Origin: Dyella acidiphila
GTDB taxonomy: Bacteria; Pseudomonadota; Gammaproteobacteria; Xanthomonadales; Rhodanobacteraceae
Length of the DNA: 64,000 nucleotides
Reading direction: 5' to 3'
Assembly (NCBI RefSeq): GCF_014863405.1
Contig: NZ_JACZZA010000010.1
Coordinates: 124,001-188,000, forward strand
In this document: piece by piece, positions 1 to 64,000 of the stretch
Numbering within the stretch: the stretch's first letter is position 1
Layout: every line of letters starts with the position of its first letter
Notes under the pieces: model-generated
What the model was told of the DNA's origin: nothing
Databases searched by the model: none
What the model saw: only the letters and a program-made list of their open reading frames with translations
Program-made: the position numbers and the translations under genes

Positions 1-888
1 CAGGGTTGGCCGCTGCAGGGACGGCGCGTGGTGATTGCCGGCAGCGGTCCGCTGCTGCTGGCGGCAGCGGCTACGGCGCGGCGGCATGGTGCGCATGTGC
101 TGGGCATCTACGAACAAGCCGATGCGGCAAACGTGCAGCGATTCGCGCGCAGCCTCTGGCGCTGGCCGCAAAAAGCCATGCAGGCGGCGTTGTTGCGCGG
201 GCAGCTGGCAGGCATTCCTTATCGCTGCGGCAGCGTGGTGCGCACGGCGCATGGTGACAGTGCGCTGCGTGCCGTCACCGTCGAAAGCGCACGCGGCAGC
301 GAGCGCCTGGATTGCGATCAGCTCGCCGTGGGCTACGGGCTGGTGCCGAATACCGAACTGGCGCAATCGCTCGGCTGCCGCCTGCGGCAACAGGGCGTTC
401 ATGCCAGCGTCGAAGTCGACGCCATGCAGCGCAGCAGCGTGGCGCATATTTATGCCGCGGGCGAACAGTGCGGCATCGGCGGACGCGACAGCGCGTGGCT
501 GGAAGGCAGCATCGCCGGACATGCCGCCGCCGGCGCGCCGGCCGCAGCCTCCTTGCTCCGGCAGCAACGCCATGCACGCGCTTTCGCCCAGGCCCTGGAG
601 ACGCATTTTGCGCTGCAGCCGCGCGTACGCACGCTGGCGCAGCCCGATACCTTGATCTGCCGCTGCGAAGACATCTCCCTGCAGGCGCTGGATGGCTACA
701 GCGACGCACGCAGCGCCAAGCTCGCCACCCGCTGCGGCATGGGCGCCTGCCAGGGCCGCATCTGCGGTGCGGCGCTAGCCGAACTCGGCCGCTTTCCGCG
801 CAGCGGCACGCGGCCGCCACTGTTTCCCGCCCGGCTGGCCAGCCTGGGCGACAACCTCTCCGACAACCACCGGGAATCTTCCGTATGA
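1..888 (+). CDS. D-hydroxyproline dehydrogenase-type oxidoreductase subunit, FAD/NAD domain with C-terminal BFD-like [2Fe-2S] domain (5' partial)
   Basis: The reading frame is open from base 1, so the start lies outside the window. The visible part begins in the middle of a nucleotide-binding fold (VVIAGSGPLLLAAA, a GxGxxx-type loop) and continues as a pyridine-nucleotide-disulfide oxidoreductase fold. A cysteine-rich tail (LICRCEDIS followed by CGMGACQGRICG) is the BFD-like iron-sulfur domain of opine oxidase and D-hydroxyproline dehydrogenase alpha subunits. Such subunits pass electrons from an FAD amine-oxidising partner. The stop overlaps the next start by four bases (ATGA), so the two are translationally coupled. 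The downstream deaminase and semialdehyde dehydrogenase point to hydroxyproline; octopine or nopaline oxidase-like use is the main alternative. Confidence 0.8.
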   Translation, partial: QGWPLQGRRVVIAGSGPLLLAAAATARRHGAHVLGIYEQADAANVQRFARSLWRWPQKAMQAALLRGQLAGIPYRCGSVVRTAHGDSALRAVTVESARGSERLDCDQLAVGYGLVPNTELAQSLGCRLRQQGVHASVEVDAMQRSSVAHIYAAGEQCGIGGRDSAWLEGSIAGHAAAGAPAAASLLRQQRHARAFAQALETHFALQPRVRTLAQPDTLICRCEDISLQALDGYSDARSAKLATRCGMGACQGRICGAALAELGRFPRSGTRPPLFPARLASLGDNLSDNHRESSV

Positions 889-1790
889 GCACTACCAGCA
901 TGTGGCACGGCGTACTGCCCGCCATCACCACGCCCTTCACCGCCGACGGCAAGGTCGATCACGCCTTCCTGGCCAAGCATGCGCTGCAATTGATCGATGC
1001 CGGCTGCAAAGGCATCGTGCCGCTGGGTTCGCTGGGCGAAGCGGCCACGCTGAGCTTCGACGAGAAGCTGGACATTCTGCGCACCCTGGTAAAAGCGCTG
1101 GACGGCCGTGCACCGGTGATCCCCGGCATTGCCTCGCTGTCGACCGATGAAGCCGTGCGCCTGGCGCAGGCTGCCAAGGCAATCGGCTGCAGCGGCCTGA
1201 TGGTGTTGCCGCCGTATGTGTACTCCACCGACTGGCGCGAAATGGGTGCGCATGTGCGCGCGGTGATCGGCGCCACCGATCTGCCGTGCATGCTCTACAA
1301 CAACCCGGTTGCCTACAAGACCGACTTCACGCCCGCACAGATGGCCGAACTGGCCGCCGCATTCCCCAACCTGCAAGCGGTAAAGGAATCTTCCGGCGAC
1401 GTACGCCGCTTTGCCGGTATCAGCGCCTTGCTGGGCGATCGCCTGCAATTGCTGGTAGGCATGGACGATGCGATCGTCGAAGGCGTGGCGATGGGTGCGG
1501 TGGGCTGGATTGCCGGCCTGGTGAATGCATATCCGAAGGAATCGGTGAAGCTGTTCGAACTGGCGCGCGATGGCGGCCCGAAGGCAGCCGCAGCGTTGTA
1601 TGCATGGTTCCTGCCGCTGCTGCGCCTGGATACGGTGCCGACCTTTGTGCAGCTGATCAAGCTGGTGCAGGAAAAGACCGGCACGGGCAGCGAACGCGTG
1701 CGCGCGCCGCGCTTGCCGGTGGCCGGCACGGAACGCGAGCAGGCATTGAAAGTGATTGAACACGCCATGGCGACCAGGCCGCAGCTGTAA
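885..1790 (+). CDS. DHDPS/NAL-family protein, probable 1-pyrroline-4-hydroxy-2-carboxylate deaminase
   Basis: A 301-residue class I aldolase-fold protein of normal family length. The GSLGEAA loop (about residues 48-54), the YNNP tyrosine (Tyr138) and the Schiff-base lysine in AVKESSGD (Lys167) are all present. In hydroxyproline catabolism this family deaminates and dehydrates 1-pyrroline-4-hydroxy-2-carboxylate to 2-oxoglutarate semialdehyde. That role is chosen over lysine biosynthesis because the gene sits between an iron-sulfur dehydrogenase subunit and a 2,5-dioxovalerate-type dehydrogenase. The ATG overlaps the upstream stop by four bases. It is probably cytoplasmic. A sialic-acid or other 2-keto-acid aldolase activity is less likely. 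Confidence 0.85.
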   Translation: MSTTSMWHGVLPAITTPFTADGKVDHAFLAKHALQLIDAGCKGIVPLGSLGEAATLSFDEKLDILRTLVKALDGRAPVIPGIASLSTDEAVRLAQAAKAIGCSGLMVLPPYVYSTDWREMGAHVRAVIGATDLPCMLYNNPVAYKTDFTPAQMAELAAAFPNLQAVKESSGDVRRFAGISALLGDRLQLLVGMDDAIVEGVAMGAVGWIAGLVNAYPKESVKLFELARDGGPKAAAALYAWFLPLLRLDTVPTFVQLIKLVQEKTGTGSERVRAPRLPVAGTEREQALKVIEHAMATRPQL

Positions 1791-1807
1791 TGCAAGCTGC
1801 CGCTCCG

Positions 1808-1843
1808 TTGCCGTCATTGCCGCTTGCGCGGCAATGACGGCAA
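1808..1843. repeat. Perfect intergenic hairpin (REP-like)
   Basis: A 16-bp perfect inverted repeat (1808-1823 and 1828-1843) with a four-base loop lies between the deaminase and aldehyde dehydrogenase genes. No T-run follows, so it is not a standard terminator. It may stabilise the mRNA or be a dispersed REP-type palindrome. Confidence 0.7.
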
Positions 1844-1894
1844 GCAAGAAGCATCGGTCGACAACGCGCCGCTTGATACAACGAGGCAACACCC

Positions 1895-3478
1895 ATGAGT
1901 ACGTTTGAACCTGTATTGATCGCCGGCAGCTGGCGCCCCTCGGCCGATGCCCAGGACGGATTTCGCGCCAACGACCCCGCCCGCGCCGAAGCGATCGGCC
2001 CCAGCTTCCCGGTCAGCGGCCGCGCCGATATCGAAGCCGCATTGCGCGCCGCCAGCGACGCTGCGGATGCGCTGGCCAACGCAGCGCCCTCGCACATCGC
2101 CGATTTTCTGGACGCCTACGCCGCCGCCATCGATGCCGATGCCGACCGGCTGGTGGCACTCGCACACGCCGAAACCGCCCTGCCCGCCGAACCGCGCCTG
2201 CGCTCGGTGGAATTGCCGCGCACCAGCAACCAGCTGCGGCAGGCAGCCCAGGCGGTACGCGGCTATGCATGGACCGATCCGGTGATCGACACGCGTAACG
2301 GCTTGCGTGCGCATCGCGCACCGCTGCACAAGCCGGTGCTGGTATTCGGCCCGAATAATTTTCCGTTCGCCTTCAACGCCATCGCGGGCAGCGATTTCGC
2401 CTCGGCGATCGCCGCGCGCAATCCGGTGATCGCCAAGGCGCACCCGTCGCATCCGGCCACCAGCCAGCGGCTCGCGCAGCTGGCGCACGATGCATTGAAG
2501 GCCAGCGGCTTGCCGGCTAGCGCAGTGCAAATGCTGTATCACTTCGATAATGCCCAGGGCCTGGCGCTGGCCGGCGATACACGCCTGGGTGCAATCGGCT
2601 TTACCGGCAGCCGTGCCGGCGGACTCGCGCTGAAGGCGGCGGCCGACAAGGCCGGCGTGCCGATGTATGCGGAGCTTTCCAGCGTCAATCCAGTCTTCGT
2701 GCTGCCCGGCGCACTGGCCGAGCGCGGCGACGCGTTGGCGCAGGAATTTTTCAACTCCTGCACGATGGGCAGCGGGCAGTTCTGTACCAATCCGGGTGTG
2801 CTGATCGTGCCGCAAGGTGCGGCCGGCGATGCGTTCGTCCATACCGCCACGCAATGGTTCGCCGGCAGCCCGCCCAAGGTGCTGTTCTCGCACGGCGTGC
2901 AGCAGAACCTGGCGCGGGCGCTGGCAGATCTGTTGGCCGCCGGTGCCGAATTGCTGGCCGGCGGCGATAGCGCCACCGGCTATCAGTTCCAGCCCAGCCT
3001 GTTGCTGGTCGACGGCGAGGTGTTCCTGGCGCATGCGCAGGCCTTGCAGGCGGAAGCCTTCGGTCCGGTCAGCCTGGTGGTGCGCAGTGCGGATGTGCAG
3101 GCGATGGCAGCGATTGCCGCCGCCTTCGAAGGCAATCTCACCGGCACCATCTATCGTGCGGCGGACGGCAGCGACGATGCGCAGTGGCAGACAGTGGCCG
3201 CGAATCTGCGCGCACGCGTCGGCCGCCTGATCGCCAACAAGATGCCCACCGGCGTAGCGGTAAGCCCGGCCATGAATCATGGCGGCCCGTATCCCAGTAC
3301 CAGCCATGCCGGCTTCACCGCAGTTGGCATGCCGGCGGCGATCCATCGTTTCACCGCCCTGCACAGCTATGACGGCGTGCCCGATGCATTGCTGCCGCCC
3401 GAACTGCGCGACCGCAATCCCGGCGGCGTGCAGCGCCTGATCGACGGCCACTGGAGCGATCGCGACATCACTGCGTAA
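1895..3478 (+). CDS. Aldehyde dehydrogenase, probable 2,5-dioxovalerate (alpha-ketoglutarate semialdehyde) dehydrogenase
   Basis: A 527-residue aldehyde dehydrogenase. The cofactor-loop motif GFTGSR (about 235-240), the general-base glutamate in AELSS (Glu260) and the catalytic cysteine in GQFCTNPG (Cys297) are intact. The wording around the active site (SVNPVFVLPGAL, MGSGQFCTNPG) is typical of the KGSADH class that oxidises 2-oxoglutarate semialdehyde to 2-oxoglutarate with NADP. This would be the last step of hydroxyproline breakdown begun by the two upstream genes, delivering carbon to the TCA cycle. The gene follows the deaminase by about 100 bases, separated by a hairpin, and is probably in the same operon. 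Confidence 0.87.
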   Translation: MSTFEPVLIAGSWRPSADAQDGFRANDPARAEAIGPSFPVSGRADIEAALRAASDAADALANAAPSHIADFLDAYAAAIDADADRLVALAHAETALPAEPRLRSVELPRTSNQLRQAAQAVRGYAWTDPVIDTRNGLRAHRAPLHKPVLVFGPNNFPFAFNAIAGSDFASAIAARNPVIAKAHPSHPATSQRLAQLAHDALKASGLPASAVQMLYHFDNAQGLALAGDTRLGAIGFTGSRAGGLALKAAADKAGVPMYAELSSVNPVFVLPGALAERGDALAQEFFNSCTMGSGQFCTNPGVLIVPQGAAGDAFVHTATQWFAGSPPKVLFSHGVQQNLARALADLLAAGAELLAGGDSATGYQFQPSLLLVDGEVFLAHAQALQAEAFGPVSLVVRSADVQAMAAIAAAFEGNLTGTIYRAADGSDDAQWQTVAANLRARVGRLIANKMPTGVAVSPAMNHGGPYPSTSHAGFTAVGMPAAIHRFTALHSYDGVPDALLPPELRDRNPGGVQRLIDGHWSDRDITA

Positions 3479-3504
3479 AGCACCCACCATCCCAGGGGTA
3501 TCCG

Positions 3505-5268
3505 ATGAAATCCATGCCGCTCGTGCTTCGCGTTGCCAGCGTCTTTGCGCTTTGCCTGCTGGTGGCCGCGCCCACCCTGGCAGCGGTCGACACAGACCAG
3601 CAGTTCCACGCGCTGTATACGCGCGAATGGCAATGGCGCCAGCAGCAATTCGCCGGTGCCGACGACGAGGACAGCCAGGGCAAGTCGGCCGCTCGCCTGC
3701 CGGCGGTGGACGCCGCCACGCAGGCGATGCGCGAGCAATACTGGCGCAACGTGCTCAAGCAACTCGACGCGATAGACCCACATCAGCTCGGCCCGGCGGA
3801 TCAGGTCAACTACGAGGTCTACCGGCAGCAGATCCAGGTGCTGTTGAACAACCAGCTCTTCAAGAGCTGGCAGATGCCGTTCAATGCCGACTCGGCGTTC
3901 TGGAGCAATCTGGGCTTTACCGCCCGCAGCACCTTCCACAACGAACGCGAATACCAGGATTACCTGGGCAAGCTGCACGATATCCCGCGCTACTTCGACG
4001 AGCAGATCGCCAACATGCGCCTGGGCATCGCGCGCGGCTTCACCCAGCCTGGCCTGGTCGTGCAGGGGCAGGAACCGTCGATCTCGGCGGTAGCCGATGC
4101 GCCGGGCGAGCAGAACATGTTCTACATGCCGTTCAAGCAGATGCCGTCGAACATCCCTGCCGCCGAACAAGCCACGCTGCGTGCGCAGGCGCTGGCGGCG
4201 ATCAAGCAGCAGGTGATTCCCGCCTATGCCAAGTTGCTGGACTTCATGCGCAACGACTATCTGCCCAAGGCACGCACGTCGCTGGCGGCCGAAGATCTGC
4301 CGGACGGCAAGGCGTATTACCAGTCGCGGATTTTCGAATTCACCACGCTGGACATGAGTCCCGACGATATTCACGCGCTCGGCCTGAAAGAGATGGCCGG
4401 CATCCACCAGCAGATGCTGGACATCATCAAGCAGACCGGCTTCAAGGGCAGCTTTGCCGACTTCCTGCACTTCCTGCGCACCGATCCGCAGTTCTATGCC
4501 AAGACGCCGGACGAACTGCTCAAGGACGCGGCGTGGATCGCCAAGGAAGTGGATGGCGAGGTTGGCGATTACATCGGCCGCCTGCCACGGCGACGCTTTG
4601 CGATCAAACCGGTACCGGCCGACCTGGCCCCGATCTATACCGGCGGACGCGGTGGCCCCGGCATCTATCTGGTCAACACCTATGACCTGCCGGCGCGCCC
4701 GCTGTATTCACTGCCGGCGCTGACCCTGCACGAATCCTCGCCCGGCCACGCGCTGCAGATGCCGCTGGCCGAAGAAATGGAAGGCCTGCCGGATTTTCGT
4801 CGCTACAGCTATATCTCCGCCTACGGCGAGGGCTGGGCGCTGTATTGCGAATACCTGGGCCAGGAAATGGGCATGTACCAGACGCCCTACGAACGCTTCG
4901 GCTATCTGAGCTACCAGGCCTGGCGCGCCGCGCGCCTGGTGGTGGATACCGGCCTGCATCATCTGCACTGGACGCGCGAACAGGCGCAGGATTATCTGCG
5001 CCAGAACACTGCGCTGGCCGATCATGAAATCCAGACCGAAGTGGACCGCTATATCGCCTGGCCGGGCCAGGCGCTGTCGTATTACCTGGGCGAGATGGCG
5101 ATACGCGAAGACCGCGCACGCGCGGAAAAAGCGCTGGGCGCGAAGTTCGATATCCGCGCGTTCCACGATGCGGTGCTGTCGACCGGCTCGGTACCGTTGC
5201 CGGTGTTGAACCAGCGCATCGATCAGTTCATTGCCGGCGGCGGGAAGTCGCCGTATGCGACACATTAA
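3505..5268 (+). CDS. Exported DUF885-family protein, probable zinc peptidase
   Basis: A 587-residue protein starting with a clear Sec signal peptide (hydrophobic stretch ending near ALAAVD, about residue 27). The C-terminal half carries HESSPGH (the HExxxGH-like zinc-ligand motif of DUF885) followed by AYGEGWALY, which supplies the usual downstream glutamate. DUF885 proteins resemble gluzincin metallopeptidases, and a few have been linked to peptide hydrolysis. Activity here is inference. The gene starts 26 bases after the aldehyde dehydrogenase stop, with AGGGG before its ATG, so it probably belongs to the same operon. A role in releasing amino acids or hydroxyproline from peptides in the periplasm would fit its neighbours. 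Confidence 0.8.
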   Translation: MKSMPLVLRVASVFALCLLVAAPTLAAVDTDQQFHALYTREWQWRQQQFAGADDEDSQGKSAARLPAVDAATQAMREQYWRNVLKQLDAIDPHQLGPADQVNYEVYRQQIQVLLNNQLFKSWQMPFNADSAFWSNLGFTARSTFHNEREYQDYLGKLHDIPRYFDEQIANMRLGIARGFTQPGLVVQGQEPSISAVADAPGEQNMFYMPFKQMPSNIPAAEQATLRAQALAAIKQQVIPAYAKLLDFMRNDYLPKARTSLAAEDLPDGKAYYQSRIFEFTTLDMSPDDIHALGLKEMAGIHQQMLDIIKQTGFKGSFADFLHFLRTDPQFYAKTPDELLKDAAWIAKEVDGEVGDYIGRLPRRRFAIKPVPADLAPIYTGGRGGPGIYLVNTYDLPARPLYSLPALTLHESSPGHALQMPLAEEMEGLPDFRRYSYISAYGEGWALYCEYLGQEMGMYQTPYERFGYLSYQAWRAARLVVDTGLHHLHWTREQAQDYLRQNTALADHEIQTEVDRYIAWPGQALSYYLGEMAIREDRARAEKALGAKFDIRAFHDAVLSTGSVPLPVLNQRIDQFIAGGGKSPYATH

Positions 5269-5323
5269 TTGACCTCTCCTGCTCGGCGGGGCGGGAGTAA
5301 CGCAACGGCACGGGGAGCCATCC

Positions 5324-6766
5324 ATGGGTTTGATCCACGACATGACTCGACGCAAATCCGTCGAGGCGATGCAGCAGGAAGCCGGCGAGCGCAGCGGACT
5401 GCGGCGCGTGCTCGGCCTGTGGCAGCTCACCGCAATCGGCCTGGGCGGCATCATCGGCGTCGGCATCTTTGTGCTTACCGGCACGGTCGCCGCGACCCAG
5501 GCCGGCCCGGCGGTGGTGCTGTCGTTCCTGCTCGCCGGCATCGCCAGTGCGGCGGCGGCGCTGTGCTATGCGGAATTCTCCGGACTGATTCCCGTCTCCG
5601 GCAGCGCCTACACCTACGGCTACGCGGTGCTCGGCGAATTCGCCGGCTGGATCATCGGCTGGGATCTGTTGCTTGAATACGCCCTGATTGCCGCGGTGGT
5701 CGCGGCGGGCTGGTCGGGCTATGTGCAGGCACTGTTGAACGCCGCCGGCATGCCGCTGCCGGTGTGGGCGCAAGGTGCCTACGGCTCTGCGCCCGGACGC
5801 CTGTTCGATTTGCCCGCGGTCGTGATCTCGGTGGCGATCACCGCGCTGCTGGCCATGCGCATGCAATGGGGCGCGCGCTTCAACACCTTGATCGTGGCGA
5901 TCAAGATCGCCGCCGCGGCACTCATCGTGATTGCCGGCGTGGCCTATGTGAAACCCGAACGCTGGCATCCGTTCATGCCGTTCGGCGTGCACGGCGTGGT
6001 AACCGGCGCGGCCGTGGTGTTCTTTGCCGTATTCGGCTACGACATGCTGACCACGGCGGCGGAAGAATCGCGCCAACCGCAGCGCGACCTGCCGCGCGCC
6101 GTACTGCTTTCGCTGGGCATTGCGATGGTGCTGTACTTCGCCATCTGCCTGGTGCTGACCGGCATCGTGCCTTACACCAGCTTGAACAATCCCGCCCCGG
6201 TTGCCGGCGCCTTCAGCGCGATCGGCATGCCGCGGGTAATGGTGATTATTTCGCTGGCCTCGATCTGCGGCATCACTAGCGTGATCTTCGCCAACTTGCT
6301 GGCCGGCGCGCGCATCTGGTTTGCGCTCTCGCGCGACGGCCTGCTGCCCAGCTGGTTTGCCAAGGTGCATCCGCGCTGGCACACGCCGCATCGCACCACC
6401 TTCTTGCTGGGCACGGTCACCGCGGTGGCATCGGGGCTGTTTCCGCTCGACGAACTGGCCAAGCTGGTCAATATCGGCGTGCTCGGCGCCTTTATCGTGA
6501 TCTGCACTGCGGTAGCCGTACTGCGCTGGCGCCAGCCGCAACTGCCGCGCCCGTTCCGCACCCCGCTGGTGCCGCTGGTGCCCTTGATCGGCGTGGGCTT
6601 TTCCTGCTGGCTGATCTGGGGCCTGCCCAGCATTACCTACTGGCGTTTCGCGCTGTGGCTGCTCATCGGGTTGCTGGTGTATTTCGGCTATGGCCGGCGC
6701 CACAGTCATCTCGGCCAGGCGGAGAGTCGCACGCAGTATGCAAAATTCCGCACGGACGATGGCTGA
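5324..6766 (+). CDS. APC-superfamily amino acid permease
   Basis: A 480-residue integral membrane protein with about twelve hydrophobic segments. The first helix has the APC substrate-binding glycine motif (GLGGIIGVGIFVLTG), and PVSGSAYTYGYAVLGEFAGW is the typical second and third helix region of the YfnA/cationic amino acid transporter branch. It should import an amino acid across the inner membrane by proton or cation coupling. Its position at the end of the hydroxyproline catabolic genes, 55 bases after the DUF885 gene, suggests hydroxyproline, proline or a related imino acid as substrate. That assignment is inference from context only. Confidence 0.85.
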   Translation: MGLIHDMTRRKSVEAMQQEAGERSGLRRVLGLWQLTAIGLGGIIGVGIFVLTGTVAATQAGPAVVLSFLLAGIASAAAALCYAEFSGLIPVSGSAYTYGYAVLGEFAGWIIGWDLLLEYALIAAVVAAGWSGYVQALLNAAGMPLPVWAQGAYGSAPGRLFDLPAVVISVAITALLAMRMQWGARFNTLIVAIKIAAAALIVIAGVAYVKPERWHPFMPFGVHGVVTGAAVVFFAVFGYDMLTTAAEESRQPQRDLPRAVLLSLGIAMVLYFAICLVLTGIVPYTSLNNPAPVAGAFSAIGMPRVMVIISLASICGITSVIFANLLAGARIWFALSRDGLLPSWFAKVHPRWHTPHRTTFLLGTVTAVASGLFPLDELAKLVNIGVLGAFIVICTAVAVLRWRQPQLPRPFRTPLVPLVPLIGVGFSCWLIWGLPSITYWRFALWLLIGLLVYFGYGRRHSHLGQAESRTQYAKFRTDDG

Positions 6767-6806
6767 TTTCGCCAAGACGTTGCCATGCACCTCACCCACT
6801 ATCCGC

Positions 6807-6886
6807 ACAGGCCCGTGTACGTTGCCACCCGCGCCGTCCGCCAACTCCGGCGTAACTCCCTAGTGCGTGCACGGGCCTGTTTTTTT
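6807..6886 (+). terminator. Probable terminator with unusually long loop
   Basis: An 11-bp perfect inverted repeat (6807-6817 and 6870-6880) encloses a 52-base loop and runs directly into seven Ts (6880-6886). It follows the permease and precedes the Tat-exported protein gene. The T-run supports termination; the long loop leaves room for a nested structure or a small RNA. Confidence 0.6.
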
Positions 6887-6933
6887 CTCCTCGCACACGG
6901 TACGGCCATGCGCCGTAGCCGGAGGTATTGAGC

Positions 6934-9288
6934 GTGGATCGCCGACGTTTCCTGCAAGGCATCGCTGCCACCGGCGCAGCGGTGGGACTGGGCGGCGCCG
7001 GCCGCAGCGCGTTTGCCGATACTTCTTCCACAGCTATTGCGCGCAACGGGCCGCCGCCGCGCGTGGCTACGAACAGTCTTTCGCTGCATGGCCATACGGC
7101 ACTGGGCGGCTTCGGCGAAGCAGGCAGCGATTGGCAGGTTTATGAAGACCTGCGCGATGCGCACGGCGCCATCACCCTGGTCTGTGGCGAGCAGGCCTGC
7201 GTGCTGGGCAAGCGCACCGAGCCGGTACATGCCGAGTCCGGCGCGCCCTATCTCGGCCTCAAGCTGGCGGATATCGCACTGGCCGAAGCGGATCTGCTGG
7301 CAGACCGGCTGCTGCGCCACGGCGAACCCGACGAAGACGAAGTGCGCCGCGCCGCACCGCCGCCGGCTTCGCAACTCAATCCGGAGAACTATTACGGCCG
7401 GCTGCCGTGGACCACCCTGGTCGGCACGCGCCAGTGCGCGGACACCATGCCGGTCTACACCTCGGGCAGCACGCGCACTTACCACACCGACCAGGTCTTC
7501 CCCGAATTGCACGACCCGCAGCGCGTGGCACGGCGCAGCGAAGGCTTGCTCGGCGGTTGGTTGCCGGCCGTGCACAAAGTGGTGCCGATCGACGCTGGCC
7601 GCTGGTACGACGTGCTGGTATTCGCCGATGTCGATGCGAACGACCGCTTCGTGGTGCAGACCTGGCACCGCACGGCGCGAATCGAACACGGCCGCATCAG
7701 CCAGGTCAGCTACGGCCACAGTTATCCTGCCTATCCGCCGCGCCGGCAGCCGCCGGATGCGGCCGCGTTTTATCGCGCATTGCTGCGCTTTCACGATGCC
7801 TGGCAACACGAACTGGCCGATGCCTGCCCGGCCACCTTGCCGGCGGCCGGCTGGGCCGAGATGGCGCGCCATGCCTTCGCACGCGAGCTGGTAGTGCGTC
7901 CCGGCGGCGTCTATCCCAAATACGGCGCGGTCGATCGCGACTACTACGGCAACGAATACGACGGCTTCCAGGACACCTTTACCAGCTCGCTCTACGCCAA
8001 TCTCGAATGGGGTCGCTACGCCCAGGCCGCAGCGGTGCTGGACGAATACTTCAGCGATTTCGTGCAGGCCGACGGCATGATCAATATGCGCGGCGCCGAG
8101 ACCGCGCAGTTCGGCCTGACCCTGTCGCTGCTGGCACGCTATTTCCGCTACACGCAGGATGCCGCGCTGCTGCTCAAACACCGCGCCAAGATCGAAGCCA
8201 CTGCCCAGCTGCTGCTGGAACTGCACGACGAAAGCCTGCGCCTGGCCGCGGATGATCCCGGCCATGGACTGATCCACGGCTGGAACGAATCGGATGCCTG
8301 CCTGTTTCCCGATCCCACGCTGTGGTGGAAACCGTATTACGCCAACAGCGCGATGGCCGCACGCGGCCTGGGCGATATCGCACTGATATGGCCGCAGATC
8401 GCTGGCAACCCGGCAGCAGCAACCCAGTGGCAGCAACGCTCTGCCCTGCTCGCCGCGCAAGTGGAAAAAACCTTGCGCGCGAATATCCGCCACGATCTTT
8501 CGCCGCCGTATATCGGCCCATTGCCTGGCGTGAAGCTCACCTTCCGCGAATCGCTGGCGCAGGAAAAACCCAGCGAACAGCAATGGCCGCACCGCGCCTA
8601 CGCCGAGCTGCTGCAAGCCGATGTACTGCCGGACGAACTGGCGCAACTGGTGATCGACTGCATGCGCGGACACGGCGCCACCAGCATCGGCGTAGTCGCC
8701 AATGTCGGACCGGTGGCGCCGGATGGACGCGATATCCTGGGCTTTATCTCCTACGGTTATGCACAGCAACTGCTGCGACTCAACCGCATCGACGAATACC
8801 TGTTATTCCTCTATGCGCATCGGCATCACGCGCATACGCCGGGCAGCTGGACCGCAGGCGAAGTGTCGGATATCAGCGGCGGCATGCCGCTGTTCTGCAT
8901 GCCGGCGCAGCTGACCACCCCGCTGCTGTTGCGCTGGATGCTGGTATTCGAAGACAGCACCGGCCACACGCTGTATCTGGGACGCGCCATTCCCCGCGCC
9001 TGGATGGGCAGCGGCCAGGTTATCGCGATCAGCGATGCGCCCACCCGCTGGGGCCGTACCGGCCTGCATTGGCAAGCCATCGAAGGCGGCATGCAATGCA
9101 CCGTCAGCCTGCCCGAGCGCGAAGCGCCGCCCGCGGTATGGTTGAGCCTGCGCCTGCCGCAAGGCCGCGCACGGCGTGATGTGCATGTGAACGGCGCCAG
9201 CGCAGCCGCTGCCGATCTGCACGACGATGCGCTGCGCCTGCGTGGTGCGCCCGGCGAACGCATCACGGTAACGCTGCATTTCGCCTGA
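6934..9288 (+). CDS. Tat-exported (alpha/alpha)-barrel glycosidase-like protein
   Basis: A 784-residue protein opening with a twin-arginine signal (DRRRFLQG, then an Ala/Gly-rich h-region ending near AFAD). GTG 6934 is preferred because GGAGG lies eight bases upstream; a TTG two codons earlier is too close to it. The central region (FTSSLYANLEWGRYAQ, TAQFGLTLSLLARYFRYTQD, GWNESDACLFPDP) looks like a six-hairpin toroid of glycosidases such as rhamnosidase- or GH127-like enzymes, with a small beta-sandwich at the C-terminus. I cannot name the family. It sits 240 bases before a GH127 arabinofuranosidase gene and is likely a partner in the same glycan breakdown. It probably acts in the periplasm or outside the cell. 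Confidence 0.7.
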   Translation: MDRRRFLQGIAATGAAVGLGGAGRSAFADTSSTAIARNGPPPRVATNSLSLHGHTALGGFGEAGSDWQVYEDLRDAHGAITLVCGEQACVLGKRTEPVHAESGAPYLGLKLADIALAEADLLADRLLRHGEPDEDEVRRAAPPPASQLNPENYYGRLPWTTLVGTRQCADTMPVYTSGSTRTYHTDQVFPELHDPQRVARRSEGLLGGWLPAVHKVVPIDAGRWYDVLVFADVDANDRFVVQTWHRTARIEHGRISQVSYGHSYPAYPPRRQPPDAAAFYRALLRFHDAWQHELADACPATLPAAGWAEMARHAFARELVVRPGGVYPKYGAVDRDYYGNEYDGFQDTFTSSLYANLEWGRYAQAAAVLDEYFSDFVQADGMINMRGAETAQFGLTLSLLARYFRYTQDAALLLKHRAKIEATAQLLLELHDESLRLAADDPGHGLIHGWNESDACLFPDPTLWWKPYYANSAMAARGLGDIALIWPQIAGNPAAATQWQQRSALLAAQVEKTLRANIRHDLSPPYIGPLPGVKLTFRESLAQEKPSEQQWPHRAYAELLQADVLPDELAQLVIDCMRGHGATSIGVVANVGPVAPDGRDILGFISYGYAQQLLRLNRIDEYLLFLYAHRHHAHTPGSWTAGEVSDISGGMPLFCMPAQLTTPLLLRWMLVFEDSTGHTLYLGRAIPRAWMGSGQVIAISDAPTRWGRTGLHWQAIEGGMQCTVSLPEREAPPAVWLSLRLPQGRARRDVHVNGASAAAADLHDDALRLRGAPGERITVTLHFA

Positions 9289-9382
9289 CGGCGTGGCTTG
9301 CGCGATGCTTGCATCGTCATGCCACATACAACGCGCGGCTGTGCGTCCAAACCCGTCTAAACAGCGATGCGGTGATTTTTTT

Positions 9383-9440
9383 ATGCGAAATTCCGCATGC
9401 AAGTACCGCAATTGACACAAGACGCGCCGAAGAATGTTAC
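9383..9440 (+). promoter_or_regulatory. Promoter with operator-like palindrome before the GH127 gene
   Basis: TTGACA (9412-9417) and TGTTAC (9435-9440) are separated by 17 bases and form a plausible sigma-70 promoter. Just upstream is a 16-base palindrome with one mismatched pair, ATGCGAAATTCCGCAT (9383-9398), suited to a dimeric regulator. The promoter would start the GH127 transcript independently of the upstream gene. Confidence 0.5.
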
Positions 9441-9525
9441 GGCACGATGAAATCACGTTTGAGGATGTGCATCGACAACGCCGCGGGCTGCATGCGCGGC
9501 ATCCACCATGACTTCCAGGAATGGC

Positions 9526-11484
9526 ATGCACGACGGGGAAGAGCAACGCAGACGTTTCTTGAAAGGTGCCGCCGCCGCATTGGCCACCGCGGCGATCGCG
9601 CCGGTGCGCGCCTTCAGTCCCGACCTGGCCGAGCCGGATAAAACCGCCACCGCGGCCGCGACGCAAGCCATCGCCGATCAACCGGTACGTTGCATGCAGC
9701 CGTTTGCGCTGAACCGGGTGAAGCTGCTGGACAGCGACTTCGCGCGTGCCACTGCGATCAATCTGCGCTACTTGCAAAGCCTGCCGGTAGATCGGCTGGC
9801 CCATAGCTTCCGCATCCAGGCCGGCCTGCCCTCGTCGGCTACACCGCTCGGCGGCTGGGAAAAACCGGATTGCGAACTGCGCGGCCATTTCAGCGGCGGC
9901 CATTATCTTTCGGCGGCGGCGCTGGCTTATGCCAGCGAAGGCGACGAGGTACTCAAGACCCGCGGCGACCAGCTGGTGGCCGCGCTCGCCGCCTGCCAGC
10001 AGCGTAACGGTTATCTCAGCGCCTTCCCCGACAGTTTCTTCGACCGCCTGAGCAGCGGGCAGAAGGTGTGGGCGCCGTTCTACACGCTGCACAAGATCCA
10101 GGCCGGCATGCTCGATATGTATCGCCTGGCCAGCAACCCGCAGGCGCTGCAAGTAGCCACCGGCATGGGCGACTGGATCGTGCGCTGGCTCAACGGTTAC
10201 TCCGATGTGCAGATGGCGCACATTCTCAAGACCGAGTACGGCGGCATCAACGATTCCATGTATGAGCTGTATGCGATCACCGGCAACGAGCGCTATCGCG
10301 ACGCCGCGCATCGCTTCGACCAGGCCTCGCTGTTCGATCCCCTCGCCGCCTACCGCGACGAACTGCAAGGCCTGCACAGCAATACCCAGATCCCCAAGAT
10401 CATCGGCGCCGCACGCCGCTACGAACTGACCGGCGAACCGCGCTACCGCCGCATCGCCGAGTTCTTCTGGGAGACCGTCACCCAGCACCGCAGCTACGCC
10501 ACCGGCGGCTCCAGCAACGACGAATTCTGGAAGACCGGCCCCGGCGACCTGAAAGACCAGCTCGGCCTCTACAGCGCCGAATCCTGCGTGGCCTACAACC
10601 TGCTCAAGCTCACCCGTCACGTATACAGCTGGAACGGCGATCCGCGCGCGTTCGACTATTACGAGCGCACGCTGTACAACGCGCGCCTGGGCAGCCAGGA
10701 CGCCCAGGGACTGAAGCTGTATTACTACCCGCTGCGCGCCGGCTCGGTGAAATACTTCAACTCACCTACCGACTCGTTCTGGTGCTGCACGGGCAGCGGC
10801 GCGGAAGAATTCGCGCGCTTCAACGACAGCATTTATTTCCACGACGAGCGGGATCTGTACGTCAACCTGTTTATCCCCTCCGAGCTGGACTGGCGCGAGC
10901 ACGGTCTGGTGCTGCGCCAGGAAACGGCTTTCCCACGCGAACCGCGCACCCGCCTGCGCCTGCAGCTGACGCAGCCGACAAGCTTCGCCTTGCACGTACG
11001 CATTCCGGCCTGGATCGGCCCTGGCGCGCGCATCAAGCTCAACGGCGAAGCGCTGGATGCCTTCGCTTCGCCCGGCAGCTATTTCAGTCTGCAACGCGAA
11101 TGGCACAACGGCGACCAGCTCGAGCTGGAACTGCCGATGCAGCTGCACAGCGTAGCGCTGCCCGGCGACGACAGCCTGCAGGCCATGCTGTATGGGCCGC
11201 TGGTGCTCGCCGCCAATTTCGGCAGCCACGGCGTGACGCATGGCATGCAGTATTGCGACTATGACGCTGAGCCCCATCCCGAACCTGCCGCGATGCCTGC
11301 GCCGCGGTTCACTGCGAAGCAGTCTTCCGATACCGGCTGGATGCGCGTGCTGTCCGCCGCGGAGCTGCGTTTCGAAGCCACCACCAGCCAGGGCACCGTG
11401 CCGGTTGCGCCGCTGAACCAGATCTACGGCGAGCGCTACGCGGTGTATTGGCAGAACCAGAACGACACGCCCGGCAGCGGCTGA
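9526..11484 (+). CDS. GH127/GH146-type beta-L-arabinofuranosidase, Tat-exported
   Basis: About 652 residues from ATG 9526, which has AGGA at five-base spacing; an in-frame ATG at 9508 would add six residues. The N-terminus has a twin-arginine signal (RRRFLKGAAAAL). The body is the DUF1680/GH127 fold: GGWEKPDCELRGHFSGGHYL near the front, AESCVAYN (the Glu-x-Cys zinc pair) and SFWCCTGSGAEEFA (the Cys-Cys pair). These match the zinc-bound Glu-Cys-Cys-Cys site in which one cysteine is the nucleophile in HypBA1. Characterised members release L-arabinose from beta-1,2-arabinooligosaccharides linked to hydroxyproline in plant extensin, or from pectin side chains. The TonB receptor downstream suggests uptake of the substrate or its fragments. 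Confidence 0.88.
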   Translation: MHDGEEQRRRFLKGAAAALATAAIAPVRAFSPDLAEPDKTATAAATQAIADQPVRCMQPFALNRVKLLDSDFARATAINLRYLQSLPVDRLAHSFRIQAGLPSSATPLGGWEKPDCELRGHFSGGHYLSAAALAYASEGDEVLKTRGDQLVAALAACQQRNGYLSAFPDSFFDRLSSGQKVWAPFYTLHKIQAGMLDMYRLASNPQALQVATGMGDWIVRWLNGYSDVQMAHILKTEYGGINDSMYELYAITGNERYRDAAHRFDQASLFDPLAAYRDELQGLHSNTQIPKIIGAARRYELTGEPRYRRIAEFFWETVTQHRSYATGGSSNDEFWKTGPGDLKDQLGLYSAESCVAYNLLKLTRHVYSWNGDPRAFDYYERTLYNARLGSQDAQGLKLYYYPLRAGSVKYFNSPTDSFWCCTGSGAEEFARFNDSIYFHDERDLYVNLFIPSELDWREHGLVLRQETAFPREPRTRLRLQLTQPTSFALHVRIPAWIGPGARIKLNGEALDAFASPGSYFSLQREWHNGDQLELELPMQLHSVALPGDDSLQAMLYGPLVLAANFGSHGVTHGMQYCDYDAEPHPEPAAMPAPRFTAKQSSDTGWMRVLSAAELRFEATTSQGTVPVAPLNQIYGERYAVYWQNQNDTPGSG

Positions 11485-11774
11485 GCGTGCCGCCTGCGCC
11501 GCCGCTGCGGCACAGGCACCCGTCACGACGGACAGCGGCGAGCGCTAGCCGCTGCCATCGCGATGCGTCATGGCCGGGTCTCAGCGCCTGGCCGCAACCG
11601 GGAAGCATCCGGAAAACCTCGCGCCTGCCGCCCTGAACCCGGGAGGGACCAGCACGCAGGCATGCAACACCGCCATCCGAATGCCGGCCGTCGGCGCATT
11701 GCCCGTGCCCGCGCATTCATTGCAGTGCCCTTGCATCACGTTGTGCCGCCACCGCCCAAGCCAGCGAGAACATC

Positions 11775-14681
11775 ATGCCCATTACGAATGTCATCCGGTC
11801 CAGTCATCCACCTTGTCGACGCCAGGCCCTGATCGCCTGCGCTGTCCGCAGCACGCTCGCGCTTAGTGCATGCGGCAGCAGCGCACTGTATGCGCAAGAC
11901 ACCACCACACCAAGTCCGCCCGCGCAGACCGGCCAGGCCGCATCGAATGCAGCCAGGCCGGAGAAGGCCAAAAACCTCGACGCGGTAACCGTCACCGGCT
12001 CGCTGATCCGCCGCGTCGATACCGAAACGTCCAACCCGGTGCTCACCATCGACAGCAGCCAGATCGCCGCCAGCGGCAAGCCGACCCTGGGCGACCTGGT
12101 GCAGCAGCTGCCGTCGATCGCCGGCAACGCCACCAATCCGAATATCGACAATGGCGGCGGCACCGGCCAGTCCGCGGTGTCGCTGCGCGGCCTGGGCAGC
12201 AATCGCACGCTGATGCTGGTGGATGGCCGGCGCCTCGCCTACGAGGACATCAACAGCATTCCGGCCAATATGATCGAGCGCATCGAAGTGCTCAGCGACG
12301 GCGCCTCCTCGGTATATGGCTCCGATGCCATTGCCGGCGTGGTGAATTTCATCCTGAAGGATCACTACCAGGGCGTGCAGCTCAGCAGCGACTACGGCGA
12401 GAGCTCGCATGGCGACGGCAATCGCCGCAATTTCAGCTTTCTGGCCGGGCTGGCGGAAAAGCGCTTCAGCCTGATCTTCGGCACCACCCACCAGAGCGAG
12501 AACGAGATCGGCGCCGCGGCGCGCGATTACTCCCGTTACGAGCTGGCGCTGACCAATGGCCAGATCGTGCGGCTCGGTTCCTCCGCCACGCCCACCGGAC
12601 AATTGGAAAATGCCAACGGCACCTATGTCACCTTGAACGGCGGTGTGCCCGGCATCACCACCCAGGCCGACTATCACCCGTACACCTCGGCCGACTCCTA
12701 CAACTACCAGCCCTACAACCTGCTGCAGACACCGCAGGAGCGCACCAACCTGTCGATGCGCGGCACGTTCAAGATCGGCGCCAATACCGAAGCCTACCTG
12801 GATACGTTCTATACCAAGACAGCCTCCGCCTCGGTGATCGCGCCGGTGCCGATCTTCGCCAACTCGGACGATTTCCTGATCTCCAAGGACAACTACTACA
12901 ACCCGTTCGGCATCAATTTCGGCACCGATCGTGTCAGCGGCCAGAGCTACAACGATTTCAATACGCGACTTACCTCGCTAGGCAACCGTGACTACGCCAA
13001 CCAGACCTACGATCTGCAAGTGACGCCCGGCATCCGCGGCAGCTTCGGCGACAGCAGCTGGCAATGGAATGCCGATTTCAACTACGGCAAGGTGCGCCAG
13101 AAAACCGAGAATAATGGTTTTCTCGATTACGCCGGCTTCGAGCAGGCGGTGGGCCCGTCGTTCCTGAGCAGTGCCGGCGTGGTGACCTGCGGCACCGCCG
13201 CCAATCCGATCAGCAACTGCACGCCGATCAATATCTTCAACATCAACGACCCGAACACCATCGCCGCACTGAAGAAGTTGATCGTCAATCCGGTCACCAC
13301 CTATGACTACAGCATGCGCCAGTTCGAACTCGGCGCGAACGGCGAGCTGTTCGATCTGCCGGCCGGACCGGTCAATCTGGCGGCAGGGTTTTCCTACCGG
13401 CACGAAACGCAGACGGATGGCACCGATACGCCCAGCGCCACCGCCATCAGCAACGGTCCGCTGGCCGGTCTGTGCGGGGTGATCGAGGATTGCGCCAGCG
13501 TGCTCAGCGGCGGCTATTCGGTGAAGGAAGCCTATGCCGAAACGCTGATTCCGATCCTCGCCAATCAGCCGTTCTTCTACGCCCTGAACCTGGATATCGG
13601 CTCGCGCTATTCGCGCTACAGCCTGTCCGGCAGCACCACCAACAGCAAGATCGCGCTGGAATGGCGGCCGGTGCAGGATCTATTGCTGCGCGGCACTGCC
13701 TCACAGGTGTTTCGCGCACCGAATATCAGCGAACTGTATTCCGGCACGGCCGGCGGTGCGCTGGCGGCTACCGATGTGTGCGACGGCTATACCGGCGGCC
13801 ATCCGCAAGCCTGCGCCAACGTGCCCACCGACGGCAGCTTCCAGCAGATCAATCCGCAGATCGGCGTGCGCAGTTCGGGTTCGGTGCCGGCCGGCTACGA
13901 CCTCAAGCCGGAATACGGCAAATCCTATGATTTGGGCTTGGTCTACAGCCCGCACTGGGTGCAGGGCCTGTCGCTCAGCGCCGATGCCTGGCGCATCCAT
14001 CTCAACGACACCATCGTCGATGGACTCGACCCCACCACCATCATGAACGAGTGCTACTACAGTGACCGGCTGTGCAGCCTGATCAACCGCGCCGGCAACG
14101 GCCAGATCAGCTTTATCCAGTTGCCCACGGTCAACCTGGGCGAAACCTGGGCGGCCGGCATCGACTCCACCATCCAGTACAACCTGGCCACCGCCAACTA
14201 CGGCAAATTCAACCTCAGCCTGCAAAGCACGTATATGCAGCGCTACGACGTCGACACCGCACCCGGCGATCCCAGCGTGCCGATCACCCATTGTGCCGGC
14301 ACCTATTGCCCGGTCTACGGCGAATTCCCGCGCTGGCGCGGACTGGCCACGCTGAACTGGAGCGAGGGCGCGTGGAGCGCAAGCTGGACCATGCGCTATA
14401 TCGGCCGCACCCAGGTCGGCAGTGCGGATCTGTCGCAAGGTTATTCGGCGGACGAAAGCCTGCCCGGCGTAGTGCATCCGATCGGCGCCTACGTCTATCA
14501 CAATATTTCCGGCAGCTACGCCTTCGCCAAGTACCACACGACGTTGTCGGTGGGCATCGACAATCTTTCCAACAAGCAGCCGCCGATGTTCTACCAGTGG
14601 GGCAGCAACTCCAATACCGATGCGTATACCTATGACCTGATCGGACGCTATTACTGGATGCGCGCAACGCTGTCGTTCTGA
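11775..14681 (+). CDS. TonB-dependent outer-membrane receptor
   Basis: A 968-residue receptor. After a signal-like N-terminus ending near ALYAQD, a linker leads to the TonB-box-like LDAVTVTGSLIRR and a plug domain (LRGLGSNRTLMLVDGRRLA, IERIEVLSDGASSVYGSDA, IAGVVNFILK). The C-terminal portion is a 22-strand-type barrel ending with an aromatic strand (RYYWMRATLSF). In Xanthomonadales such receptors import glycans and other bulky compounds. Adjacency to the GH127 and Tat-glycosidase genes suggests arabino-oligosaccharides or glycopeptides. The 290-base gap before it (11485-11774) holds no recognisable gene; it is GC-rich, with possible structure but no clear promoter. Confidence 0.9.
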   Translation: MPITNVIRSSHPPCRRQALIACAVRSTLALSACGSSALYAQDTTTPSPPAQTGQAASNAARPEKAKNLDAVTVTGSLIRRVDTETSNPVLTIDSSQIAASGKPTLGDLVQQLPSIAGNATNPNIDNGGGTGQSAVSLRGLGSNRTLMLVDGRRLAYEDINSIPANMIERIEVLSDGASSVYGSDAIAGVVNFILKDHYQGVQLSSDYGESSHGDGNRRNFSFLAGLAEKRFSLIFGTTHQSENEIGAAARDYSRYELALTNGQIVRLGSSATPTGQLENANGTYVTLNGGVPGITTQADYHPYTSADSYNYQPYNLLQTPQERTNLSMRGTFKIGANTEAYLDTFYTKTASASVIAPVPIFANSDDFLISKDNYYNPFGINFGTDRVSGQSYNDFNTRLTSLGNRDYANQTYDLQVTPGIRGSFGDSSWQWNADFNYGKVRQKTENNGFLDYAGFEQAVGPSFLSSAGVVTCGTAANPISNCTPINIFNINDPNTIAALKKLIVNPVTTYDYSMRQFELGANGELFDLPAGPVNLAAGFSYRHETQTDGTDTPSATAISNGPLAGLCGVIEDCASVLSGGYSVKEAYAETLIPILANQPFFYALNLDIGSRYSRYSLSGSTTNSKIALEWRPVQDLLLRGTASQVFRAPNISELYSGTAGGALAATDVCDGYTGGHPQACANVPTDGSFQQINPQIGVRSSGSVPAGYDLKPEYGKSYDLGLVYSPHWVQGLSLSADAWRIHLNDTIVDGLDPTTIMNECYYSDRLCSLINRAGNGQISFIQLPTVNLGETWAAGIDSTIQYNLATANYGKFNLSLQSTYMQRYDVDTAPGDPSVPITHCAGTYCPVYGEFPRWRGLATLNWSEGAWSASWTMRYIGRTQVGSADLSQGYSADESLPGVVHPIGAYVYHNISGSYAFAKYHTTLSVGIDNLSNKQPPMFYQWGSNSNTDAYTYDLIGRYYWMRATLSF

Positions 14682-14697
14682 ACTCGGGAAAGCAAAA

Positions 14698-14732
14698 CGG
14701 CGCACGCTCCTGGATACCAGGAGCGTGCGCCG
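14698..14732 (-). terminator. Shared strong hairpin between convergent genes
   Basis: A perfect 15-bp stem (14698-14712 and 14718-14732) with a five-base loop lies between the receptor and the peroxiredoxin. On the minus strand it is followed by TTTT, so it terminates the peroxiredoxin transcript and may also stop the receptor transcript. Confidence 0.75.
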
Positions 14733-14748
14733 TCGTGGTGTAAGCCGA

Positions 14749-15363
14749 TTACTGTGCCTTGCCCGACTGCAACTGCTGCACGATCGCCAGCGACTTGCTC
14801 ACATGGTCTTGCGGATGCAGGTGGTCGGCCTCGGACGAGAGCGCGGCCACGATCTTGCCATTGCGGTCGATCACGAAGGTGGTGCGGGAAATAAAGCCGT
14901 GGCCAATCTCCACGCCGCGCACGTCCTTTGCCCCGGCCACCGCCGCTTCCATCTTCAGGTCATAGGCAGCCGCGATCTTGCCGCTGCTGTCGGAAGCGAC
15001 CGGGAACTTGCCGGCGCAATAGCTCGGATCGGAGGAGAAGGTATTGAGACGGTCGATGCTGTCGGCGGAAACACCGATGATGGTGGCACCGGCCGCGTCG
15101 AATTTTTCCTTCTGGCTGGCGAAGGTATGCGCCTCGATATCGCAGCCGCCGGTATAGGCGGAGGGGTAGAAGTACACCACCACCGGGCCTTTCTTCAGCG
15201 CGTCCTTCAGCGAGAAGCTGAAATCCTTGCCGGCCAGGCTGGCCTCGGCGGTGAAATCAGGCGCCGCGGCGCCGGGTGCCAGCGCCGCAAAGGCGGGCGC
15301 CGTCAGGGCCAGTGCCATGGCGATGGCGGCGGCGGTCAACGACCCGGTCACATACTTTTTCAT
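14749..15363 (-). CDS. Periplasmic peroxiredoxin (AhpC/TSA, Prx family)
   Basis: A 204-residue thiol peroxidase with a Sec signal peptide (MKKYVTGSLTAAAIAMALAL, cleavage near AFAAL). The ATG at 15361-15363 is chosen because AGGAAGG precedes it and the signal starts there; an upstream in-frame extension lacks these. The active-site segment YPSAYTGGCDIEAHTF carries the peroxidatic cysteine in the PxxxTxxC context, and DPSYCAGKFPVASD has a second cysteine that could be the resolving partner. The TVIDRNGKI-like segment (FVIDRNGKIVAAL) is typical of the fold. It would remove hydrogen peroxide or organic peroxides in the periplasm. It appears to be a single-gene unit. Confidence 0.88.
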   Translation of the reverse strand: MKKYVTGSLTAAAIAMALALTAPAFAALAPGAAAPDFTAEASLAGKDFSFSLKDALKKGPVVVYFYPSAYTGGCDIEAHTFASQKEKFDAAGATIIGVSADSIDRLNTFSSDPSYCAGKFPVASDSSGKIAAAYDLKMEAAVAGAKDVRGVEIGHGFISRTTFVIDRNGKIVAALSSEADHLHPQDHVSKSLAIVQQLQSGKAQ

Positions 15364-15473
15364 GCCTGCCTTCCTCTTGAAGATTTGCGGGATTGGGAGC
15401 CTGGAACCGCGCAACACTATCAGATCCAGTCTTGGTCAATTCGGTGTGATGAGGTGCGGAGTTACTTCCCATC

Positions 15474-15575
15474 CGTCATCCCGGCGCAGACCGGGACCCA
15501 GCGACTTTTTTGCTTCATCTGCAGCAAGTACACCGGAGCCAAGGCACTGGGTCCCGGCCTGCGCCGGGATGACGG
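15474..15575. repeat. Dispersed palindromic repeat
   Basis: Two arms of about 30 bases (15474-15502 and 15545-15575) form an imperfect inverted repeat built on GTCATCCCGGCGCAG. The same family occurs at 52119-52199. It fills the gap between the peroxiredoxin promoter side and the end of the HprK-related gene. Confidence 0.8.
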
Positions 15576-15661
15576 GTTTGAGATGGATGAGAGATTTGAG
15601 GTGAATGCGAGGTCTGAGGCGAATGGGAGGGTTGCGTTGGTGGCCTGGAGACGCCTCACCT

Positions 15662-16681
15662 TCACGCCAGCAGTTGCCGCAGGGCATCCACCGAATCTTG
15701 CGGACAAGCCCCGCGGCGCAACTCATGCACCCCCAAATCCACCAGCTTCTGCTTAAAATGCAGCCAGCCGGGCTGGCCCGCGGCATACGGCTGGTCGGCG
15801 CTGAGCCGCGCGGCAATCTGGTCCGCCGGCACCGCGCGCAGCAACTGTGCGGGATGGTCGGCAAGCTGGCTGGACAGCAGCACCGCACCGACCAGCTTCA
15901 ATGGCGCAGCCGCCAGCCGGCCGGGACCATTGCGCAGGTCGGCCTCGAATTTTTCTACCCCGCTGCGGCGACGGATCACCGGGGCATAGCGGATCCAGCG
16001 GCATGCATCCTCGTCGACCAGGCCGAGCGCGTCGTCTTTCATATGCAGGTAATTGGCCACGCCGGTGGCAAGCAGGTTTTCGGGCTGCACCAGCACCGCA
16101 TCTTCGGACAGAAAATCCAGCCCCTGCAGCAGGCTGTGCAGCGCCAGCGTCGACTTGCCCGCTCCGCTATGACCGAGCAGCAACACGCCGCGTCCTTGTC
16201 GGCCCACGCATGCACCGTGCAGCGGAATCAGTCCTTGTGAACGGGCGGCCAGGATAAACACCGCGAATTCGATCAGCTCGTAACGCAGGTGATAGGGAAA
16301 GCGCAGCATGTCCTGCGAAACCACTACCAGCGCCTGTCTCTGCGCGGGCGATATCGCCACGTAGTTCATCGCATTGATCACGCCACAGAGCATGCCGGCG
16401 CCAGCCTGCATGCGTACCGGCGGCGGCTCGTGCACCGGCCGCAGCGAGCGGCCCGGCAGCAGCTTCAATTCAATCTCGAATTCCGGAATCTGGCCCGGCA
16501 GGCGATGCGGCGGCAAGCCGCCATAGGCGGCCTCGACCAGCGCGAGCAACGCCGCGCTGTCGCTCTGGAAATGAAAGCGGCCGCCCAGCAGCTGCTTGCT
16601 CAGCGGCGCATGCACGCTACGGCGTTCGCCGAAGGGATCGGTATGCAGATCGCGGACGGCTCGTCCGGAAACCACGCTCAT
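15662..16681 (-). CDS. HprK-related kinase (HPr kinase/phosphorylase C-terminal-like ATPase)
   Basis: A 339-residue protein. ATG 16681 is preferred to GTG 16687 because AAAGG stands five bases before it. The C-terminal half has LIPLHGACV (about 151-159) and the Walker A loop GHSGAGKST (170-177), then a segment (LDFLSEDAVLV) like the acidic motif of HPr kinase. The N-terminal half matches no domain I know. Kinases of this kind occur in proteobacterial clusters with NTP_transf_5 nucleotidyltransferases and PqqD-like proteins (the HPr-rel-A type systems), and also in some lasso-peptide clusters. Their substrates are largely unknown. No PqqD gene is visible here. The gene diverges from a B12-type radical SAM gene. 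Confidence 0.8.
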   Translation of the reverse strand: MSVVSGRAVRDLHTDPFGERRSVHAPLSKQLLGGRFHFQSDSAALLALVEAAYGGLPPHRLPGQIPEFEIELKLLPGRSLRPVHEPPPVRMQAGAGMLCGVINAMNYVAISPAQRQALVVVSQDMLRFPYHLRYELIEFAVFILAARSQGLIPLHGACVGRQGRGVLLLGHSGAGKSTLALHSLLQGLDFLSEDAVLVQPENLLATGVANYLHMKDDALGLVDEDACRWIRYAPVIRRRSGVEKFEADLRNGPGRLAAAPLKLVGAVLLSSQLADHPAQLLRAVPADQIAARLSADQPYAAGQPGWLHFKQKLVDLGVHELRRGACPQDSVDALRQLLA

Positions 16682-16713
16682 GCGCACCTTTTATCGGGCC
16701 GGTTCAGTTGCCG

Positions 16714-16798
16714 GTGAGTGCGCCGCGCAGCCACAAAGGTTGCCTCGCCTCAATCGCCGGCCGCCGATGCAACCGCGCATGCCACAGCCGGCACTCAC
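16714..16798. repeat. Nested inverted-repeat element in divergent spacer
   Basis: Outer arms GTGAGTGC (16714-16721) and GCACTCAC (16791-16798) enclose inner arms GGTTGC (16739-16744) and GCAACC (16769-16774). A similar arrangement is seen at 43381-43460, also in a divergent spacer. It could be an operator or a mobile palindrome. Confidence 0.5.
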
Positions 16799-16856
16799 GG
16801 CCATGCGGCAGCCCCGGGCTGCGGCTTTCCAAGGCTACGATTGAGGCTATGCCGCA

Positions 16857-18350
16857 ATGCTAAAGATTCAGGTCGGCCATTCCTATTTCCTGCGGTATGA
16901 CCGCAAGCAATGGGAGCGCGGCAAGCCCTATCCCCCGCTGGCCACCCTGCAGATAGCAGCCTTGCTGCGCGCGCAGGGCCACACGCTGAGCCTGTTCGAC
17001 GCCATGCTCGCCGACGGCGTGGAGGACTACGCCGGCAACCTGCAGCAGGCAGCGCCCGATCTGGTGGTGCTGTACGAAGACAATTTCAATTACCTCACCA
17101 AGATGTGCCTGAGCCGCATGCGCGAAGCCGCATGCCAGATGATTGCCGAAGCGCGTGCGCACGGCGCACGGGTGATCGTGGCCGGCTCCGACGCCTCCGA
17201 TCAGCCCGATGCTTTCCTCGCTGCCGGTGCACATGCAGTGCTGATCGGCGAAGGCATCGCCGCACTGGCCGAACTGGTCGGACGCCTGGAACGCCATCCG
17301 CAGATCGGCCACCAGGACTGGGGCGCAGGCATTACCGGCATTGCCACCCTGGTGAGCGAACAAAAGCACGTGACCCGTATCGGCGTGGTGCCGCCCGATC
17401 CGCGCCTCACTTTGCGTCCGGCCTGGGATCTGCTGGATATCGAGCGCTATCGCCGCCTGTGGCAGGAGCGCCACGGCTATTTCAGCCTCAACATGGCCGC
17501 CTCGCGCGGCTGCCCGTTCCGCTGCAACTGGTGCGCCAAGCCGATCTGGGGCAACCACTACAAGCAGCGCAGCGCGCAGGACATGGCGGCGGAAATGACT
17601 TATCTGAAGCAGACTTTCCAGCCGGACCATATCTGGATGGCCGACGATATTTTCGGCTTCCACGTCGACTGGGTGGTTGAATTCGCCGATCACCTGGAGG
17701 CCTGCAACGGTTCGGTGCCTTTCACCATCCAGACCCGCGCGGACCTGATCAGCGAACGCATGGCCGGCGCGCTGCAGCGCGCCGGTTGCGCCGAAGCCTG
17801 GATCGGCGCGGAAAGCGGCAGCCAGCGCGTGCTCGATGCGATGACCAAGGGCACCACCGTGCCCGAACTGATCGCCGCCCGCGAACGGCTCGGTGCGCTG
17901 GGCGTGCAAGTGGGTTTCTTTATCCAACTCGGCTACCTGGGCGAGCAGTTGGCAGACTTGCTGGCCACGCGCGAACTGGTTGCCCGCGCTGCGCCGGACG
18001 ATATCGGCGTAAGCGTTTCCTATCCCCTGCCCGGTACCAAGTTCTACGAACAAGTGAAAGCGCAGCTCGGCAAGAAGACGCACTGGGACGACAGCGACGA
18101 TCTGTCCATGATGTTCCGCGGCGCCTACGACTCGGAGTTCTACCGCAGCGTGCGCGACCTGCTGCATGCCCAGGTCACGCTGCAGCAGGCGCAGCAGAAC
18201 CAGCCGGCCGAAGCCCATGAGCAGGCTCGCATCGCACTCGACCAGCAATGGGATGCGCTGATCGCCAGCGAATACGCCCATCGCACCGAACACGCCACCG
18301 CCCCCACCCTTCCCCAGGTACGCCATGCTGCCGCCGCTCAAAACCATTGA
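16857..18350 (+). CDS. B12-binding-domain radical SAM protein
   Basis: A 497-residue class B-type radical SAM enzyme. The first ~180 residues resemble a Rossmann cobalamin-binding domain (PYPPLATLQIAALLRAQGH, later VLIGEGIAALAELV). The cluster motif CPFRCNWC follows (Cys219, Cys223, Cys226), and IGAESGSQRVLDAMTKG is the usual downstream SAM-domain strand. Such enzymes do methylations, cyclisations or other radical chemistry on unactivated carbon. The substrate is unknown. The 3' end overlaps the nucleotidyltransferase gene by 26 bases, so the two are co-transcribed. A second B12-type radical SAM gene lies at 22201-23724 on the other strand. Confidence 0.85.
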   Translation: MLKIQVGHSYFLRYDRKQWERGKPYPPLATLQIAALLRAQGHTLSLFDAMLADGVEDYAGNLQQAAPDLVVLYEDNFNYLTKMCLSRMREAACQMIAEARAHGARVIVAGSDASDQPDAFLAAGAHAVLIGEGIAALAELVGRLERHPQIGHQDWGAGITGIATLVSEQKHVTRIGVVPPDPRLTLRPAWDLLDIERYRRLWQERHGYFSLNMAASRGCPFRCNWCAKPIWGNHYKQRSAQDMAAEMTYLKQTFQPDHIWMADDIFGFHVDWVVEFADHLEACNGSVPFTIQTRADLISERMAGALQRAGCAEAWIGAESGSQRVLDAMTKGTTVPELIAARERLGALGVQVGFFIQLGYLGEQLADLLATRELVARAAPDDIGVSVSYPLPGTKFYEQVKAQLGKKTHWDDSDDLSMMFRGAYDSEFYRSVRDLLHAQVTLQQAQQNQPAEAHEQARIALDQQWDALIASEYAHRTEHATAPTLPQVRHAAAAQNH

Positions 18351-19533
18351 GCGCGGCCTGCGCGGTACCACCGAAGCACTGGCGCGCGAACTCGCCCACC
18401 CCGGCGCGGCGCTTCCGCCATGGAACGAACTGGAATGGCAACTCGCCTCGGCCGCGGCCACCGTGCATGGCGTGGCGGCGCTGCTGAGCAAGCGTTCGGC
18501 GTGGCAGCAACCCACATGGCAAGCATTCCTGGCCAGCCAGCACGCGCATGTCGAACAGCGGCATCGGCGCATTGAAGCCCTGCTGCAGCAGATCGATCTG
18601 GGCGCACGTGCGGCCGGCATCGCCATCGTGCCGCTGAAAGGCAGTGCGCTGCATGCGATCGGCCTGTATGCCGCCGGCGAACGGCCGATGGCCGATATCG
18701 ATCTGCTGGTGCGCGGGCACGATGTGCAGGCGGCCAGCGAGCTGCTGGTAGCGCTCGGCTATGAGGAGTCCTACACGCAGTGGAAACACCGCGTCTTCAA
18801 GCCGGCCGGCGACAGTGCGGTTGCCGGATTGGGCGAACACCGCGATACGCCGGTGAATATCGAACTGCATACACGCATCCAGGAGCGGCTGCCGATTTCG
18901 GTGGTGGATATCACCGAACGGATCTATTCGAGCCGGCAGCAGCCCGGCCTGAATGCCTACCCCTCGCCCGGCGCACTGATGTGCCACCTGCTGCTGCATG
19001 CTGCGGGTAATTTTTGCAGCCGCACGGTGCGGCTGCTGCATCTGCACGATATCGCGCAGCTGGCCGCACGCATGCATGAGAGCGACTGGGACGTGTTGTG
19101 GCAAGCGGATACGCCGCCATGGTGGGCGCTGCCGCCGCTGCGCATGGTGCAACGCTATTACCCGCAGGCGATTCCATCCGCGGTTCTGATGCGTATCGCG
19201 CGCAGCTGCCAGCCGTTGTTGCGCGGCCTTTCGCGGCATCAGGACCTCACGCGGGTTTCCTGTTCGGCGTTATGGCTCAATGCCTTGCCCGGTATCGAGT
19301 GGTCGCGCAGCGCGGGCGAAGCGGTGCGCTGCGTGATCAATCGCTTCAGGCCAACTGCCGAAGCGGTAAAAGAGCGGGCCGACATGCTGCGTACCCAGGT
19401 GTGGCTGCAAGGCCAGCAGCACTGGGTGACGATGAGCCAGGGCAAGCGCATCCTGATCCGACTGACCCGGCCGGTGCCGCGGCCGGATACCTTGTATGCG
19501 GTACGCGCGGCGCTGACGCACTTCGCCACGTAA
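18325..19533 (+). CDS. NTP_transf_5-type nucleotidyltransferase
   Basis: A 402-residue protein. IVPLKGSALHAIGLY followed by RPMADIDLLVRG is the hallmark of the uncharacterised NTP_transf_5 family of the DNA polymerase beta superfamily, with the DxD metal-binding pair in ADIDLL. The C-terminal region is largely helical. Family members occur beside HprK-related kinases and glycan or peptide biosynthesis genes. Nucleotidylation of a protein or metabolite is inferred, not shown. It overlaps the preceding radical SAM gene by 26 bases and ends before a repeat array separating it from convergent glycosyltransferase genes. Confidence 0.8.
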   Translation: MLPPLKTIERGLRGTTEALARELAHPGAALPPWNELEWQLASAAATVHGVAALLSKRSAWQQPTWQAFLASQHAHVEQRHRRIEALLQQIDLGARAAGIAIVPLKGSALHAIGLYAAGERPMADIDLLVRGHDVQAASELLVALGYEESYTQWKHRVFKPAGDSAVAGLGEHRDTPVNIELHTRIQERLPISVVDITERIYSSRQQPGLNAYPSPGALMCHLLLHAAGNFCSRTVRLLHLHDIAQLAARMHESDWDVLWQADTPPWWALPPLRMVQRYYPQAIPSAVLMRIARSCQPLLRGLSRHQDLTRVSCSALWLNALPGIEWSRSAGEAVRCVINRFRPTAEAVKERADMLRTQVWLQGQQHWVTMSQGKRILIRLTRPVPRPDTLYAVRAALTHFAT

Positions 19534-19570
19534 GCTCAGCTCTTCTTCCTCCCCCTGCGGGAACTTGCCC

Positions 19571-19942
19571 GCTCTTCCTCCTCTCCCCTGCGGGGAGAGG
19601 ATCGAGGTGAGGGGGACACGCTCGCGATGATCTGGATCAAGGCGACGCGCTGAGTACACATCTACGCGAGGTTGCCCCCTCACCCCAACCCTCTCCCCGA
19701 TGGGGAGAGGGAGCAGAGCACGTGCTTGCCAGCTCTTTCTCCTCTCCCCGTCAAGGGGAGGGAGCACAGCTCCCCGCTCTTCCTCCTCTCCCCTGCGGGG
19801 AGAGGATCGAGGTGAGGGGGACACGCTCGCGGTGATCTGGATCAAGGCGACGCGCTGAATGCACATCTACGCAAGATTGCCCCCCTCACCCCAACCCTCT
19901 CCCCGATGGGGAGAGGGAGCAGAGCACGTGCTTGCCAGCTCT
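19571..19942. repeat. Two direct copies of a ~166-bp palindromic repeat
   Basis: The 444-base convergent gap 19534-19977 holds two near-identical copies (19571-19736 and 19776-19942, period 205). Each begins and ends with a CTCTCCCC...GGGGAGAG palindrome. A few substitutions and one inserted C separate them. The hairpins could act as bidirectional terminators. No gene is seen in the gap. Confidence 0.85.
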
Positions 19943-19977
19943 CCCTCCTCTCCCCGCTAGAGAGAGGGAGCAGAGCA

Positions 19978-21075
19978 TCACGTACATACCCGGCGATACA
20001 AAGACTCAAACATCCGCGCCGTGTAATCGGCATCTTCCAGCACCGCACGGCGCTGTGCTTCCGTCGCCAATCGCAGCCGCAGCGATTCATCCGTCAGCAC
20101 CAGCCGGATCGCCTGCGCCAGCGCCGCCCAGTCGCCGACCGGCACGGCCAGCGTCGCCGCAGGCGCCCATTCGGCAATATGCCCCACCGCCGTACCCACG
20201 GTAGGCACACCCTTTACCGCGGCCTCCAGCAACACCAGCGGCCCGGCCTCGTGCAGCGACGACATCACCAGCAAATCCGCCGCCTCGATCACCGGCCGCA
20301 ATTCGCTTTGCGTCATAAAACCCAGAAAACGCACGTGCTGCTGCAAGCCGAGCTGCGCGGCCAGCGCAACGATTTCGCCGCGCAAGGTATCCACGCCCAC
20401 GATATCCATCTGGAACGCCAGGCCGGCCCTGGCCAGCACCGCCAGCGCACGCAGCAAGGTGGCCTGGTCTTTGACGCGGTTGAGGCTGGCCACATGCACC
20501 AACTGCGCCTGCACAGCCTGTCGTCCGCGCGGCGCCAACGGTGTCCAGCTGCGCAGATCGACGCCGAGCGGCACACGCACTGCCTCCAGGCCCAATGCAT
20601 GCAGCGAATCGATGATCGGCGCGCTGGCCGCGGTAACCACACTGGCCCCGCGCAGAATCACCGCTTCGCGCAGGCGACTCTTCCAATGACGCCGGCCGCC
20701 GTAGCCGATCTGATGCAAGGCCACCAGTTCGCCGCCGGCAATATGCACCAGGCTGGGCCGGCGCAGCAGCTTGGCCGCGGTCACCGCAATCAGGCTGCAG
20801 GAACCGGAAAAAATCGCCTGCAGCAGATCGAACGGCGCACGCCGATGTTCGGCGCGAATGGCGGCGACGGCACGCAGCCGGGTCCAGCCATCGCCGATAT
20901 TGTGGATCTGCGCACCCAGCAATTCCCAGCGCGCCGGCCTGGCTTCCTGGTGCAGTACAAATACGTGCACTTCGTGTTGGCGCGCCAAGCGTTCGATCAG
21001 TGCCAGGAAAGCCGGGATGACCCGGAACTCGCCGCTGCGGTCCACGCCGCCCGGCAGCACCAGCGCCAGCTTCAT
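19978..21075 (-). CDS. GT4-family glycosyltransferase
   Basis: A 365-residue GT-B fold glycosyltransferase. The start ATG 21073-21075 is chosen because the recognisable N-terminal strand MKLALVLPGGVDRSGEFRV begins there and it overlaps the upstream stop by four bases. LVHVASLNRVKDQATLLRAL marks the start of the C-terminal Rossmann domain, and SSLHEAGPLVLLEAAVKGVP is the E(x7)E nucleotide-sugar motif of GT4 enzymes. Donor and acceptor are unknown. It is the last gene of the six-gene minus-strand operon starting at 26500. Confidence 0.85.
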   Translation of the reverse strand: MKLALVLPGGVDRSGEFRVIPAFLALIERLARQHEVHVFVLHQEARPARWELLGAQIHNIGDGWTRLRAVAAIRAEHRRAPFDLLQAIFSGSCSLIAVTAAKLLRRPSLVHIAGGELVALHQIGYGGRRHWKSRLREAVILRGASVVTAASAPIIDSLHALGLEAVRVPLGVDLRSWTPLAPRGRQAVQAQLVHVASLNRVKDQATLLRALAVLARAGLAFQMDIVGVDTLRGEIVALAAQLGLQQHVRFLGFMTQSELRPVIEAADLLVMSSLHEAGPLVLLEAAVKGVPTVGTAVGHIAEWAPAATLAVPVGDWAALAQAIRLVLTDESLRLRLATEAQRRAVLEDADYTARMFESLYRRVCT

Positions 21076-22199
21076 GCCGATCTCCGCTGCCGCTGCTGCA
21101 GCAATTGCGCGTACGCAGCGGCCCACTGCCGCCCCACCGCGGCGAACGAAAGCTCATTGTCGAAATGCAGGCGCACCTCGGTACGCGTGGGCCGCTGGCT
21201 GGCCATCTCGATCAGCGCGCCGGCCAGTGCCGCCGCATCGCCGCGTGGCCACAGTACGCCGATGCGGCCATCGCCAGTCAAGGCGCGGAACGAGGGAATA
21301 TCCGTCACCACCGGCACCGTGCCGCAGGCCAGTGCCTCCAGCAATGCATAGCCGCAGCTTTCCGCGTGACTGCCCGATACATAGATATCCGCGGCCTGCA
21401 TCAGCCATTCGATCTTGGCATGGGGCTGCTTGCCGAGCAGGTGCACGCGTCCGTGCAAGCGCGGATCCTGTGCCACGCGCTGCTGCACCTCGCCCAGCAG
21501 CGACGCGTTGCCGAACGCGCACCACAACTGCAGGCCAGGCAACTGCTCGGCGGCCTGCGCGATACCCTCCAGCACGCAAAGCGGATCCTTGCCCGGATTC
21601 AGATGCCCCACCCACAGCACGCAGGGATCGCCATGCAGCCCGGTTTTTGTGCGCGCCTGCGCGCGGCTGCCCGGCATGAAGCGGCTGCTGGATTCGGGAA
21701 TGGCGAAGCGTTGCGTATGCCGCGCGAACAGACCGGCCGCGGTGAACGGCTGCGCCAGCTCGGCCGACGTGAACGCAACGCCCGCCGCCGCGGCATACCA
21801 GCGCCGCCATTGCAAACGCCGCCACCAGCGCGGCGGACGGTCGGCATGGTCCTGGATCAGCATGGGCAGCTGCGGCAGATAGTGCGCAATGGCGAATGCG
21901 TCTTCGGCAAAGCCCAGCCCATGCACATGCAGCAAGTCAGGCTTGAGTTGCGCCAGTTCCTGCGCAAACCGCAGCCCGCGGTCGGCCACGGCCTTGATGC
22001 CGCCGACATCGATAAAGCGATAGTCGATGCCGGCGCGCGTCAGTCGTTCATCGTGCGCGGCTGCCTGGATAAATGAAACACGGGTACCGGCGCTGGCGAT
22101 CGCCTCGGGGATGTCGGCCAAGGACGGCCACTGCGCGAAAACCTCGGGCGCCGCCATGCCTTCCGGCGCGGGAAAGATATTGATCTGCGCAACGTGCAC
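21072..22199 (-). CDS. GT4-family glycosyltransferase
   Basis: A 375-residue protein with a GTG start one base after the radical SAM stop. VLWVGHLNPGKDPLCVLEGI is the GT4 central strand-loop motif, and SGSHAESCGYALLEALACGT is the donor-binding E(x7)E segment. The N-terminal half (LLHVHGLGFAEDAFAI) is the acceptor domain. It differs clearly from the next glycosyltransferase, so the pathway product probably carries two sugars or a short chain. Substrates cannot be read from the sequence. Its four-base overlap with the downstream gene implies coupled translation. Confidence 0.85.
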   Translation of the reverse strand: MHVAQINIFPAPEGMAAPEVFAQWPSLADIPEAIASAGTRVSFIQAAAHDERLTRAGIDYRFIDVGGIKAVADRGLRFAQELAQLKPDLLHVHGLGFAEDAFAIAHYLPQLPMLIQDHADRPPRWWRRLQWRRWYAAAAGVAFTSAELAQPFTAAGLFARHTQRFAIPESSSRFMPGSRAQARTKTGLHGDPCVLWVGHLNPGKDPLCVLEGIAQAAEQLPGLQLWCAFGNASLLGEVQQRVAQDPRLHGRVHLLGKQPHAKIEWLMQAADIYVSGSHAESCGYALLEALACGTVPVVTDIPSFRALTGDGRIGVLWPRGDAAALAGALIEMASQRPTRTEVRLHFDNELSFAAVGRQWAAAYAQLLQQRQRRSA

Positions 22200-22200
22200 G

Positions 22201-23724
22201 CTAGAGCCCCGAGACTTGCGGCAGACGCAGCTTCACCAGCCGATTGGCCAGATTCAGTTCCCACGGACGGTCATACTTGCGATGGCGATAGCGCCATGCC
22301 GCCATCGCGCTCAGGCCGCGCTTGGCCCACGGCGGCGAACGCAGATCCTGCACGGTGGGGAAGCGGCAGCGCAACACGGTGACAAAGTCGTGGATGTGCT
22401 TGCGCAATTTGTCATCGAGCCACGGCGCATCGGCGTGGCAGGCGTAGTTCACCCATTGCGGCTGCATCCATTCCTCCGGCGTACCGGGAAACACCACCGG
22501 CTCGCCATGGATATCGCGCAATACCTGCCCGGGGCGCTTGGCGCGGTCTTTTTCGTGCCGGCTGCTTTCCGGCAGCGGCGTGTAGATGTAGACGATGATT
22601 TCCGACTCCGGATTGATCCGCTTCAGTTCGCGGATGAACTCGAAGGTCTGCACGGTTTCCGCTTCGGTGTTTTCCGGCGGCGCCACCATGAACGACAACT
22701 CGGGAATCACTCCATTGCGCCGACACAGCTCGGCCACCTGCAAGGTCTGGTCCGGCCGCGTGCCCTTGCGAATCTCCTTCAGCATCTGCCCGCTGGGCGA
22801 TTCGGCACCGATGTAGGCCATGCGCAGGCGGCTCTTGCGCACCAGTTTCCAGGTGCTTTCCGACAGCTTCAGCAGTGCGTCCGAGCGCGCGTAGCACCAC
22901 CACGGCATTTCCAGCTTGGCCATCACTTCGAGCAGCGGAATCATGTCTTCTTCGCGGTCGAAGAAGTTGTGATCGAAGAACTGGATCGAATCGGCGCCGA
23001 GTTCGTATTTGAGATAGCTCAGGTCGCGTTCCAGCCGCGCCGCGGCCGGCAGTTGGGTGGTGCCGCCGAACATCGCCGCCACACCGCAGAAGGTGCAGCG
23101 AAAACGGCAACCGATCGCCGCCTGATGCGCCGCGGTGCGCCGCCCCAAAAAGGTACGTGCGAGATATTGGCGCGGATCGCCAAGCTTGTCGTAAGGCAGC
23201 ACCAGCCCGTTGTCGCCGAGCGAGAACCGGCGGTTGGGGTTATGCACGATCACGCCGTCCTGTTTCCACGACAGACCGCCGATGCGCCCCAGCTCCGCTT
23301 GCGGCCGGCCGAGCGCGGCCAGCAGTTCGGGCAGGCTTTCCTCGCCCTGCCCGCGAATGGCGTAATCGACATACGGCGCGCCCAGCGCGGTATCGGTATA
23401 CAGCGTGGGGAAATAGCCGCCCCAAATGATCGGCAGCGCCGGAAAGCGCGCACGAATCGCCTTGGACACCTCGATCGACGGCGCCATCTGCGGACCGCCC
23501 ATCACACTGACGCCCACGGCATCGAAACCGCCCTGCTCCAGCATCTGCAGCGTGGCGCCGGTGATATCGCGCTCGATATTGCCGTCGATGATCTCGCTGC
23601 TGCCCTGGCGATCCACCGCAGCGGCAAGATGCAGCAGCGACAAGGGAAACCGCGCGCTGGAACGCGAGGTGATGGTGGGATTGATCAGCAGCGTGCGGGG
23701 CGTGGAGGTCATCGTGTCAGGCAT
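22201..23724 (-). CDS. B12-binding-domain radical SAM protein
   Basis: A 507-residue class B-type enzyme. The N-terminal domain (TLLINPTITSRSSARFPLSL, then GVSVMGGPQM and WGGYFPTLYTDTAL) is a typical cobalamin-binding Rossmann domain of the BchE/P-methylase group. The cluster motif is IGCRFRCTFCG (Cys206, Cys210, Cys213). AYIGAESPSGQMLKEIRKG is the later core strand. An in-frame ATG at 23712 is an alternative start. The substrate is unknown; methyltransferase and glycosyltransferase neighbours suggest tailoring of a small molecule or lipid. It lies nine bases after the preceding methyltransferase gene. Confidence 0.88.
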   Translation of the reverse strand: MPDTMTSTPRTLLINPTITSRSSARFPLSLLHLAAAVDRQGSSEIIDGNIERDITGATLQMLEQGGFDAVGVSVMGGPQMAPSIEVSKAIRARFPALPIIWGGYFPTLYTDTALGAPYVDYAIRGQGEESLPELLAALGRPQAELGRIGGLSWKQDGVIVHNPNRRFSLGDNGLVLPYDKLGDPRQYLARTFLGRRTAAHQAAIGCRFRCTFCGVAAMFGGTTQLPAAARLERDLSYLKYELGADSIQFFDHNFFDREEDMIPLLEVMAKLEMPWWCYARSDALLKLSESTWKLVRKSRLRMAYIGAESPSGQMLKEIRKGTRPDQTLQVAELCRRNGVIPELSFMVAPPENTEAETVQTFEFIRELKRINPESEIIVYIYTPLPESSRHEKDRAKRPGQVLRDIHGEPVVFPGTPEEWMQPQWVNYACHADAPWLDDKLRKHIHDFVTVLRCRFPTVQDLRSPPWAKRGLSAMAAWRYRHRKYDRPWELNLANRLVKLRLPQVSGL

Positions 23725-23733
23725 GCAGTGCGC

Positions 23734-24441
23734 TCAGGGCAGGCGTCGAAGCTGGAACACCAGCGCCACCGGTACTTGCAGCGCGATTCGGTCGAAATGC
23801 GCATCGGCGGGAATGTCGGCCGGATCCAGCATCGGCTCCGCGACATGCTCGATGGCCAGCCCCAGCGACGCGCAGGCGGCATGCCAGTGGCTATATAGAT
23901 GTTGCGTGTGGCGCACCGCGTAGTGCTGGCCGCCGGCTTTGAAATCGCGTTGCCAGCCCAGTGCCGGACCGATCGGATGCACATCGCTGCACAGCACACG
24001 CCCGCCGGGACGGGTCACGCGATGCAGTTCGCGCAGCGCTTCGTGCAACTGCTCCAGATGCCCCAGCACCAGACCGCAGAGGGTGATATCGGCCCAGGCA
24101 TCAGCCACCGGCAGCGCTGTCACACTGCCCTGCGCCAGCGCTATGGCCGTATCGAAACGATGTGCCGCCAATTCGGCCTCGGCCCGGCGCAGCATGGCCG
24201 GCGCCAGATCGATGCCGATCACCCGCGCCGCCTCGCGCTGCGCCGCGTGCAGCATGTAGCGCCCGCTGCCGCAACCGGCATCGAGCACGTTGCAGCCGTG
24301 CAGGCTGGGCGGCAGCAGCGCCAGCATGGCGCGCTGTTCCGCCTGCATCACCGGATTGTGCGCATGCGCCGGATAGTGCTGCGCCCACAATGCATAGCCT
24401 TCGGCCGGTTCCAGTGTCGCCGCGCAACGCATCAGTGCCAC
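23734..24441 (-). CDS. Class I SAM-dependent methyltransferase
   Basis: A 235-residue protein with the SAM-binding loop VLDAGCGSGRYM, an acidic strand end (VIGIDLAPAML) and the motif LRELHRVTRPGGRVLCSDVHP of the UbiE/Methyltransf_11 group. It probably methylates a small molecule. It overlaps the amidohydrolase stop by ten bases and is followed nine bases later by a radical SAM gene, so it belongs to the six-gene operon. Confidence 0.85.
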   Translation of the reverse strand: MALMRCAATLEPAEGYALWAQHYPAHAHNPVMQAEQRAMLALLPPSLHGCNVLDAGCGSGRYMLHAAQREAARVIGIDLAPAMLRRAEAELAAHRFDTAIALAQGSVTALPVADAWADITLCGLVLGHLEQLHEALRELHRVTRPGGRVLCSDVHPIGPALGWQRDFKAGGQHYAVRHTQHLYSHWHAACASLGLAIEHVAEPMLDPADIPADAHFDRIALQVPVALVFQLRRLP

Positions 24442-25658
24442 CCGCTGGCGAATACCGGCAGCTGTTCGCGGCTCGGCGAGGCGGGCTCAAGCCCGGGTTC
24501 CAGCGCCATCAGCGCGGGTTCGGCCAAGTCCCTGGCCAGCAGTTTCGGCTTGCCGTCCAGCAGCACCGGTACCGCTTCCACGCCGGCAATGGCAAACCAT
24601 TCGGCGAAATCCGGATCGGCGATGCGCGGCAGGCCATCGCGCACCACCGCGCGCAGCTGGCTGCGCCGGATGCCGATCAGGCTGCGTACCGGATCGCCGC
24701 CCTGGTCTTCCACGATCACCAGATCGGCCGGCGCGCCCGGCGCCAGATGTCCATGCGCAGGCAAGCGCAGGATCTCGGCCGCGCGCAGAGTCACCAGTTC
24801 CAGCAATTGCTGCGGGCTCAGGCCATAGCGATCGAGCACGCCGACCAGTTCATCGAGCAGGTCGCGCGCGCCGCTGAGGCGCGAATCGCTGCCCAGCGCC
24901 AGGCGGCCGGCCGCTGCAAGACGCCGCGGATCCAGCGTGCGTCCAAGCAAGGCGAGGTTGCTGGCCGGGCACCAGATCACGGCCGCGCCGCTGGCCAGCA
25001 CGCGCTCGATATCCGCCTCGCGCAGACCCACGCCATGGATCAGCACGCTATGCGCCGCCAGGCAACCGAGTTGATCGAGTTGCGCCAGCTCGTTGCCGGC
25101 GACCTCGTCGGTACCTTCGGCCAGATGGATCAGCCACGGTCGTCCGGCCGGCGTCGCCGCAAAACTCGGCTGCAGCGGCGGCCCATACCCTGGCCAGCCG
25201 GGCGCATAGCTCCAGCCGTAGTCGCGCAGCAGCGTCACCGGAAAATCGTCGGCATCCAGCGCCGGATGCCAGGGATCGTGATGCGCCACGCAAGTTGTAC
25301 CGGCCAGCACGTTCTTCAGTGCACCGTGGCGCAGGCGCAAGGCCTTGGGCCATTGCAGCGCGGCGATCACCGCCGGATCTTCGAAATGCGCCTGAAACGC
25401 ATCGATCCACGCATAGCTATTGGCAAACGGCGCATGCCCGCGCAGGGGCGGAATCGCATTGACCTGCAGATGCTCGTGCGCATTGATCAGGCCCGGAAAA
25501 ATCAGGTGATCGCGCAAGTCCACCCGATACGCCCAGGACGCTACCGCCGCATCGATGCAGCCGTCGCGAATCGGCAGCGGCGCATGCACCGGGCCGGCCG
25601 GAGTCATCACCGCGGCATGGCTCAGCGTGGCATTCGTGCGGGCCTTTAGCGCGTCCAT
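24432..25658 (-). CDS. Amidohydrolase-superfamily protein (cytosine/SAH deaminase-like)
   Basis: A 408-residue metal-dependent hydrolase. The signature LIFPGLINAHEHLQ supplies the first metal histidines, HLAEGTDEVAGNE and AHSVLIHGVG the next, and LGSDSRLSGARDLLDEL the metal aspartate. The layout is like the guanine/SAH deaminase and atrazine-chlorohydrolase group. The C-terminal strand (GAPADLVIVEDQGGDPV) closes the composite beta-sandwich. Its substrate is unknown and need not be a nucleobase. The reading frame happens to stay open upstream, but the family homology starts at ATG 25658, five bases after the previous gene. Confidence 0.85.
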   Translation of the reverse strand: MDALKARTNATLSHAAVMTPAGPVHAPLPIRDGCIDAAVASWAYRVDLRDHLIFPGLINAHEHLQVNAIPPLRGHAPFANSYAWIDAFQAHFEDPAVIAALQWPKALRLRHGALKNVLAGTTCVAHHDPWHPALDADDFPVTLLRDYGWSYAPGWPGYGPPLQPSFAATPAGRPWLIHLAEGTDEVAGNELAQLDQLGCLAAHSVLIHGVGLREADIERVLASGAAVIWCPASNLALLGRTLDPRRLAAAGRLALGSDSRLSGARDLLDELVGVLDRYGLSPQQLLELVTLRAAEILRLPAHGHLAPGAPADLVIVEDQGGDPVRSLIGIRRSQLRAVVRDGLPRIADPDFAEWFAIAGVEAVPVLLDGKPKLLARDLAEPALMALEPGLEPASPSREQLPVFASGWH

Positions 25659-25663
25659 CCCGC

Positions 25664-26500
25664 TCAGCGCCGCTGCATCACGATCAGGAAGTGGTCGCCC
25701 ATGTCGCGCAGCAGCGGCAGCGCGCCGAAGCGATCGTCCAGCCGGCCCAGCCGCTCGCACCAGGCCTGCCGGCGGCGGTAGTAATCGACCAGATACGGCG
25801 GCGGCATGAACAGGCTCAGCGCGCGATATTCGGTAAGCGCAAAGTGCGGTGCGAAGGCGCGGTAGAACTCGCGCGGCAGGTAGTAATAGGTCCAGATGGT
25901 GTGGCGGTTCATACCTACGGCCGTGGCACCGCGTGCGGCGCGCACCAGTGCGCGCTTGAAGCGGCCCTTCAGAGCGTAATGACCAACCTCCCACGGGCAG
26001 ATCCGGCCGATCACCGAAAACACCAGCTTGCCGCCGGGACGCAGCAGGCGTGCGCATTCGGCCGCGACGGCGCCCATTTCCGGCGCACAGTTGAGCGGAC
26101 CGAAGTTGGAATACATGCCGTCGAACTCGCCCTGCAGCTGGTCCAGCTGATGGATGCCGACATGCACGGCGCTCAGGCGCGACGCCAGCTGCCCTGCTTC
26201 GGCGCGGACACGCGTGCGCGCCACCATCTGCGGCGACCAGTCGCTGGCCACCACCTGATAGCCGCGCTGGGCGAATTCCGCCGCGTCGATGCCGGTGCCG
26301 CAGCCCAGGTCCAGCAGCCGCGAGCCGGGTGGAAGCTCGCGCTGCACGGTGTCCCACAGGCTCTGGCGCATGCGCTGGATCAGTTCGTTATTGCCGCGCG
26401 GGCCGTCATAGTCGGCCGCAACACTGTCGAAAGCGCGCTGCGTCTCGAGCAGTTGCGTCTGGTCCAGCGTCATCGCCCGGTTGGCTGTTTCAAGCTTCAC
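25664..26500 (-). CDS. Class I SAM-dependent methyltransferase
   Basis: A 278-residue protein from GTG 26500, which has GGGGA five bases upstream; ATG 26473 or ATG 26530 are alternatives. The SAM motif is LLDLGCGTGIDAAEFAQRG, followed by VVASDWSPQM and CARLLRPGGKLVFSVIG. The C-terminal part (HTIWTYYYLPREFYRAFAPH) is aromatic-rich. It is the first gene of the minus-strand operon. The 232-base divergent gap to the VgrG start (26501-26732) must hold both promoters, but none is obvious. Confidence 0.83.
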   Translation of the reverse strand: MKLETANRAMTLDQTQLLETQRAFDSVAADYDGPRGNNELIQRMRQSLWDTVQRELPPGSRLLDLGCGTGIDAAEFAQRGYQVVASDWSPQMVARTRVRAEAGQLASRLSAVHVGIHQLDQLQGEFDGMYSNFGPLNCAPEMGAVAAECARLLRPGGKLVFSVIGRICPWEVGHYALKGRFKRALVRAARGATAVGMNRHTIWTYYYLPREFYRAFAPHFALTEYRALSLFMPPPYLVDYYRRRQAWCERLGRLDDRFGALPLLRDMGDHFLIVMQRR

Positions 26501-26732
26501 TTCGATCCCCGCTACGCCGATAGGCGGCACCTGCGTGAGTACCGGCAGGCCGGGATTTGGTTTAAGGGATTGCCCTGGCAGGGCCCGGGCCGATTCCGAA
26601 GGGTGCCGCAGGCCAAAGCCTTCACGGGAGAGCGGCCTGGACCGATATCGGCACCTGCGGCACGCGGCCTACGATCCAGCGACAGGGCCACACGCCGCCT
26701 CGCAAGGCCGGCAATACGCCAAGGAATCGCGC

Positions 26733-29282
26733 ATGGAAGGCATGGATGTATCGGCGTGGCTGGGCTTGCTGTCGCAAACCACCCGCTTTATCACGCTCGA
26801 CGCAGCCATTGATGGCCTGATTGTCGAACAGCTCCATGGCCACGAAGCGGTCAACGATAATTTCCGCTTCGATCTCGATTGCGTCTGCGCATCGGCCTTT
26901 CTCGACCTCACCCAGCTGCTGGGCAAGCCGCTGCGCCTGGGCGTGGCCACCGCCGACGGCAGTCGCCGCTACTGGCACGGCTATGTCACACATGCCGCTT
27001 CGCTGGGTGCCGACGGCGGCCTGGCACGCTATCGCGTGGTGATGGAATCGAGCCTGGCATTTCTGAAGCTGCGCCGGAATGCGCTGATCTTTCAGGACCA
27101 GACCGCACTCGACGTGGTCACCACGATCTTCGCCGACTATCCGCAAGTGCAGTGCCAGACCCAGGTGACCGCCAGCCTGCGGCAGCGCCCGATCTGCACC
27201 CAGTACCGCGAAACCGACTACGACTTCGTACATCGCCTGCTCGGCGAAGAAGGCCTGTCCTATCGCTTCGAACACGACCAGGGCGAGGACAGCGAAGGCG
27301 CCGGCCATACCCTGGTGATCTTCGACAGCCAGGCCAGCCTGCCTGGCGGCACGCCGGACAGCATCCGCTTCTATCGCGTCGATGCCACCGAAACCAGCGA
27401 CGCGATCACCCTGTTTACCGAGTGCAAGAAGCTCGTGCCCGACGCGGTGGCCACGGCAAGCTGGCGCCCCGAACAAGTCCGAAGCATTGCGGCACGGGTT
27501 TGCACGCCGCCGGCACCCGGCGCGCCGCCGCTGCCATCGCGGGAGGTATTCGAAGCGGATCGCAGCAAGCGCTTCGACCATACCGAACAGGCGCAGCACT
27601 TTGCCCGGCATCGCCTCGCCGCCTTGCGCATGGAAGCCCATACCCATCGCGCCGAAGGCTCGGTACGTACGCTGGAGGCCGGCAAGCGCTACACGCTCAC
27701 CGCACATCCGGACCTCAACGCTTATGCCTTGGTGCCGCTGCGTATCGAGCACATCGCCAGCAACAACCTCGGCATCACGGTGACCCACCTGCGTGACCGC
27801 GGTGTGCAAGACCGCGGCACCTACCGCAATCGCTTCGTCGCCATTCCAGCCCACACAGCTGTTGCGCCCGCCTATCGCGACAAACCCACCGCACCCGGCT
27901 GCTCGGTCGCGGTGGTGGTGGGCATGCCGGAAACCACACTCACCGGCCATCGCGAGCATCAAGTACGCGTGCAGTTCCACTGGCAGCGTGGCGAGGCACC
28001 GCTACCGGGTGGGCTTACCGATACGGCCAGTGCGGGCCATCCGCAGGGGCATGCGCCCGGCGATCACCGTTCCGGTACCTGGGTGCGCGTAGCGGAAGCG
28101 ACGGCCGGCGCCGCGCATGGCCATAGTTTCCTGCCACGCATCGGCACCGAAGTGCTGATCGAATTCGATCACGGCGATATCGATCAGCCGGTGATCGTGG
28201 GACAGCTCTACAACGGTCAAAACCTGCCGCCGTTCTCCGCCGGCGAAAACAGCACGGCAAACCATCCCGGCACGCTCAGCGGCGTGCAGACGCAAACCTT
28301 GGATGGCCGGCCCGGCAATCAATGGGTGCTGGACGATGCCAGCGGCCAGCTGCGCCATGCTCTATCGAGCAGCGTCGCCGACAGCTCGCTCAACCTGGGC
28401 TATCTGATCGATCAGCATGGCAACCGGCGCGGCGCCTATCGGGGCGAAGGCTTCGAGCTGATCACCCGTGGCTGGGCGATCGTGCGCGCCGGCGAAGGCC
28501 TGCTGCTATCGGGCGCGCAACAAGCACAAGGCGCATCCACCCAGATGGATGCCGCCGGCGCCGTCAGCCAACTCAACGCCGCAGCCGCCACCGCACAACG
28601 CCTGGACAGCGCCGCCACCCAGGCCAAGGCCAACGGTCTTGCCGCCAATCCGGCGCAAACCGCCCTGCAGCAGGCGATCGATCCCGGCAAGAACGGCAAA
28701 TACAGCGGCGACGTTAACGGTCTGGCCGCCACCAAGCCCACCGACAACCAGCGCAGCGGCGGCGATCCGGTCGAACGCTTTGCGCAACCGGTGATCCTGG
28801 TCGAAGCCCCGCAATCGATGGTGCTTGCTTCCTCGCAAAGCGCCGCTGCCTTCGCCGGCAACCATCTGCACACCACCAGCCAGCGCGATATGCACCTGGC
28901 TGCCGGAGCGACCATCGGTGCCGCCACCGGCGATGCCGTGAGTCTCTATACCGCCGATGGCGGCATGAATGTCATCGCCAACCACGGCCCAGTCAGCATC
29001 GAAGCGCATACCGATGCGATGCAGATCCTGGCCGACCAGTCCGTCACCGTCACCTCCACCACCGATCGCATCGAGGTGCTGGCCAAAGACAAGATCGTGC
29101 TGCAGGCGGGGCAAAGCACGGTGACACTGGAAGGCCCGAACATCATCTTTGCGTGTCCGGGGAATTTCACGGTGAAAAGCGGGATGCCGCAATGGCAAGA
29201 GCGGCGCAGCGAACCCTCGCAGTTACTGGCGCTCCCAGACGACCTGGCGCAAGGCCAGAGCAAATTCATTCTCTCGCGATGA
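26733..29282 (+). CDS. vgrG: Type VI secretion tip protein VgrG
   Basis: An 849-residue spike protein. ATG 26733 has AAGGA at seven-base spacing. The N-terminal gp27-like part (FITLDAAIDGLIVEQLHGHE, later LLGEEGLSYRFEHDQGED) leads into the gp5/OB-fold region (GCSVAVVVGMPETTLTGHRE, RIGTEVLIEFDHGDIDQPVI, VGQLYNGQNLPPF). A DUF2345-type beta-helix extension follows (VILVEAPQSMVLASSQSAAA to TVTLEGPNIIFACPG). The trimer forms the puncturing tip and carries the effector encoded eight bases downstream. No other T6SS structural gene is in the window, so this is an orphan VgrG island. Confidence 0.95.
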   Translation: MEGMDVSAWLGLLSQTTRFITLDAAIDGLIVEQLHGHEAVNDNFRFDLDCVCASAFLDLTQLLGKPLRLGVATADGSRRYWHGYVTHAASLGADGGLARYRVVMESSLAFLKLRRNALIFQDQTALDVVTTIFADYPQVQCQTQVTASLRQRPICTQYRETDYDFVHRLLGEEGLSYRFEHDQGEDSEGAGHTLVIFDSQASLPGGTPDSIRFYRVDATETSDAITLFTECKKLVPDAVATASWRPEQVRSIAARVCTPPAPGAPPLPSREVFEADRSKRFDHTEQAQHFARHRLAALRMEAHTHRAEGSVRTLEAGKRYTLTAHPDLNAYALVPLRIEHIASNNLGITVTHLRDRGVQDRGTYRNRFVAIPAHTAVAPAYRDKPTAPGCSVAVVVGMPETTLTGHREHQVRVQFHWQRGEAPLPGGLTDTASAGHPQGHAPGDHRSGTWVRVAEATAGAAHGHSFLPRIGTEVLIEFDHGDIDQPVIVGQLYNGQNLPPFSAGENSTANHPGTLSGVQTQTLDGRPGNQWVLDDASGQLRHALSSSVADSSLNLGYLIDQHGNRRGAYRGEGFELITRGWAIVRAGEGLLLSGAQQAQGASTQMDAAGAVSQLNAAAATAQRLDSAATQAKANGLAANPAQTALQQAIDPGKNGKYSGDVNGLAATKPTDNQRSGGDPVERFAQPVILVEAPQSMVLASSQSAAAFAGNHLHTTSQRDMHLAAGATIGAATGDAVSLYTADGGMNVIANHGPVSIEAHTDAMQILADQSVTVTSTTDRIEVLAKDKIVLQAGQSTVTLEGPNIIFACPGNFTVKSGMPQWQERRSEPSQLLALPDDLAQGQSKFILSR

Positions 29283-29289
29283 GCCTTGC

Positions 29290-31626
29290 ATGCTGATCAG
29301 CCCACCTTTTCTTCCGCAGCATGACGCCACGGATCCCGACGACAACTATTTGCCCACGGCCATGAGGAATCAGGGCTTCGGCGAAGGAGCGTTCCCCCTT
29401 GCACGCCATATGACCTGGCACGGCGGCCTGCATTTGACCGCGCCGCGTATCGATGGAAATGGCCATCAACCGGTCCGTGCGATTGCCGATGGCACGGTGG
29501 CTTACGTACGCCAACCTAAAAAGAAACCGGACTCGCAGGAGACCATGGATGCCGATCCGCTCGGCTACAACGGCTGGTGCGATAGCGGCTGCGTGATCAT
29601 CAAGCACGCCACCGAAATCGGCGAAGGAATCAGCGTTACGTATTTTTCAATCACGCTGCATTTGAAAAAGATCGCCGCCGGCGTCGATCCAGACAAGCCG
29701 ATCTACCGCAAAGACGAGCTAGGCGAAGCAGGCAGCATCGATGGCACGGACCATCAGATCCACTTCGAGATCATCTGCGACGACCACAATCTGGCCTCAC
29801 TGGTGGGCCGATCTGCCGATCCGCTGGACGAAACGCAGGACGGACGGGCCAGCGCCCTGTTCGGCGAGGTCTATGTGCATCTGCCGGCCGGAGCGGTATT
29901 CCATGCCCAGGCACCAGCTGCCACGGCCACGGATGTACCGTCATCGCTCGCACCGCTCCATGTCAGCGCGGAAGACTATTACATAGGTATCCGATGCACC
30001 CACCAGCAAGGCGGCATCGAACTGACGACCTATAAGCAAGATGGCAGCATCGTCGGCTCACCCGTACAAGAGCCGGGCGGCGACTACGCGCTTTACGAGC
30101 GGGCAAACACCCTGGCCGGCGCATATCGGACAGCAAAGGCTGCTGCCATCCCCGCTGCCAGCGCCTTGCAACAATTACTACGCCTGGCCCGCGTGCTCGA
30201 CCCCGAGACCCTCAACCCCGCCGACGCACCCCACTGGCGGTGTGTAGCTTTTCCGGACGGCCAGGGCTGGGTAAACCTGCATGCAAATGGCGTTCGCGTG
30301 TTCAGCGACGCAGACTTTCCGCCGTGGCGCGGCTGGCATGTAATCGACGATGACACCCACTCCGACAGCCGCTGCCACTCGAACAAACTGCTGGAGCTGA
30401 TCCAGCAAGGCAGCGATACATCACGTATGCCGGCCGCCCAGGCACAGGGCACTGCCATGTCGGACCCGGCAACCTACCGACTGGTCCGTGCAATGGATCG
30501 CCTGACGGACAAGACCGTGCTATCGCGCCTGTCGTACACGGTATGCAAGTTCACCACCGAATGGGAAAAGGCCAGCTTCGCAACACGCTGGCAATGGCTC
30601 ACCACCGAGACACCAGCCGATGGCGGACCGTTGGCCGGCCCCTATCTTCATAAGCAGGATTTTCCCAAGTTCCAGGCACACGGCGAGGCCCTGTGTTTTT
30701 GGGAGGATGCAAAGCTCGGCATCGATGCCAATCACTGGCACTTCCATCCGACGGAATTTATCAGGATGTTCCGGCGATGCGGGTGGTTGAGTCTTAACGA
30801 GATGATTCAATTGTTCCCGATGACGGCAGTACGACCAAGTAAAGGCGCCTGGGTCTCTGAGCCGGTAATCGCCCCTGTCGCTACGATCGAAAACTACCGA
30901 GTCGAATTAAACAAAGCCTGCCGCCGCTACGGCATTGTCACGCCACTGCGCATGGCCGCGTTCTACGCCAACGCCATGCAGGAAACTACCTGGTTTACAT
31001 CCATTTACGAGAATAACCCCACAGCAAGATACTGGCCTTGGGATGGCCGAGGCTTCCTGCAACTCACTTGGCCGCACAACTACATCAAGTACTGGCGATA
31101 CATTGGAAATGCCCTGGACGAAAATTTCGCGGAAACCCTGAATACGGCGGCCAAGCAAGCCAATACACAGAGGTCAAATACTCCCTTGGAAGCCATAGAG
31201 TCGCAGGTTTCAGCGACAAAAATGAAGAAATGGCGGCGTGAGCTAGGAGATGACACAAGATTGGATTTGTCGACCGACTGCGCCTGCGCGTACTGGGCAT
31301 GGACGCACGCCGCCCCATTCGCCGACACCAAGCCCTTCAACATACTGAAATCCATCACAGCGGAGGACCACACGCAAGCATACGTGAAAGGAAGGACCCG
31401 TTTAAAAGCAACAGTGCATTACTACACCAGTACAGGCATGGGAAACGTAGCGGCAACAGTCAACATTGGGCATCCTTCCACAATTTACAAAAGCGTCAAC
31501 GGCGTTGTAGCACGCTTTCAGGCGTACAACATTTGCCAAGCCTTACTACTGGACACGCCAAATTTCCCGAATATTCATGGCCTCATGAACTCCGTGCCCG
31601 AAGGCTATATGCCGAGACGCCCATGA
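29290..31626 (+). CDS. VgrG-linked peptidoglycan-degrading effector (M23-like plus GH19/lysozyme-like domains)
   Basis: A 778-residue protein starting eight bases after vgrG. The first ~200 residues resemble an M23/LytM endopeptidase: TWHGGLHLTAP, PVRAIADGTVAYV, CVIIKH and DHQIHFEI. The canonical aspartate ligand of HxxxD is not obvious. The final ~250 residues look like a chitinase/lysozyme fold: MAAFYANAMQETTWFTSIY supplies a candidate catalytic glutamate, and WDGRGFLQLTWPHNYIKY is the GRGxxQLTxxxNY-type loop. The middle is not recognised. A toxin cutting both peptide cross-links and glycan in a rival's periplasm is inferred. The DNA grows AT-richer towards the 3' end, and the stop overlaps the first immunity-like gene (ATGA). 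Confidence 0.75.
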   Translation: MLISPPFLPQHDATDPDDNYLPTAMRNQGFGEGAFPLARHMTWHGGLHLTAPRIDGNGHQPVRAIADGTVAYVRQPKKKPDSQETMDADPLGYNGWCDSGCVIIKHATEIGEGISVTYFSITLHLKKIAAGVDPDKPIYRKDELGEAGSIDGTDHQIHFEIICDDHNLASLVGRSADPLDETQDGRASALFGEVYVHLPAGAVFHAQAPAATATDVPSSLAPLHVSAEDYYIGIRCTHQQGGIELTTYKQDGSIVGSPVQEPGGDYALYERANTLAGAYRTAKAAAIPAASALQQLLRLARVLDPETLNPADAPHWRCVAFPDGQGWVNLHANGVRVFSDADFPPWRGWHVIDDDTHSDSRCHSNKLLELIQQGSDTSRMPAAQAQGTAMSDPATYRLVRAMDRLTDKTVLSRLSYTVCKFTTEWEKASFATRWQWLTTETPADGGPLAGPYLHKQDFPKFQAHGEALCFWEDAKLGIDANHWHFHPTEFIRMFRRCGWLSLNEMIQLFPMTAVRPSKGAWVSEPVIAPVATIENYRVELNKACRRYGIVTPLRMAAFYANAMQETTWFTSIYENNPTARYWPWDGRGFLQLTWPHNYIKYWRYIGNALDENFAETLNTAAKQANTQRSNTPLEAIESQVSATKMKKWRRELGDDTRLDLSTDCACAYWAWTHAAPFADTKPFNILKSITAEDHTQAYVKGRTRLKATVHYYTSTGMGNVAATVNIGHPSTIYKSVNGVVARFQAYNICQALLLDTPNFPNIHGLMNSVPEGYMPRRP

Positions 31627-32270
31627 AACATATTTTTCTTTCTATAAGCCTTTTGTTTTTGACGTCCGTTGCCTACACGCAACAGTCTGTAAAAATAATG
31701 CCCAACACACCGCACTCATTTAATAGCCAAATCGAGAAACTTAGCCCAATTTTTTCCCCTGGAAAATGTCATTTTCGCCTCATTCTTAAAGGCGTAACAG
31801 TATCCGTGCATAACACCAGTTCTTTTCAGAGTGCAGGATACTATCCATCTGGCACAGAGAATTGGTCTATCCCATTACTCTGCCATGCCAACGCATCGCA
31901 AAATGACATTGACGGTCAAGTGGGCGCGAAGCTCATCAATGGAAAATGGATTGACGAAAATTCCAAACTTCCTTTTGATCCGGACCAGCATCTTGAAGTC
32001 TACAATTTTTCCGGGAAAAACTGGACAGGAAAAGGTATCGCCTATAGCCAGATATACGGAGACGAAGCCCGCAGGCAGCGATTCTTCAACTTTTGCCTGA
32101 TCGAGAACAACGGACCGCAAGTGCTTTGTGGACACACACAGGTCAGAAACCTCAACTCCCCGCCCTCCTCCAGCACGCTGCCAAAGATCATGGCCATCCT
32201 GAAGACCATTGAGTTTGTGGATCAATCTGTCGACCACGCCGCCATCTCGGGCACAGCAGCCAAAAACTGA
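31623..32270 (+). CDS. Putative periplasmic immunity protein, type 1 (copy A)
   Basis: A 215-residue secreted protein with a Sec signal (MKHIFLSISLLFLTSVAYTQ). Its ATG overlaps the effector stop by four bases, the usual effector-immunity coupling. The mature part has cysteines at GKCHF, LLCH, FNFCLIENN and VLCGHTQV, suggesting two disulfides. The segment FSGKNWTGKGIAYSQIYGDE is shared almost exactly with the copies at 32940 and 34466. A periplasmic place matches a peptidoglycan-directed toxin. I recognise no named family. The DNA is visibly AT-richer than the chromosome around it. Confidence 0.75.
   Translation: MKHIFLSISLLFLTSVAYTQQSVKIMPNTPHSFNSQIEKLSPIFSPGKCHFRLILKGVTVSVHNTSSFQSAGYYPSGTENWSIPLLCHANASQNDIDGQVGAKLINGKWIDENSKLPFDPDQHLEVYNFSGKNWTGKGIAYSQIYGDEARRQRFFNFCLIENNGPQVLCGHTQVRNLNSPPSSSTLPKIMAILKTIEFVDQSVDHAAISGTAAKN
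32007..32230 (+). repeat. Near-identical ~225-bp block, copy in immunity gene A
   Basis: Starting at TTTTCCGGGAAAAACTGGAC, this block encodes the conserved C-terminal half of the type 1 proteins. It is nearly identical in DNA to 33303-33530 and 34843-35069. Confidence 0.85.
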
Positions 32271-32325
32271 TATGTAATACGCAATAACATATAAATCTAA
32301 TTTAAAAATAAATATTTATAATTTT

Positions 32326-32865
32326 ATGATTCAAGCACTTATTTCAAGCCACCACCAATCAACTGAATCTATTTACAACACTGGAAATTGCATATTCAAT
32401 ATAAATAACCTCATGAGCGGATCGTTTACTGTCGACACATCCTCAGCCATCAAAGGCGGCGTGTACTCATCTCCCACAGGAGACCGAGAATTCAGCGTTC
32501 CTATTTATTGCTACACCGGCTCCCAACAAGACGACATCGATAGTCAACTTTCGGCCAAGAAGCTGAATGGCCACTGGGTTTCGGCAAACACTGGCACACC
32601 ATTTGATGCCAATGAACACTTCAGAGTAATTGAATTTAATGGCACAAATTGGCGAGGAATAGCAACCACTTACGACCAAAATATTGGGGAAGAAGACTTT
32701 CGCCAGCGAATATTTCAATACTGTCTTCTCGAAACGAATGGCACGCAAATCCTTTGCGGGCATCTAGGAGTAATGACGCTCGCCAAGCCATCGACAAATA
32801 TCATGTATGACGTCTTGACCATCCTTAAGAGCGTAGAGTTTGTTAAGCAATACAATAGCAAATAG
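32326..32865 (+). CDS. Putative immunity paralogue, type 2 (copy B), without signal peptide
   Basis: A 179-residue protein related to its neighbours but closer to the copy at 33789: NGTNWRGIATTYDQ, RQRIFQYCLLETNGTQILCG and ILKSVEFV. The four cysteine positions are kept. There is no signal peptide: ATG 32326 leads almost at once into the mature domain (NTGNCIFNI), and the 55 bases upstream are extremely AT-rich with stops in all likely frames. It may therefore be truncated, cytoplasmic or non-functional. Confidence 0.6.
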   Translation: MIQALISSHHQSTESIYNTGNCIFNINNLMSGSFTVDTSSAIKGGVYSSPTGDREFSVPIYCYTGSQQDDIDSQLSAKKLNGHWVSANTGTPFDANEHFRVIEFNGTNWRGIATTYDQNIGEEDFRQRIFQYCLLETNGTQILCGHLGVMTLAKPSTNIMYDVLTILKSVEFVKQYNSK

Positions 32866-32939
32866 TGGCATCCTCATTGACTAGCCAAATGCACGTAGCT
32901 GCCCGTCGGCGCACCTCAAAGCCATGCATCGAAACATTC

Positions 32940-33560
32940 ATGAATAACCTTTTTGTTGTTCAAGCCATTCTGCTTGGCGCAACCATCATCTTCGCGCGGC
33001 AGTCTTCACCAAAAGCACACAAAGGCCACTCTTCAACCCAAAAAATCAGCCATATTCACGTGATAGGCGCCTGTCAATTTTATAGCAATACAGTAAAGGG
33101 ACAAAGGTACGACACCGGGATGTACATGTTTGATCCAACAAAGGACATACCAGTACATTGGGGGTTTGGTATCGGCTGCCATATAGGCGCAACGAAAGAT
33201 GACATTAACGATCAGATAGGTGCGAAATTTGTCGAAGGAAAATGGATTGACGAAAATTCCAAATTTCCTTTTGACCCGGATCAGCATCTTGAAATCTACA
33301 ATTTTTCCGGGAAAAACTGGACAGGAAGAGGTATCGCCTATAGTCAGATATACGGTGACGAAGATCGCAGGCAGCGATTCTTCAACTTCTGCCTGATCCA
33401 GAACAACGGACCGCAAGTGCTCTGCGGACAGACGCAAGTCAGAAATCTCAACTCTCCGCCATCCTCCAGCACGCTGCCAAAGATCATTGCCGCCCTCAAG
33501 ACCATTGAGTTTGTGGATCAATCCGTCAAGCCGACCTCAGGCACAGCGGCATCACACTGA
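32940..33560 (+). CDS. Putative periplasmic immunity protein, type 1 (copy C)
   Basis: A 206-residue protein. ATG 32940 is chosen because a signal-like sequence starts there (MNNLFVVQAILLGATIIFAR); the open frame extends back to a GTG at 32865 without any sign of coding. From about residue 100 on it is nearly identical to copy A (KWIDENSKFPFDPDQHLEIY, then FSGKNWTGRGIAYSQIYGDE), while the preceding mature segment differs. Cysteines at GACQF, GCH, FNFCL and VLCGQ are retained. Confidence 0.7.
   Translation: MNNLFVVQAILLGATIIFARQSSPKAHKGHSSTQKISHIHVIGACQFYSNTVKGQRYDTGMYMFDPTKDIPVHWGFGIGCHIGATKDDINDQIGAKFVEGKWIDENSKFPFDPDQHLEIYNFSGKNWTGRGIAYSQIYGDEDRRQRFFNFCLIQNNGPQVLCGQTQVRNLNSPPSSSTLPKIIAALKTIEFVDQSVKPTSGTAASH
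33303..33530 (+). repeat. Near-identical ~225-bp block, copy in immunity gene C
   Basis: Second copy of the block at 32007-32230; differences are a few scattered substitutions, while sequence further upstream has diverged strongly. Confidence 0.85.
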
Positions 33561-33788
33561 CTGCAAGATAGAGAAACGATGGAATTAGCCTCAAGTTGTA
33601 TGCGTGAAGCGCCACTACGATCATCTGGCCGCGTGAAAAATTTCCAGCATCCCAAAAGATCCGGCTGCGAGTTGGCTCGCCTAATTACTCGCGACTTCAG
33701 GACCTTCAAGACTGGCATTCGGAAACCTAACCTGGCCATTTCCATAGCGAAAACAAGTAATGCCACAAAATTACTCACCGAGCCGCTC

Positions 33789-34394
33789 ATGAAGAAATTA
33801 ACGTTTCTTATTTTTTTGTTTGCCACGACCACTGCCATACGCTTGCATGCCGCGGTCAGCGAGCCAGAATCATCATCAACCTCACAGATCTACAAGCTTG
33901 AAAAATGCATTTTCAAAATCGCAAATTCCACCGGACTAGGCATCTATGCCGATGGCAGCTATGCATTTCTAGAAAATCAAGCACCCTATATGGGACAAGG
34001 CTTTCCCATTACCTGTGAGACTGACGCAACACAGGACAAGCTTGACGGATTGTTAGCCGCAAAGCAGATCAATGGACAGTGGATATGGGCCGGTACAAAT
34101 GCCCCATTTGAGCCCAGACAGCATTTCGAGGCCAAAAAAATTATCGGCGCAAACTGGATCGGAATAAGTACCGCCTACGACGAAACTACTGGAGCCACAG
34201 AAACTCGGCAGCGCTACTTCCAATACTGCCTTGTGGAAACGCGTGGATCGCAAGCACTTTGCGGGCATACAAGCATTGGAGCGGCTGGCACTGCCATCCC
34301 CGCACTCATTCAATCCAGAATATTGTCCGTCCTCAAAACCGTCGAATTCATTGATCAACAACCGACGAGCTCGACCAAACCTAATGAGAAATGA
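33789..34394 (+). CDS. Putative periplasmic immunity protein, type 2 (copy D)
   Basis: A 201-residue protein with a Sec signal (MKKLTFLIFLFATTTAIRLH, cleavage near AAVSE). It groups with copy B: IGANWIGISTAYDETTGATE and RQRYFQYCLVETRGSQALCG. The open frame continues upstream to 33579, but that part has no coding character, so the start at the signal peptide is used. The cysteine pattern matches the other copies. Confidence 0.7.
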   Translation: MKKLTFLIFLFATTTAIRLHAAVSEPESSSTSQIYKLEKCIFKIANSTGLGIYADGSYAFLENQAPYMGQGFPITCETDATQDKLDGLLAAKQINGQWIWAGTNAPFEPRQHFEAKKIIGANWIGISTAYDETTGATETRQRYFQYCLVETRGSQALCGHTSIGAAGTAIPALIQSRILSVLKTVEFIDQQPTSSTKPNEK

Positions 34395-34465
34395 CGTATC
34401 GATCGCCTCACTTTCAACGCTTTTTCCATTTCCTCCAACAACAAACTCACCAGCGTTGTACATCC

Positions 34466-35103
34466 ATGAAGCATATTGCTTTAGCTAAATGGTTGATATG
34501 GAGCATATTAGCCGCGACAGATGCGTACCGGCGACAACATCCTCATCCAGCATAAAAAATTTCATATCGGAACAGCCAGACTCCGACACCGTTTACACGG
34601 AAGGAAGGTGCCAATTCCGCATTAAAGCGGTCCCGAGGCAGAAATACGACAATGGCACGTATATGTTCTATGCCAACGCGAATGGCAATCCAAATGGGTG
34701 GGGATTCGGCCTCAGTTACCACACTGCAGCTTCACAAGATGACATTTATAGTCAGCCAGGTGCACGCCTCGTCCGGGAGAATTGGATTGACGAAAACTCC
34801 AACGCCATCTCTTACCCTGATCAGCATTTAAAAATTTACGACTTTTCCGGGAAAAACTGGACAGGAAAAGGTATCGCCTATAGCCAGATATACGGTGACG
34901 AAGATCGCAGGCAGCGATTCTTCAACTTCTGCCTGATCCAGAGCAACGGACCGCAAGTGCTCTGTGGACAGACGCAAGTCAGAAATCTCAACTCCCCACC
35001 CTCCTCCAGCACGCTGCCAAAGATCATGGCCGTTTTGAAGACCATTGAGTTTGTGGATCAATCCGTCAATCCGGTCTCATCCGGCACGGCAGCCTCGCCC
35101 TGA
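34466..35103 (+). pseudogene. Frameshifted immunity paralogue, type 1 (copy E)
   Basis: A signal-peptide-like start in one frame (ATG 34466, MKHIALAKWLIWSILAATDA) matches the MKHI start of copy A, but this frame hits a stop near 34553. The mature domain continues in another frame (CQFRIKAVPRQKYDNGTYMF and the conserved C-terminus to 35103). A small insertion or deletion between roughly 34500 and 34545 explains this. An internal ATG at 34489 would give an open protein of 204 residues without a signal. Either the copy is broken or it makes a cytoplasmic variant. Confidence 0.65.
34843..35069 (+). repeat. Near-identical ~225-bp block, copy in immunity pseudogene E
   Basis: Third copy of the block. 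The upstream part of this gene is diverged and frameshifted, but the block is preserved, which suggests recent duplication or gene conversion. Confidence 0.85.
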
Positions 35104-35150
35104 CGCGCACGAAATGGCGCAAGGTGGCTGCGAGCTATCGAGCCTGGCGC

Positions 35151-35978
35151 TTACGCGCGCGGCAACTCACGCCGCAGCGTGTTCCTGGCAATCGCCACCA
35201 ACGTGCCGAGAAACAGCCCAAGCAGCAGCCCCAGGCCCCAGGTCAGCGACGGATTGGGAAATACCGGGTATTCCGGCACGTACACCGGCCACATCAGCGC
35301 GGTGTCGTAGGTATAGGCGGAACTGAGGCGAATCTGCAGTTCGGCGCGGGCCTGCTGCAACTCGCGGATCTGGTCACTGTGGCTGAGCAGCAATGCGGCA
35401 GTTACGTTGTCCTTGCTCTGCGCCGCGGACTGCTGCAGGCGGTCGCGTTCGGTAGTCGCCTCCTGCAAGGCGCGTTGGATCTCGTCCAGGCGCGCATGTG
35501 CAAGCTGCAGCGGCGCCGCTTCCATTCCGCGATGCACCGATTGCAGCCAGGTCACGGTGGCCTTGGCCAGCTCGCCGGCTTGTTGCGCCGAATAGGCGCG
35601 CACGCTCAATTTCACCAGCGGACCGGCGTAATACATCGCCTCCAGCTTCATGCTTGCGCGATACAGCTGGCCGGCGGGGGTACCCGCGCCGATGCCGATG
35701 CTGTCGAGCACTGCATTCTGCGACGGTAACAGTTGCAGGCGCTCGATCACGCGCTGCGGCGGCTCCACTTTCGGGTCCTGCCCTTGCGGGGCGTCGCTGA
35801 CCTGGCCGATCTGGATCCAGGCATTGGCCTGCCACTGCGGCTTCGTGGTGTGCAGAAATGCCGCGGTGCACAGCAGCACCAGCAGCAGACCGGCCAGGAA
35901 CCAGCGCCACTCGCGCAGCAGTACCCGCCACATATCGATCAGATAGACATCATCTCGTTGCATAGTTGCCTGACTCAT
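35151..35978 (-). CDS. Wzz-family polysaccharide chain-length determinant
   Basis: A 275-residue inner-membrane protein. A first membrane segment follows VLLREWRWFL, a long periplasmic region with helical, glutamine-rich stretches (LQQARAELQIRLSSAY) follows, and a second membrane segment is at the C-terminus (LTWGLGLLLGLFLGTLVAIA) after a proline-rich motif (VPEYPVFPNPS). This is the Wzz/PCP1 plan. There is no cytoplasmic tyrosine kinase domain. It is the last gene of the nine-gene polysaccharide operon and overlaps the upstream polymerase stop by four bases. Confidence 0.85.
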   Translation of the reverse strand: MSQATMQRDDVYLIDMWRVLLREWRWFLAGLLLVLLCTAAFLHTTKPQWQANAWIQIGQVSDAPQGQDPKVEPPQRVIERLQLLPSQNAVLDSIGIGAGTPAGQLYRASMKLEAMYYAGPLVKLSVRAYSAQQAGELAKATVTWLQSVHRGMEAAPLQLAHARLDEIQRALQEATTERDRLQQSAAQSKDNVTAALLLSHSDQIRELQQARAELQIRLSSAYTYDTALMWPVYVPEYPVFPNPSLTWGLGLLLGLFLGTLVAIARNTLRRELPRA

Positions 35979-37111
35979 GGAATAGACGAAGACGCGGCGG
36001 CAGCATTGCGGTTGGGCAGCCATGCCGCCAGCAACTGCAACAGCAGGCACAGCACGATGAAACCCGCATTGGTCCAGGTGTAGGCCTGTGGCGCGAACGG
36101 CGACATCAGGCACACATAGCTCACGCGCAGAAAGATCAGCAGTCCGAACAGCGATACGGTCGGATACAGGCGCCGCACGCTCCAGGCCAGCAAGGCATAC
36201 AGCAGAAGGATCGAACCCAATGCACCGGCCGGCCCCAAGGCCATCAGGAACGGCAGGAATTCCGTGCCGACATTGATATTGGAAGCATCCAGCGGGATGT
36301 CGGTGCCGGCGGTGGCCACCGATCCGGCCATCGGCAGCAGCTGGTTGATCAGAAACGTCGCGTTGACGTAGTGCTTGGCCAGGATCGCGCCGAAGTTGTA
36401 GGGACCGGCACTGATATACAGCAGCAGCCATTTCACGCCCTGCGGCGCGGCGCGGTACATGGCGCTGAATGGCAGGGTCACCGTATCCAGCGAGCCGGAG
36501 CGCAGCATGCCCAGCACCGAGAACGCGGTGGCTCCCAGCAGGCCCAGCACCAACATGCTTTTCCACGGCAGCGGGCGCGCCTCGTCGCGGCGCAGCACCA
36601 GCACCATGGCCAGCGAAAACAGCGAAGCGAAGATGCGGTTGCGATCGATCACCAGCACCGGAAAGGCCAGTCCCACCAGGATCAGGGCGTAGCGCAGCCA
36701 GCGGTTGCGCACGCATAGCAAGCCGATCACCGGCAGGGTCCAGCACATATCCGACACGTGCCGGATATGTTCGTGGCCGCCCTCCATGGTGGCGTAGGAG
36801 GAAGGGTCGCTGATCAGCGGAATCGGAAACAGCGCCAGGTCCAGCGCACAAAACAGCAGCACGCCGCCGGCATAGGCAAGCGCCACAAAGGATTCGCGTG
36901 TGCCCGCATAACCGCGCAGGCGAAAGCGGGCGAGCGGCGGCAGTCGTGTTCCCGCCCCAAGGTCGAACAGCAGAATGCCCAGCCCGGCTGCCGCCAGCAG
37001 CAGCACGCCCTGCAGGTAATCGCCCGGCAGATCGAAGCACAGCAAGGTCACGCCGCAGGCCAGCAGCAGCGGCAGCCCCAGATAGGCCGACGGCAGGCGC
37101 AGCAGCGTCAT
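35975..37111 (-). CDS. O-antigen/exopolysaccharide polymerase-like membrane protein (Wzy-type)
   Basis: A 378-residue, strongly hydrophobic protein with about ten membrane segments and a larger loop around GPYNFGAILAKHYVNATFLI. The ATG at 37111 overlaps the glycosyltransferase stop (ATGA). Wzy polymerases have little conserved sequence, so the assignment rests on topology and on position between a glycosyltransferase and a Wzz gene, with a flippase two genes upstream. It would polymerise lipid-linked repeat units on the periplasmic face of the inner membrane. Confidence 0.7.
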   Translation of the reverse strand: MTLLRLPSAYLGLPLLLACGVTLLCFDLPGDYLQGVLLLAAAGLGILLFDLGAGTRLPPLARFRLRGYAGTRESFVALAYAGGVLLFCALDLALFPIPLISDPSSYATMEGGHEHIRHVSDMCWTLPVIGLLCVRNRWLRYALILVGLAFPVLVIDRNRIFASLFSLAMVLVLRRDEARPLPWKSMLVLGLLGATAFSVLGMLRSGSLDTVTLPFSAMYRAAPQGVKWLLLYISAGPYNFGAILAKHYVNATFLINQLLPMAGSVATAGTDIPLDASNINVGTEFLPFLMALGPAGALGSILLLYALLAWSVRRLYPTVSLFGLLIFLRVSYVCLMSPFAPQAYTWTNAGFIVLCLLLQLLAAWLPNRNAAAASSSIP

Positions 37112-38034
37112 GCCTTTTCCAGGCGTGCGCTGGGCGACGGCAGCCGCAGCTTCGAGGTGGTGCGCAGCAGTGCGAACGCCAGCAAATGCAGGGCGACGCT
37201 GGCCGGACGCTTCTGCAAAAAGGCGATCTTGGCGCTGATGTAATGCGCCTGTGCGCGCAGCAAGCTGCGGCAGGGCTCGTCGAACAGGCTGGCACGGCGC
37301 AAGGCCACGTGCCGCGATTCGCTCAGATTGACGATACGCGTGGCCGCATGGCGGGTCTTGCTGACATTGTTGCCGTGCAGGCGATAGGCGCACACGCTGA
37401 CATCGATAAAGCCCAATGCATCGCACGCCGCCAGGCGCAGGAAGAAATCCCAGTCGTCGATGCGCAGGCCCTCGGTCCAGCGGTCGGCCGTTTCCAGTGC
37501 GTCTTTGCGCAGCAAGGCCACGGGACCACCGATCGCCCATTGCGTGATGACGGCACGGCGGATGCCGTCGTCGCTGCGGTACAGGCGCTTGTCGGCGCCG
37601 TGCAGATCGCGCATGCCGCTCTCGTGCAGCTTCTTGCCGCTGCCGTCGACCACGATGGAATCGCCGATCACCGCGCGCTTGCGCGGGTGCGTAAGCAGAT
37701 AGCGCACCTGCGCATCCAGGCCGCCTGGCAATAGATAGTCGTCGCTGGCGCCCAGGCGCAGGAATTCCCCGCGCGCACGCGCTGCCAGCTCGTTGAGGGT
37801 GGCGGCGATGCCGCGGTTTTCGCGGCGCACATATTCCACTCGGAGCATGTGGCCGTGGCGGGCGATCCAGGCTTCGATCTCATCGGCGGTGCGGTCGGTG
37901 GAACCGTCGTCGACGATCACGATTTCCTTGGCCGGATACGGGTCTTCCAGCACGCTGTCCAGGCTGCGGCGCACGAAGCGCTCGTGATTGAAAGCCGGGA
38001 TCAGCACCGAGACCAGCGGCATCGATTCGCTCAT
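37108..38034 (-). CDS. GT2-family glycosyltransferase
   Basis: A 308-residue GT-A enzyme. VSVLIPAFNHERFVRRSLDS, IVIVDDGSTDRTAD and the DxD-like region LRLGASDDYLLPGGLD are standard GT2 motifs; WTEGLRIDDWDFFLRLA is the acceptor ED-type motif. A C-terminal amphipathic region may bind the membrane. It probably adds a sugar to the undecaprenyl-linked repeat unit. It is coupled by four-base overlaps on both sides. Confidence 0.88.
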   Translation of the reverse strand: MSESMPLVSVLIPAFNHERFVRRSLDSVLEDPYPAKEIVIVDDGSTDRTADEIEAWIARHGHMLRVEYVRRENRGIAATLNELAARARGEFLRLGASDDYLLPGGLDAQVRYLLTHPRKRAVIGDSIVVDGSGKKLHESGMRDLHGADKRLYRSDDGIRRAVITQWAIGGPVALLRKDALETADRWTEGLRIDDWDFFLRLAACDALGFIDVSVCAYRLHGNNVSKTRHAATRIVNLSESRHVALRRASLFDEPCRSLLRAQAHYISAKIAFLQKRPASVALHLLAFALLRTTSKLRLPSPSARLEKA

Positions 38035-39281
38035 GACGCCCCCAGGTAACGCCGCGCCACCACCACGTTGAAGGCGAAGTACAGCAGGTAATTGAGCGCA
38101 AACGCATACATCGCGCCGATCAGGCCGAACCAGGCGGTAAACACGTAGACCAGGGCCAGATAGCTCAGCGCGAACACGCACTCGGATACCACGAACAGCC
38201 GCGTCATCGCCTTGGCCAGCATCAGGTACGAGAGCATGAAGGATGCGATCTTGATCACGTCGCCGACCAGCTGCGGCGCATACAGCGCATAGGCGCCCGT
38301 AAAGTCGGCACTGAACAGCAGGCGGGTGATCCAGTCGCGCAGCAGGTAGACCGCAGCGGCCAGCACGATCACTGCCGGCATCAGATAACGGTAGGCATTG
38401 CGCAATTCGGCGCCCAGCGCATCGCGCGCGTGGGTGGCAGCCAGCTTGGGCAGATAGTAAATATTGATGGCGGTGGTCAGGAACAGCAGGTAGGCATCGG
38501 AGATCTTGCTCACCGCTTGCCAGTAGCCCACTTGCTCCCAGCCGTACTGCTGCGCCAGGTGATTGCGCACGGCGATATTGATCAGCGGCGGCAGCAGGGC
38601 CGAGGTCAGGCTCATCAGCGAGAACGCAGCCAGCTTGCGGCTCATCTCGCGGTCGAAGCGGATCCGCAGCATGCTGCGGCGGAAATACGCGCTGCGCCAC
38701 CACACCGGCAGGCCTACCGCCAGCAGCAGCAACTGCCCCAGCACCAGCGCCAGCAGCGCACCGTACAGATGCAGCCAGCGCGACAGACCCAGCACCATCA
38801 GCACGCTCAGCGCCGAGCCCAGCACCTGGATCCAGGCCAGCCGGCGCACATCCATAAAGCCATTGATCACCGCCAGCATGTAGTTGGCCAGCGCAATGCC
38901 GAGCTGGGCGATCGCCAGCACGCGGATCAGGTTCACATAGCGGGCATCGCCGAGCAGCCATTGCGCCAGTTGCCCGCTCATCAGCAAGGCGGCCACGCCC
39001 ATCAGGCAGGATGCGCACAGGGCGTACCACAACGCTGCCGACAACAGCCGCGCCAGCTTCTGCGCATCGTCGCGGTATTCGGCCACGTACTTCACCACGC
39101 CGGCACTGATGCCGCCGCCGGCCAGCACCGCCAGCAGCGACATCAGGCTCATGAACTGCCCCAGCCGGCCCACGCCTTCGGGGCCGGCGAACCACGCCAC
39201 CAGCTTGATCACCACCAGGCCCGCCAGCAGCCGCGCGGCGGTGGCGATGCCCGAATAAAAGCCAGTGCGTACGAGGCTCAT
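38031..39281 (-). CDS. O-antigen translocase/flippase (Wzx, MATE-like)
   Basis: A 416-residue protein with about twelve membrane segments ([20 protein letters not shown] at the start; [20 protein letters not shown] at the end). The N-terminus resembles the WzxE branch of polysaccharide transporters. It should flip the lipid-linked repeat unit to the periplasmic side. Four-base overlaps join it to the aminotransferase upstream and the glycosyltransferase downstream. Confidence 0.88.
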
Positions 39282-40390
39282 GCCGGCTCCGGGAAGCTCT
39301 GGCAGGCGTCGATCACCCGCTGCACGTCTTCATCGCGCATGGCCGGCCCAATCGGCAGGCTCAGCACTTCATCGTGCAATTGCTCGGTCAGCGGCAGCTG
39401 CAACCCGTGCAGCAACGGATAAGCCGCCTGCCGGTGTGGTGCGATCGGGTAGTGCACCTGGCTGTGCACACCTTGCGCCAGCAAATGTTGCTGCAGGGCG
39501 TCGCGCTGGCGGCAGCGCACCACGAACAGATGCCAGGCATGCCGCTCTTCCTGCGGTGTGGACGGCAGCTGGATCGCCGGGTGCCGGATGGCTGCGCGAT
39601 AACGCAGTGCCACCTGGCGGCGGCGTGCGATCTCCTCGTCGAGATACGGCAGCTTCACGCGCAGCAGCGCTGCCTGCAGTTCGTCCAGCCGGGAATTGAC
39701 GCCCTGGTATAGATGCCGGTATTTCACGTCGGAGCCGTAATTGCGCAGCACGGCAATGCGCGCCGCCAACACGCTGTCATCGGTGACGATCGCGCCGCCG
39801 TCGCCCAGCGCCCCGAGGTTCTTGGCCGGGAAGAAGCTGAAGCCGGCCGCATGCCCGAACGCGCCGGCCCGGCGCCCGTCGCGCATGGCGCCATGGGCCT
39901 GCGCGGCATCCTCGATCAGCAACAGGTTATGGCGCTGCGCCAGTTCGCTCAGCGCCGGCATGTCGGCGAGCTGCCCGTACAGATGCACCGCCATGATCGC
40001 ACGCGTGCGCGGACCGACAGCCGCACTGACCCGCGCCGGATCGAGATTGAAGCTGACCGCGTCCGGTTCCACTGGCACCGGCACCAGGCGGTTCTCGCTG
40101 ATCGCCAGCAAGCTGGCGATAAAGGTATTGCCCGGCACGATCACTTCGTCGCCGTCGTGCAGCGCGCCCAGCTCCTTGTACGCACGCAGGATCAGCGCCA
40201 ACGCGTCCAGCCCATTGCCGACGCCGACGGCATGACGCACGCCGCAGTACTCGGCGAACTCCTGCTCGAATGCACTCACTTCCTGGCCCAGTACATACCA
40301 GCCCGAGTCGATCACCCGCGCCGCGGCCGCCTTCAGCTCATCGGCGTAGCGCGCATTGACGTCCTTGAGGCTGAGAAAGGGTACGTCCAT
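39278..40390 (-). CDS. fdtB: DegT/DnrJ/EryC1/StrS sugar aminotransferase, FdtB-like
   Basis: A 370-residue PLP enzyme; the start at ATG 40390 ([12 protein letters not shown]) overlaps the upstream stop by four bases. [15 protein letters not shown], the aspartate motif [13 protein letters not shown] and the PLP lysine in [15 protein letters not shown] are all present. With the FdtA-type ketoisomerase at 42900 it most likely makes dTDP-3-amino-3,6-dideoxy-hexose (Fuc3N or Qui3N) from dTDP-4-keto-6-deoxyglucose. The rmlA and rmlB genes supplying the precursor are not in the window. Confidence 0.87.
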
Positions 40391-41325
40391 CACAGCACCC
40401 ACTCGTAGAAATCGTGCACTACCGCGCGTGCGCCAAAATGTTCTTTCTGCGTGATCAGGCCACCATTGAGTACCTGCCCTTCGCGCTCGGTGGAAATGCC
40501 GAAGGAGAAATACTGGCGATCGGCATACACCTGCTCGACCAGCTCGGCCAGCAACAGGTTGAGCGCGTTGTCCTGGCGTCCTTCTTCCGACGCAGCCAGA
40601 TATTGCGTATGCACGGCATGGCCGAAGTCGTAGACCAGCACGCCGGCCAGCATCGCGTCCTCGCGCCGCGCTTCGTAGAGCACGATCTGCGCGGGGAAGC
40701 GCGACTGCAGCAGGTGCAGTTCTTCCAGGCTATGGGTCGGCGCCACGCCGTAGCGCTCGTCCAGCACCGACGACAGCAAGGCATGGAACGCCTGCAGATC
40801 GCCATTGGCGCGGATCTGCATGCCGGCGCGCCGCGCCTTGCCCACGGCACGCCGCCGTCCGTCGTTGAACGGCAGCGGTGCGCGCAGCGCCACCACCGAC
40901 GACACATCGCGCCGCGTCAGCGTGGCGCCCAGCCGGTGCAAGGCGTACAGATCCTCTTCCGCCGGATAGCTATGAAAGACATGCGGCACGGCCTTATAGA
41001 CCAGGCGCTGCATGCCGAGCGCGCGATAGTGTTGACCGATGCGCTCGAGCACTTCCAGCGTCCACTCGGTGCGCAGCGCGGGCGTACTGATCAGGCCGGC
41101 ATAGGTAAGGCCGCCATGGCTGCTGGCCACGCCATCCTTGATGCTGGCCGGAAACACCGCCAGCAGCTCGCCGGCACGCTCGATCATCAGCGAGCCATCG
41201 ACGAAGCGGTCCGCGTGATAGTCCATATAGCCGCGCCGGTGCAGCAGGTTGCCGTTGCGCGACTGCCGCACCAGTGCATCCCAGGCCAACGCGTCGGTCG
41301 GCGCATAAGGCTTAAGCGTGAACAT
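40390..41325 (-). CDS. GNAT/FemAB-like acyltransferase
   Basis: A 311-residue protein. ATG 41325 ([11 protein letters not shown]) is preferred over an in-frame start 24 bases upstream because it shortens the overlap with the previous gene and has a purine-rich leader. The sequence [20 protein letters not shown] and the later [20 protein letters not shown] with [11 protein letters not shown] match the GNAT/FemAB-related proteins common in polysaccharide loci. It may acylate an amino sugar of the repeat unit or attach an amino acid. The substrate is not evident. Confidence 0.75.
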
Positions 41326-42244
41326 GCACACCGCCTTCGGCCACGCCAAAACCGTCGCGCCCCATATCGTTGCCGTTGTAGAACATCAGCAGCCGCTCGT
41401 CGCGCGGAATCAGCGCCGGATAGCACAAGGTGCGCGAATCCCAACCGCTGTCGGAAAGCGCGAGGCCCAGCGCCTCGTCGCAGCGCTGCCAGTGGATGCC
41501 GTCCTCGCTCGACGCCATGCCGGGAAAATATTCGCCATTGAGATTGCCGCGCGTAAACAACATGAAGTAGCGGCCGTCCAGGCGATAAACGCGCGGCCGG
41601 CCGATGCGGTATTCGCTGCCGCGCGGCAGCAGGCAGACCTGGTCCTGGCGCGGAATGGCGTTGAGATCCGCCGTTTCCGCATAGCGGATGTGATAACGCG
41701 GATATGGCTGACCGCCGATATCTTCCCAGTCGTCGCCGACGGCGTACCACAGACGCCAGCGGCCGTTCTCATACATGGCCGAATGAATCGCCGCGATGGT
41801 GCTACGCCCCGGAGCACGATCGAGTATCGGCGTTTCCTGCACGCGCCGGAATTGTTCGCCGCCGTCGTCGGAAACCGCCAACCCGGAAAACGCCAGGAAT
41901 TTGGCCCGCGCCACGCGCTGAAAGCCAACGTAGAACATGTGCAGTCCGCCCGGCCCCGGCACGATGTCGCCGAGGATCATGCCGTTGTCGTCGAAGCAGC
42001 CGCCGCGGCCCAGGCTCAGCACCGGCTCGGCGCTGACGCGCAGGATCTTTGTCGGATCGTCCGTTCGCACATCGACGTAACCGATGCGGCTGACCCCTTC
42101 CAGATCGCGAAAGCCGGCATAGACGCGAATGGTGCGCGCATCCAGCTGATAAGGCGTGGGCGTCAAGGCCGAATGACGCATCCAGCCGCCCACGCCATGC
42201 CGCGCGGGATCGAATACCAGCCCCCGTTTGCTCCAGGCGAACAT
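41312..42244 (-). CDS. GH43/GH130-like five-bladed beta-propeller protein
   Basis: A 310-residue protein with repeated blade motifs: RVYAGFRDLEG, LHMFYVGFQR, SGLAVSDDGGEQF, WRLWYAVGDDW, YFMLFTRGNLN, GMASSEDGIHW and LLMFYNGND. This is the propeller of GH43, GH32 or GH130-type enzymes. I cannot place the catalytic acids, so enzyme activity is uncertain. Such proteins recur beside FdtA-type and GNAT genes in lipopolysaccharide clusters, where their role is undefined. No signal peptide is seen, so it is likely cytoplasmic. Confidence 0.7.
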   Translation of the reverse strand: MFAWSKRGLVFDPARHGVGGWMRHSALTPTPYQLDARTIRVYAGFRDLEGVSRIGYVDVRTDDPTKILRVSAEPVLSLGRGGCFDDNGMILGDIVPGPGGLHMFYVGFQRVARAKFLAFSGLAVSDDGGEQFRRVQETPILDRAPGRSTIAAIHSAMYENGRWRLWYAVGDDWEDIGGQPYPRYHIRYAETADLNAIPRQDQVCLLPRGSEYRIGRPRVYRLDGRYFMLFTRGNLNGEYFPGMASSEDGIHWQRCDEALGLALSDSGWDSRTLCYPALIPRDERLLMFYNGNDMGRDGFGVAEGGVHVHA

Positions 42245-42249
42245 GCGCG

Positions 42250-42915
42250 CTACAGCCTTACGTCATGACTGGAGCGATCGGGCAGCGCGTGTGCCGGCGC
42301 GCCCACATACACCTTGCCCGGTTCGGTATCGCGCACCACCAGTGCGCCGGAGCCGATCACGCAATCCTCAGCCACTTTCACGCCGTCGTTGAAGGCACTG
42401 TTGACGCCGACAAAACTGTGTTCGCCGATCTGGCAGTAGCCGGAAATCACCGCATGCGAGGCGACGAAGACATGATCGTGCACCACCGTGCGGTGCCCGA
42501 CGTGATTGCCGCTCCACAGAATGCAGTTATTGCCGATGCGCACGAACGGCTGGATCACGTTGTTCTCGAAGATAAAGCTGTTTTCGCCCAGCTCCGCGTT
42601 GCGCCACACGAACGCGCGCGAACTCACATAGGTGGCGAACTGGTAGCCGCGGCGCTTGCCGTCCTGGTATAGCCGCGCCCGCAGCCGGTTGAGCTGGCTG
42701 GCCGGCACGGCGACAAACAGCTGTACCTCCGAAGGCGGGTAATACGCCTCCAGGTCTTCATAGGGCAGCACCGGCAACTCGGCCAACGTGGCGTGGGTGA
42801 GGTATTGGCGCTCGACGCTGAAGGCGACCACGTCGTAGTCGCTGTCGTGCCGAAAATATTCGCAGGCGATCTGCGCGAACTCGCCCGCGCCGACCAGGAC
42901 TAGCGGCTTTGGCAT
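42250..42915 (-). CDS. Left-handed beta-helix sugar O/N-acetyltransferase
   Basis: A 221-residue protein. An N-terminal Rossmann-like domain (VLVGAGEFAQIACEYF) precedes hexapeptide repeats (IGNNCILWSGNHVGHRTVVH, GEHSFVGVNSAFNDGVKVAE), with the catalytic histidine region around HVGHRTVVHDH. This is the PglD/FdtC-like plan. It would acetylate the 3-amino-3,6-dideoxy sugar made by the FdtA and FdtB homologues. It overlaps the FdtA stop by 16 bases. Confidence 0.82.
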   Translation of the reverse strand: MPKPLVLVGAGEFAQIACEYFRHDSDYDVVAFSVERQYLTHATLAELPVLPYEDLEAYYPPSEVQLFVAVPASQLNRLRARLYQDGKRRGYQFATYVSSRAFVWRNAELGENSFIFENNVIQPFVRIGNNCILWSGNHVGHRTVVHDHVFVASHAVISGYCQIGEHSFVGVNSAFNDGVKVAEDCVIGSGALVVRDTEPGKVYVGAPAHALPDRSSHDVRL

Positions 42916-43337
42916 GCGACCAGTTCCCCCTGATACACGCCGCCTTGCACTTCGCGCAGGAATTCGTCGTAGTCGGCGATGTAGTCGGCCGGGTCGTAGA
43001 ACTGGTCGGCCAGCACCATCAGCACGCAGTCGTCGCTGAAGTTGTACAGCTCGCGCCACACCATGCGACCGAGCAGCAGGCCTTGCGAGGGATCGTCCAG
43101 CACCACCTCCACCGGGCCGCTGCCGTCGTCCAGCATGATGGTGACCGAACCGCGCACGCACACCGCCAGCTGGTTGAGATGGCGATGAGCATGCTGGCCG
43201 CGGTGCACTTCGCTCCGGGTCGCGAAAATGTAATACACGCGCCGGATTTCGAATGGCACGTTGCGATCTTTTTCCAGGGCGACGAGCATGCCGCGGTCGT
43301 CGCCATGCTGTTGCAGTTGGACGCGTTCGATTTGCAT
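42900..43337 (-). CDS. fdtA: dTDP-4-oxo-6-deoxyglucose 3,4-ketoisomerase (FdtA/WxcM-like cupin)
   Basis: A 145-residue single-domain cupin. DRGMLVALEKDRNVPFEIRR, then the histidine-rich RGQHAHRHLNQLAVCVRGSV and the acidic VVLDDPSQGLLLGRMVWREL match sugar 3,4-ketoisomerases. The ATG at 43337 gives the family's usual N-terminus; a GTG eleven codons earlier is possible. It converts dTDP-4-keto-6-deoxyglucose to the 3-keto isomer used by the FdtB-type aminotransferase. It is the first gene of the operon. Confidence 0.88.
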   Translation of the reverse strand: MQIERVQLQQHGDDRGMLVALEKDRNVPFEIRRVYYIFATRSEVHRGQHAHRHLNQLAVCVRGSVTIMLDDGSGPVEVVLDDPSQGLLLGRMVWRELYNFSDDCVLMVLADQFYDPADYIADYDEFLREVQGGVYQGELVACQSR

Positions 43338-43380
43338 GGGCGTGGCCGCGCGGGTTTCCGGAGGAAGCACTGTTGCAACT

Positions 43381-43460
43381 GAGTGCCGGCCGGCTGGCGG
43401 AAGGTTGCGTCACAAAAAATCCGCCCCGCCGCACAACCTTTCCCGGAACAGCCGGCACTC
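43381..43460. repeat. Nested inverted-repeat element in divergent spacer
   Basis: Outer arms GAGTGCCGGC (43381-43390) and GCCGGCACTC (43451-43460) are a perfect 10-bp pair; inner arms AAGGTTG (43401-43407) and CAACCTT (43434-43440) nest inside. It lies between fdtA and the cytochrome b561 gene. A related element is at 16714-16798. Confidence 0.55.
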
Positions 43461-43504
43461 AAGCGCAAAGGCTTGTTTTCGCTAGCAGCTCGGGGAAAGG
43501 ATCG

Positions 43505-44149
43505 ATGGCAGCGCCGCGCAAGATCATGTCCGAACACACGGAACGCCCGCCACAGGACAGCGGCGCTGCATTACCCCGCGCGGGCGGATCGCCCCACCCG
43601 CTGGATCAGGGTACGGTCGTGCGGCGTCCGCGCAGCATCATCGTGCTGCACTGGCTCACCGTGCTGTGCCTGTGCTGCGCGGCGGCGCTGATCCTCACCC
43701 GCGACGAGGTCTCCGGCCGCGCCCTGCGCCAATGGCTGCTGGAAGGGCACCGCCATTTCGGCCTGTTCGTGCTGATGCTGTTCGTGATCCGGGTGGTGAC
43801 GCGCATTCGCGCCGGCAAGCTGCCGCAGCCCGGCCCGATGTCGCGGCTGCTGCACCTGACGGCAGTGCTTACCCATATCGCCATGTATGCCCTGCTGCTC
43901 GCCCTGCCCCTGCTGGGCTGGGCGCTGAGCAATGCGCAGGACAAGCCGGTGCATTTCTTCGGCCTCACCCTGCCCGCGCTGGTCGGCGCCGACGAAGACC
44001 TCGCCGACAGTTTGCAGGGCTGGCATGTGGATGCCGCCTGGGCCCTGCTCGCACTGGTGCTGCTGCATGTGGGCGCCGCGCTATGGCATCACTTCGTGCG
44101 CAGGGACGGTGTACTGCGCTCGATGCTGCCCGCGCGCTCACGCCCATGA
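43505..44149 (+). CDS. Cytochrome b561-family membrane protein
   Basis: A 214-residue protein with four membrane segments. The start at ATG 43505 has GGAAAGG just upstream; ATG 43526 is an alternative. Candidate haem histidines are in IIVLHWLTVL, EGHRHFGLFV, LTHIAMYALL and LVLLHVGAALWHH, the pattern of bacterial b561/CybB proteins. It should exchange electrons between the quinone pool and periplasmic acceptors. The following haem-porin and cytochrome c genes suggest an electron-transfer chain reaching the outer membrane. Confidence 0.85.
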   Translation: MAAPRKIMSEHTERPPQDSGAALPRAGGSPHPLDQGTVVRRPRSIIVLHWLTVLCLCCAAALILTRDEVSGRALRQWLLEGHRHFGLFVLMLFVIRVVTRIRAGKLPQPGPMSRLLHLTAVLTHIAMYALLLALPLLGWALSNAQDKPVHFFGLTLPALVGADEDLADSLQGWHVDAAWALLALVLLHVGAALWHHFVRRDGVLRSMLPARSRP

Positions 44150-44199
44150 CCCGGCACCTGTCCCTTACCGCCATATCCGCTGCAAGCCAAGGAGATCGC

Positions 44200-45552
44200 A
44201 TGTCCTCTGCTCTGAACCGACGCGCGCCGCGCCGGCCCAGAAACCCGTCGTGGTGGTATGGCCTGGCCGCGCTGCCGCTGTTCGCCAGCCATACCGCGCA
44301 GGCGGTGCCCGCGTATGCGCGCCAGACCGGCAATGCCTGCGCGGACTGCCATGCCGGCGCTTATGGCCCCGCACTGACGCCTTACGGCATGCGCTTCAAG
44401 GCCAATGGCTACACCGATACCGATGGCAACGGCTTCAAGATTCCGGCTGCCATGCAGATCACCGGCATGCGCTATGTGCCCAAGCAGGGGCAGAGCACTA
44501 CCGACCTGAGCGAGGCGGATCTGTATCTGGCCGGGCGCGTCACCGATCAGATCGGCGGCTATGTGAAGGTGCAGTCGCTCAACAACGGCAGCGGCAAGTT
44601 CAGCACCCAGTTGAACGACATGGACCTGCGCTTTGCGGTGAAGGACGTAAAGCTCGGCGAGCAGAGCGCAACCATCGGTGTCACCGTCAACAACAATCCC
44701 GGCTTCGCCGATCCGGTGGGCGACCTGCCGGGCGCGACCGCCAACGGGCCGCCCACGGTGTCGGGCACCCTGCTCAACCCGTCCAGCTCCAACACGCTGG
44801 CGCATCGCGTGATCGGCGCCAGCGTGTACGCGCTGTACAACGAAAACTGGTACGGCGAACTGGGCACCTACAACGCGCTGCCCACCTCGATGCAGGATCA
44901 CCTCGGCTACGGCATCTCCGGCGACCCGGGCAAGCTCAGCGATACCGGCTACGCACGCTTCATGTACATGCGCGATTTCAAGCGCCAGTTCTTTTCGGTG
45001 GGCGCAGTGGCGCTGACCACCAGGCGGCAGCTGCCGCGCATCGGTCCCACCGAGCAATTGACCGACCTGGGCTACGACTTCACCTACCAGTTCCTCGGCA
45101 CCAAGGAAAACATCCTGCAGCTGGCCTATGTGAACATCCTGGAGCGCCGCCGCTATGCCACCACGCCCACCGGCGTGCTGCCCGGCCAGCTCGCACTCAC
45201 CAATGGCGCCGTGCACGACCAGACCCTGACGCTCTCCTACACCTTCAAGCAGAGCTACGGCGTGGTGCTTGCGCATCTGGTCAGCACCGGCACGCATGAC
45301 GTGGTGCGCTTCCAGCCGTACGGCGAACCGGATACCTCCAGCAACACCTTCACCGTGTTCTGGACGCCGTTTGGCAAGGACGATTCGCTGACCGCCATGG
45401 CCAACCTCAAGCTGGCTGCCACCTGGTTCCGCTTCAACAAGTTCAACGGCAGCAGCACCAATATTTTCGGCGTGGACCCGGCGTCCGGCGCAGTCGTTAC
45501 CGATGCGAAGGATCTGGATGCCTTCCTGGTTTCCGCCAGCGTGGCGTTCTGA
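44200..45552 (+). CDS. Cyc2-like monohaem cytochrome-porin fusion
   Basis: A 450-residue outer-membrane protein. ATG 44200 has AAGGAG at five-base spacing and starts a signal-containing N-terminus; an earlier ATG at 44146 lacks this. After the signal comes VPAYARQTGNACADCHAG with one haem motif (CADCH, 47-51), then PALTPYGMRFKANGYT, the hallmark N-terminus of Cyc2-type cytochrome porins. The remaining ~370 residues alternate like beta-strands and end in an aromatic strand (FLVSASVAF). Cyc2 of iron oxidisers moves electrons from outside across the outer membrane. Function in this organism is inference. Confidence 0.75.
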   Translation: MSSALNRRAPRRPRNPSWWYGLAALPLFASHTAQAVPAYARQTGNACADCHAGAYGPALTPYGMRFKANGYTDTDGNGFKIPAAMQITGMRYVPKQGQSTTDLSEADLYLAGRVTDQIGGYVKVQSLNNGSGKFSTQLNDMDLRFAVKDVKLGEQSATIGVTVNNNPGFADPVGDLPGATANGPPTVSGTLLNPSSSNTLAHRVIGASVYALYNENWYGELGTYNALPTSMQDHLGYGISGDPGKLSDTGYARFMYMRDFKRQFFSVGAVALTTRRQLPRIGPTEQLTDLGYDFTYQFLGTKENILQLAYVNILERRRYATTPTGVLPGQLALTNGAVHDQTLTLSYTFKQSYGVVLAHLVSTGTHDVVRFQPYGEPDTSSNTFTVFWTPFGKDDSLTAMANLKLAATWFRFNKFNGSSTNIFGVDPASGAVVTDAKDLDAFLVSASVAF

Positions 45553-45579
45553 AAAAACAACATCGACAGGAGTGAAAGC

Positions 45580-45981
45580 GTGAGCAACTCGGTTTTACGG
45601 CGCCGGCTTGGGCGCATGGTGATGGCGGGCGTGTTTTCCAGCTGGGTGCTGGCCTCCCCTTTTGCGCACGCCGGCGACGCCAGCGCCGGTTCCGATGTCT
45701 TCAAGTCCGAATGCGCCGAATGTCATAGCGTGAAGGAAGGACGCAACAAGAAAGGCCCCAGCCTGTTCGGCATCGTCGGGCGTGCGGCCGGTACAGCGCC
45801 GGATTACGCGTACTCGGATGCGCTCAAGCAGGCGCACTGGAACTGGACCGCCGACAAGCTGCACTGGTACCTGTCGCAGCCGGCCAAGCAGGCCAATCCG
45901 GGCACCAAGATGAAGTACGACGGGCTCAGCGACAGCAAGCAATTGGAGGATCTCATCACTTATCTGAGCACGGTGCACTGA
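45580..45981 (+). CDS. Class I c-type cytochrome, periplasmic
   Basis: A 133-residue protein with a GTG start preceded by AGGAG. A signal peptide ends near AHAGD, the haem motif is CAECH (45-49), and the axial methionine is probably in NPGTKMKYDGL. The fold (GPSLFGIVGRAAG, LITYLSTVH) is that of mitochondrial-type cytochrome c. It lies 27 bases after the Cyc2-like gene and is the natural periplasmic shuttle for it. Confidence 0.9.
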   Translation: MSNSVLRRRLGRMVMAGVFSSWVLASPFAHAGDASAGSDVFKSECAECHSVKEGRNKKGPSLFGIVGRAAGTAPDYAYSDALKQAHWNWTADKLHWYLSQPAKQANPGTKMKYDGLSDSKQLEDLITYLSTVH

Positions 45982-46076
45982 TGACAGCCGCTTATGACGT
46001 TCCCCGGCCTTGAGGGATCGTCTATAAAAAGCGGCTGCCGGATGAAACCATCGGGCATGGTCAGTCGAAACATGAA

Positions 46077-46886
46077 GTGATGCCGCACAACAGCCCCCAA
46101 CGAGGATGTCCGGGGACAGCAACGTCATGGTCCAGGCGCGGCCATGGCGCCGTTGGCGTGCGTGTCGCCTTGGTAGCCACCCTGCTGCTGGCCGGCCCGC
46201 TGCATGCGCAGACCGGCAATTTTGCCGGCACGGTGGCGCTCAGCTCCCAGCTGGTCGACCGCGGCATCGCGCTGACCCCGGTGACGCCGATCCTGCAGGG
46301 TGCGGTGAACTGGAGTTCGGCCGGCGGCTGGATGGCAGGCGTCTCGATCGGCACCCAGCTGCGCTCGCCCGACCGTAGCGAGGGCCTGGCCCAGCTCGGG
46401 CATTACTGGACGCTGTCCGACGACTGGCGCATGCAGGCCGACGCTACGTACTACGGCTATTCCGGCAATACCCGGGCCAGCGCCTACAACCGCGCCGAGG
46501 CCAGCGTGAACTGGATGTACCGGGATGTGCTGAGTTTCGGCCTGTCGGCGATCACCCTGACCGGCGGCGACGACCACCACCCGCGCGGCGCCGCCGACCT
46601 GGATTTCCACTGGCCGCTGCCCTGGCATCTGTCGCTTGCCGCCGGGGCCGGCATCACCCAGACCTTGGTCACCAGCCGCCCCCCGTGGCCCGGCGCGCAT
46701 CATTATTATGACTACGGCTATGGCGGGGTGAGCTCATACTACGGCTATGGCCAGCTCGGCCTGATCTGGGCCTGGGGCCCCTGGCAGGTCGAGCTGCAGC
46801 GGATCGCCACCACCTCCAACATCGCCCGGCAGACCGGCAGCCTTGCCGCCGCCCCCTGGGTAGGCACGGTTTCCTGGTCGTTCTGA
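46077..46886 (+). CDS. TorF-family putative porin/outer-membrane protein
   Basis: About 269 residues. The signal-type segment VRVALVATLLLAGPLHAQ follows a long N-terminal leader, so the true start may be downstream of 46077. The mature part begins NFAGTVALSSQLVDRGI, the motif that defines TorF-type proteins, and continues as a small beta-barrel ending in VGTVSWSF. The barrel is rich in aromatic residues (HHYYDYGYGGVSSYYGYG). Function is unknown. It may be transcribed with, or controlled by, the ECF sigma factor 70 bases downstream. Confidence 0.7.
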   Translation: MMPHNSPQRGCPGTATSWSRRGHGAVGVRVALVATLLLAGPLHAQTGNFAGTVALSSQLVDRGIALTPVTPILQGAVNWSSAGGWMAGVSIGTQLRSPDRSEGLAQLGHYWTLSDDWRMQADATYYGYSGNTRASAYNRAEASVNWMYRDVLSFGLSAITLTGGDDHHPRGAADLDFHWPLPWHLSLAAGAGITQTLVTSRPPWPGAHHYYDYGYGGVSSYYGYGQLGLIWAWGPWQVELQRIATTSNIARQTGSLAAAPWVGTVSWSF

Positions 46887-46955
46887 CTCAAACGCAACCT
46901 TTCGGCGCCGATACGGCACTTAAGCGGTGAAGCCCTTTGGGTTAACTCCAAGCCT

Positions 46956-47540
46956 ATGACCGACGCCGAACTCAACGCCGATAGCACCGACCGCCTGCTG
47001 CTCCAGCGCATGGCGGCCGGCGACCGCGCCGCGCTGGCCACCCTCTACCGCGGCTATCACGGGCGGCTGTGCCGCTTCCTGTCCCGCCTGACCCGGCGCG
47101 CCGACATCATCGAGGAAGTGATCAACGACTGCTTCTGGATCGCCTGGCAGAAAGCCGGCGATTTCCGCGGCGACTCGCGCGTTTCCACCTGGATCATGGG
47201 CATCGCCTACCGCTGCGGCCTGAAGGCGCTGCGGCAGCATGGCGACGAACCGGTCGAAGACAGCAACGTACCGGAAGAGCGCATTCCCACCGAAGATCCG
47301 AACGAAGACCGCGAACTGCGCGACTGGCTGGGCAAGGGGCTGGAGCGCCTGTCCGCCGACCAGCGCGTGGTGGTCGAACTGGTGTACGGCGCCGGCCACA
47401 ATCTGGACGATGTCGCGGCCATCATGCAGTGCCCGGTAGGCACGGTGAAGGCGCGCCTGTTCCATGCCCGCGTCAAACTGCGCAACGTACTTCCCGCCTT
47501 GGCTGAAGGCTCATCTGCTTTTAAAGAGAACGCGCCATGA
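46956..47540 (+). CDS. ECF-type sigma-70 family RNA polymerase sigma factor
   Basis: A 194-residue sigma factor with region 2 (GDRAALATLYRGYHGRLCRF, IIEEVINDCFWIAWQKAGDF, STWIMGIAYRCGLKALR) and region 4 (LSADQRVVVELVYGAGHNLD, VAAIMQCPVGTVKARLFHAR). It lacks region 1.1 and region 3, as expected for the ECF class. Its stop overlaps the anti-sigma start by four bases. It probably directs its own operon and perhaps the TorF-like gene upstream. Confidence 0.93.
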   Translation: MTDAELNADSTDRLLLQRMAAGDRAALATLYRGYHGRLCRFLSRLTRRADIIEEVINDCFWIAWQKAGDFRGDSRVSTWIMGIAYRCGLKALRQHGDEPVEDSNVPEERIPTEDPNEDRELRDWLGKGLERLSADQRVVVELVYGAGHNLDDVAAIMQCPVGTVKARLFHARVKLRNVLPALAEGSSAFKENAP

Positions 47541-48169
47541 CCACGCTTCCGACTTATTCCAGCCAGGATTGCCCGCGCGCATGGGATGCCATGCCCTGGG
47601 TGCTGCAAGACAGCGCCACCCCGGAGCAGCGCGAGTGGCTCGACCAGCACCTGGCCCATTGCGCGGCCTGCCGCGCCGAATTCGCGCAGCAGACCCGCCT
47701 GCACCGTGCGATGGCGCTGCCGGCGGATGTGCCGGTCGACGCCGAGGCCGGCTTGCAGCGCCTGCTCGGCCGGCTCGATACGCCGCAGCAGGAACCGCAA
47801 CGCCTGCGCGTCGGCGGCTGGCTGACACGCGCACTAGCCGCCGCCGTGCTGCTGCAGGCGATCGGCATCGGCGCGATGGGCCTGAAGCTGTGGTCGGGCG
47901 GCAACACCGCGGCCTATCAAACGCTCAGCCAGGCCGCCGCACCGGTCGCGCCCGGCGCCATCCGCGTGGTGCCCGATACCAGCATGACCCTGGCCGACTG
48001 GAATGCACTGCTGCACTCGCTGCAGTTGCAGGTGGTGGGCGGCCCCAACGAAGTGGGCGCCTACACGGTCGCACCCGCCGCCTCCGCGCCGGCCACGCGC
48101 GATGCCCTGCAGCAATTGCGTGCCGCCCGCGGCGTGCGCCTGGCGGAGCCGGTGACCGACACCCCATGA
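47537..48169 (+). CDS. Membrane anti-sigma factor with zinc-finger domain and subtilase-prodomain-like periplasmic domain
   Basis: A 210-residue protein. The N-terminal ZAS-type motif HLAHCAAC (His38, Cys42, Cys45) holds the sigma factor, one membrane segment lies at about 97-118, and a periplasmic domain occupies about 140-208. That last domain resembles the propeptide of the subtilase encoded next: RDALQQLRAARGVRLAEPVT against RDDVLKQLAKDRRVQLAQPL, in the same relative order after a V-G-x-Y strand (GAYTV against GVYCV). This implies the protease could recognise the anti-sigma factor. The gene overlaps both neighbours by four bases. Confidence 0.85.
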   Translation: MTTLPTYSSQDCPRAWDAMPWVLQDSATPEQREWLDQHLAHCAACRAEFAQQTRLHRAMALPADVPVDAEAGLQRLLGRLDTPQQEPQRLRVGGWLTRALAAAVLLQAIGIGAMGLKLWSGGNTAAYQTLSQAAAPVAPGAIRVVPDTSMTLADWNALLHSLQLQVVGGPNEVGAYTVAPAASAPATRDALQQLRAARGVRLAEPVTDTP

Positions 48170-49449
48170 AGCAGCGCGCTTTCGTTCTTGCTGCCGTTTT
48201 CGCTGTATGGGGCGCATGCCTGCACGTGTCCGCCGCAGCCGCGGCGGATCACACCGCCAACGCGGCGGCCGGCATGAACAGCCAGCGCGACATCGTGCTG
48301 GCGGTGGCCAACCCGATCGAACCACCCGCCACGCATGCCGGCTCCAGTCTGCTCGGCTACGCGCCCACCGGCTATTACGGTGCCGGGCAACGCGCGGTTT
48401 CCACGCTCAACGAACTGAAGCAAAGCTACGGCCTGCATGAAGTGGCCGGCTGGCCGATCAAGGCGCTGGGCGTGTATTGCGTAGTGCTGGAAACGCCACC
48501 GGGCATGGTGCGCGACGATGTGCTCAAGCAGCTGGCCAAGGACCGACGCGTGCAGCTCGCCCAGCCGCTGCAGGATTACGCGGTGTATGCAGATGCAACG
48601 CCCGCGCCCTCCACGCAGCAGTACAACGACCCGTACGTAAACCTGCAGCGTGGCTTCGTGGAAACCGATGCCGCCATGGCGCAGCGCATGAGCCAGGGCC
48701 AGGGCGTGCATATCGCGGTAGTGGATACCGGCGCCGACCTCACCCATCCTGACCTGCAGGGCCGCATCCACGATACCCACAACATGGTCGACGACGATGC
48801 CAGCGCCTTCGACCGCGATCATCACGGCACCGAAGTGGCCGGCGTGATCGCTGCCGACGCCGACAACCACAAAGGCATTGTCGGCATCGCACCCAAGGCG
48901 GTGCTCAGCGTGTACAAAGCATGCTGGTATGCACCCTCCTCCGGCGGTGCACATTGCAATTCCTTCACCCTGGCCAAGGCGCTGGCGGCGGTGATCGACA
49001 CCGATGCACGCATCGTCAATTTGAGCCTGGGCGGACCTGCCGATCCGCTGCTCGACAAGCTGTTGGCGCAATTGCTCGAGCAGGGCCGCATCGTGGTCGC
49101 TGCGCTGCCGCCCGACGGCAGCCTGGGCGGCTTTCCCGATAACGCACCTGGCGTGATCGTGGTGCGCACCAGCGAAACCTCGACCGCCCCGCCGAATGTG
49201 GTGAGCGCACCCGGCAAGGACATCCTCACCACCCAACCCGGCGGCGGCTACGACTTCACCTCCGGCTCCTCGATGGCCGCTGCGCATGTCAGCGGCATTG
49301 CCGCGTTGTTGCTTGCGGTGGCGCCGAAGCTGGATGCGGCGAGCATGCGCGAGGTGCTGTTGCGCAATAGCAAGATGTCCGGCGGCATGTTGCAGGTGAA
49401 TGCCGCGGCAGCGGTGGCGGCGTTGCGCGAAAAGCAAGCATCGCCCTGA
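48166..49449 (+). CDS. Secreted S8-family (subtilisin-like) serine protease
   Basis: A 427-residue preproprotein: Sec signal (1-27), an I9-like prodomain at about 80-137 and the catalytic domain. The triad is Asp187 (AVVDTGADLTHPDL), His220 (DHHGTEVAGVIA) and Ser369 (TSGSSMAAAHVSG). Where subtilases have AAGN with the oxyanion-hole asparagine, this protein has VVAALPPDGS (about 311-319), so that residue seems missing or displaced. The MAAAH in place of MAxPH is also a change. It is cotranscribed with an ECF sigma and its anti-sigma, whose periplasmic domain looks like this protein's prodomain. Activity may be slow or restricted. Confidence 0.88.
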   Translation: MKQRAFVLAAVFAVWGACLHVSAAAAADHTANAAAGMNSQRDIVLAVANPIEPPATHAGSSLLGYAPTGYYGAGQRAVSTLNELKQSYGLHEVAGWPIKALGVYCVVLETPPGMVRDDVLKQLAKDRRVQLAQPLQDYAVYADATPAPSTQQYNDPYVNLQRGFVETDAAMAQRMSQGQGVHIAVVDTGADLTHPDLQGRIHDTHNMVDDDASAFDRDHHGTEVAGVIAADADNHKGIVGIAPKAVLSVYKACWYAPSSGGAHCNSFTLAKALAAVIDTDARIVNLSLGGPADPLLDKLLAQLLEQGRIVVAALPPDGSLGGFPDNAPGVIVVRTSETSTAPPNVVSAPGKDILTTQPGGGYDFTSGSSMAAAHVSGIAALLLAVAPKLDAASMREVLLRNSKMSGGMLQVNAAAAVAALREKQASP

Positions 49450-49464
49450 GCAACCACTCGCCAG

Positions 49465-49564
49465 CGTAGGTTGGGCTACCCCGGACTTGATCCGGGGCTT
49501 ACCCAACTATCTCCAACGAAGCGGCGAGCTATCGTTGGGTTACGCTGCGCTAACCCAACCTACG
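49465..49564. repeat. Dispersed palindromic repeat (CGTAGGTTGGG type)
   Basis: Outer arms CGTAGGTTGGG (49465-49475) and CCCAACCTACG (49554-49564) enclose two inner palindromes, one with CCCCGGA...TCCGGGG and one reading GTTGGGTTACGCTGCGCTAA. Repeats of this style are common in Proteobacteria. It fills most of the gap before the esterase gene. Confidence 0.8.
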
Positions 49565-49669
49565 ATTTGTCGCAGCGCATCGATAAATTTTGTAAAGCGC
49601 CGCCGCGGTTTCGTTAAACCCCCTTCTGCTATATGTCCCGGTGCATCGTCGCCAACCGGGGATTCCAGC

Positions 49670-50875
49670 GTGCGCCTGTCCAAGCCGATCATCGCCTTTG
49701 CACTATCCAGCTTTATCGCCGCTGCGGCCGCCGGCGCGAGCCCGCACTGGGTCGATACCTGGAGCGGCGTACCGGATTCGCCCGGCCCGTTGCTGAAGGC
49801 GCAAAGCGTGCGCGAATTCGCTCGCGTCAGCGTCGGCGGCGATAGCGTGCGCATTCGCCTGTCGAATCTGTTTGGCAGCGCACCACTCACCGTCGGCCCC
49901 GTGCACCTGGCCGTGCATGCCAGCGGCACCAGCATCGTGCCCGGTAGCGATCACACCCTGCTCTTCGACGGCAAGCCCACCATCACCATCGCCAAGGGCG
50001 ACAGTGTGTGGAGCGATCCGTTGCCGATGACGGTACAGCCGCTGCAGGAGCTTGCGGTCAGTTTCTACGTACCACCCGGCAATGTGGACGGCCCCGCCAC
50101 CGTGCATCGCAATGCCATCGCCACCAGCTATATCAATGAAACCGGAGACGCGACGGCCGCGGTGCAATTTCCCGCCGACGAAAACAGCGGCAGTCGCTTT
50201 CTGCTGACCGATATCGCCGTGAGCGGACCCGCCGCCAGGCAAACCGTGGTGACCTTCGGCGACTCCATCACCGAAGGCGTGGGTTCCAAGCAGGATGCCA
50301 ACCAGCGCTGGCCCGACCAACTTGCTGCGCGCCTGCACGCCGATCCCAAGCTGGCCGCCATCGGCGTCGCCAATGCGGGCATCGGCGGCAACCGCATCCT
50401 GCATGACGATTTCGGCCCCAATGCCCTGTCACGTTTCGACCGCGATGCATTGGACAAACCCGGCGTGCACTGGATCCTGCTGCTGGAAGGCATCAACGAT
50501 ATCGGCGGTTCCGGCTGGGCCATCGCGGCCAAGGACAAGATCAGCGCACAGCAGATCATCGACGGCATGAAAACCCTGATCGCCCGCGCACATACCAGGC
50601 ACATCAAGATCTACGGCGCCACGCTCACGCCATATGGCGGCAACGGCTGGCCGTATCACAGCGTGGCCGGCGAACAGGCGCGCGAAGCGGTGAACAGCTG
50701 GATCCGCAGCTCCGGCGCCTTCGACGGCGTGATCGATTTCGACCGCGCCATCCGCGATCCGGCGCACCCGCTGCAGATGCAGGCCGCCTACGACAGCGGC
50801 GATCACCTGCATCCCAATGGCGCCGGCTATCAGGCAATGGCGAATGCCATCGACTTGAAGCTGTTCACGCCGTGA
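49670..50875 (+). CDS. Secreted SGNH/GDSL-family esterase
   Basis: A 401-residue protein with a GTG start (GGGGA seven bases upstream) and signal peptide (VRLSKPIIAFALSSFIAAAA). A beta-rich N-terminal domain leads to the SGNH core: block I TFGDSITEGVGS, block II GIGGNRI, block III EGINDIG and the catalytic Asp-x-x-His in SGDHLHPNG. Close relatives deacetylate plant polysaccharides or act as lipases. With the GH12 gene next door and the xylose genes further on, acetylated hemicellulose is a likely substrate, but this is inference. Confidence 0.87.
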   Translation: MRLSKPIIAFALSSFIAAAAAGASPHWVDTWSGVPDSPGPLLKAQSVREFARVSVGGDSVRIRLSNLFGSAPLTVGPVHLAVHASGTSIVPGSDHTLLFDGKPTITIAKGDSVWSDPLPMTVQPLQELAVSFYVPPGNVDGPATVHRNAIATSYINETGDATAAVQFPADENSGSRFLLTDIAVSGPAARQTVVTFGDSITEGVGSKQDANQRWPDQLAARLHADPKLAAIGVANAGIGGNRILHDDFGPNALSRFDRDALDKPGVHWILLLEGINDIGGSGWAIAAKDKISAQQIIDGMKTLIARAHTRHIKIYGATLTPYGGNGWPYHSVAGEQAREAVNSWIRSSGAFDGVIDFDRAIRDPAHPLQMQAAYDSGDHLHPNGAGYQAMANAIDLKLFTP

Positions 50876-50878
50876 CGG

Positions 50879-50906
50879 CATGGCGGGGCGCGAACGCCCC
50901 GCCATG
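50879..50906. terminator. Hairpin between convergent esterase and GH12 genes
   Basis: A perfect 12-bp stem (50879-50890 and 50895-50906) with loop CGAA sits between the two stops. There is no clear T-run on either strand, so termination efficiency is uncertain. Confidence 0.6.
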
Positions 50907-50911
50907 TATCG

Positions 50912-51646
50912 CTATTGCGCGTCCACACTGAACCACGTGGTGGACACCCAGCCGTTGCCGCGCACGATCTCGCAACCGGCCTCCACCACGTCCAGATACA
51001 TGGCGCTGCTGAAGTTGGCGCGCCCATTGAGCACGTTGAAGAAGTGCATGATGTCGACATTGGCGCTGCCGCCGGTAGGCAGGCTGGCCGGTACGCTGCT
51101 GCGCTGAGGCAGGAAGGTGTAGACGTAATAGCCGGCAGCGGTATTGTCACCACCCCACAGATCGTAAGTGACGCCGTTCTCGGTGAGCACCCCCGTCGCC
51201 AACACCGTGCCGATCGGATAGGAATTGTTGCCGGCCCAGATCATCACTTCCAGCTCCGGCGTGGACTTCTGGCTGTCGTTGCGCAGGAACATGTCGTACG
51301 CAAAGTCGCCGGCCATATTGCTGCCGCCCGAGGCGTAGGAGAACGCTGCCGGAATGGTTTGCGTGGCGGAGATTTGTTTCGGGAACAACGTATCTCCGGT
51401 GGGATTCCAGCCGTAATGCCAGCCGCGGATGCTTGCGGGATAACCGTATAGGCTGTCGCTGGAAAAATTGAAGGAAGCGGTCCATTGCGGATACGCGCCA
51501 CTGGACGGGCTCCAGGCGATGGCGCTGTTGTTGAAGTTATTGTCCCAGGCGAAATACGGCGAATACAGATTGTAATCGCCTGCGTGCGCGACAAACGCCG
51601 TCAGCAGGCATGCCGTGCCGGCGAGTGAAACAAGTGATTTCTTCAT
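50912..51646 (-). CDS. Secreted GH12-family endo-beta-1,4-glucanase
   Basis: A 244-residue protein with a Sec signal (MKKSLVSLAGTACLLTAFVA, cleavage near HAGD). The beta-jelly-roll features of GH12 are seen: AYDMFLRND, the nucleophile glutamate in PELEVMIWAG, and the acid/base region VVEAGCEIVRGNGWVSTTW near the C-terminus. GH12 enzymes cut cellulose, beta-glucan or xyloglucan backbones. The alpha-xylosidase and xylose operon nearby favour xyloglucan. Its length is normal for a single-domain enzyme without a binding module. Confidence 0.82.
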   Translation of the reverse strand: MKKSLVSLAGTACLLTAFVAHAGDYNLYSPYFAWDNNFNNSAIAWSPSSGAYPQWTASFNFSSDSLYGYPASIRGWHYGWNPTGDTLFPKQISATQTIPAAFSYASGGSNMAGDFAYDMFLRNDSQKSTPELEVMIWAGNNSYPIGTVLATGVLTENGVTYDLWGGDNTAAGYYVYTFLPQRSSVPASLPTGGSANVDIMHFFNVLNGRANFSSAMYLDVVEAGCEIVRGNGWVSTTWFSVDAQ

Positions 51647-52004
51647 GCTGATTCCTTTCCCGTAAGTTTGGAAATGACGGCCGTAGATGGCCGCGCCAGA
51701 CGGAGGCCGCAGCGGCCCTGGCGTGCGAAATCAACTTTTCTTGAAGCCATGCGACCCCGGCTTAGCCGGCATGCAATGCATGGCGGCGTAGCGGATATAT
51801 CGATAAGTCAGGCGGTGATGTTCGTCAAATCAAAAACGCGGTATATGCGTTTGAACAGGTGATTTCGTAATGCGGGATTTTTTGTTTGGCAAAAAGCGTG
51901 AAGAAAACAACAAGAAAAAAAGACTCGCATGACAAGCTGCCATGCTTGCCGGCGGCGCACTATCTGTCGCTGGCCAAACCTTCACCCCATCACTCACCCT
52001 CTCG

Positions 52005-52199
52005 TCATTCCGGCCACTCACCCTCCCATCATCCCGGCTACTCACCCTCCGTCATCTCGGCCACTCACACTCCCATCATCCCGGCTACTCACCCTCCGTC
52101 ATCCCGGCCACTCACCCTCCGTCATCCCGGCGAAGGCCGGGACCCAGTGACTGTGTGCAGTGAAAGACGCTGGGTCCCGGCCTTCGCCGGGATGACGGG
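52005..52199. repeat. Tandem 23-24-bp units grading into a palindromic repeat
   Basis: The gene-free stretch 51647-52408 contains six imperfect units starting at 52005, 52029, 52052, 52076, 52099 and 52122 (core TCATCCCGGCCACTCACCCT). The last merges into the left arm (52119-52148) of a palindrome whose right arm is 52168-52199, the same family as 15474-15575. Short GGGATGAC repeats continue to about 52260. The rest, 51647-52000, shows only a GH12 promoter region and no gene. Confidence 0.85.
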
Positions 52200-52302
52200 A
52201 GGGATGACGGGAGGGATGACGGGAGGGAAGAGAGAGGGATGAGAGGGATGAGAGGAATGCGGGGGATGCGGGAAACGATTAAACAGTTGGATGCATCCAC
52301 AT

Positions 52303-52338
52303 AAAAAAAGCCGACCAGGCACGTCATGCCTGATCGGC
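52303..52338 (-). terminator. Rho-independent terminator of the xylose operon
   Basis: On the minus strand a 12-bp stem (52338-52327 and 52321-52310, one U-G pair) with a five-base loop is followed by seven Ts (52309-52303). It lies 70 bases after the xylH stop. Confidence 0.88.
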
Positions 52339-52408
52339 GTCCGTCCAGGCAACGGCATCCGGGGAGGGATTGGATCGCTGCCTGCAACTCGAAAATTCAG
52401 TGCTCGGC

Positions 52409-53596
52409 TCAGTCCCGCTTGGCCCCCGACAGCACATCGATCCACACGGCGATTACCAGGATCGAACCCTTCACGATCAGCTGCCAGTAGTTGTCCACGT
52501 CCATCATCGACATGCCGTTGTCGAGACTGGTCATCACCAGCGCACCAATCAGCGCACCATGCACCGTGCCGGCGCCGCCGCGCATCGAGGTGCCGCCGAT
52601 GAAACAGGCGGCGATTGCATCCAGTTCGCCATTGGTGCCGGCCGAAGGCGAACCTGCCGCCAGCCGCGCGGTATTGATGATGCCGGCAAACGCGCACATC
52701 AAACCCATCAGCGCAAACACCAGCATCTTCACGCCGCTGACGTTGATGCCGGACAGCCGGCTGGCTTCCACATTGCCACCCACCGCGTAGATATGCCGGC
52801 CCAGCACCGTCTGCGTACCGACATAGGTGAACACCGCCAGCAGCACGAGCAGCAACAGCACCGGCAGTGGCACGCCGCTGTAGCGATTGAGCATGCTGAC
52901 GAATACCGCCAGCACGATACCGATGGCACCCAGCTTCAGTGCATCGCTCCACAGCGGCGCCTGCGTGATGGCCATGCCTGCGCGCCGCCGGCGTCGCAAC
53001 AGCGTGGACAGCACCATCGTCGCAAATACCGCCGCAGCCAGCACACTCGATGGCACAGGTGGCAGATAGCCTTGCGCCAGATACACCAGGTCGGCCGGCA
53101 CCGGCGCGATGGTGGCGCCGCGCGTAATGCCCTGCAGGATGCCGCGATATAGCAACATGCCGCCCAATCCGACAATGAAGGACGGCACCCGCAACTGCGT
53201 GACGACAAAGCCGTTCAAGCCGCCGGCCGCCAGGCCGAGCAGCAGCACCGCGGCGACCGCCGCCCAAGACGACCACGCCAGGTTGACGGTAAGCACGGCT
53301 GCCACGCCGCCGAGCAGGCCCAGCAGCGAGCCGACCGAAAGATCGATTTCGCCTGCAATGATCACGAACACCATGCCGCAGGCGAGCATGCCGGTGATCG
53401 AGGTCTGCCGCAGCAGGTTCGATACATTGCGCGAGGTGATGAAGGCGCCGTCGGTGGCAACATGGAAGAAGCCCCAGATCGCCGCCAGCGCCAGCAGCAG
53501 CGCCAGGATCTTGTACTGCACAAACAGCTTGCGCAAATCCTGCGCATGGATCGGCATGGGCTTGGCCGACGGCGATCTGGGCGATACAGCAACCAT
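52409..53596 (-). CDS. xylH: Xylose ABC transporter permease XylH
   Basis: A 395-residue membrane protein with about ten helices. ATG 53596 has AGGAGG nine bases upstream. MLACGMVFVIIAGEIDLSVG is the conserved BPD_transp_2 motif, and NGELDAIAACFIGGTSMRGG is the EAA-type cytoplasmic loop. Together with XylG and XylF it forms the high-affinity xylose importer. It is the last gene of the operon. Confidence 0.92.
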   Translation of the reverse strand: MVAVSPRSPSAKPMPIHAQDLRKLFVQYKILALLLALAAIWGFFHVATDGAFITSRNVSNLLRQTSITGMLACGMVFVIIAGEIDLSVGSLLGLLGGVAAVLTVNLAWSSWAAVAAVLLLGLAAGGLNGFVVTQLRVPSFIVGLGGMLLYRGILQGITRGATIAPVPADLVYLAQGYLPPVPSSVLAAAVFATMVLSTLLRRRRRAGMAITQAPLWSDALKLGAIGIVLAVFVSMLNRYSGVPLPVLLLLVLLAVFTYVGTQTVLGRHIYAVGGNVEASRLSGINVSGVKMLVFALMGLMCAFAGIINTARLAAGSPSAGTNGELDAIAACFIGGTSMRGGAGTVHGALIGALVMTSLDNGMSMMDVDNYWQLIVKGSILVIAVWIDVLSGAKRD

Positions 53597-53609
53597 GTGC
53601 ACAAACCTC

Positions 53610-55144
<1,535 letters not shown>

Positions 55145-55148
<4 letters not shown>

Positions 55149-56263
55149 GGCGCGCCGTAGACCTGTGCATGGGTATAGAAGCCGTCCTTGATCACCACAT
55201 CCACGTTCTGGCGGGTCAGCAGGATCGGCGACAGCAATATGCTGTTCACTGGCTTGCTGCCGTTATTTAGCGTGGTGTCGTAGGCGGGCGCTTGATCGCG
55301 CACCAGTTGCACCGACAGTTCCGCCGCGCGCGTGGCGAGCTGCCGGATCGGCTTGTACACCGTCATCGCCTGGGTGCCGTCGAGCACGCGGCGCACCGCA
55401 GCCAGGTCGGCATCCTGCCCCGACACCGGCACCTTGCCGGCCAGCTTCTGCGCGGCCAGCGCCTGGATCGCGCCACCGGCGGTGGCGTCGTTCGAGGCCA
55501 CCACGCCCTGGACATGGTTGGCATTGGCGGTCAGCGCATCTTCGACAATGCGCAGCGCCTTGGACGCATCCCAGTCCGGCGTCCACTGCTGGCCCACGAT
55601 CTTCACTGCGCCGCTGGCGACCGCCGGCTGCAGCACCTTCATCTGGCCGTCGCGGATGATCTTGGCATTGTTGTCGGTGGGCGAGCCGCCAAGCAGAAAG
55701 TAATTACCCTTCGGCGCGAGATTCAGCACACCCTGCGCCTGCAGTTCGCCGACACGTTCGTTGTCGAAGGTGATGTAGGCATCGACGTCGGCGTTGAGGA
55801 TCAGGCGATCGTAGGACACTACCTTGATGCCGTTGCGCCGCGCTTCGGCCACTACGTTGCTCAGCACCTTGGAATTGAACGGCACGATCACCAGCACGTC
55901 GACCTGGCGCGCGATCAGGTTTTCCAGCTGCGCCACCTGGCGCTCTTCGCTGGCATCGGCCGATTGCACGTAGACCTTGGCGCCGAGGCGGTTGGCGGCG
56001 GCCACGAAGTAGTCGCGATCGTGCGCCCACCGTTCCAGGCGCAGGTCGTCGATGGAGAAACCGATTACGGGGTGTTCTTTGCTGGCGTGGGCGAGCGCGG
56101 CAAACAACAGCAATGCGACGAACAACAGCGCTTTGCTCCCTCTCCCCTTTGGGGAGAGGGCTGGGGTGAGGGGACGCACTGGCCGAAATCTTTCGCAAGA
56201 GTGGCCCCTCACCCCGACCCTCTCCCCAAAGGGGAGAGGGAGAAAGGCGGTGCGCCGCCTCAT
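55145..56263 (-). CDS. xylF: D-xylose-binding protein XylF with repeat-derived N-terminal extension
   Basis: The mature periplasmic binding protein is standard ([78 protein letters not shown]). The signal core is [17 protein letters not shown]. Upstream of that core, about 40 codons are made of a dispersed palindromic repeat read in frame ([24 protein letters not shown]). The only ATG, at 56263, lies before the repeat and overlaps the xylB stop by four bases. Either a long leader is made, or translation starts at a GTG or TTG near the signal core behind GGGAGAGGGAG. Confidence 0.85.
56138..56240. repeat. Palindromic repeat inside the 5' end of xylF
   Basis: Two CCCTCTCCCC...GGGGAGAGGG palindromes (56138-56160 and 56218-56240) flank a spacer. 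This is the same family as 19571-19942 and 60432-61164, here lying within an open reading frame. Confidence 0.85.
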
Positions 56264-57750
56264 GTAGGCTCGCCCTCGTCCGCCCGATACACCGCTGCCA
56301 GCTGCCGATACAAGGCGCGGAAACGCGGCTGCCGCCGCTCGCGGAAATACGCATGCCGCGCAGCATCGGGCTTGCGCACCGCCACCGTCTCCGGCATGCC
56401 GCACACCTGCTCGATCCTGGCGCCGGGCTCCGCGGCCAGATGTGCCAGCCGCGCCGCGCCCAGTGCCGCCCCCACTTCGCCGCCCGCACGCAGGATCAAT
56501 GGCCGGCCGATAATGTCGGCCAGCATCTGCGTCCAATAGCCGCTGCGCGAACCGCCGCCGATCACGGTGATCTGGTCGACGCGCAAACCTGCCGCATCCA
56601 CCGCCTCGATACCATCAAGCAAACCAAGCCCGACCCCTTCCAGCGCGGCATTAGCAAGGTCTGCGCGCGTGCTGTCCACACGCAGGCCGGCGAAGGCGCC
56701 GCAGGCATGCACGTCGTTATGCGGCGTACGCTCGCCGCTGAGATACGGCAGGAACAGCGGCCCTTCCCGTCGCAGGCCGGCCTGCTCGGCATCGGCCAGC
56801 ATGCCGGCGACATTCGCATAGCCGCCAAGGCTGGCGGTGAAGTCCAGGCAGCTGGCCGCATTGAGCATCACCGACATCAAATGCCAGCTGCCCGGCAGGG
56901 CATGGCAGAAACTGTGCACGGCATCTTCCGGTCGCGCGCGGTAGCCGTCGGACACCGCGAAATACACGCCCGACGTACCCAGCGACAGCATCGCCTGCCC
57001 ATGCCGCACCATGCCGACACCGACCGCGCCGGCGGCATTGTCGCCGCCGCCGGCAGCCACCGGTACGCGCTGCATGCCCCAGCGCTGGGCCAGCTCAGCA
57101 TCCAAATAACCGGTCACGGCATTGCCTTCGTGCACGGCCGGCATGGTGTCCAGCGACAGGCCGCAGGCATCGAGCATGCGCGTGCTCCAGCAGCGCTGCG
57201 CCACGTCCAGCCACAAAGTGCCGGCCGCATCGGAGACATCGGTGGCGAACTCGCCGGTCAGCCGCCAGCGCAGGTAATCCTTGGGCAGCAGCACTTTGGC
57301 GATGCGCTCGAATACGCGCGGCTCATGCTCGCGTAGCCATAGCAATTTCGGCGCGGTGAATCCCGGCATCGCGAGGTTGCCGGTGATCTGCCGGAACGCC
57401 GGCCAGCCTTCCATCTCACGGCATTGCGCATCGCTGCGCCCGTCGTTCCATAGAATCGCTGGACGCAGCACGCGATGATCGCGATCCAGCACGGTGGCGC
57501 CGTGCATCTGGCCGCTGAGGCCGATGCCGGCGATCTGGCGCGGCGAAATGCCCTGCGCCTGCGCCGCCTCCAGCAACTGCTCAACCGACGATTGCGTCGC
57601 CTGCCACCAATCGTCCGGCTGCTGCTCCGACCAGCGCGGCTGCGGATTGGAAATCGGCAGCGGATGCGCCGCCATCGCGCGCACCGCGCCGCTTTCGTCG
57701 ATCAATACCGCCTTGACGGCGGAGGTACCGAGATCGATGCCCAGGAACAT
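56260..57750 (-). CDS. xylB: Xylulokinase XylB
   Basis: A 496-residue FGGY kinase: FLGIDLGTSAVKAVLIDESG at the N-terminus, IAGIGLSGQMHGATVLD, GGGDNAAGAVGVGMV and the C-terminal ATP motif ITVIGGGSRSGYWTQMLADI. It phosphorylates D-xylulose made by the xylose isomerase encoded just upstream. Length is normal. Confidence 0.95.
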   Translation of the reverse strand: MFLGIDLGTSAVKAVLIDESGAVRAMAAHPLPISNPQPRWSEQQPDDWWQATQSSVEQLLEAAQAQGISPRQIAGIGLSGQMHGATVLDRDHRVLRPAILWNDGRSDAQCREMEGWPAFRQITGNLAMPGFTAPKLLWLREHEPRVFERIAKVLLPKDYLRWRLTGEFATDVSDAAGTLWLDVAQRCWSTRMLDACGLSLDTMPAVHEGNAVTGYLDAELAQRWGMQRVPVAAGGGDNAAGAVGVGMVRHGQAMLSLGTSGVYFAVSDGYRARPEDAVHSFCHALPGSWHLMSVMLNAASCLDFTASLGGYANVAGMLADAEQAGLRREGPLFLPYLSGERTPHNDVHACGAFAGLRVDSTRADLANAALEGVGLGLLDGIEAVDAAGLRVDQITVIGGGSRSGYWTQMLADIIGRPLILRAGGEVGAALGAARLAHLAAEPGARIEQVCGMPETVAVRKPDAARHAYFRERRQPRFRALYRQLAAVYRADEGEPT

Positions 57751-57758
57751 GCCGGCGC

Positions 57759-59075
57759 TCAGCGGTAGATATACCGGTTGACCAGGTTTTCCAGGTACTC
57801 CTGCTGGCCGGAAACATGCGCTGGCCGCAGGTCGCGCTGCACGGCATCTTCAGCCAGCGACTGCAGGCTGAACTCGCCGGCAAGAATGCGCTTGCCCAGA
57901 TCCTGGTCCCAGCCGGCGTAGCGCGCGGCCTTGAACTCGGCCAGCGTGTCGCGCTCGATCATCGCCGCTGCACGCTCCAGGGCCAGTGCCAGTGCATCGA
58001 TCGCGCCGATATGGCCATGGAACAGATCGGCCGCCGCACTGCTCTGCCGGCGTACCTTGGTATCGAAGTTGAAGCCGCCGGTGGTGAAGCCGCCGTGGCG
58101 CAGGATCTCGTACATCACCAAGGTCAGTTCTTCCACGCTATTGGGAAACTGATCGGTGTCCCAGCCGTTCTGCGGATCGCCGCGATTGGCATCGATGCTG
58201 CCGAAAATGCCCAGCGAGATCGCAGTGGCCACTTCGTGGTGGAAAGAGTGACCGGCCAGCGTGGCGTGGTTCGCTTCCAGGTTTACCTTCACCTCGTGTT
58301 CCAGGCCGAAGTCCTTGAGGAAGCCATATACCGTGGCGCTGTCGTAGTCGTATTGATGCTTGGTGGGTTCCTGCGGCTTGGGCTCGATCAAGATGGTGCC
58401 CTTGAAGCCGATGCGATGCTTGTGCTCCACCACCATCTGGAAGAAGCGGCCCAGCTGCGCGCGCTCGCGGCGCAGGTCGGTGTTGAGCAAGGTGTCGTAG
58501 CCTTCGCGGCCGCCCCACAACACATAGTTGGCGCCGCCCAGCCGCTGGGTCGCCGCCATGGCGTGAAATACCTGCGTGGCCGCACAGGCGAATACTTCCG
58601 GCTGCGGACTGCTGGCCGCGCCTGCCGCATAGCGCGGATGACTGAACAGATTGGCCGTGCCCCACAGCAGCTGCATGCCGGTCTGCGCCTGCTTGGCCTC
58701 GAGCACGTCGACCATGCTCGACAGGTTGCGCACGTAATCCTTCAGGCTGTCGCCTTCCGGCGCGATATCGGTGTCATGGAAGGTGTAGAACGGCGCGCCC
58801 AGGCGCTGGAAAAAATCGAACGCCGCATCCGCCTTCAGGCGCGCCTGCGCCATCGGATCGCCGGCGCCCTGCCAGGGCCGCTGGAACGTGCCGAAACCGA
58901 ACATGTCGGTACCCGGCCAGACAAAGCTGTGCCAGTAACACACCGCCAGCCGCAGGTGCTCGTCCATGCGCTTGCCCAGCACCAGCCGGGCCGGGTCGTA
59001 ATGGCGGAAAGCCAGTGCCTGCGCATCGTCGCCCTTGGCCAGTCGAATGGGCGGAATATGCTCGAAATAACTCAT
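57759..59075 (-). CDS. xylA: Xylose isomerase XylA
   Basis: A 438-residue class II xylose isomerase. [12 protein letters not shown] carries the catalytic histidine, [18 protein letters not shown] the metal glutamate signature, and [20 protein letters not shown] the second signature. It starts 8 bases after AGGAGCA on the minus strand. It is the first gene of xylA-xylB-xylF-xylG-xylH. Confidence 0.97.
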
Positions 59076-59248
59076 GGGGTGCTCCTGTTCGCTCCCAGGA
59101 TGCTGCGTGTGGCCCGGCAGGGCCGCAATTGCGAAATCCGTCAGCGCGACAGGTTTTTTCTTTGTCGCGTTGCGTCATGTACCAGCGCGATTGAGCTGCT
59201 AGCGTCCCAGCGAGGGGAAATTCCGCAGTTTTAGGCAATCGGAACGAC
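59076..59248. promoter_or_regulatory. xylA/xylR divergent control region
   Basis: A 173-base spacer between xylA and xylR. It contains an inverted pair CGCGAC/GTCGCG around a T-rich spacer (about 59145-59168), TTGCGAAATCCG near 59129-59140 and GAAATTCCGCA at 59217-59227. The last matches the core of the palindrome at 9383-9398. XylR operators are expected here, but exact sites and promoters cannot be fixed by eye. Confidence 0.5.
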
Positions 59249-60418
59249 ATGTCGCCGCATCGCATCGCACTGCTTTTCAACGCCAACAAGGTGTACGACC
59301 GGCAAGTCATTGCCGGCATCGGCCAATATCTCACGTCCACGCGGGTGGAGTGGGATCTGTTTATGGAAGAGGATTTCCGCAGCCGTACCGTGGGCATCCA
59401 CCACTGGCGCGGCGACGGCATCATTGCCGACTTCGACGACCCGGTAGTAGGCGAAGCGCTCGCCGCCATGCCCATTCCGGTGGTAGCGGTTGGCGGCTCC
59501 TACGCCGACGATTCGCAGTATCCGGCGAATATTCCGTATGTCGCTACGGACAACCAGAAACTGGTGCGGCTGGCCTACGACCACCTGATCGAACAGGGCC
59601 TGCAACGCTTTGCCTTCTACGGCCTGCCGCCGGCCCCCGGCAACCGCTGGGCCTGCGAACGCGAACTGGCGTTCAAACGCATGATCGACGCGGACGGGCT
59701 GGACGGCATCGTCTATCGCGGCTCGTCCACCAGTGCTGGCGGCTGGGGCCGCGCGCAGGAAGAAATGGTGGATTGGGTACGTTCGCTGCCCAAGCCGATC
59801 GGCATTATCGCCGTGACCGATGCACGTGCCCGCCAGCTGCTGCAGGCCTGTGTGGTGGCCGACGTGCCGATTCCCGAACAGATCGCCATCGTCGGCATCG
59901 ACAACGATCCGATTGCGCAATTGCTCAGCCGCATTCCGCTGACCTCGGTGATCCAGGGCGCGGAAGAAATGGGCCGCATGGCCGCGCAGGTGCTGCACCA
60001 GATGCTGCACGGCGGCGACTGCTCCACCACCCGCATCCTGGTGCCGCCGGTGGGTCTCAACGTGCAGGCCACCAGCCAGCACCAGCCGCTGAAGAGCCCG
60101 TACGTGATGCGTGCCAGGCATTACATCCGCCAGTACGCCTGCCTGGGCATCAAGACCGAACAGGTGGCCGACTACGTCGGCATCTCGCGCACGCTGCTGG
60201 AAGAGCATTTCAAGCGCGAACTGAAGCAATCGGTGCACCAGACGATTCTGGAGCACAAGCTGCGCATGGCGCGGACGATGTTGAACGACCCGGCCATTCC
60301 GCTGACGGAAGTGGCGATACGCAGCGGGTTTACTTCGCTGCAGTATATGTACGCGGTGTTCCGGCGCGAGTTCAACTGCACGCCGCGGCAGTTTATGGAG
60401 AATGCGCGCAGTCACTGA
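59249..60418 (+). CDS. xylR: XylR: LacI-type sensor fused to AraC-type DNA-binding domain
   Basis: A 389-residue regulator. The first ~270 residues are a periplasmic-binding-protein-like sugar sensor (IALLFNANKVYDRQVIAGIG, VAIVGIDNDPIAQLLSRIPL-type strand). The C-terminal ~105 residues are two AraC helix-turn-helix units (VADYVGISRTLLEEHFKREL and EVAIRSGFTSLQYMYAVFRR, then CTPRQFM). This is the E. coli XylR architecture. It is divergent to xylA and probably activates the operon with xylose. Confidence 0.95.
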   Translation: MSPHRIALLFNANKVYDRQVIAGIGQYLTSTRVEWDLFMEEDFRSRTVGIHHWRGDGIIADFDDPVVGEALAAMPIPVVAVGGSYADDSQYPANIPYVATDNQKLVRLAYDHLIEQGLQRFAFYGLPPAPGNRWACERELAFKRMIDADGLDGIVYRGSSTSAGGWGRAQEEMVDWVRSLPKPIGIIAVTDARARQLLQACVVADVPIPEQIAIVGIDNDPIAQLLSRIPLTSVIQGAEEMGRMAAQVLHQMLHGGDCSTTRILVPPVGLNVQATSQHQPLKSPYVMRARHYIRQYACLGIKTEQVADYVGISRTLLEEHFKRELKQSVHQTILEHKLRMARTMLNDPAIPLTEVAIRSGFTSLQYMYAVFRREFNCTPRQFMENARSH

Positions 60419-60431
60419 ACTGCGCGATGCG

Positions 60432-61164
60432 CTCTCTCCCCTTCGGGGAGCGGGCTGGGGTGAGGAGCCACTCTTGCGAAGACGCTTGAAGTGAAAAGCC
60501 TTGAAGCAATGAGCGCATCGCCCTAGCTGCATCATAGCAAGGTTGCCCCTCACCCCGACCCTCTCCCCAAAGGGGAGAGGGAGAAGAGCAGTGCGTGGCG
60601 AACTGATTATTGTGCCGAGTCACTGGACTGTACGGCGCTCCCTCTCCCCTTCGGGGAGAGGGAGAAGAGCGGTGCATGGCGAACTGATTATTGTGCCGAG
60701 TCACTGGACTGTACGGCGCTCCCTCTCCCCTTCGGGGAGAGGGAGAAGAGCGGTGCATGGCGAACTGATTATTGTGCCGAGTCACTGGACTGTGCGGCGC
60801 CCCCTCTCCCCTTCGGGGAGAGGGCTGGGGTGAGGGGCCACTCTTGCGAAGATGCTTGAAGTGAAAAGCCTTGAAGCAATGAGCGCATCGCCCTAGCTGC
60901 ATCATGGCGAGGTTGCCCCTCACCCCGACCCTCTCCCCGAAGGGGAGAGGGAGAAGAGCAGTGCATGGCGAACTGATTATTGTGCCGAGTCACTGGACTG
61001 TGCGGTGCCCCCTCTCCCCTTCGGGGAGAGGGCTGGGGTGAGGGGCCACTCTTGCGAAGATGCTTGAAGTGAAAAGCCTTGAAGCAATGAGCGCATCGCC
61101 CTAGCTGCATCATTGCGAGGTTGCCCCTCACCCCGACCCTCTCCCCGAAGGGGAGAGGGAGAAG
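60432..61164. repeat. Array of palindromic repeats with 81-bp and 208-bp periods
   Basis: The convergent gap 60419-61184 is almost entirely repeats. The marker GAGAAGAGC recurs at 60581, 60662, 60743, 60951 and 61159, giving spacings of 81, 81, 208 and 208. Each unit carries a CCTCTCCCC...GGGGAGAGG hairpin. The longer unit adds a conserved segment with GCTTGAAGTGAAAAGCCTTG. It may end transcription from both sides. No gene is present. Confidence 0.88.
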
Positions 61165-61184
61165 AGCGGCGTATGGCGCGGTGG

Positions 61185-64000
61185 TTATTTGGCCAACGAG
61201 ACCCTGATTTCGCTGCCGTCATAATCCACCGACTGGTCGCGAGCGCTATCGCCTGCATCCTGGTTCGAATGAGCTCCATCGACAATGCGAACCACAAACT
61301 TCCGATGCGTCGGCGCCCCGCTGCCATCACCCTCGCGCTTGCCCAGCGTCAGAGTATGCGAAGCATCGTCATAGCTCAGCGGAATACGCGAATAATGCCC
61401 TTGCTCATAGCCATAATCCGTACCCGCATCTTCATATAACGCAAAGTGCCCGTCGGCGCCCTGGTACACCAGCAAGGTAATCGGCGCATCCGGCTGTTCG
61501 CCGGTGTATTGAATCGCCGGCCCGGTCGGCACGATCGCACCTGCACGCACGAACAGCGGCATCCGCGCCAGCGGTGCCTCGGCCTGGATCGATGCGCCGC
61601 CGGCGTAACGCTTGCCGCTATGGAAGTCGTACCAGGAAGCGCCCGCCGGCAGATAGACCTGACGCGACGTCGCTTTGTAAGCCGTCACCGGCGCCACCAG
61701 GAAGGCCGGGCCAAACATGTATTCGTCGTCGATATTGCGCAGTTTCGGGTCGTCCGGAAAATCCATCGGCAGCCCGCGCATGATGGTGCCGTCGCGCCAG
61801 TAGGTGTCGCCGGCCAGGGTGTAGATGTACGGCATCAGGCGATAACGCAGCTGATCGTAGTAGGCCAGGATCTGATACACCGCCGAACCCTGCGGCGCGA
61901 TGTTGTAGATCTCCCGGTACGGAAACTGCCCGTGCGAACGGAACAGCGGCATAAAGGCACCGAACTGGAACCAGCGCACGTATAGCTGGCGCCATTCGTC
62001 CAGATCGGCAGCGCTCGGCTTTTCATAGCGCGGCTCGACCGCGAAGCCGCCGATATCGGTAGTCCAGTTCGGAATGCCCGACAGCGAGAAATTCACGCCG
62101 GCGGAAATCTGGTCGCGCAGGTTGCTCCAGCGCGCCGCCACATCGCCGCTCCAGGTGGCCGCGGCATTGCGCTGCTGTCCGGCAAAAGCGGAGCGCGTGA
62201 GGATAAATACGCGACGATCCGGATAATCCTTGCGCCAGCCCTGGTAGACGCTGGTGGTATGCATCAGCGGATAGGAGTTGAAGAACTCTGCGCCCGGCCC
62301 CATCGCGGTCGGCCCCATGCGCAGCTTGCGTTCTTCGATATCCAGGTTGGAATCGATATCCGGCTCGGAGGCGTCCAGCCACCACGCATCCATGCCCAGC
62401 ACGCCGAGCTTGTCGTGGATCTGGCGCCAGTAGATCGAGCGCGCCTCCTGCGAATACGGGTCGTAGAAGGAACTCAGATAGCCCGGCCCGATCCAGTCCA
62501 GCGTGCCCTGCTCGATATTGCGCCGGTAGATATGCCCCTTGGCATCCAGTTCCTTGAAGTTGGCGGTGGTGGGATAGAACTTGGGCCACACTGAGATCAT
62601 CAGATGCATATGCATGGCGTGCAGCTGCTCGATCATGCTCTTCGGATCGGGAAAGCGCGCCGGGTCGAAGTCGTGCGAGCCCCAGTCGTTGTCGCGCCAG
62701 TAATTCCAGTCCTCCACGATGTTGTCGATCGGCAGACCCAGCGCGCGGTAGCGCTTGGCAGTGTCGAGGATTTCCGCCTGCGTCTTGTAGCGCTCGCGGC
62801 TCTGCCAGAAGCCGTAGACCCAGCGCGGCAGCATCACTGCTTTGCCAGTGATGTCGCGGTAGCCTGCAATCACCTGATCCATGCTGTCGCCGCCGACTAC
62901 GTAGTAGTTCTCGGCACTGGCCACTTCCGAATACAGCGATAGCTCGTTCTGCTGCGCATCCGGCAGCGGATCGAGATGCAGCAAGGTCAGATAACCCTCG
63001 TTCGGCAACCACTCGATGCGCAAGGTGTGGCGCGTGTGGGCCGCCAGCGGCAATTTGAAATTGTGATACCAGGGATTCCAGTTCTGCCGCCAGTCGTCGT
63101 AGATCAGCTTGCCGTCCACATACACCTTGGCATAGCTGCTGGCGTACAGGCGGAACTTGTGCGTGCCGGAGGTGGCGGCCTCGATGCTGCCTTCCCAGAC
63201 CACCTTGCTGGTGGCTTTGGCCGGCGATGCCGCGGGCCAGCTGGCCAGGTCCTTGATGTACTGGTAATTGGGCGCACTTTCGTTGCGCGTGAGCTTGAGC
63301 GTAGTGCCGTCGTAGTAACGCGCCGTGAGGCCACCGGGCTTGCCGTTGGCATCGTAGAGCTTGAGCGACGTGTTGAGCGGCTGGTATTCGCGCGGGTCGC
63401 CGAAGCGGGTGATGGAATTGTTGTCCCACAGCAGGCCGTAATGGCGCGTGGAAACCACAAAAGGAATGCCGACATCCATATTGTGCTGGGCCAGCTCCAC
63501 GTCCTCGCCTTTGTAGTTCATCTGCCGATTCTGGTGCTGGCCCAGACCGTAGAAGGCTTCGTCGGAGGGCGAATCAAAGCGCTGACGGATGGCATAGAAA
63601 GCCTTGCCCTGCACCGTTTCGGGAATGAAGCTGCGGCCGCCCGCATGCTCGGCCAGCACGGTATGGCCGTTGGCATCGGCAAAATGAAGCGCGCCATCGT
63701 GCAGCGACACGGTGGCGGAGAAGGCTGCCGTTTTTACCTGTACGTCATTCGTATTCTCGCTGACGTTGAAGTCGCCGTAGCCGCCGCTCTTCACCGCCAT
63801 CAGGCTGGGCGGGAGATCGTCGAAGCGGCCGTCCGGGGCCACCGTCACGTGCACGATGCGATCGGATACCCACTGCAGCCGCACCTTCTGCGGCGAGCCG
63901 TCGAGCTGCACGATGACGCCATCAGGAAGTTTCTGGACGTGACTCGGTGCGGCATGAGCGGCCAGCAGACCGGTGCCAAGCAGAGCAACAAAAAGCGCGG
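61185..64000 (-). CDS. Secreted GH31-family alpha-xylosidase with PA14 insert (5' partial)
   Basis: The frame is open to the window edge; the last visible codons are a signal-peptide core (ALFVALLGTGLLAAHA), so only a few codons are missing. The GH31 N-terminal sandwich is interrupted by a PA14-like insert (LTARYYDGTTLKLTRNESAP through GTHKFRLYASSYAKVYVDGK). The barrel has the nucleophile in WWLDASEPD and the acid/base in TWSGDVAARW. Together with the ERYKTQAEILD segment this is the XylS-type alpha-xylosidase plan seen in xyloglucan-degrading bacteria. It would release xylose from xyloglucan oligosaccharides in the periplasm, feeding the importer encoded upstream. Confidence 0.9.
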   Translation of the reverse strand, partial: ALFVALLGTGLLAAHAAPSHVQKLPDGVIVQLDGSPQKVRLQWVSDRIVHVTVAPDGRFDDLPPSLMAVKSGGYGDFNVSENTNDVQVKTAAFSATVSLHDGALHFADANGHTVLAEHAGGRSFIPETVQGKAFYAIRQRFDSPSDEAFYGLGQHQNRQMNYKGEDVELAQHNMDVGIPFVVSTRHYGLLWDNNSITRFGDPREYQPLNTSLKLYDANGKPGGLTARYYDGTTLKLTRNESAPNYQYIKDLASWPAASPAKATSKVVWEGSIEAATSGTHKFRLYASSYAKVYVDGKLIYDDWRQNWNPWYHNFKLPLAAHTRHTLRIEWLPNEGYLTLLHLDPLPDAQQNELSLYSEVASAENYYVVGGDSMDQVIAGYRDITGKAVMLPRWVYGFWQSRERYKTQAEILDTAKRYRALGLPIDNIVEDWNYWRDNDWGSHDFDPARFPDPKSMIEQLHAMHMHLMISVWPKFYPTTANFKELDAKGHIYRRNIEQGTLDWIGPGYLSSFYDPYSQEARSIYWRQIHDKLGVLGMDAWWLDASEPDIDSNLDIEERKLRMGPTAMGPGAEFFNSYPLMHTTSVYQGWRKDYPDRRVFILTRSAFAGQQRNAAATWSGDVAARWSNLRDQISAGVNFSLSGIPNWTTDIGGFAVEPRYEKPSAADLDEWRQLYVRWFQFGAFMPLFRSHGQFPYREIYNIAPQGSAVYQILAYYDQLRYRLMPYIYTLAGDTYWRDGTIMRGLPMDFPDDPKLRNIDDEYMFGPAFLVAPVTAYKATSRQVYLPAGASWYDFHSGKRYAGGASIQAEAPLARMPLFVRAGAIVPTGPAIQYTGEQPDAPITLLVYQGADGHFALYEDAGTDYGYEQGHYSRIPLSYDDASHTLTLGKREGDGSGAPTHRKFVVRIVDGAHSNQDAGDSARDQSVDYDGSEIRVSLAK

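Follow-up and report, generated by a model that had tools for sequence, protein, structure and literature searches.

Gene content of the locus

The window, a stretch of 64,000 nucleotides from Dyella acidiphila (contig NZ_JACZZA010000010.1, positions 124,001 to 188,000), opens inside a run of genes that share one strand, from an epimerase encoded left of base 1 through a TonB-dependent receptor that ends at 14681. The eight genes named in an earlier sequence-only reading were all found on the plus strand between positions 1 and 14681, and the DNA left of base 1, where that reading had advised looking for an epimerase and an FAD subunit, encodes both, as well as an 82-residue 2Fe-2S protein and a divergent PAS-AraC regulator. 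The epimerase scores 446.1 bits against the NCBIfam model NF010577 (cut-off 442), as a 4-hydroxyproline 2-epimerase should, and its closest structure is 4juu (490 bits), an epimerase of X. campestris (PMC4113996). By their domains and neighbourhood, a DAO-family FAD subunit (202 bits), the 82-residue protein (Fer2_4) and an FAD/pyridine-nucleotide oxidoreductase subunit (1..888; Pyr_redox_2, 125 bits) are predicted to constitute D-hydroxyproline dehydrogenase; the gene of the 2Fe-2S subunit lies between those of the other two, and the third gene is cut by the window edge (the entire gene is L003:15602-16888). The next gene (885..1790), which overlaps it by 4 bp, encodes a DHDPS-family protein (PF00701, 202 bits) that we take, from knowledge of the pathway, to be pyrroline-4-hydroxy-2-carboxylate deaminase. 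The aldehyde dehydrogenase that follows (1895..3478; PF00171, 159 bits) is predicted to be 2-oxoglutarate semialdehyde dehydrogenase, but none of the 25 NCBIfam models among its listed matches reached its cut-off; the specificities of both enzymes are read from superfamily matches, with no listed NCBIfam equivalog at cut-off.

Downstream are a DUF885 protein with a signal-like N-terminus (3505..5268; PF05960, 528 bits), presumed to be an exported peptidase, whose relatives in the PDB, led by 3o0y (241 bits), are lipoproteins or otherwise uncharacterised proteins, and an APC-family amino acid permease (5324..6766; AA_permease_2, 179 bits) that scores 573 bits against the NCBIfam model BcaP, under the cut-off of 690. 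These are followed by a Tat-motif protein given the working name HupG (6928..9288), a Tat-motif PF07944 enzyme (9508..11484; 380 bits) and the TonB-dependent outer-membrane receptor (11775..14681; plug and beta-barrel domains), which has a relative with 57% sequence identity in Xanthomonas sp. Leaf131. The export assignments are based on RR motifs and signal-like N-termini read directly from the sequences rather than on a predictor. The receptor, presumed exported hydrolases, a transporter and a regulator occur together, as in a TonB-dependent utilisation locus. An 18-pair hairpin between convergent genes (14696..14734) is likely the right end of the locus, although the scan that found it returned 12 terminator-like structures in total, near the figure of 10.9 for shuffled sequence; a promoter scan returned 0 sites versus 2.7 in shuffles.

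By tblastn, the window locus contains neither GH121 nor a HypAA-type GH43, both of which the same search finds in Xanthomonas regions. A GH121 search of the whole genome, run without a positive control, was empty, and the sole GH43-domain gene of this genome is outside the locus. Thus, no known enzyme in the window locus would open Ara3-Hyp or Ara4-Hyp chains.

The two Tat-motif proteins

The sequence-only reading had identified the PF07944 enzyme as a GH127 enzyme of the HypBA1 type, an identity that is ruled out by its bit scores against solved structures: 350 for 5opj and 212 for 8k7y, compared to 91 for the GH127 enzyme 4qjy and 35 for HypBA1 itself (3wkw). The structure search output names 8k7y as GH146, and 5opj is presumably the GH146 enzyme BT0349. 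Together with the zinc site, these solved relatives place the protein in GH146 as a predicted beta-L-arabinofuranosidase. The Glu-Cys-Cys-Cys site itself was correctly recognized: E358, C360, C426 and C427 are invariant in all 44 related sequences of a set that kept stop-free matches covering 80% of the query within set identity ranges, and in which some genomes were entered twice, once as a compared region and once as a locus. The zinc residues of GH146 are named in PMC10850190. XeHypBA1 of X. euvesicatoria, which releases arabinose from Ara-Hyp (PMC6085000), likewise sides with GH146, and the window enzyme has approximately 42% identity to the Xanthomonas type.

HupG, previously described as a Tat-exported glycosidase-like protein, keeps that description insofar as it has a Tat motif and a six-hairpin fold in its structure model (pLDDT 76, pTM 0.81; a second model, of the catalytic part, was worse, with pLDDT 64), but it matches no family in Pfam or NCBIfam, and no relative was found among PDB sequences. 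As modelled, it resembles six-hairpin glycosidases of many families that score near one another. Foldseek ranked GH127 HypBA1 first (E 9e-6, TM 0.25), and VIA-align ranked many six-hairpin families together, with 9ju0 best (Z 24.4) and GH63, GH37, GH65 and GH78-type entries at Z of about 19-21; since so many families score alike in VIA-align, no placement by fold is claimed. Derivation of HupG from GH146 was unconvincing by profile comparison (probability 14%, E 0.0019 for a single comparison), with an alignment of roughly 100 columns around the boundary with the C-terminal sheet domain, as was derivation from GH121 (probability 0.4%). Candidate bonds for HupG are the beta-1,2- or alpha-1,3-arabinofuranosides on hydroxyproline and the alpha-galactose on extensin serine.

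Conservation of the gene order

HupG was found in 29 of 299 genomes sampled from the order, and in all 29 the epimerase is 9-27 kb away (at most 27.3 kb). Among 147 genomes sampled from the family (both samples were drawn from larger groups), 18 of the 19 close GH146 orthologues, three of which are split or stop-flagged (G124, G081, G006), lie 7-14 kb from the epimerase, so that the two halves of the locus are linked in relatives and not unlinked in all of them. The remaining orthologue (G093) is in a genome without the epimerase. In the order sample, 8 of 42 genomes with GH146 (counting matches down to 9.2e-93 and excluding weaker PF07944-type ones) have no epimerase, and in a further three the epimerase is unlinked or lies on a different contig. 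Fisher values from this comparison ignore relatedness and were not counted as evidence. Comparison of 36 regions by tblastn, 29 of them chosen for HupG or GH146 and seven as epimerase-only controls, revealed a single order of genes shared from Dyella through to Xanthomonas, with the DAO gene in 34 regions (not in G006 or G093) and with peptidase and glycosidase modules that vary inside the fixed order; a gene for a GH35-type beta-galactosidase (DUF5597) is an addition seen in many relatives. Because this gene order is conserved in many genomes, grouping of the genes by chance is very unlikely.

A contig scan that detects close sequence relatives located all or part of the locus in Dyella, Rhodanobacter, Luteibacter, Sphingomonas and Acidobacteria, and each of the ten named genomes with HupG that were tested has an epimerase relative. 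In Sphingomonas, the epimerase linked to HupG is not an orthologue (it is 36% identical and matches another NCBIfam equivalog), and GH146 lies downstream. In one Lysobacter genome, HupG and GH146 are together and the epimerase is on a different contig; four acidobacterial genomes likewise carry HupG and the relatives of the epimerase on different contigs. Two of these acidobacterial HupG stretches (L164, L165) have no hydroxyproline, peptidase or arabinosidase neighbour, whereas PF07944-type matches occur in two Bryobacterales stretches along with prolidase-like (M24) and prolyl (S9) peptidases. A single order accounts for most of the linkage, part of which may reflect inheritance.

The locus is enlarged in Xanthomonas by prolyl peptidases and relatives of the GH121 and GH43 extensin enzymes, and in the neighbouring family that includes Xanthomonas and Pseudoxanthomonas, four of seven regions have extensin-type GH121 and GH43 in the same run. 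In X. euvesicatoria ATCC 11633, contig C92 carries the epimerase through the GH35-type gene in an unbroken row, and contig C11 carries HupG, a TonB receptor, GH121, GH146 and a GH43 of 528 residues, the same length as XeHypAA (PMC6085000).

Proposed function and comparison with known systems

The locus is probably a plant glycoprotein-utilisation locus from which the cell obtains an amino acid, hydroxyproline, as food. Arabinosylated hydroxyproline-rich peptides of the extensin type would enter the periplasm through the TonB receptor, where the two Tat-exported enzymes, GH146 and HupG, would remove the sugars and DUF885 (in relatives also the prolidase-like and prolyl peptidases) would cut the peptide; the permease would import the amino acid or a small peptide, and the epimerase, D-hydroxyproline dehydrogenase, DHDPS-type deaminase and aldehyde dehydrogenase would convert hydroxyproline to 2-oxoglutarate, under control of the divergent PAS-AraC regulator. 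Gene content, order, conservation and zinc-site residues, all observed here, support this reading; the sugar chemistry is carried over by analogy from that published for Xanthomonas relatives (PMC6085000), and we infer the flow of substrate, the roles of DUF885 and HupG, the regulation, and the use of hydroxyproline rather than arabinose as food. That one locus strips the sugar, cuts the peptide, and imports and burns the amino acid had been proposed beforehand, and the proposal gains from the epimerase, the FAD and 2Fe-2S subunits, and the linkage, and from the presence in the Xanthomonas locus of relatives of proven extensin-glycan enzymes (PMC6085000). It is weakened by the lack of GH121 and a HypAA-type GH43 in the window locus, by the genomes that have GH146 but no linked epimerase, and by the separate contigs of HupG and the epimerase in Lysobacter and Acidobacteria.

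It is somewhat unlikely that the same mechanism, with which this alternative overlaps, serves not extensin but another arabinosylated hydroxyproline protein (an arabinogalactan protein, a lectin or a small signalling peptide): the GH35-type beta-galactosidase of many relatives would suit arabinogalactan proteins, but a GH35-type gene is missing from the window locus, and the Xanthomonas enzymes act on linear Hyp-arabinosides of the extensin and solanaceous-lectin type (PMC6085000). Service of the right half in digestion of pectic arabinan or rhamnogalacturonan-I side chains, with its place beside the hydroxyproline genes incidental, is improbable. The closest solved relative of the window GH146 enzyme is 5opj, BT0349 acts on arabinan-derived oligosaccharides (PMC10850190), and the G093 orthologue is found away from hydroxyproline genes, beside GH27, aldehyde dehydrogenase (ALDH) and SDR genes; against this stand the 18 of 19 orthologues at the epimerase, the GH121 and GH43 genes in the same run in neighbouring-family regions, and the lack of any arabinose isomerase domain in this genome by a search with positive controls in 5 of 14. 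A tool of virulence or defence suppression that loosens wall glycoproteins, with the catabolic genes as a by-product, is very improbable: the GH121-GH43 operon of X. euvesicatoria is HrpX-dependent and plant-induced, but a triple deletion remained pathogenic (PMC6085000), and the locus or its parts are also found in Dyella, Rhodanobacter, Luteibacter, Sphingomonas and Acidobacteria. Least probable is inheritance of the region as a unit with no common pathway, which agrees with the predominance of one order and the separate contigs in Lysobacter and Acidobacteria, but not with the modules that come and go, the non-orthologous pairing in Sphingomonas, or the epimerase relative in each of the ten HupG genomes tested.

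As an extension of the glycoprotein-utilisation reading, HupG may found a new glycoside hydrolase family for glycans of hydroxyproline-rich proteins, and the locus may represent a type, spread across Xanthomonadales, Sphingomonas and partly Acidobacteria, in which the sugars are removed only to reach an amino acid that is then burned; the chance of this is put at somewhat less than even. HupG is in any case an uncharacterised protein family that follows hydroxyproline genes. No paper joining the sugar-removal half to the hydroxyproline half was found in the literature searched, in agreement with the expectation that no such locus had been described.

The 4-hydroxyproline epimerase pathway employs, as the window locus is predicted to do, a dehydrogenase, a DHDPS-type deaminase and an aldehyde dehydrogenase. 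Its described clusters have the epimerase in common with the window locus, which adds DUF885, HupG, GH146 and the TonB receptor; the main text of their description has no words starting with "glycos" or "arabino" (PMC4113996). The sugar half is covered by a 2018 study of X. euvesicatoria, the main text of which lacks the words "epimerase" and "racemase"; XeHypAA (GH43), XeHypBA2 (GH121) and XeHypBA1 (GH146) were shown to strip extensin-type glycans and no virulence role was found (PMC6085000). These enzymes belong to the same locus family (GH146, TonB receptors, HupG and hydroxyproline genes), from which the window locus differs by having no GH121 or HypAA and by its divergent GH146. X. euvesicatoria cannot use arabinose, and the study asked why the enzymes are kept (PMC6085000); the gene order suggests hydroxyproline as their purpose, and the locus may explain why some plant-associated bacteria keep extensin-stripping enzymes that have no known use. 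The HypAA-HypBA2-HypBA1 cluster of Bifidobacterium longum likewise breaks down Hyp-linked beta-arabinosides but differs in having GH127 and an ABC importer and in collecting arabinose sugars, and the available portions of its descriptions mention no hydroxyproline catabolism (PMC7263609, PMC6085000).

More broadly, the locus illustrates a route by which soil and plant-associated bacteria could use a structural protein of the plant wall as food. TonB-dependent carbohydrate loci (PUL and CUT systems) comprise an outer-membrane receptor, exported glycosidases, an inner-membrane transporter and a regulator. The locus described here shares that layout, with a catabolic part that is predicted to serve an amino acid and not a sugar.

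Layout of the locus

The host genome of the window measures 5.07 Mb. Gene calls and a domain search of the window located every gene from which the sequence-only reading had built a single locus that strips arabinose from extensin, cuts the peptide and burns hydroxyproline. The epimerase and FAD subunit that this reading proposed to look for left of base 1 are among the genes encoded there on the same strand as the locus, in a stretch (L003) whose base 16001 is window base 1: a 4-hydroxyproline epimerase (L003:13326-14270), a DAO-family FAD protein (L003:14267-15364), a 2Fe-2S protein of 82 aa (L003:15361-15609) and an FAD oxidoreductase that crosses into the window (L003:15602-16888), with a divergent PAS-AraC regulator on the minus strand ahead of the epimerase run (L003:12390-13109). 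The epimerase/DAO and FAD/DHDPS gene pairs overlap by 4 bp, and spacers of 104, 26 and 55 bp lead from the DHDPS gene through the aldehyde dehydrogenase and DUF885 genes to the permease. Spacers in the sugar half, which comprises the Tat-motif protein HupG (window 6928-9288), the GH146 enzyme (window 9508-11484) and a TonB receptor that ends at 14681, are 161, 219 and 290 bp, and a hairpin separates the receptor gene from a convergent one. From pathway knowledge, the domain-matched products of the catabolic half are presumed to be the subunits of D-hydroxyproline dehydrogenase, pyrroline-4-hydroxy-2-carboxylate deaminase and 2-oxoglutarate semialdehyde dehydrogenase.

A histidine kinase with Cache and PAS domains adjoins the regulator, together with a response regulator of the LuxR type (L003:9089-12412); the kinase is matched in just two and the response regulator in just one of the other compared regions, some of which may end too soon on the left side. 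Elsewhere in the window, 15662-24441 holds what looks like a natural-product cluster. Grouped there are genes for an HPr-kinase-like protein (under the Pfam cut-off), an NTP_transf_5 protein, a pair of radical SAM proteins with B12-binding domains and a pair of glycosyltransferases, and an ORF that resembles a methyltransferase by eye. A type VI secretion system VgrG-type protein is encoded at 26481-29282.

Linkage of the two halves

Synteny across Xanthomonadales, the comparison proposed with the sequence-only reading, was assessed by comparing 36 regions, of which 29 hold HupG or GH146 and seven are controls; one usual order holds from Dyella to Xanthomonas. It begins with the regulator on the opposite strand, the epimerase, dehydrogenase subunits, deaminase and aldehyde dehydrogenase; continues with an optional M24 prolidase-like gene, one or two DUF885 genes, the permease, an optional S9 prolyl peptidase, an optional GH35-type gene (at the far end in some genomes) and HupG; and ends with an optional TonB receptor-GH121-GH43-S9 group followed by GH146 and a TonB receptor in either order. 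In G006, the permease, HupG, GH146 and receptor are inverted, and no DAO match was found in the region. The seven control regions have the epimerase and, in five cases, the permease; neither HupG nor GH146 was found in them.

Among 147 genomes sampled from the family, 19 possess a close GH146 orthologue (at least 63% identity; split or stop-flagged in G124, G081 and G006), and in 18 of them the epimerase lies on that contig at a distance of 7-14 kb; G093, where GH146 alone of the locus genes is present, is the sole one of the 19 without an epimerase. HupG is found in 14 of the 147 and in 29 of the 299 genomes sampled from the order. Its contig also carries the epimerase in all 14, and in all 29 the distance between the two is 8.7-27.3 kb, with a median of 15.5 kb. 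With GH146 matches counted down to 9.2e-93, 42 genomes of the order sample qualify, of which 34 have the epimerase, within 45 kb in 31. No epimerase match at E 1e-60 was found in G093, G277, G356, G147, G153, G163, G178 or G298, and the two genes are on separate contigs in G372. Two Dyella genomes have a strong GH146 match elsewhere and a GH146 remnant (G053 C1:137857-138177; G068 C25:213642-213890) adjoining a full-length HupG match, suggesting that HupG and GH146 can be lost separately. The close orthologue in G093 (L099, 3015-18788) lies outside hydroxyproline clusters with GH27, aldehyde dehydrogenase and short-chain dehydrogenase genes, perhaps an arabinose oxidation cluster.

A HupG search of the contigs of named genomes returned 56 loci, 26 of them with GH121 inside the fetched stretch, in Xanthomonas, Pseudoxanthomonas, Lysobacter, another Lysobacterales bin, Rhodanobacter, Luteibacter and Dyella and, beyond the order, in one Sphingomonas and four genomes that we take to belong to the phylum Acidobacteria. 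An epimerase relative was found in each of the ten named HupG genomes that were tested; it is on a different contig from HupG in the four Acidobacteria, a Lysobacter (L160, HupG contig of 2.0 Mb), the bin L128 and X. euvesicatoria. In X. phaseoli, about 21 kb of one chromosome separate HupG from the epimerase; in strain ATCC 49119 (L139, L186, L187), GH146, GH121, TonB receptor, DUF885, M24 and FAD genes are among those fragmented (matched in two or more pieces), by either sequencing error or decay. In Sphingomonas sp. 35-24ZXX, HupG is accompanied by TonB receptor, permease, DHDPS and aldehyde dehydrogenase genes and by an epimerase that belongs to another equivalog (528.6 bits versus a cut-off of 376) and shares 36% identity with that of the window locus; an M24 gene and GH146 lie downstream. 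In a Bryobacterales stretch (L163), PF07944-type genes flank HupG, with an aldose epimerase and M24 and S9 peptidases nearby; tblastn indicates similar neighbours in L172, also Bryobacterales. At L163 2107-8840, HupG and the prolyl peptidases have as neighbours a GH127-type gene and GH146 matches that are doubled. No PF07944-type, aldose epimerase, M24, S9 or hydroxyproline-gene neighbours of HupG were seen in L164 or L165, two stretches from Acidobacteria.

The GH146 enzyme and HupG

The protein encoded at window 9508-11484 matches PF07944, and its closest solved relatives are 5opj (350 bits), which we take to be the GH146 enzyme BT0349, and 8k7y (GH146, 212 bits), with HypBA1 far behind at 35 bits. 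These scores reject the sequence-only assignment of the enzyme to HypBA1-type GH127; the Glu-Cys-Cys-Cys site named in that reading is present. The site residues (E358, C360, C426 and C427) are invariant across 44 related sequences and agree with the residues that are reported to bind zinc in GH146 and GH127 enzymes (PMC10850190). XeHypBA1 of X. euvesicatoria, with Araf-beta-Hyp as main substrate, is also assigned to GH146 in that report. The genome of the window has one more PF07944 gene, which scores lower (55.7 bits) and lies elsewhere (G000:C4:56803-57687; stretches L002 and L005).

Both the GH146 enzyme and HupG open with a twin-arginine motif. No sequence relative of HupG was found in Pfam, NCBIfam or PDB; its predicted structure (pLDDT 76, pTM 0.81) resembles six-hairpin glycosidases with no clear family.

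Hydroxyproline arabinosides and X. euvesicatoria

Extensin is described as carrying alpha-galactose on the Ser and arabinosides on the Hyp residues of its Ser-Hyp4 units (PMC5371791). The weakest point of our account is the opening of Ara3-Hyp and Ara4-Hyp, for which the known enzymes are missing from the window locus: HupG would have to fill this step, or else the bacterium would feed on peptides already trimmed. A domain search of the window genome found no arabinose isomerase domain, in line with the inability of X. euvesicatoria to use L-arabinose. In the open literature (mostly titles and abstracts, with subscription papers and preprints outside), we found no paper joining hydroxyproline catabolism with removal of Hyp-arabinosides.

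A known related system is that of X. euvesicatoria, in which Ara4-Hyp is reported to be broken down stepwise by XeHypAA, XeHypBA2 and XeHypBA1, L-arabinose is not usable, a broken prolyl oligopeptidase gene adjoins xehypAA, and pathogenicity is intact after triple deletion, posing the question of why the organism has these enzymes (PMC6085000); the words epimerase and racemase are absent from the main text of that paper. In strain ATCC 11633, contig C92 carries consecutive genes from the epimerase through the GH35-type gene, and contig C11 (23.5 kb) carries HupG, a TonB receptor, GH121, a GH43 of 528 aa (the length of XeHypAA; PMC6085000) and a GH146 gene that shares 90% identity with its counterpart in Xanthomonas sp. 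Leaf131. From Leaf131 and X. phaseoli, we infer that C92 and C11 join up. The presence of hydroxyproline genes in the locus offers a proposed answer to the question, suggesting that the purpose of the Hyp-arabinoside enzymes of X. euvesicatoria is to reach hydroxyproline.
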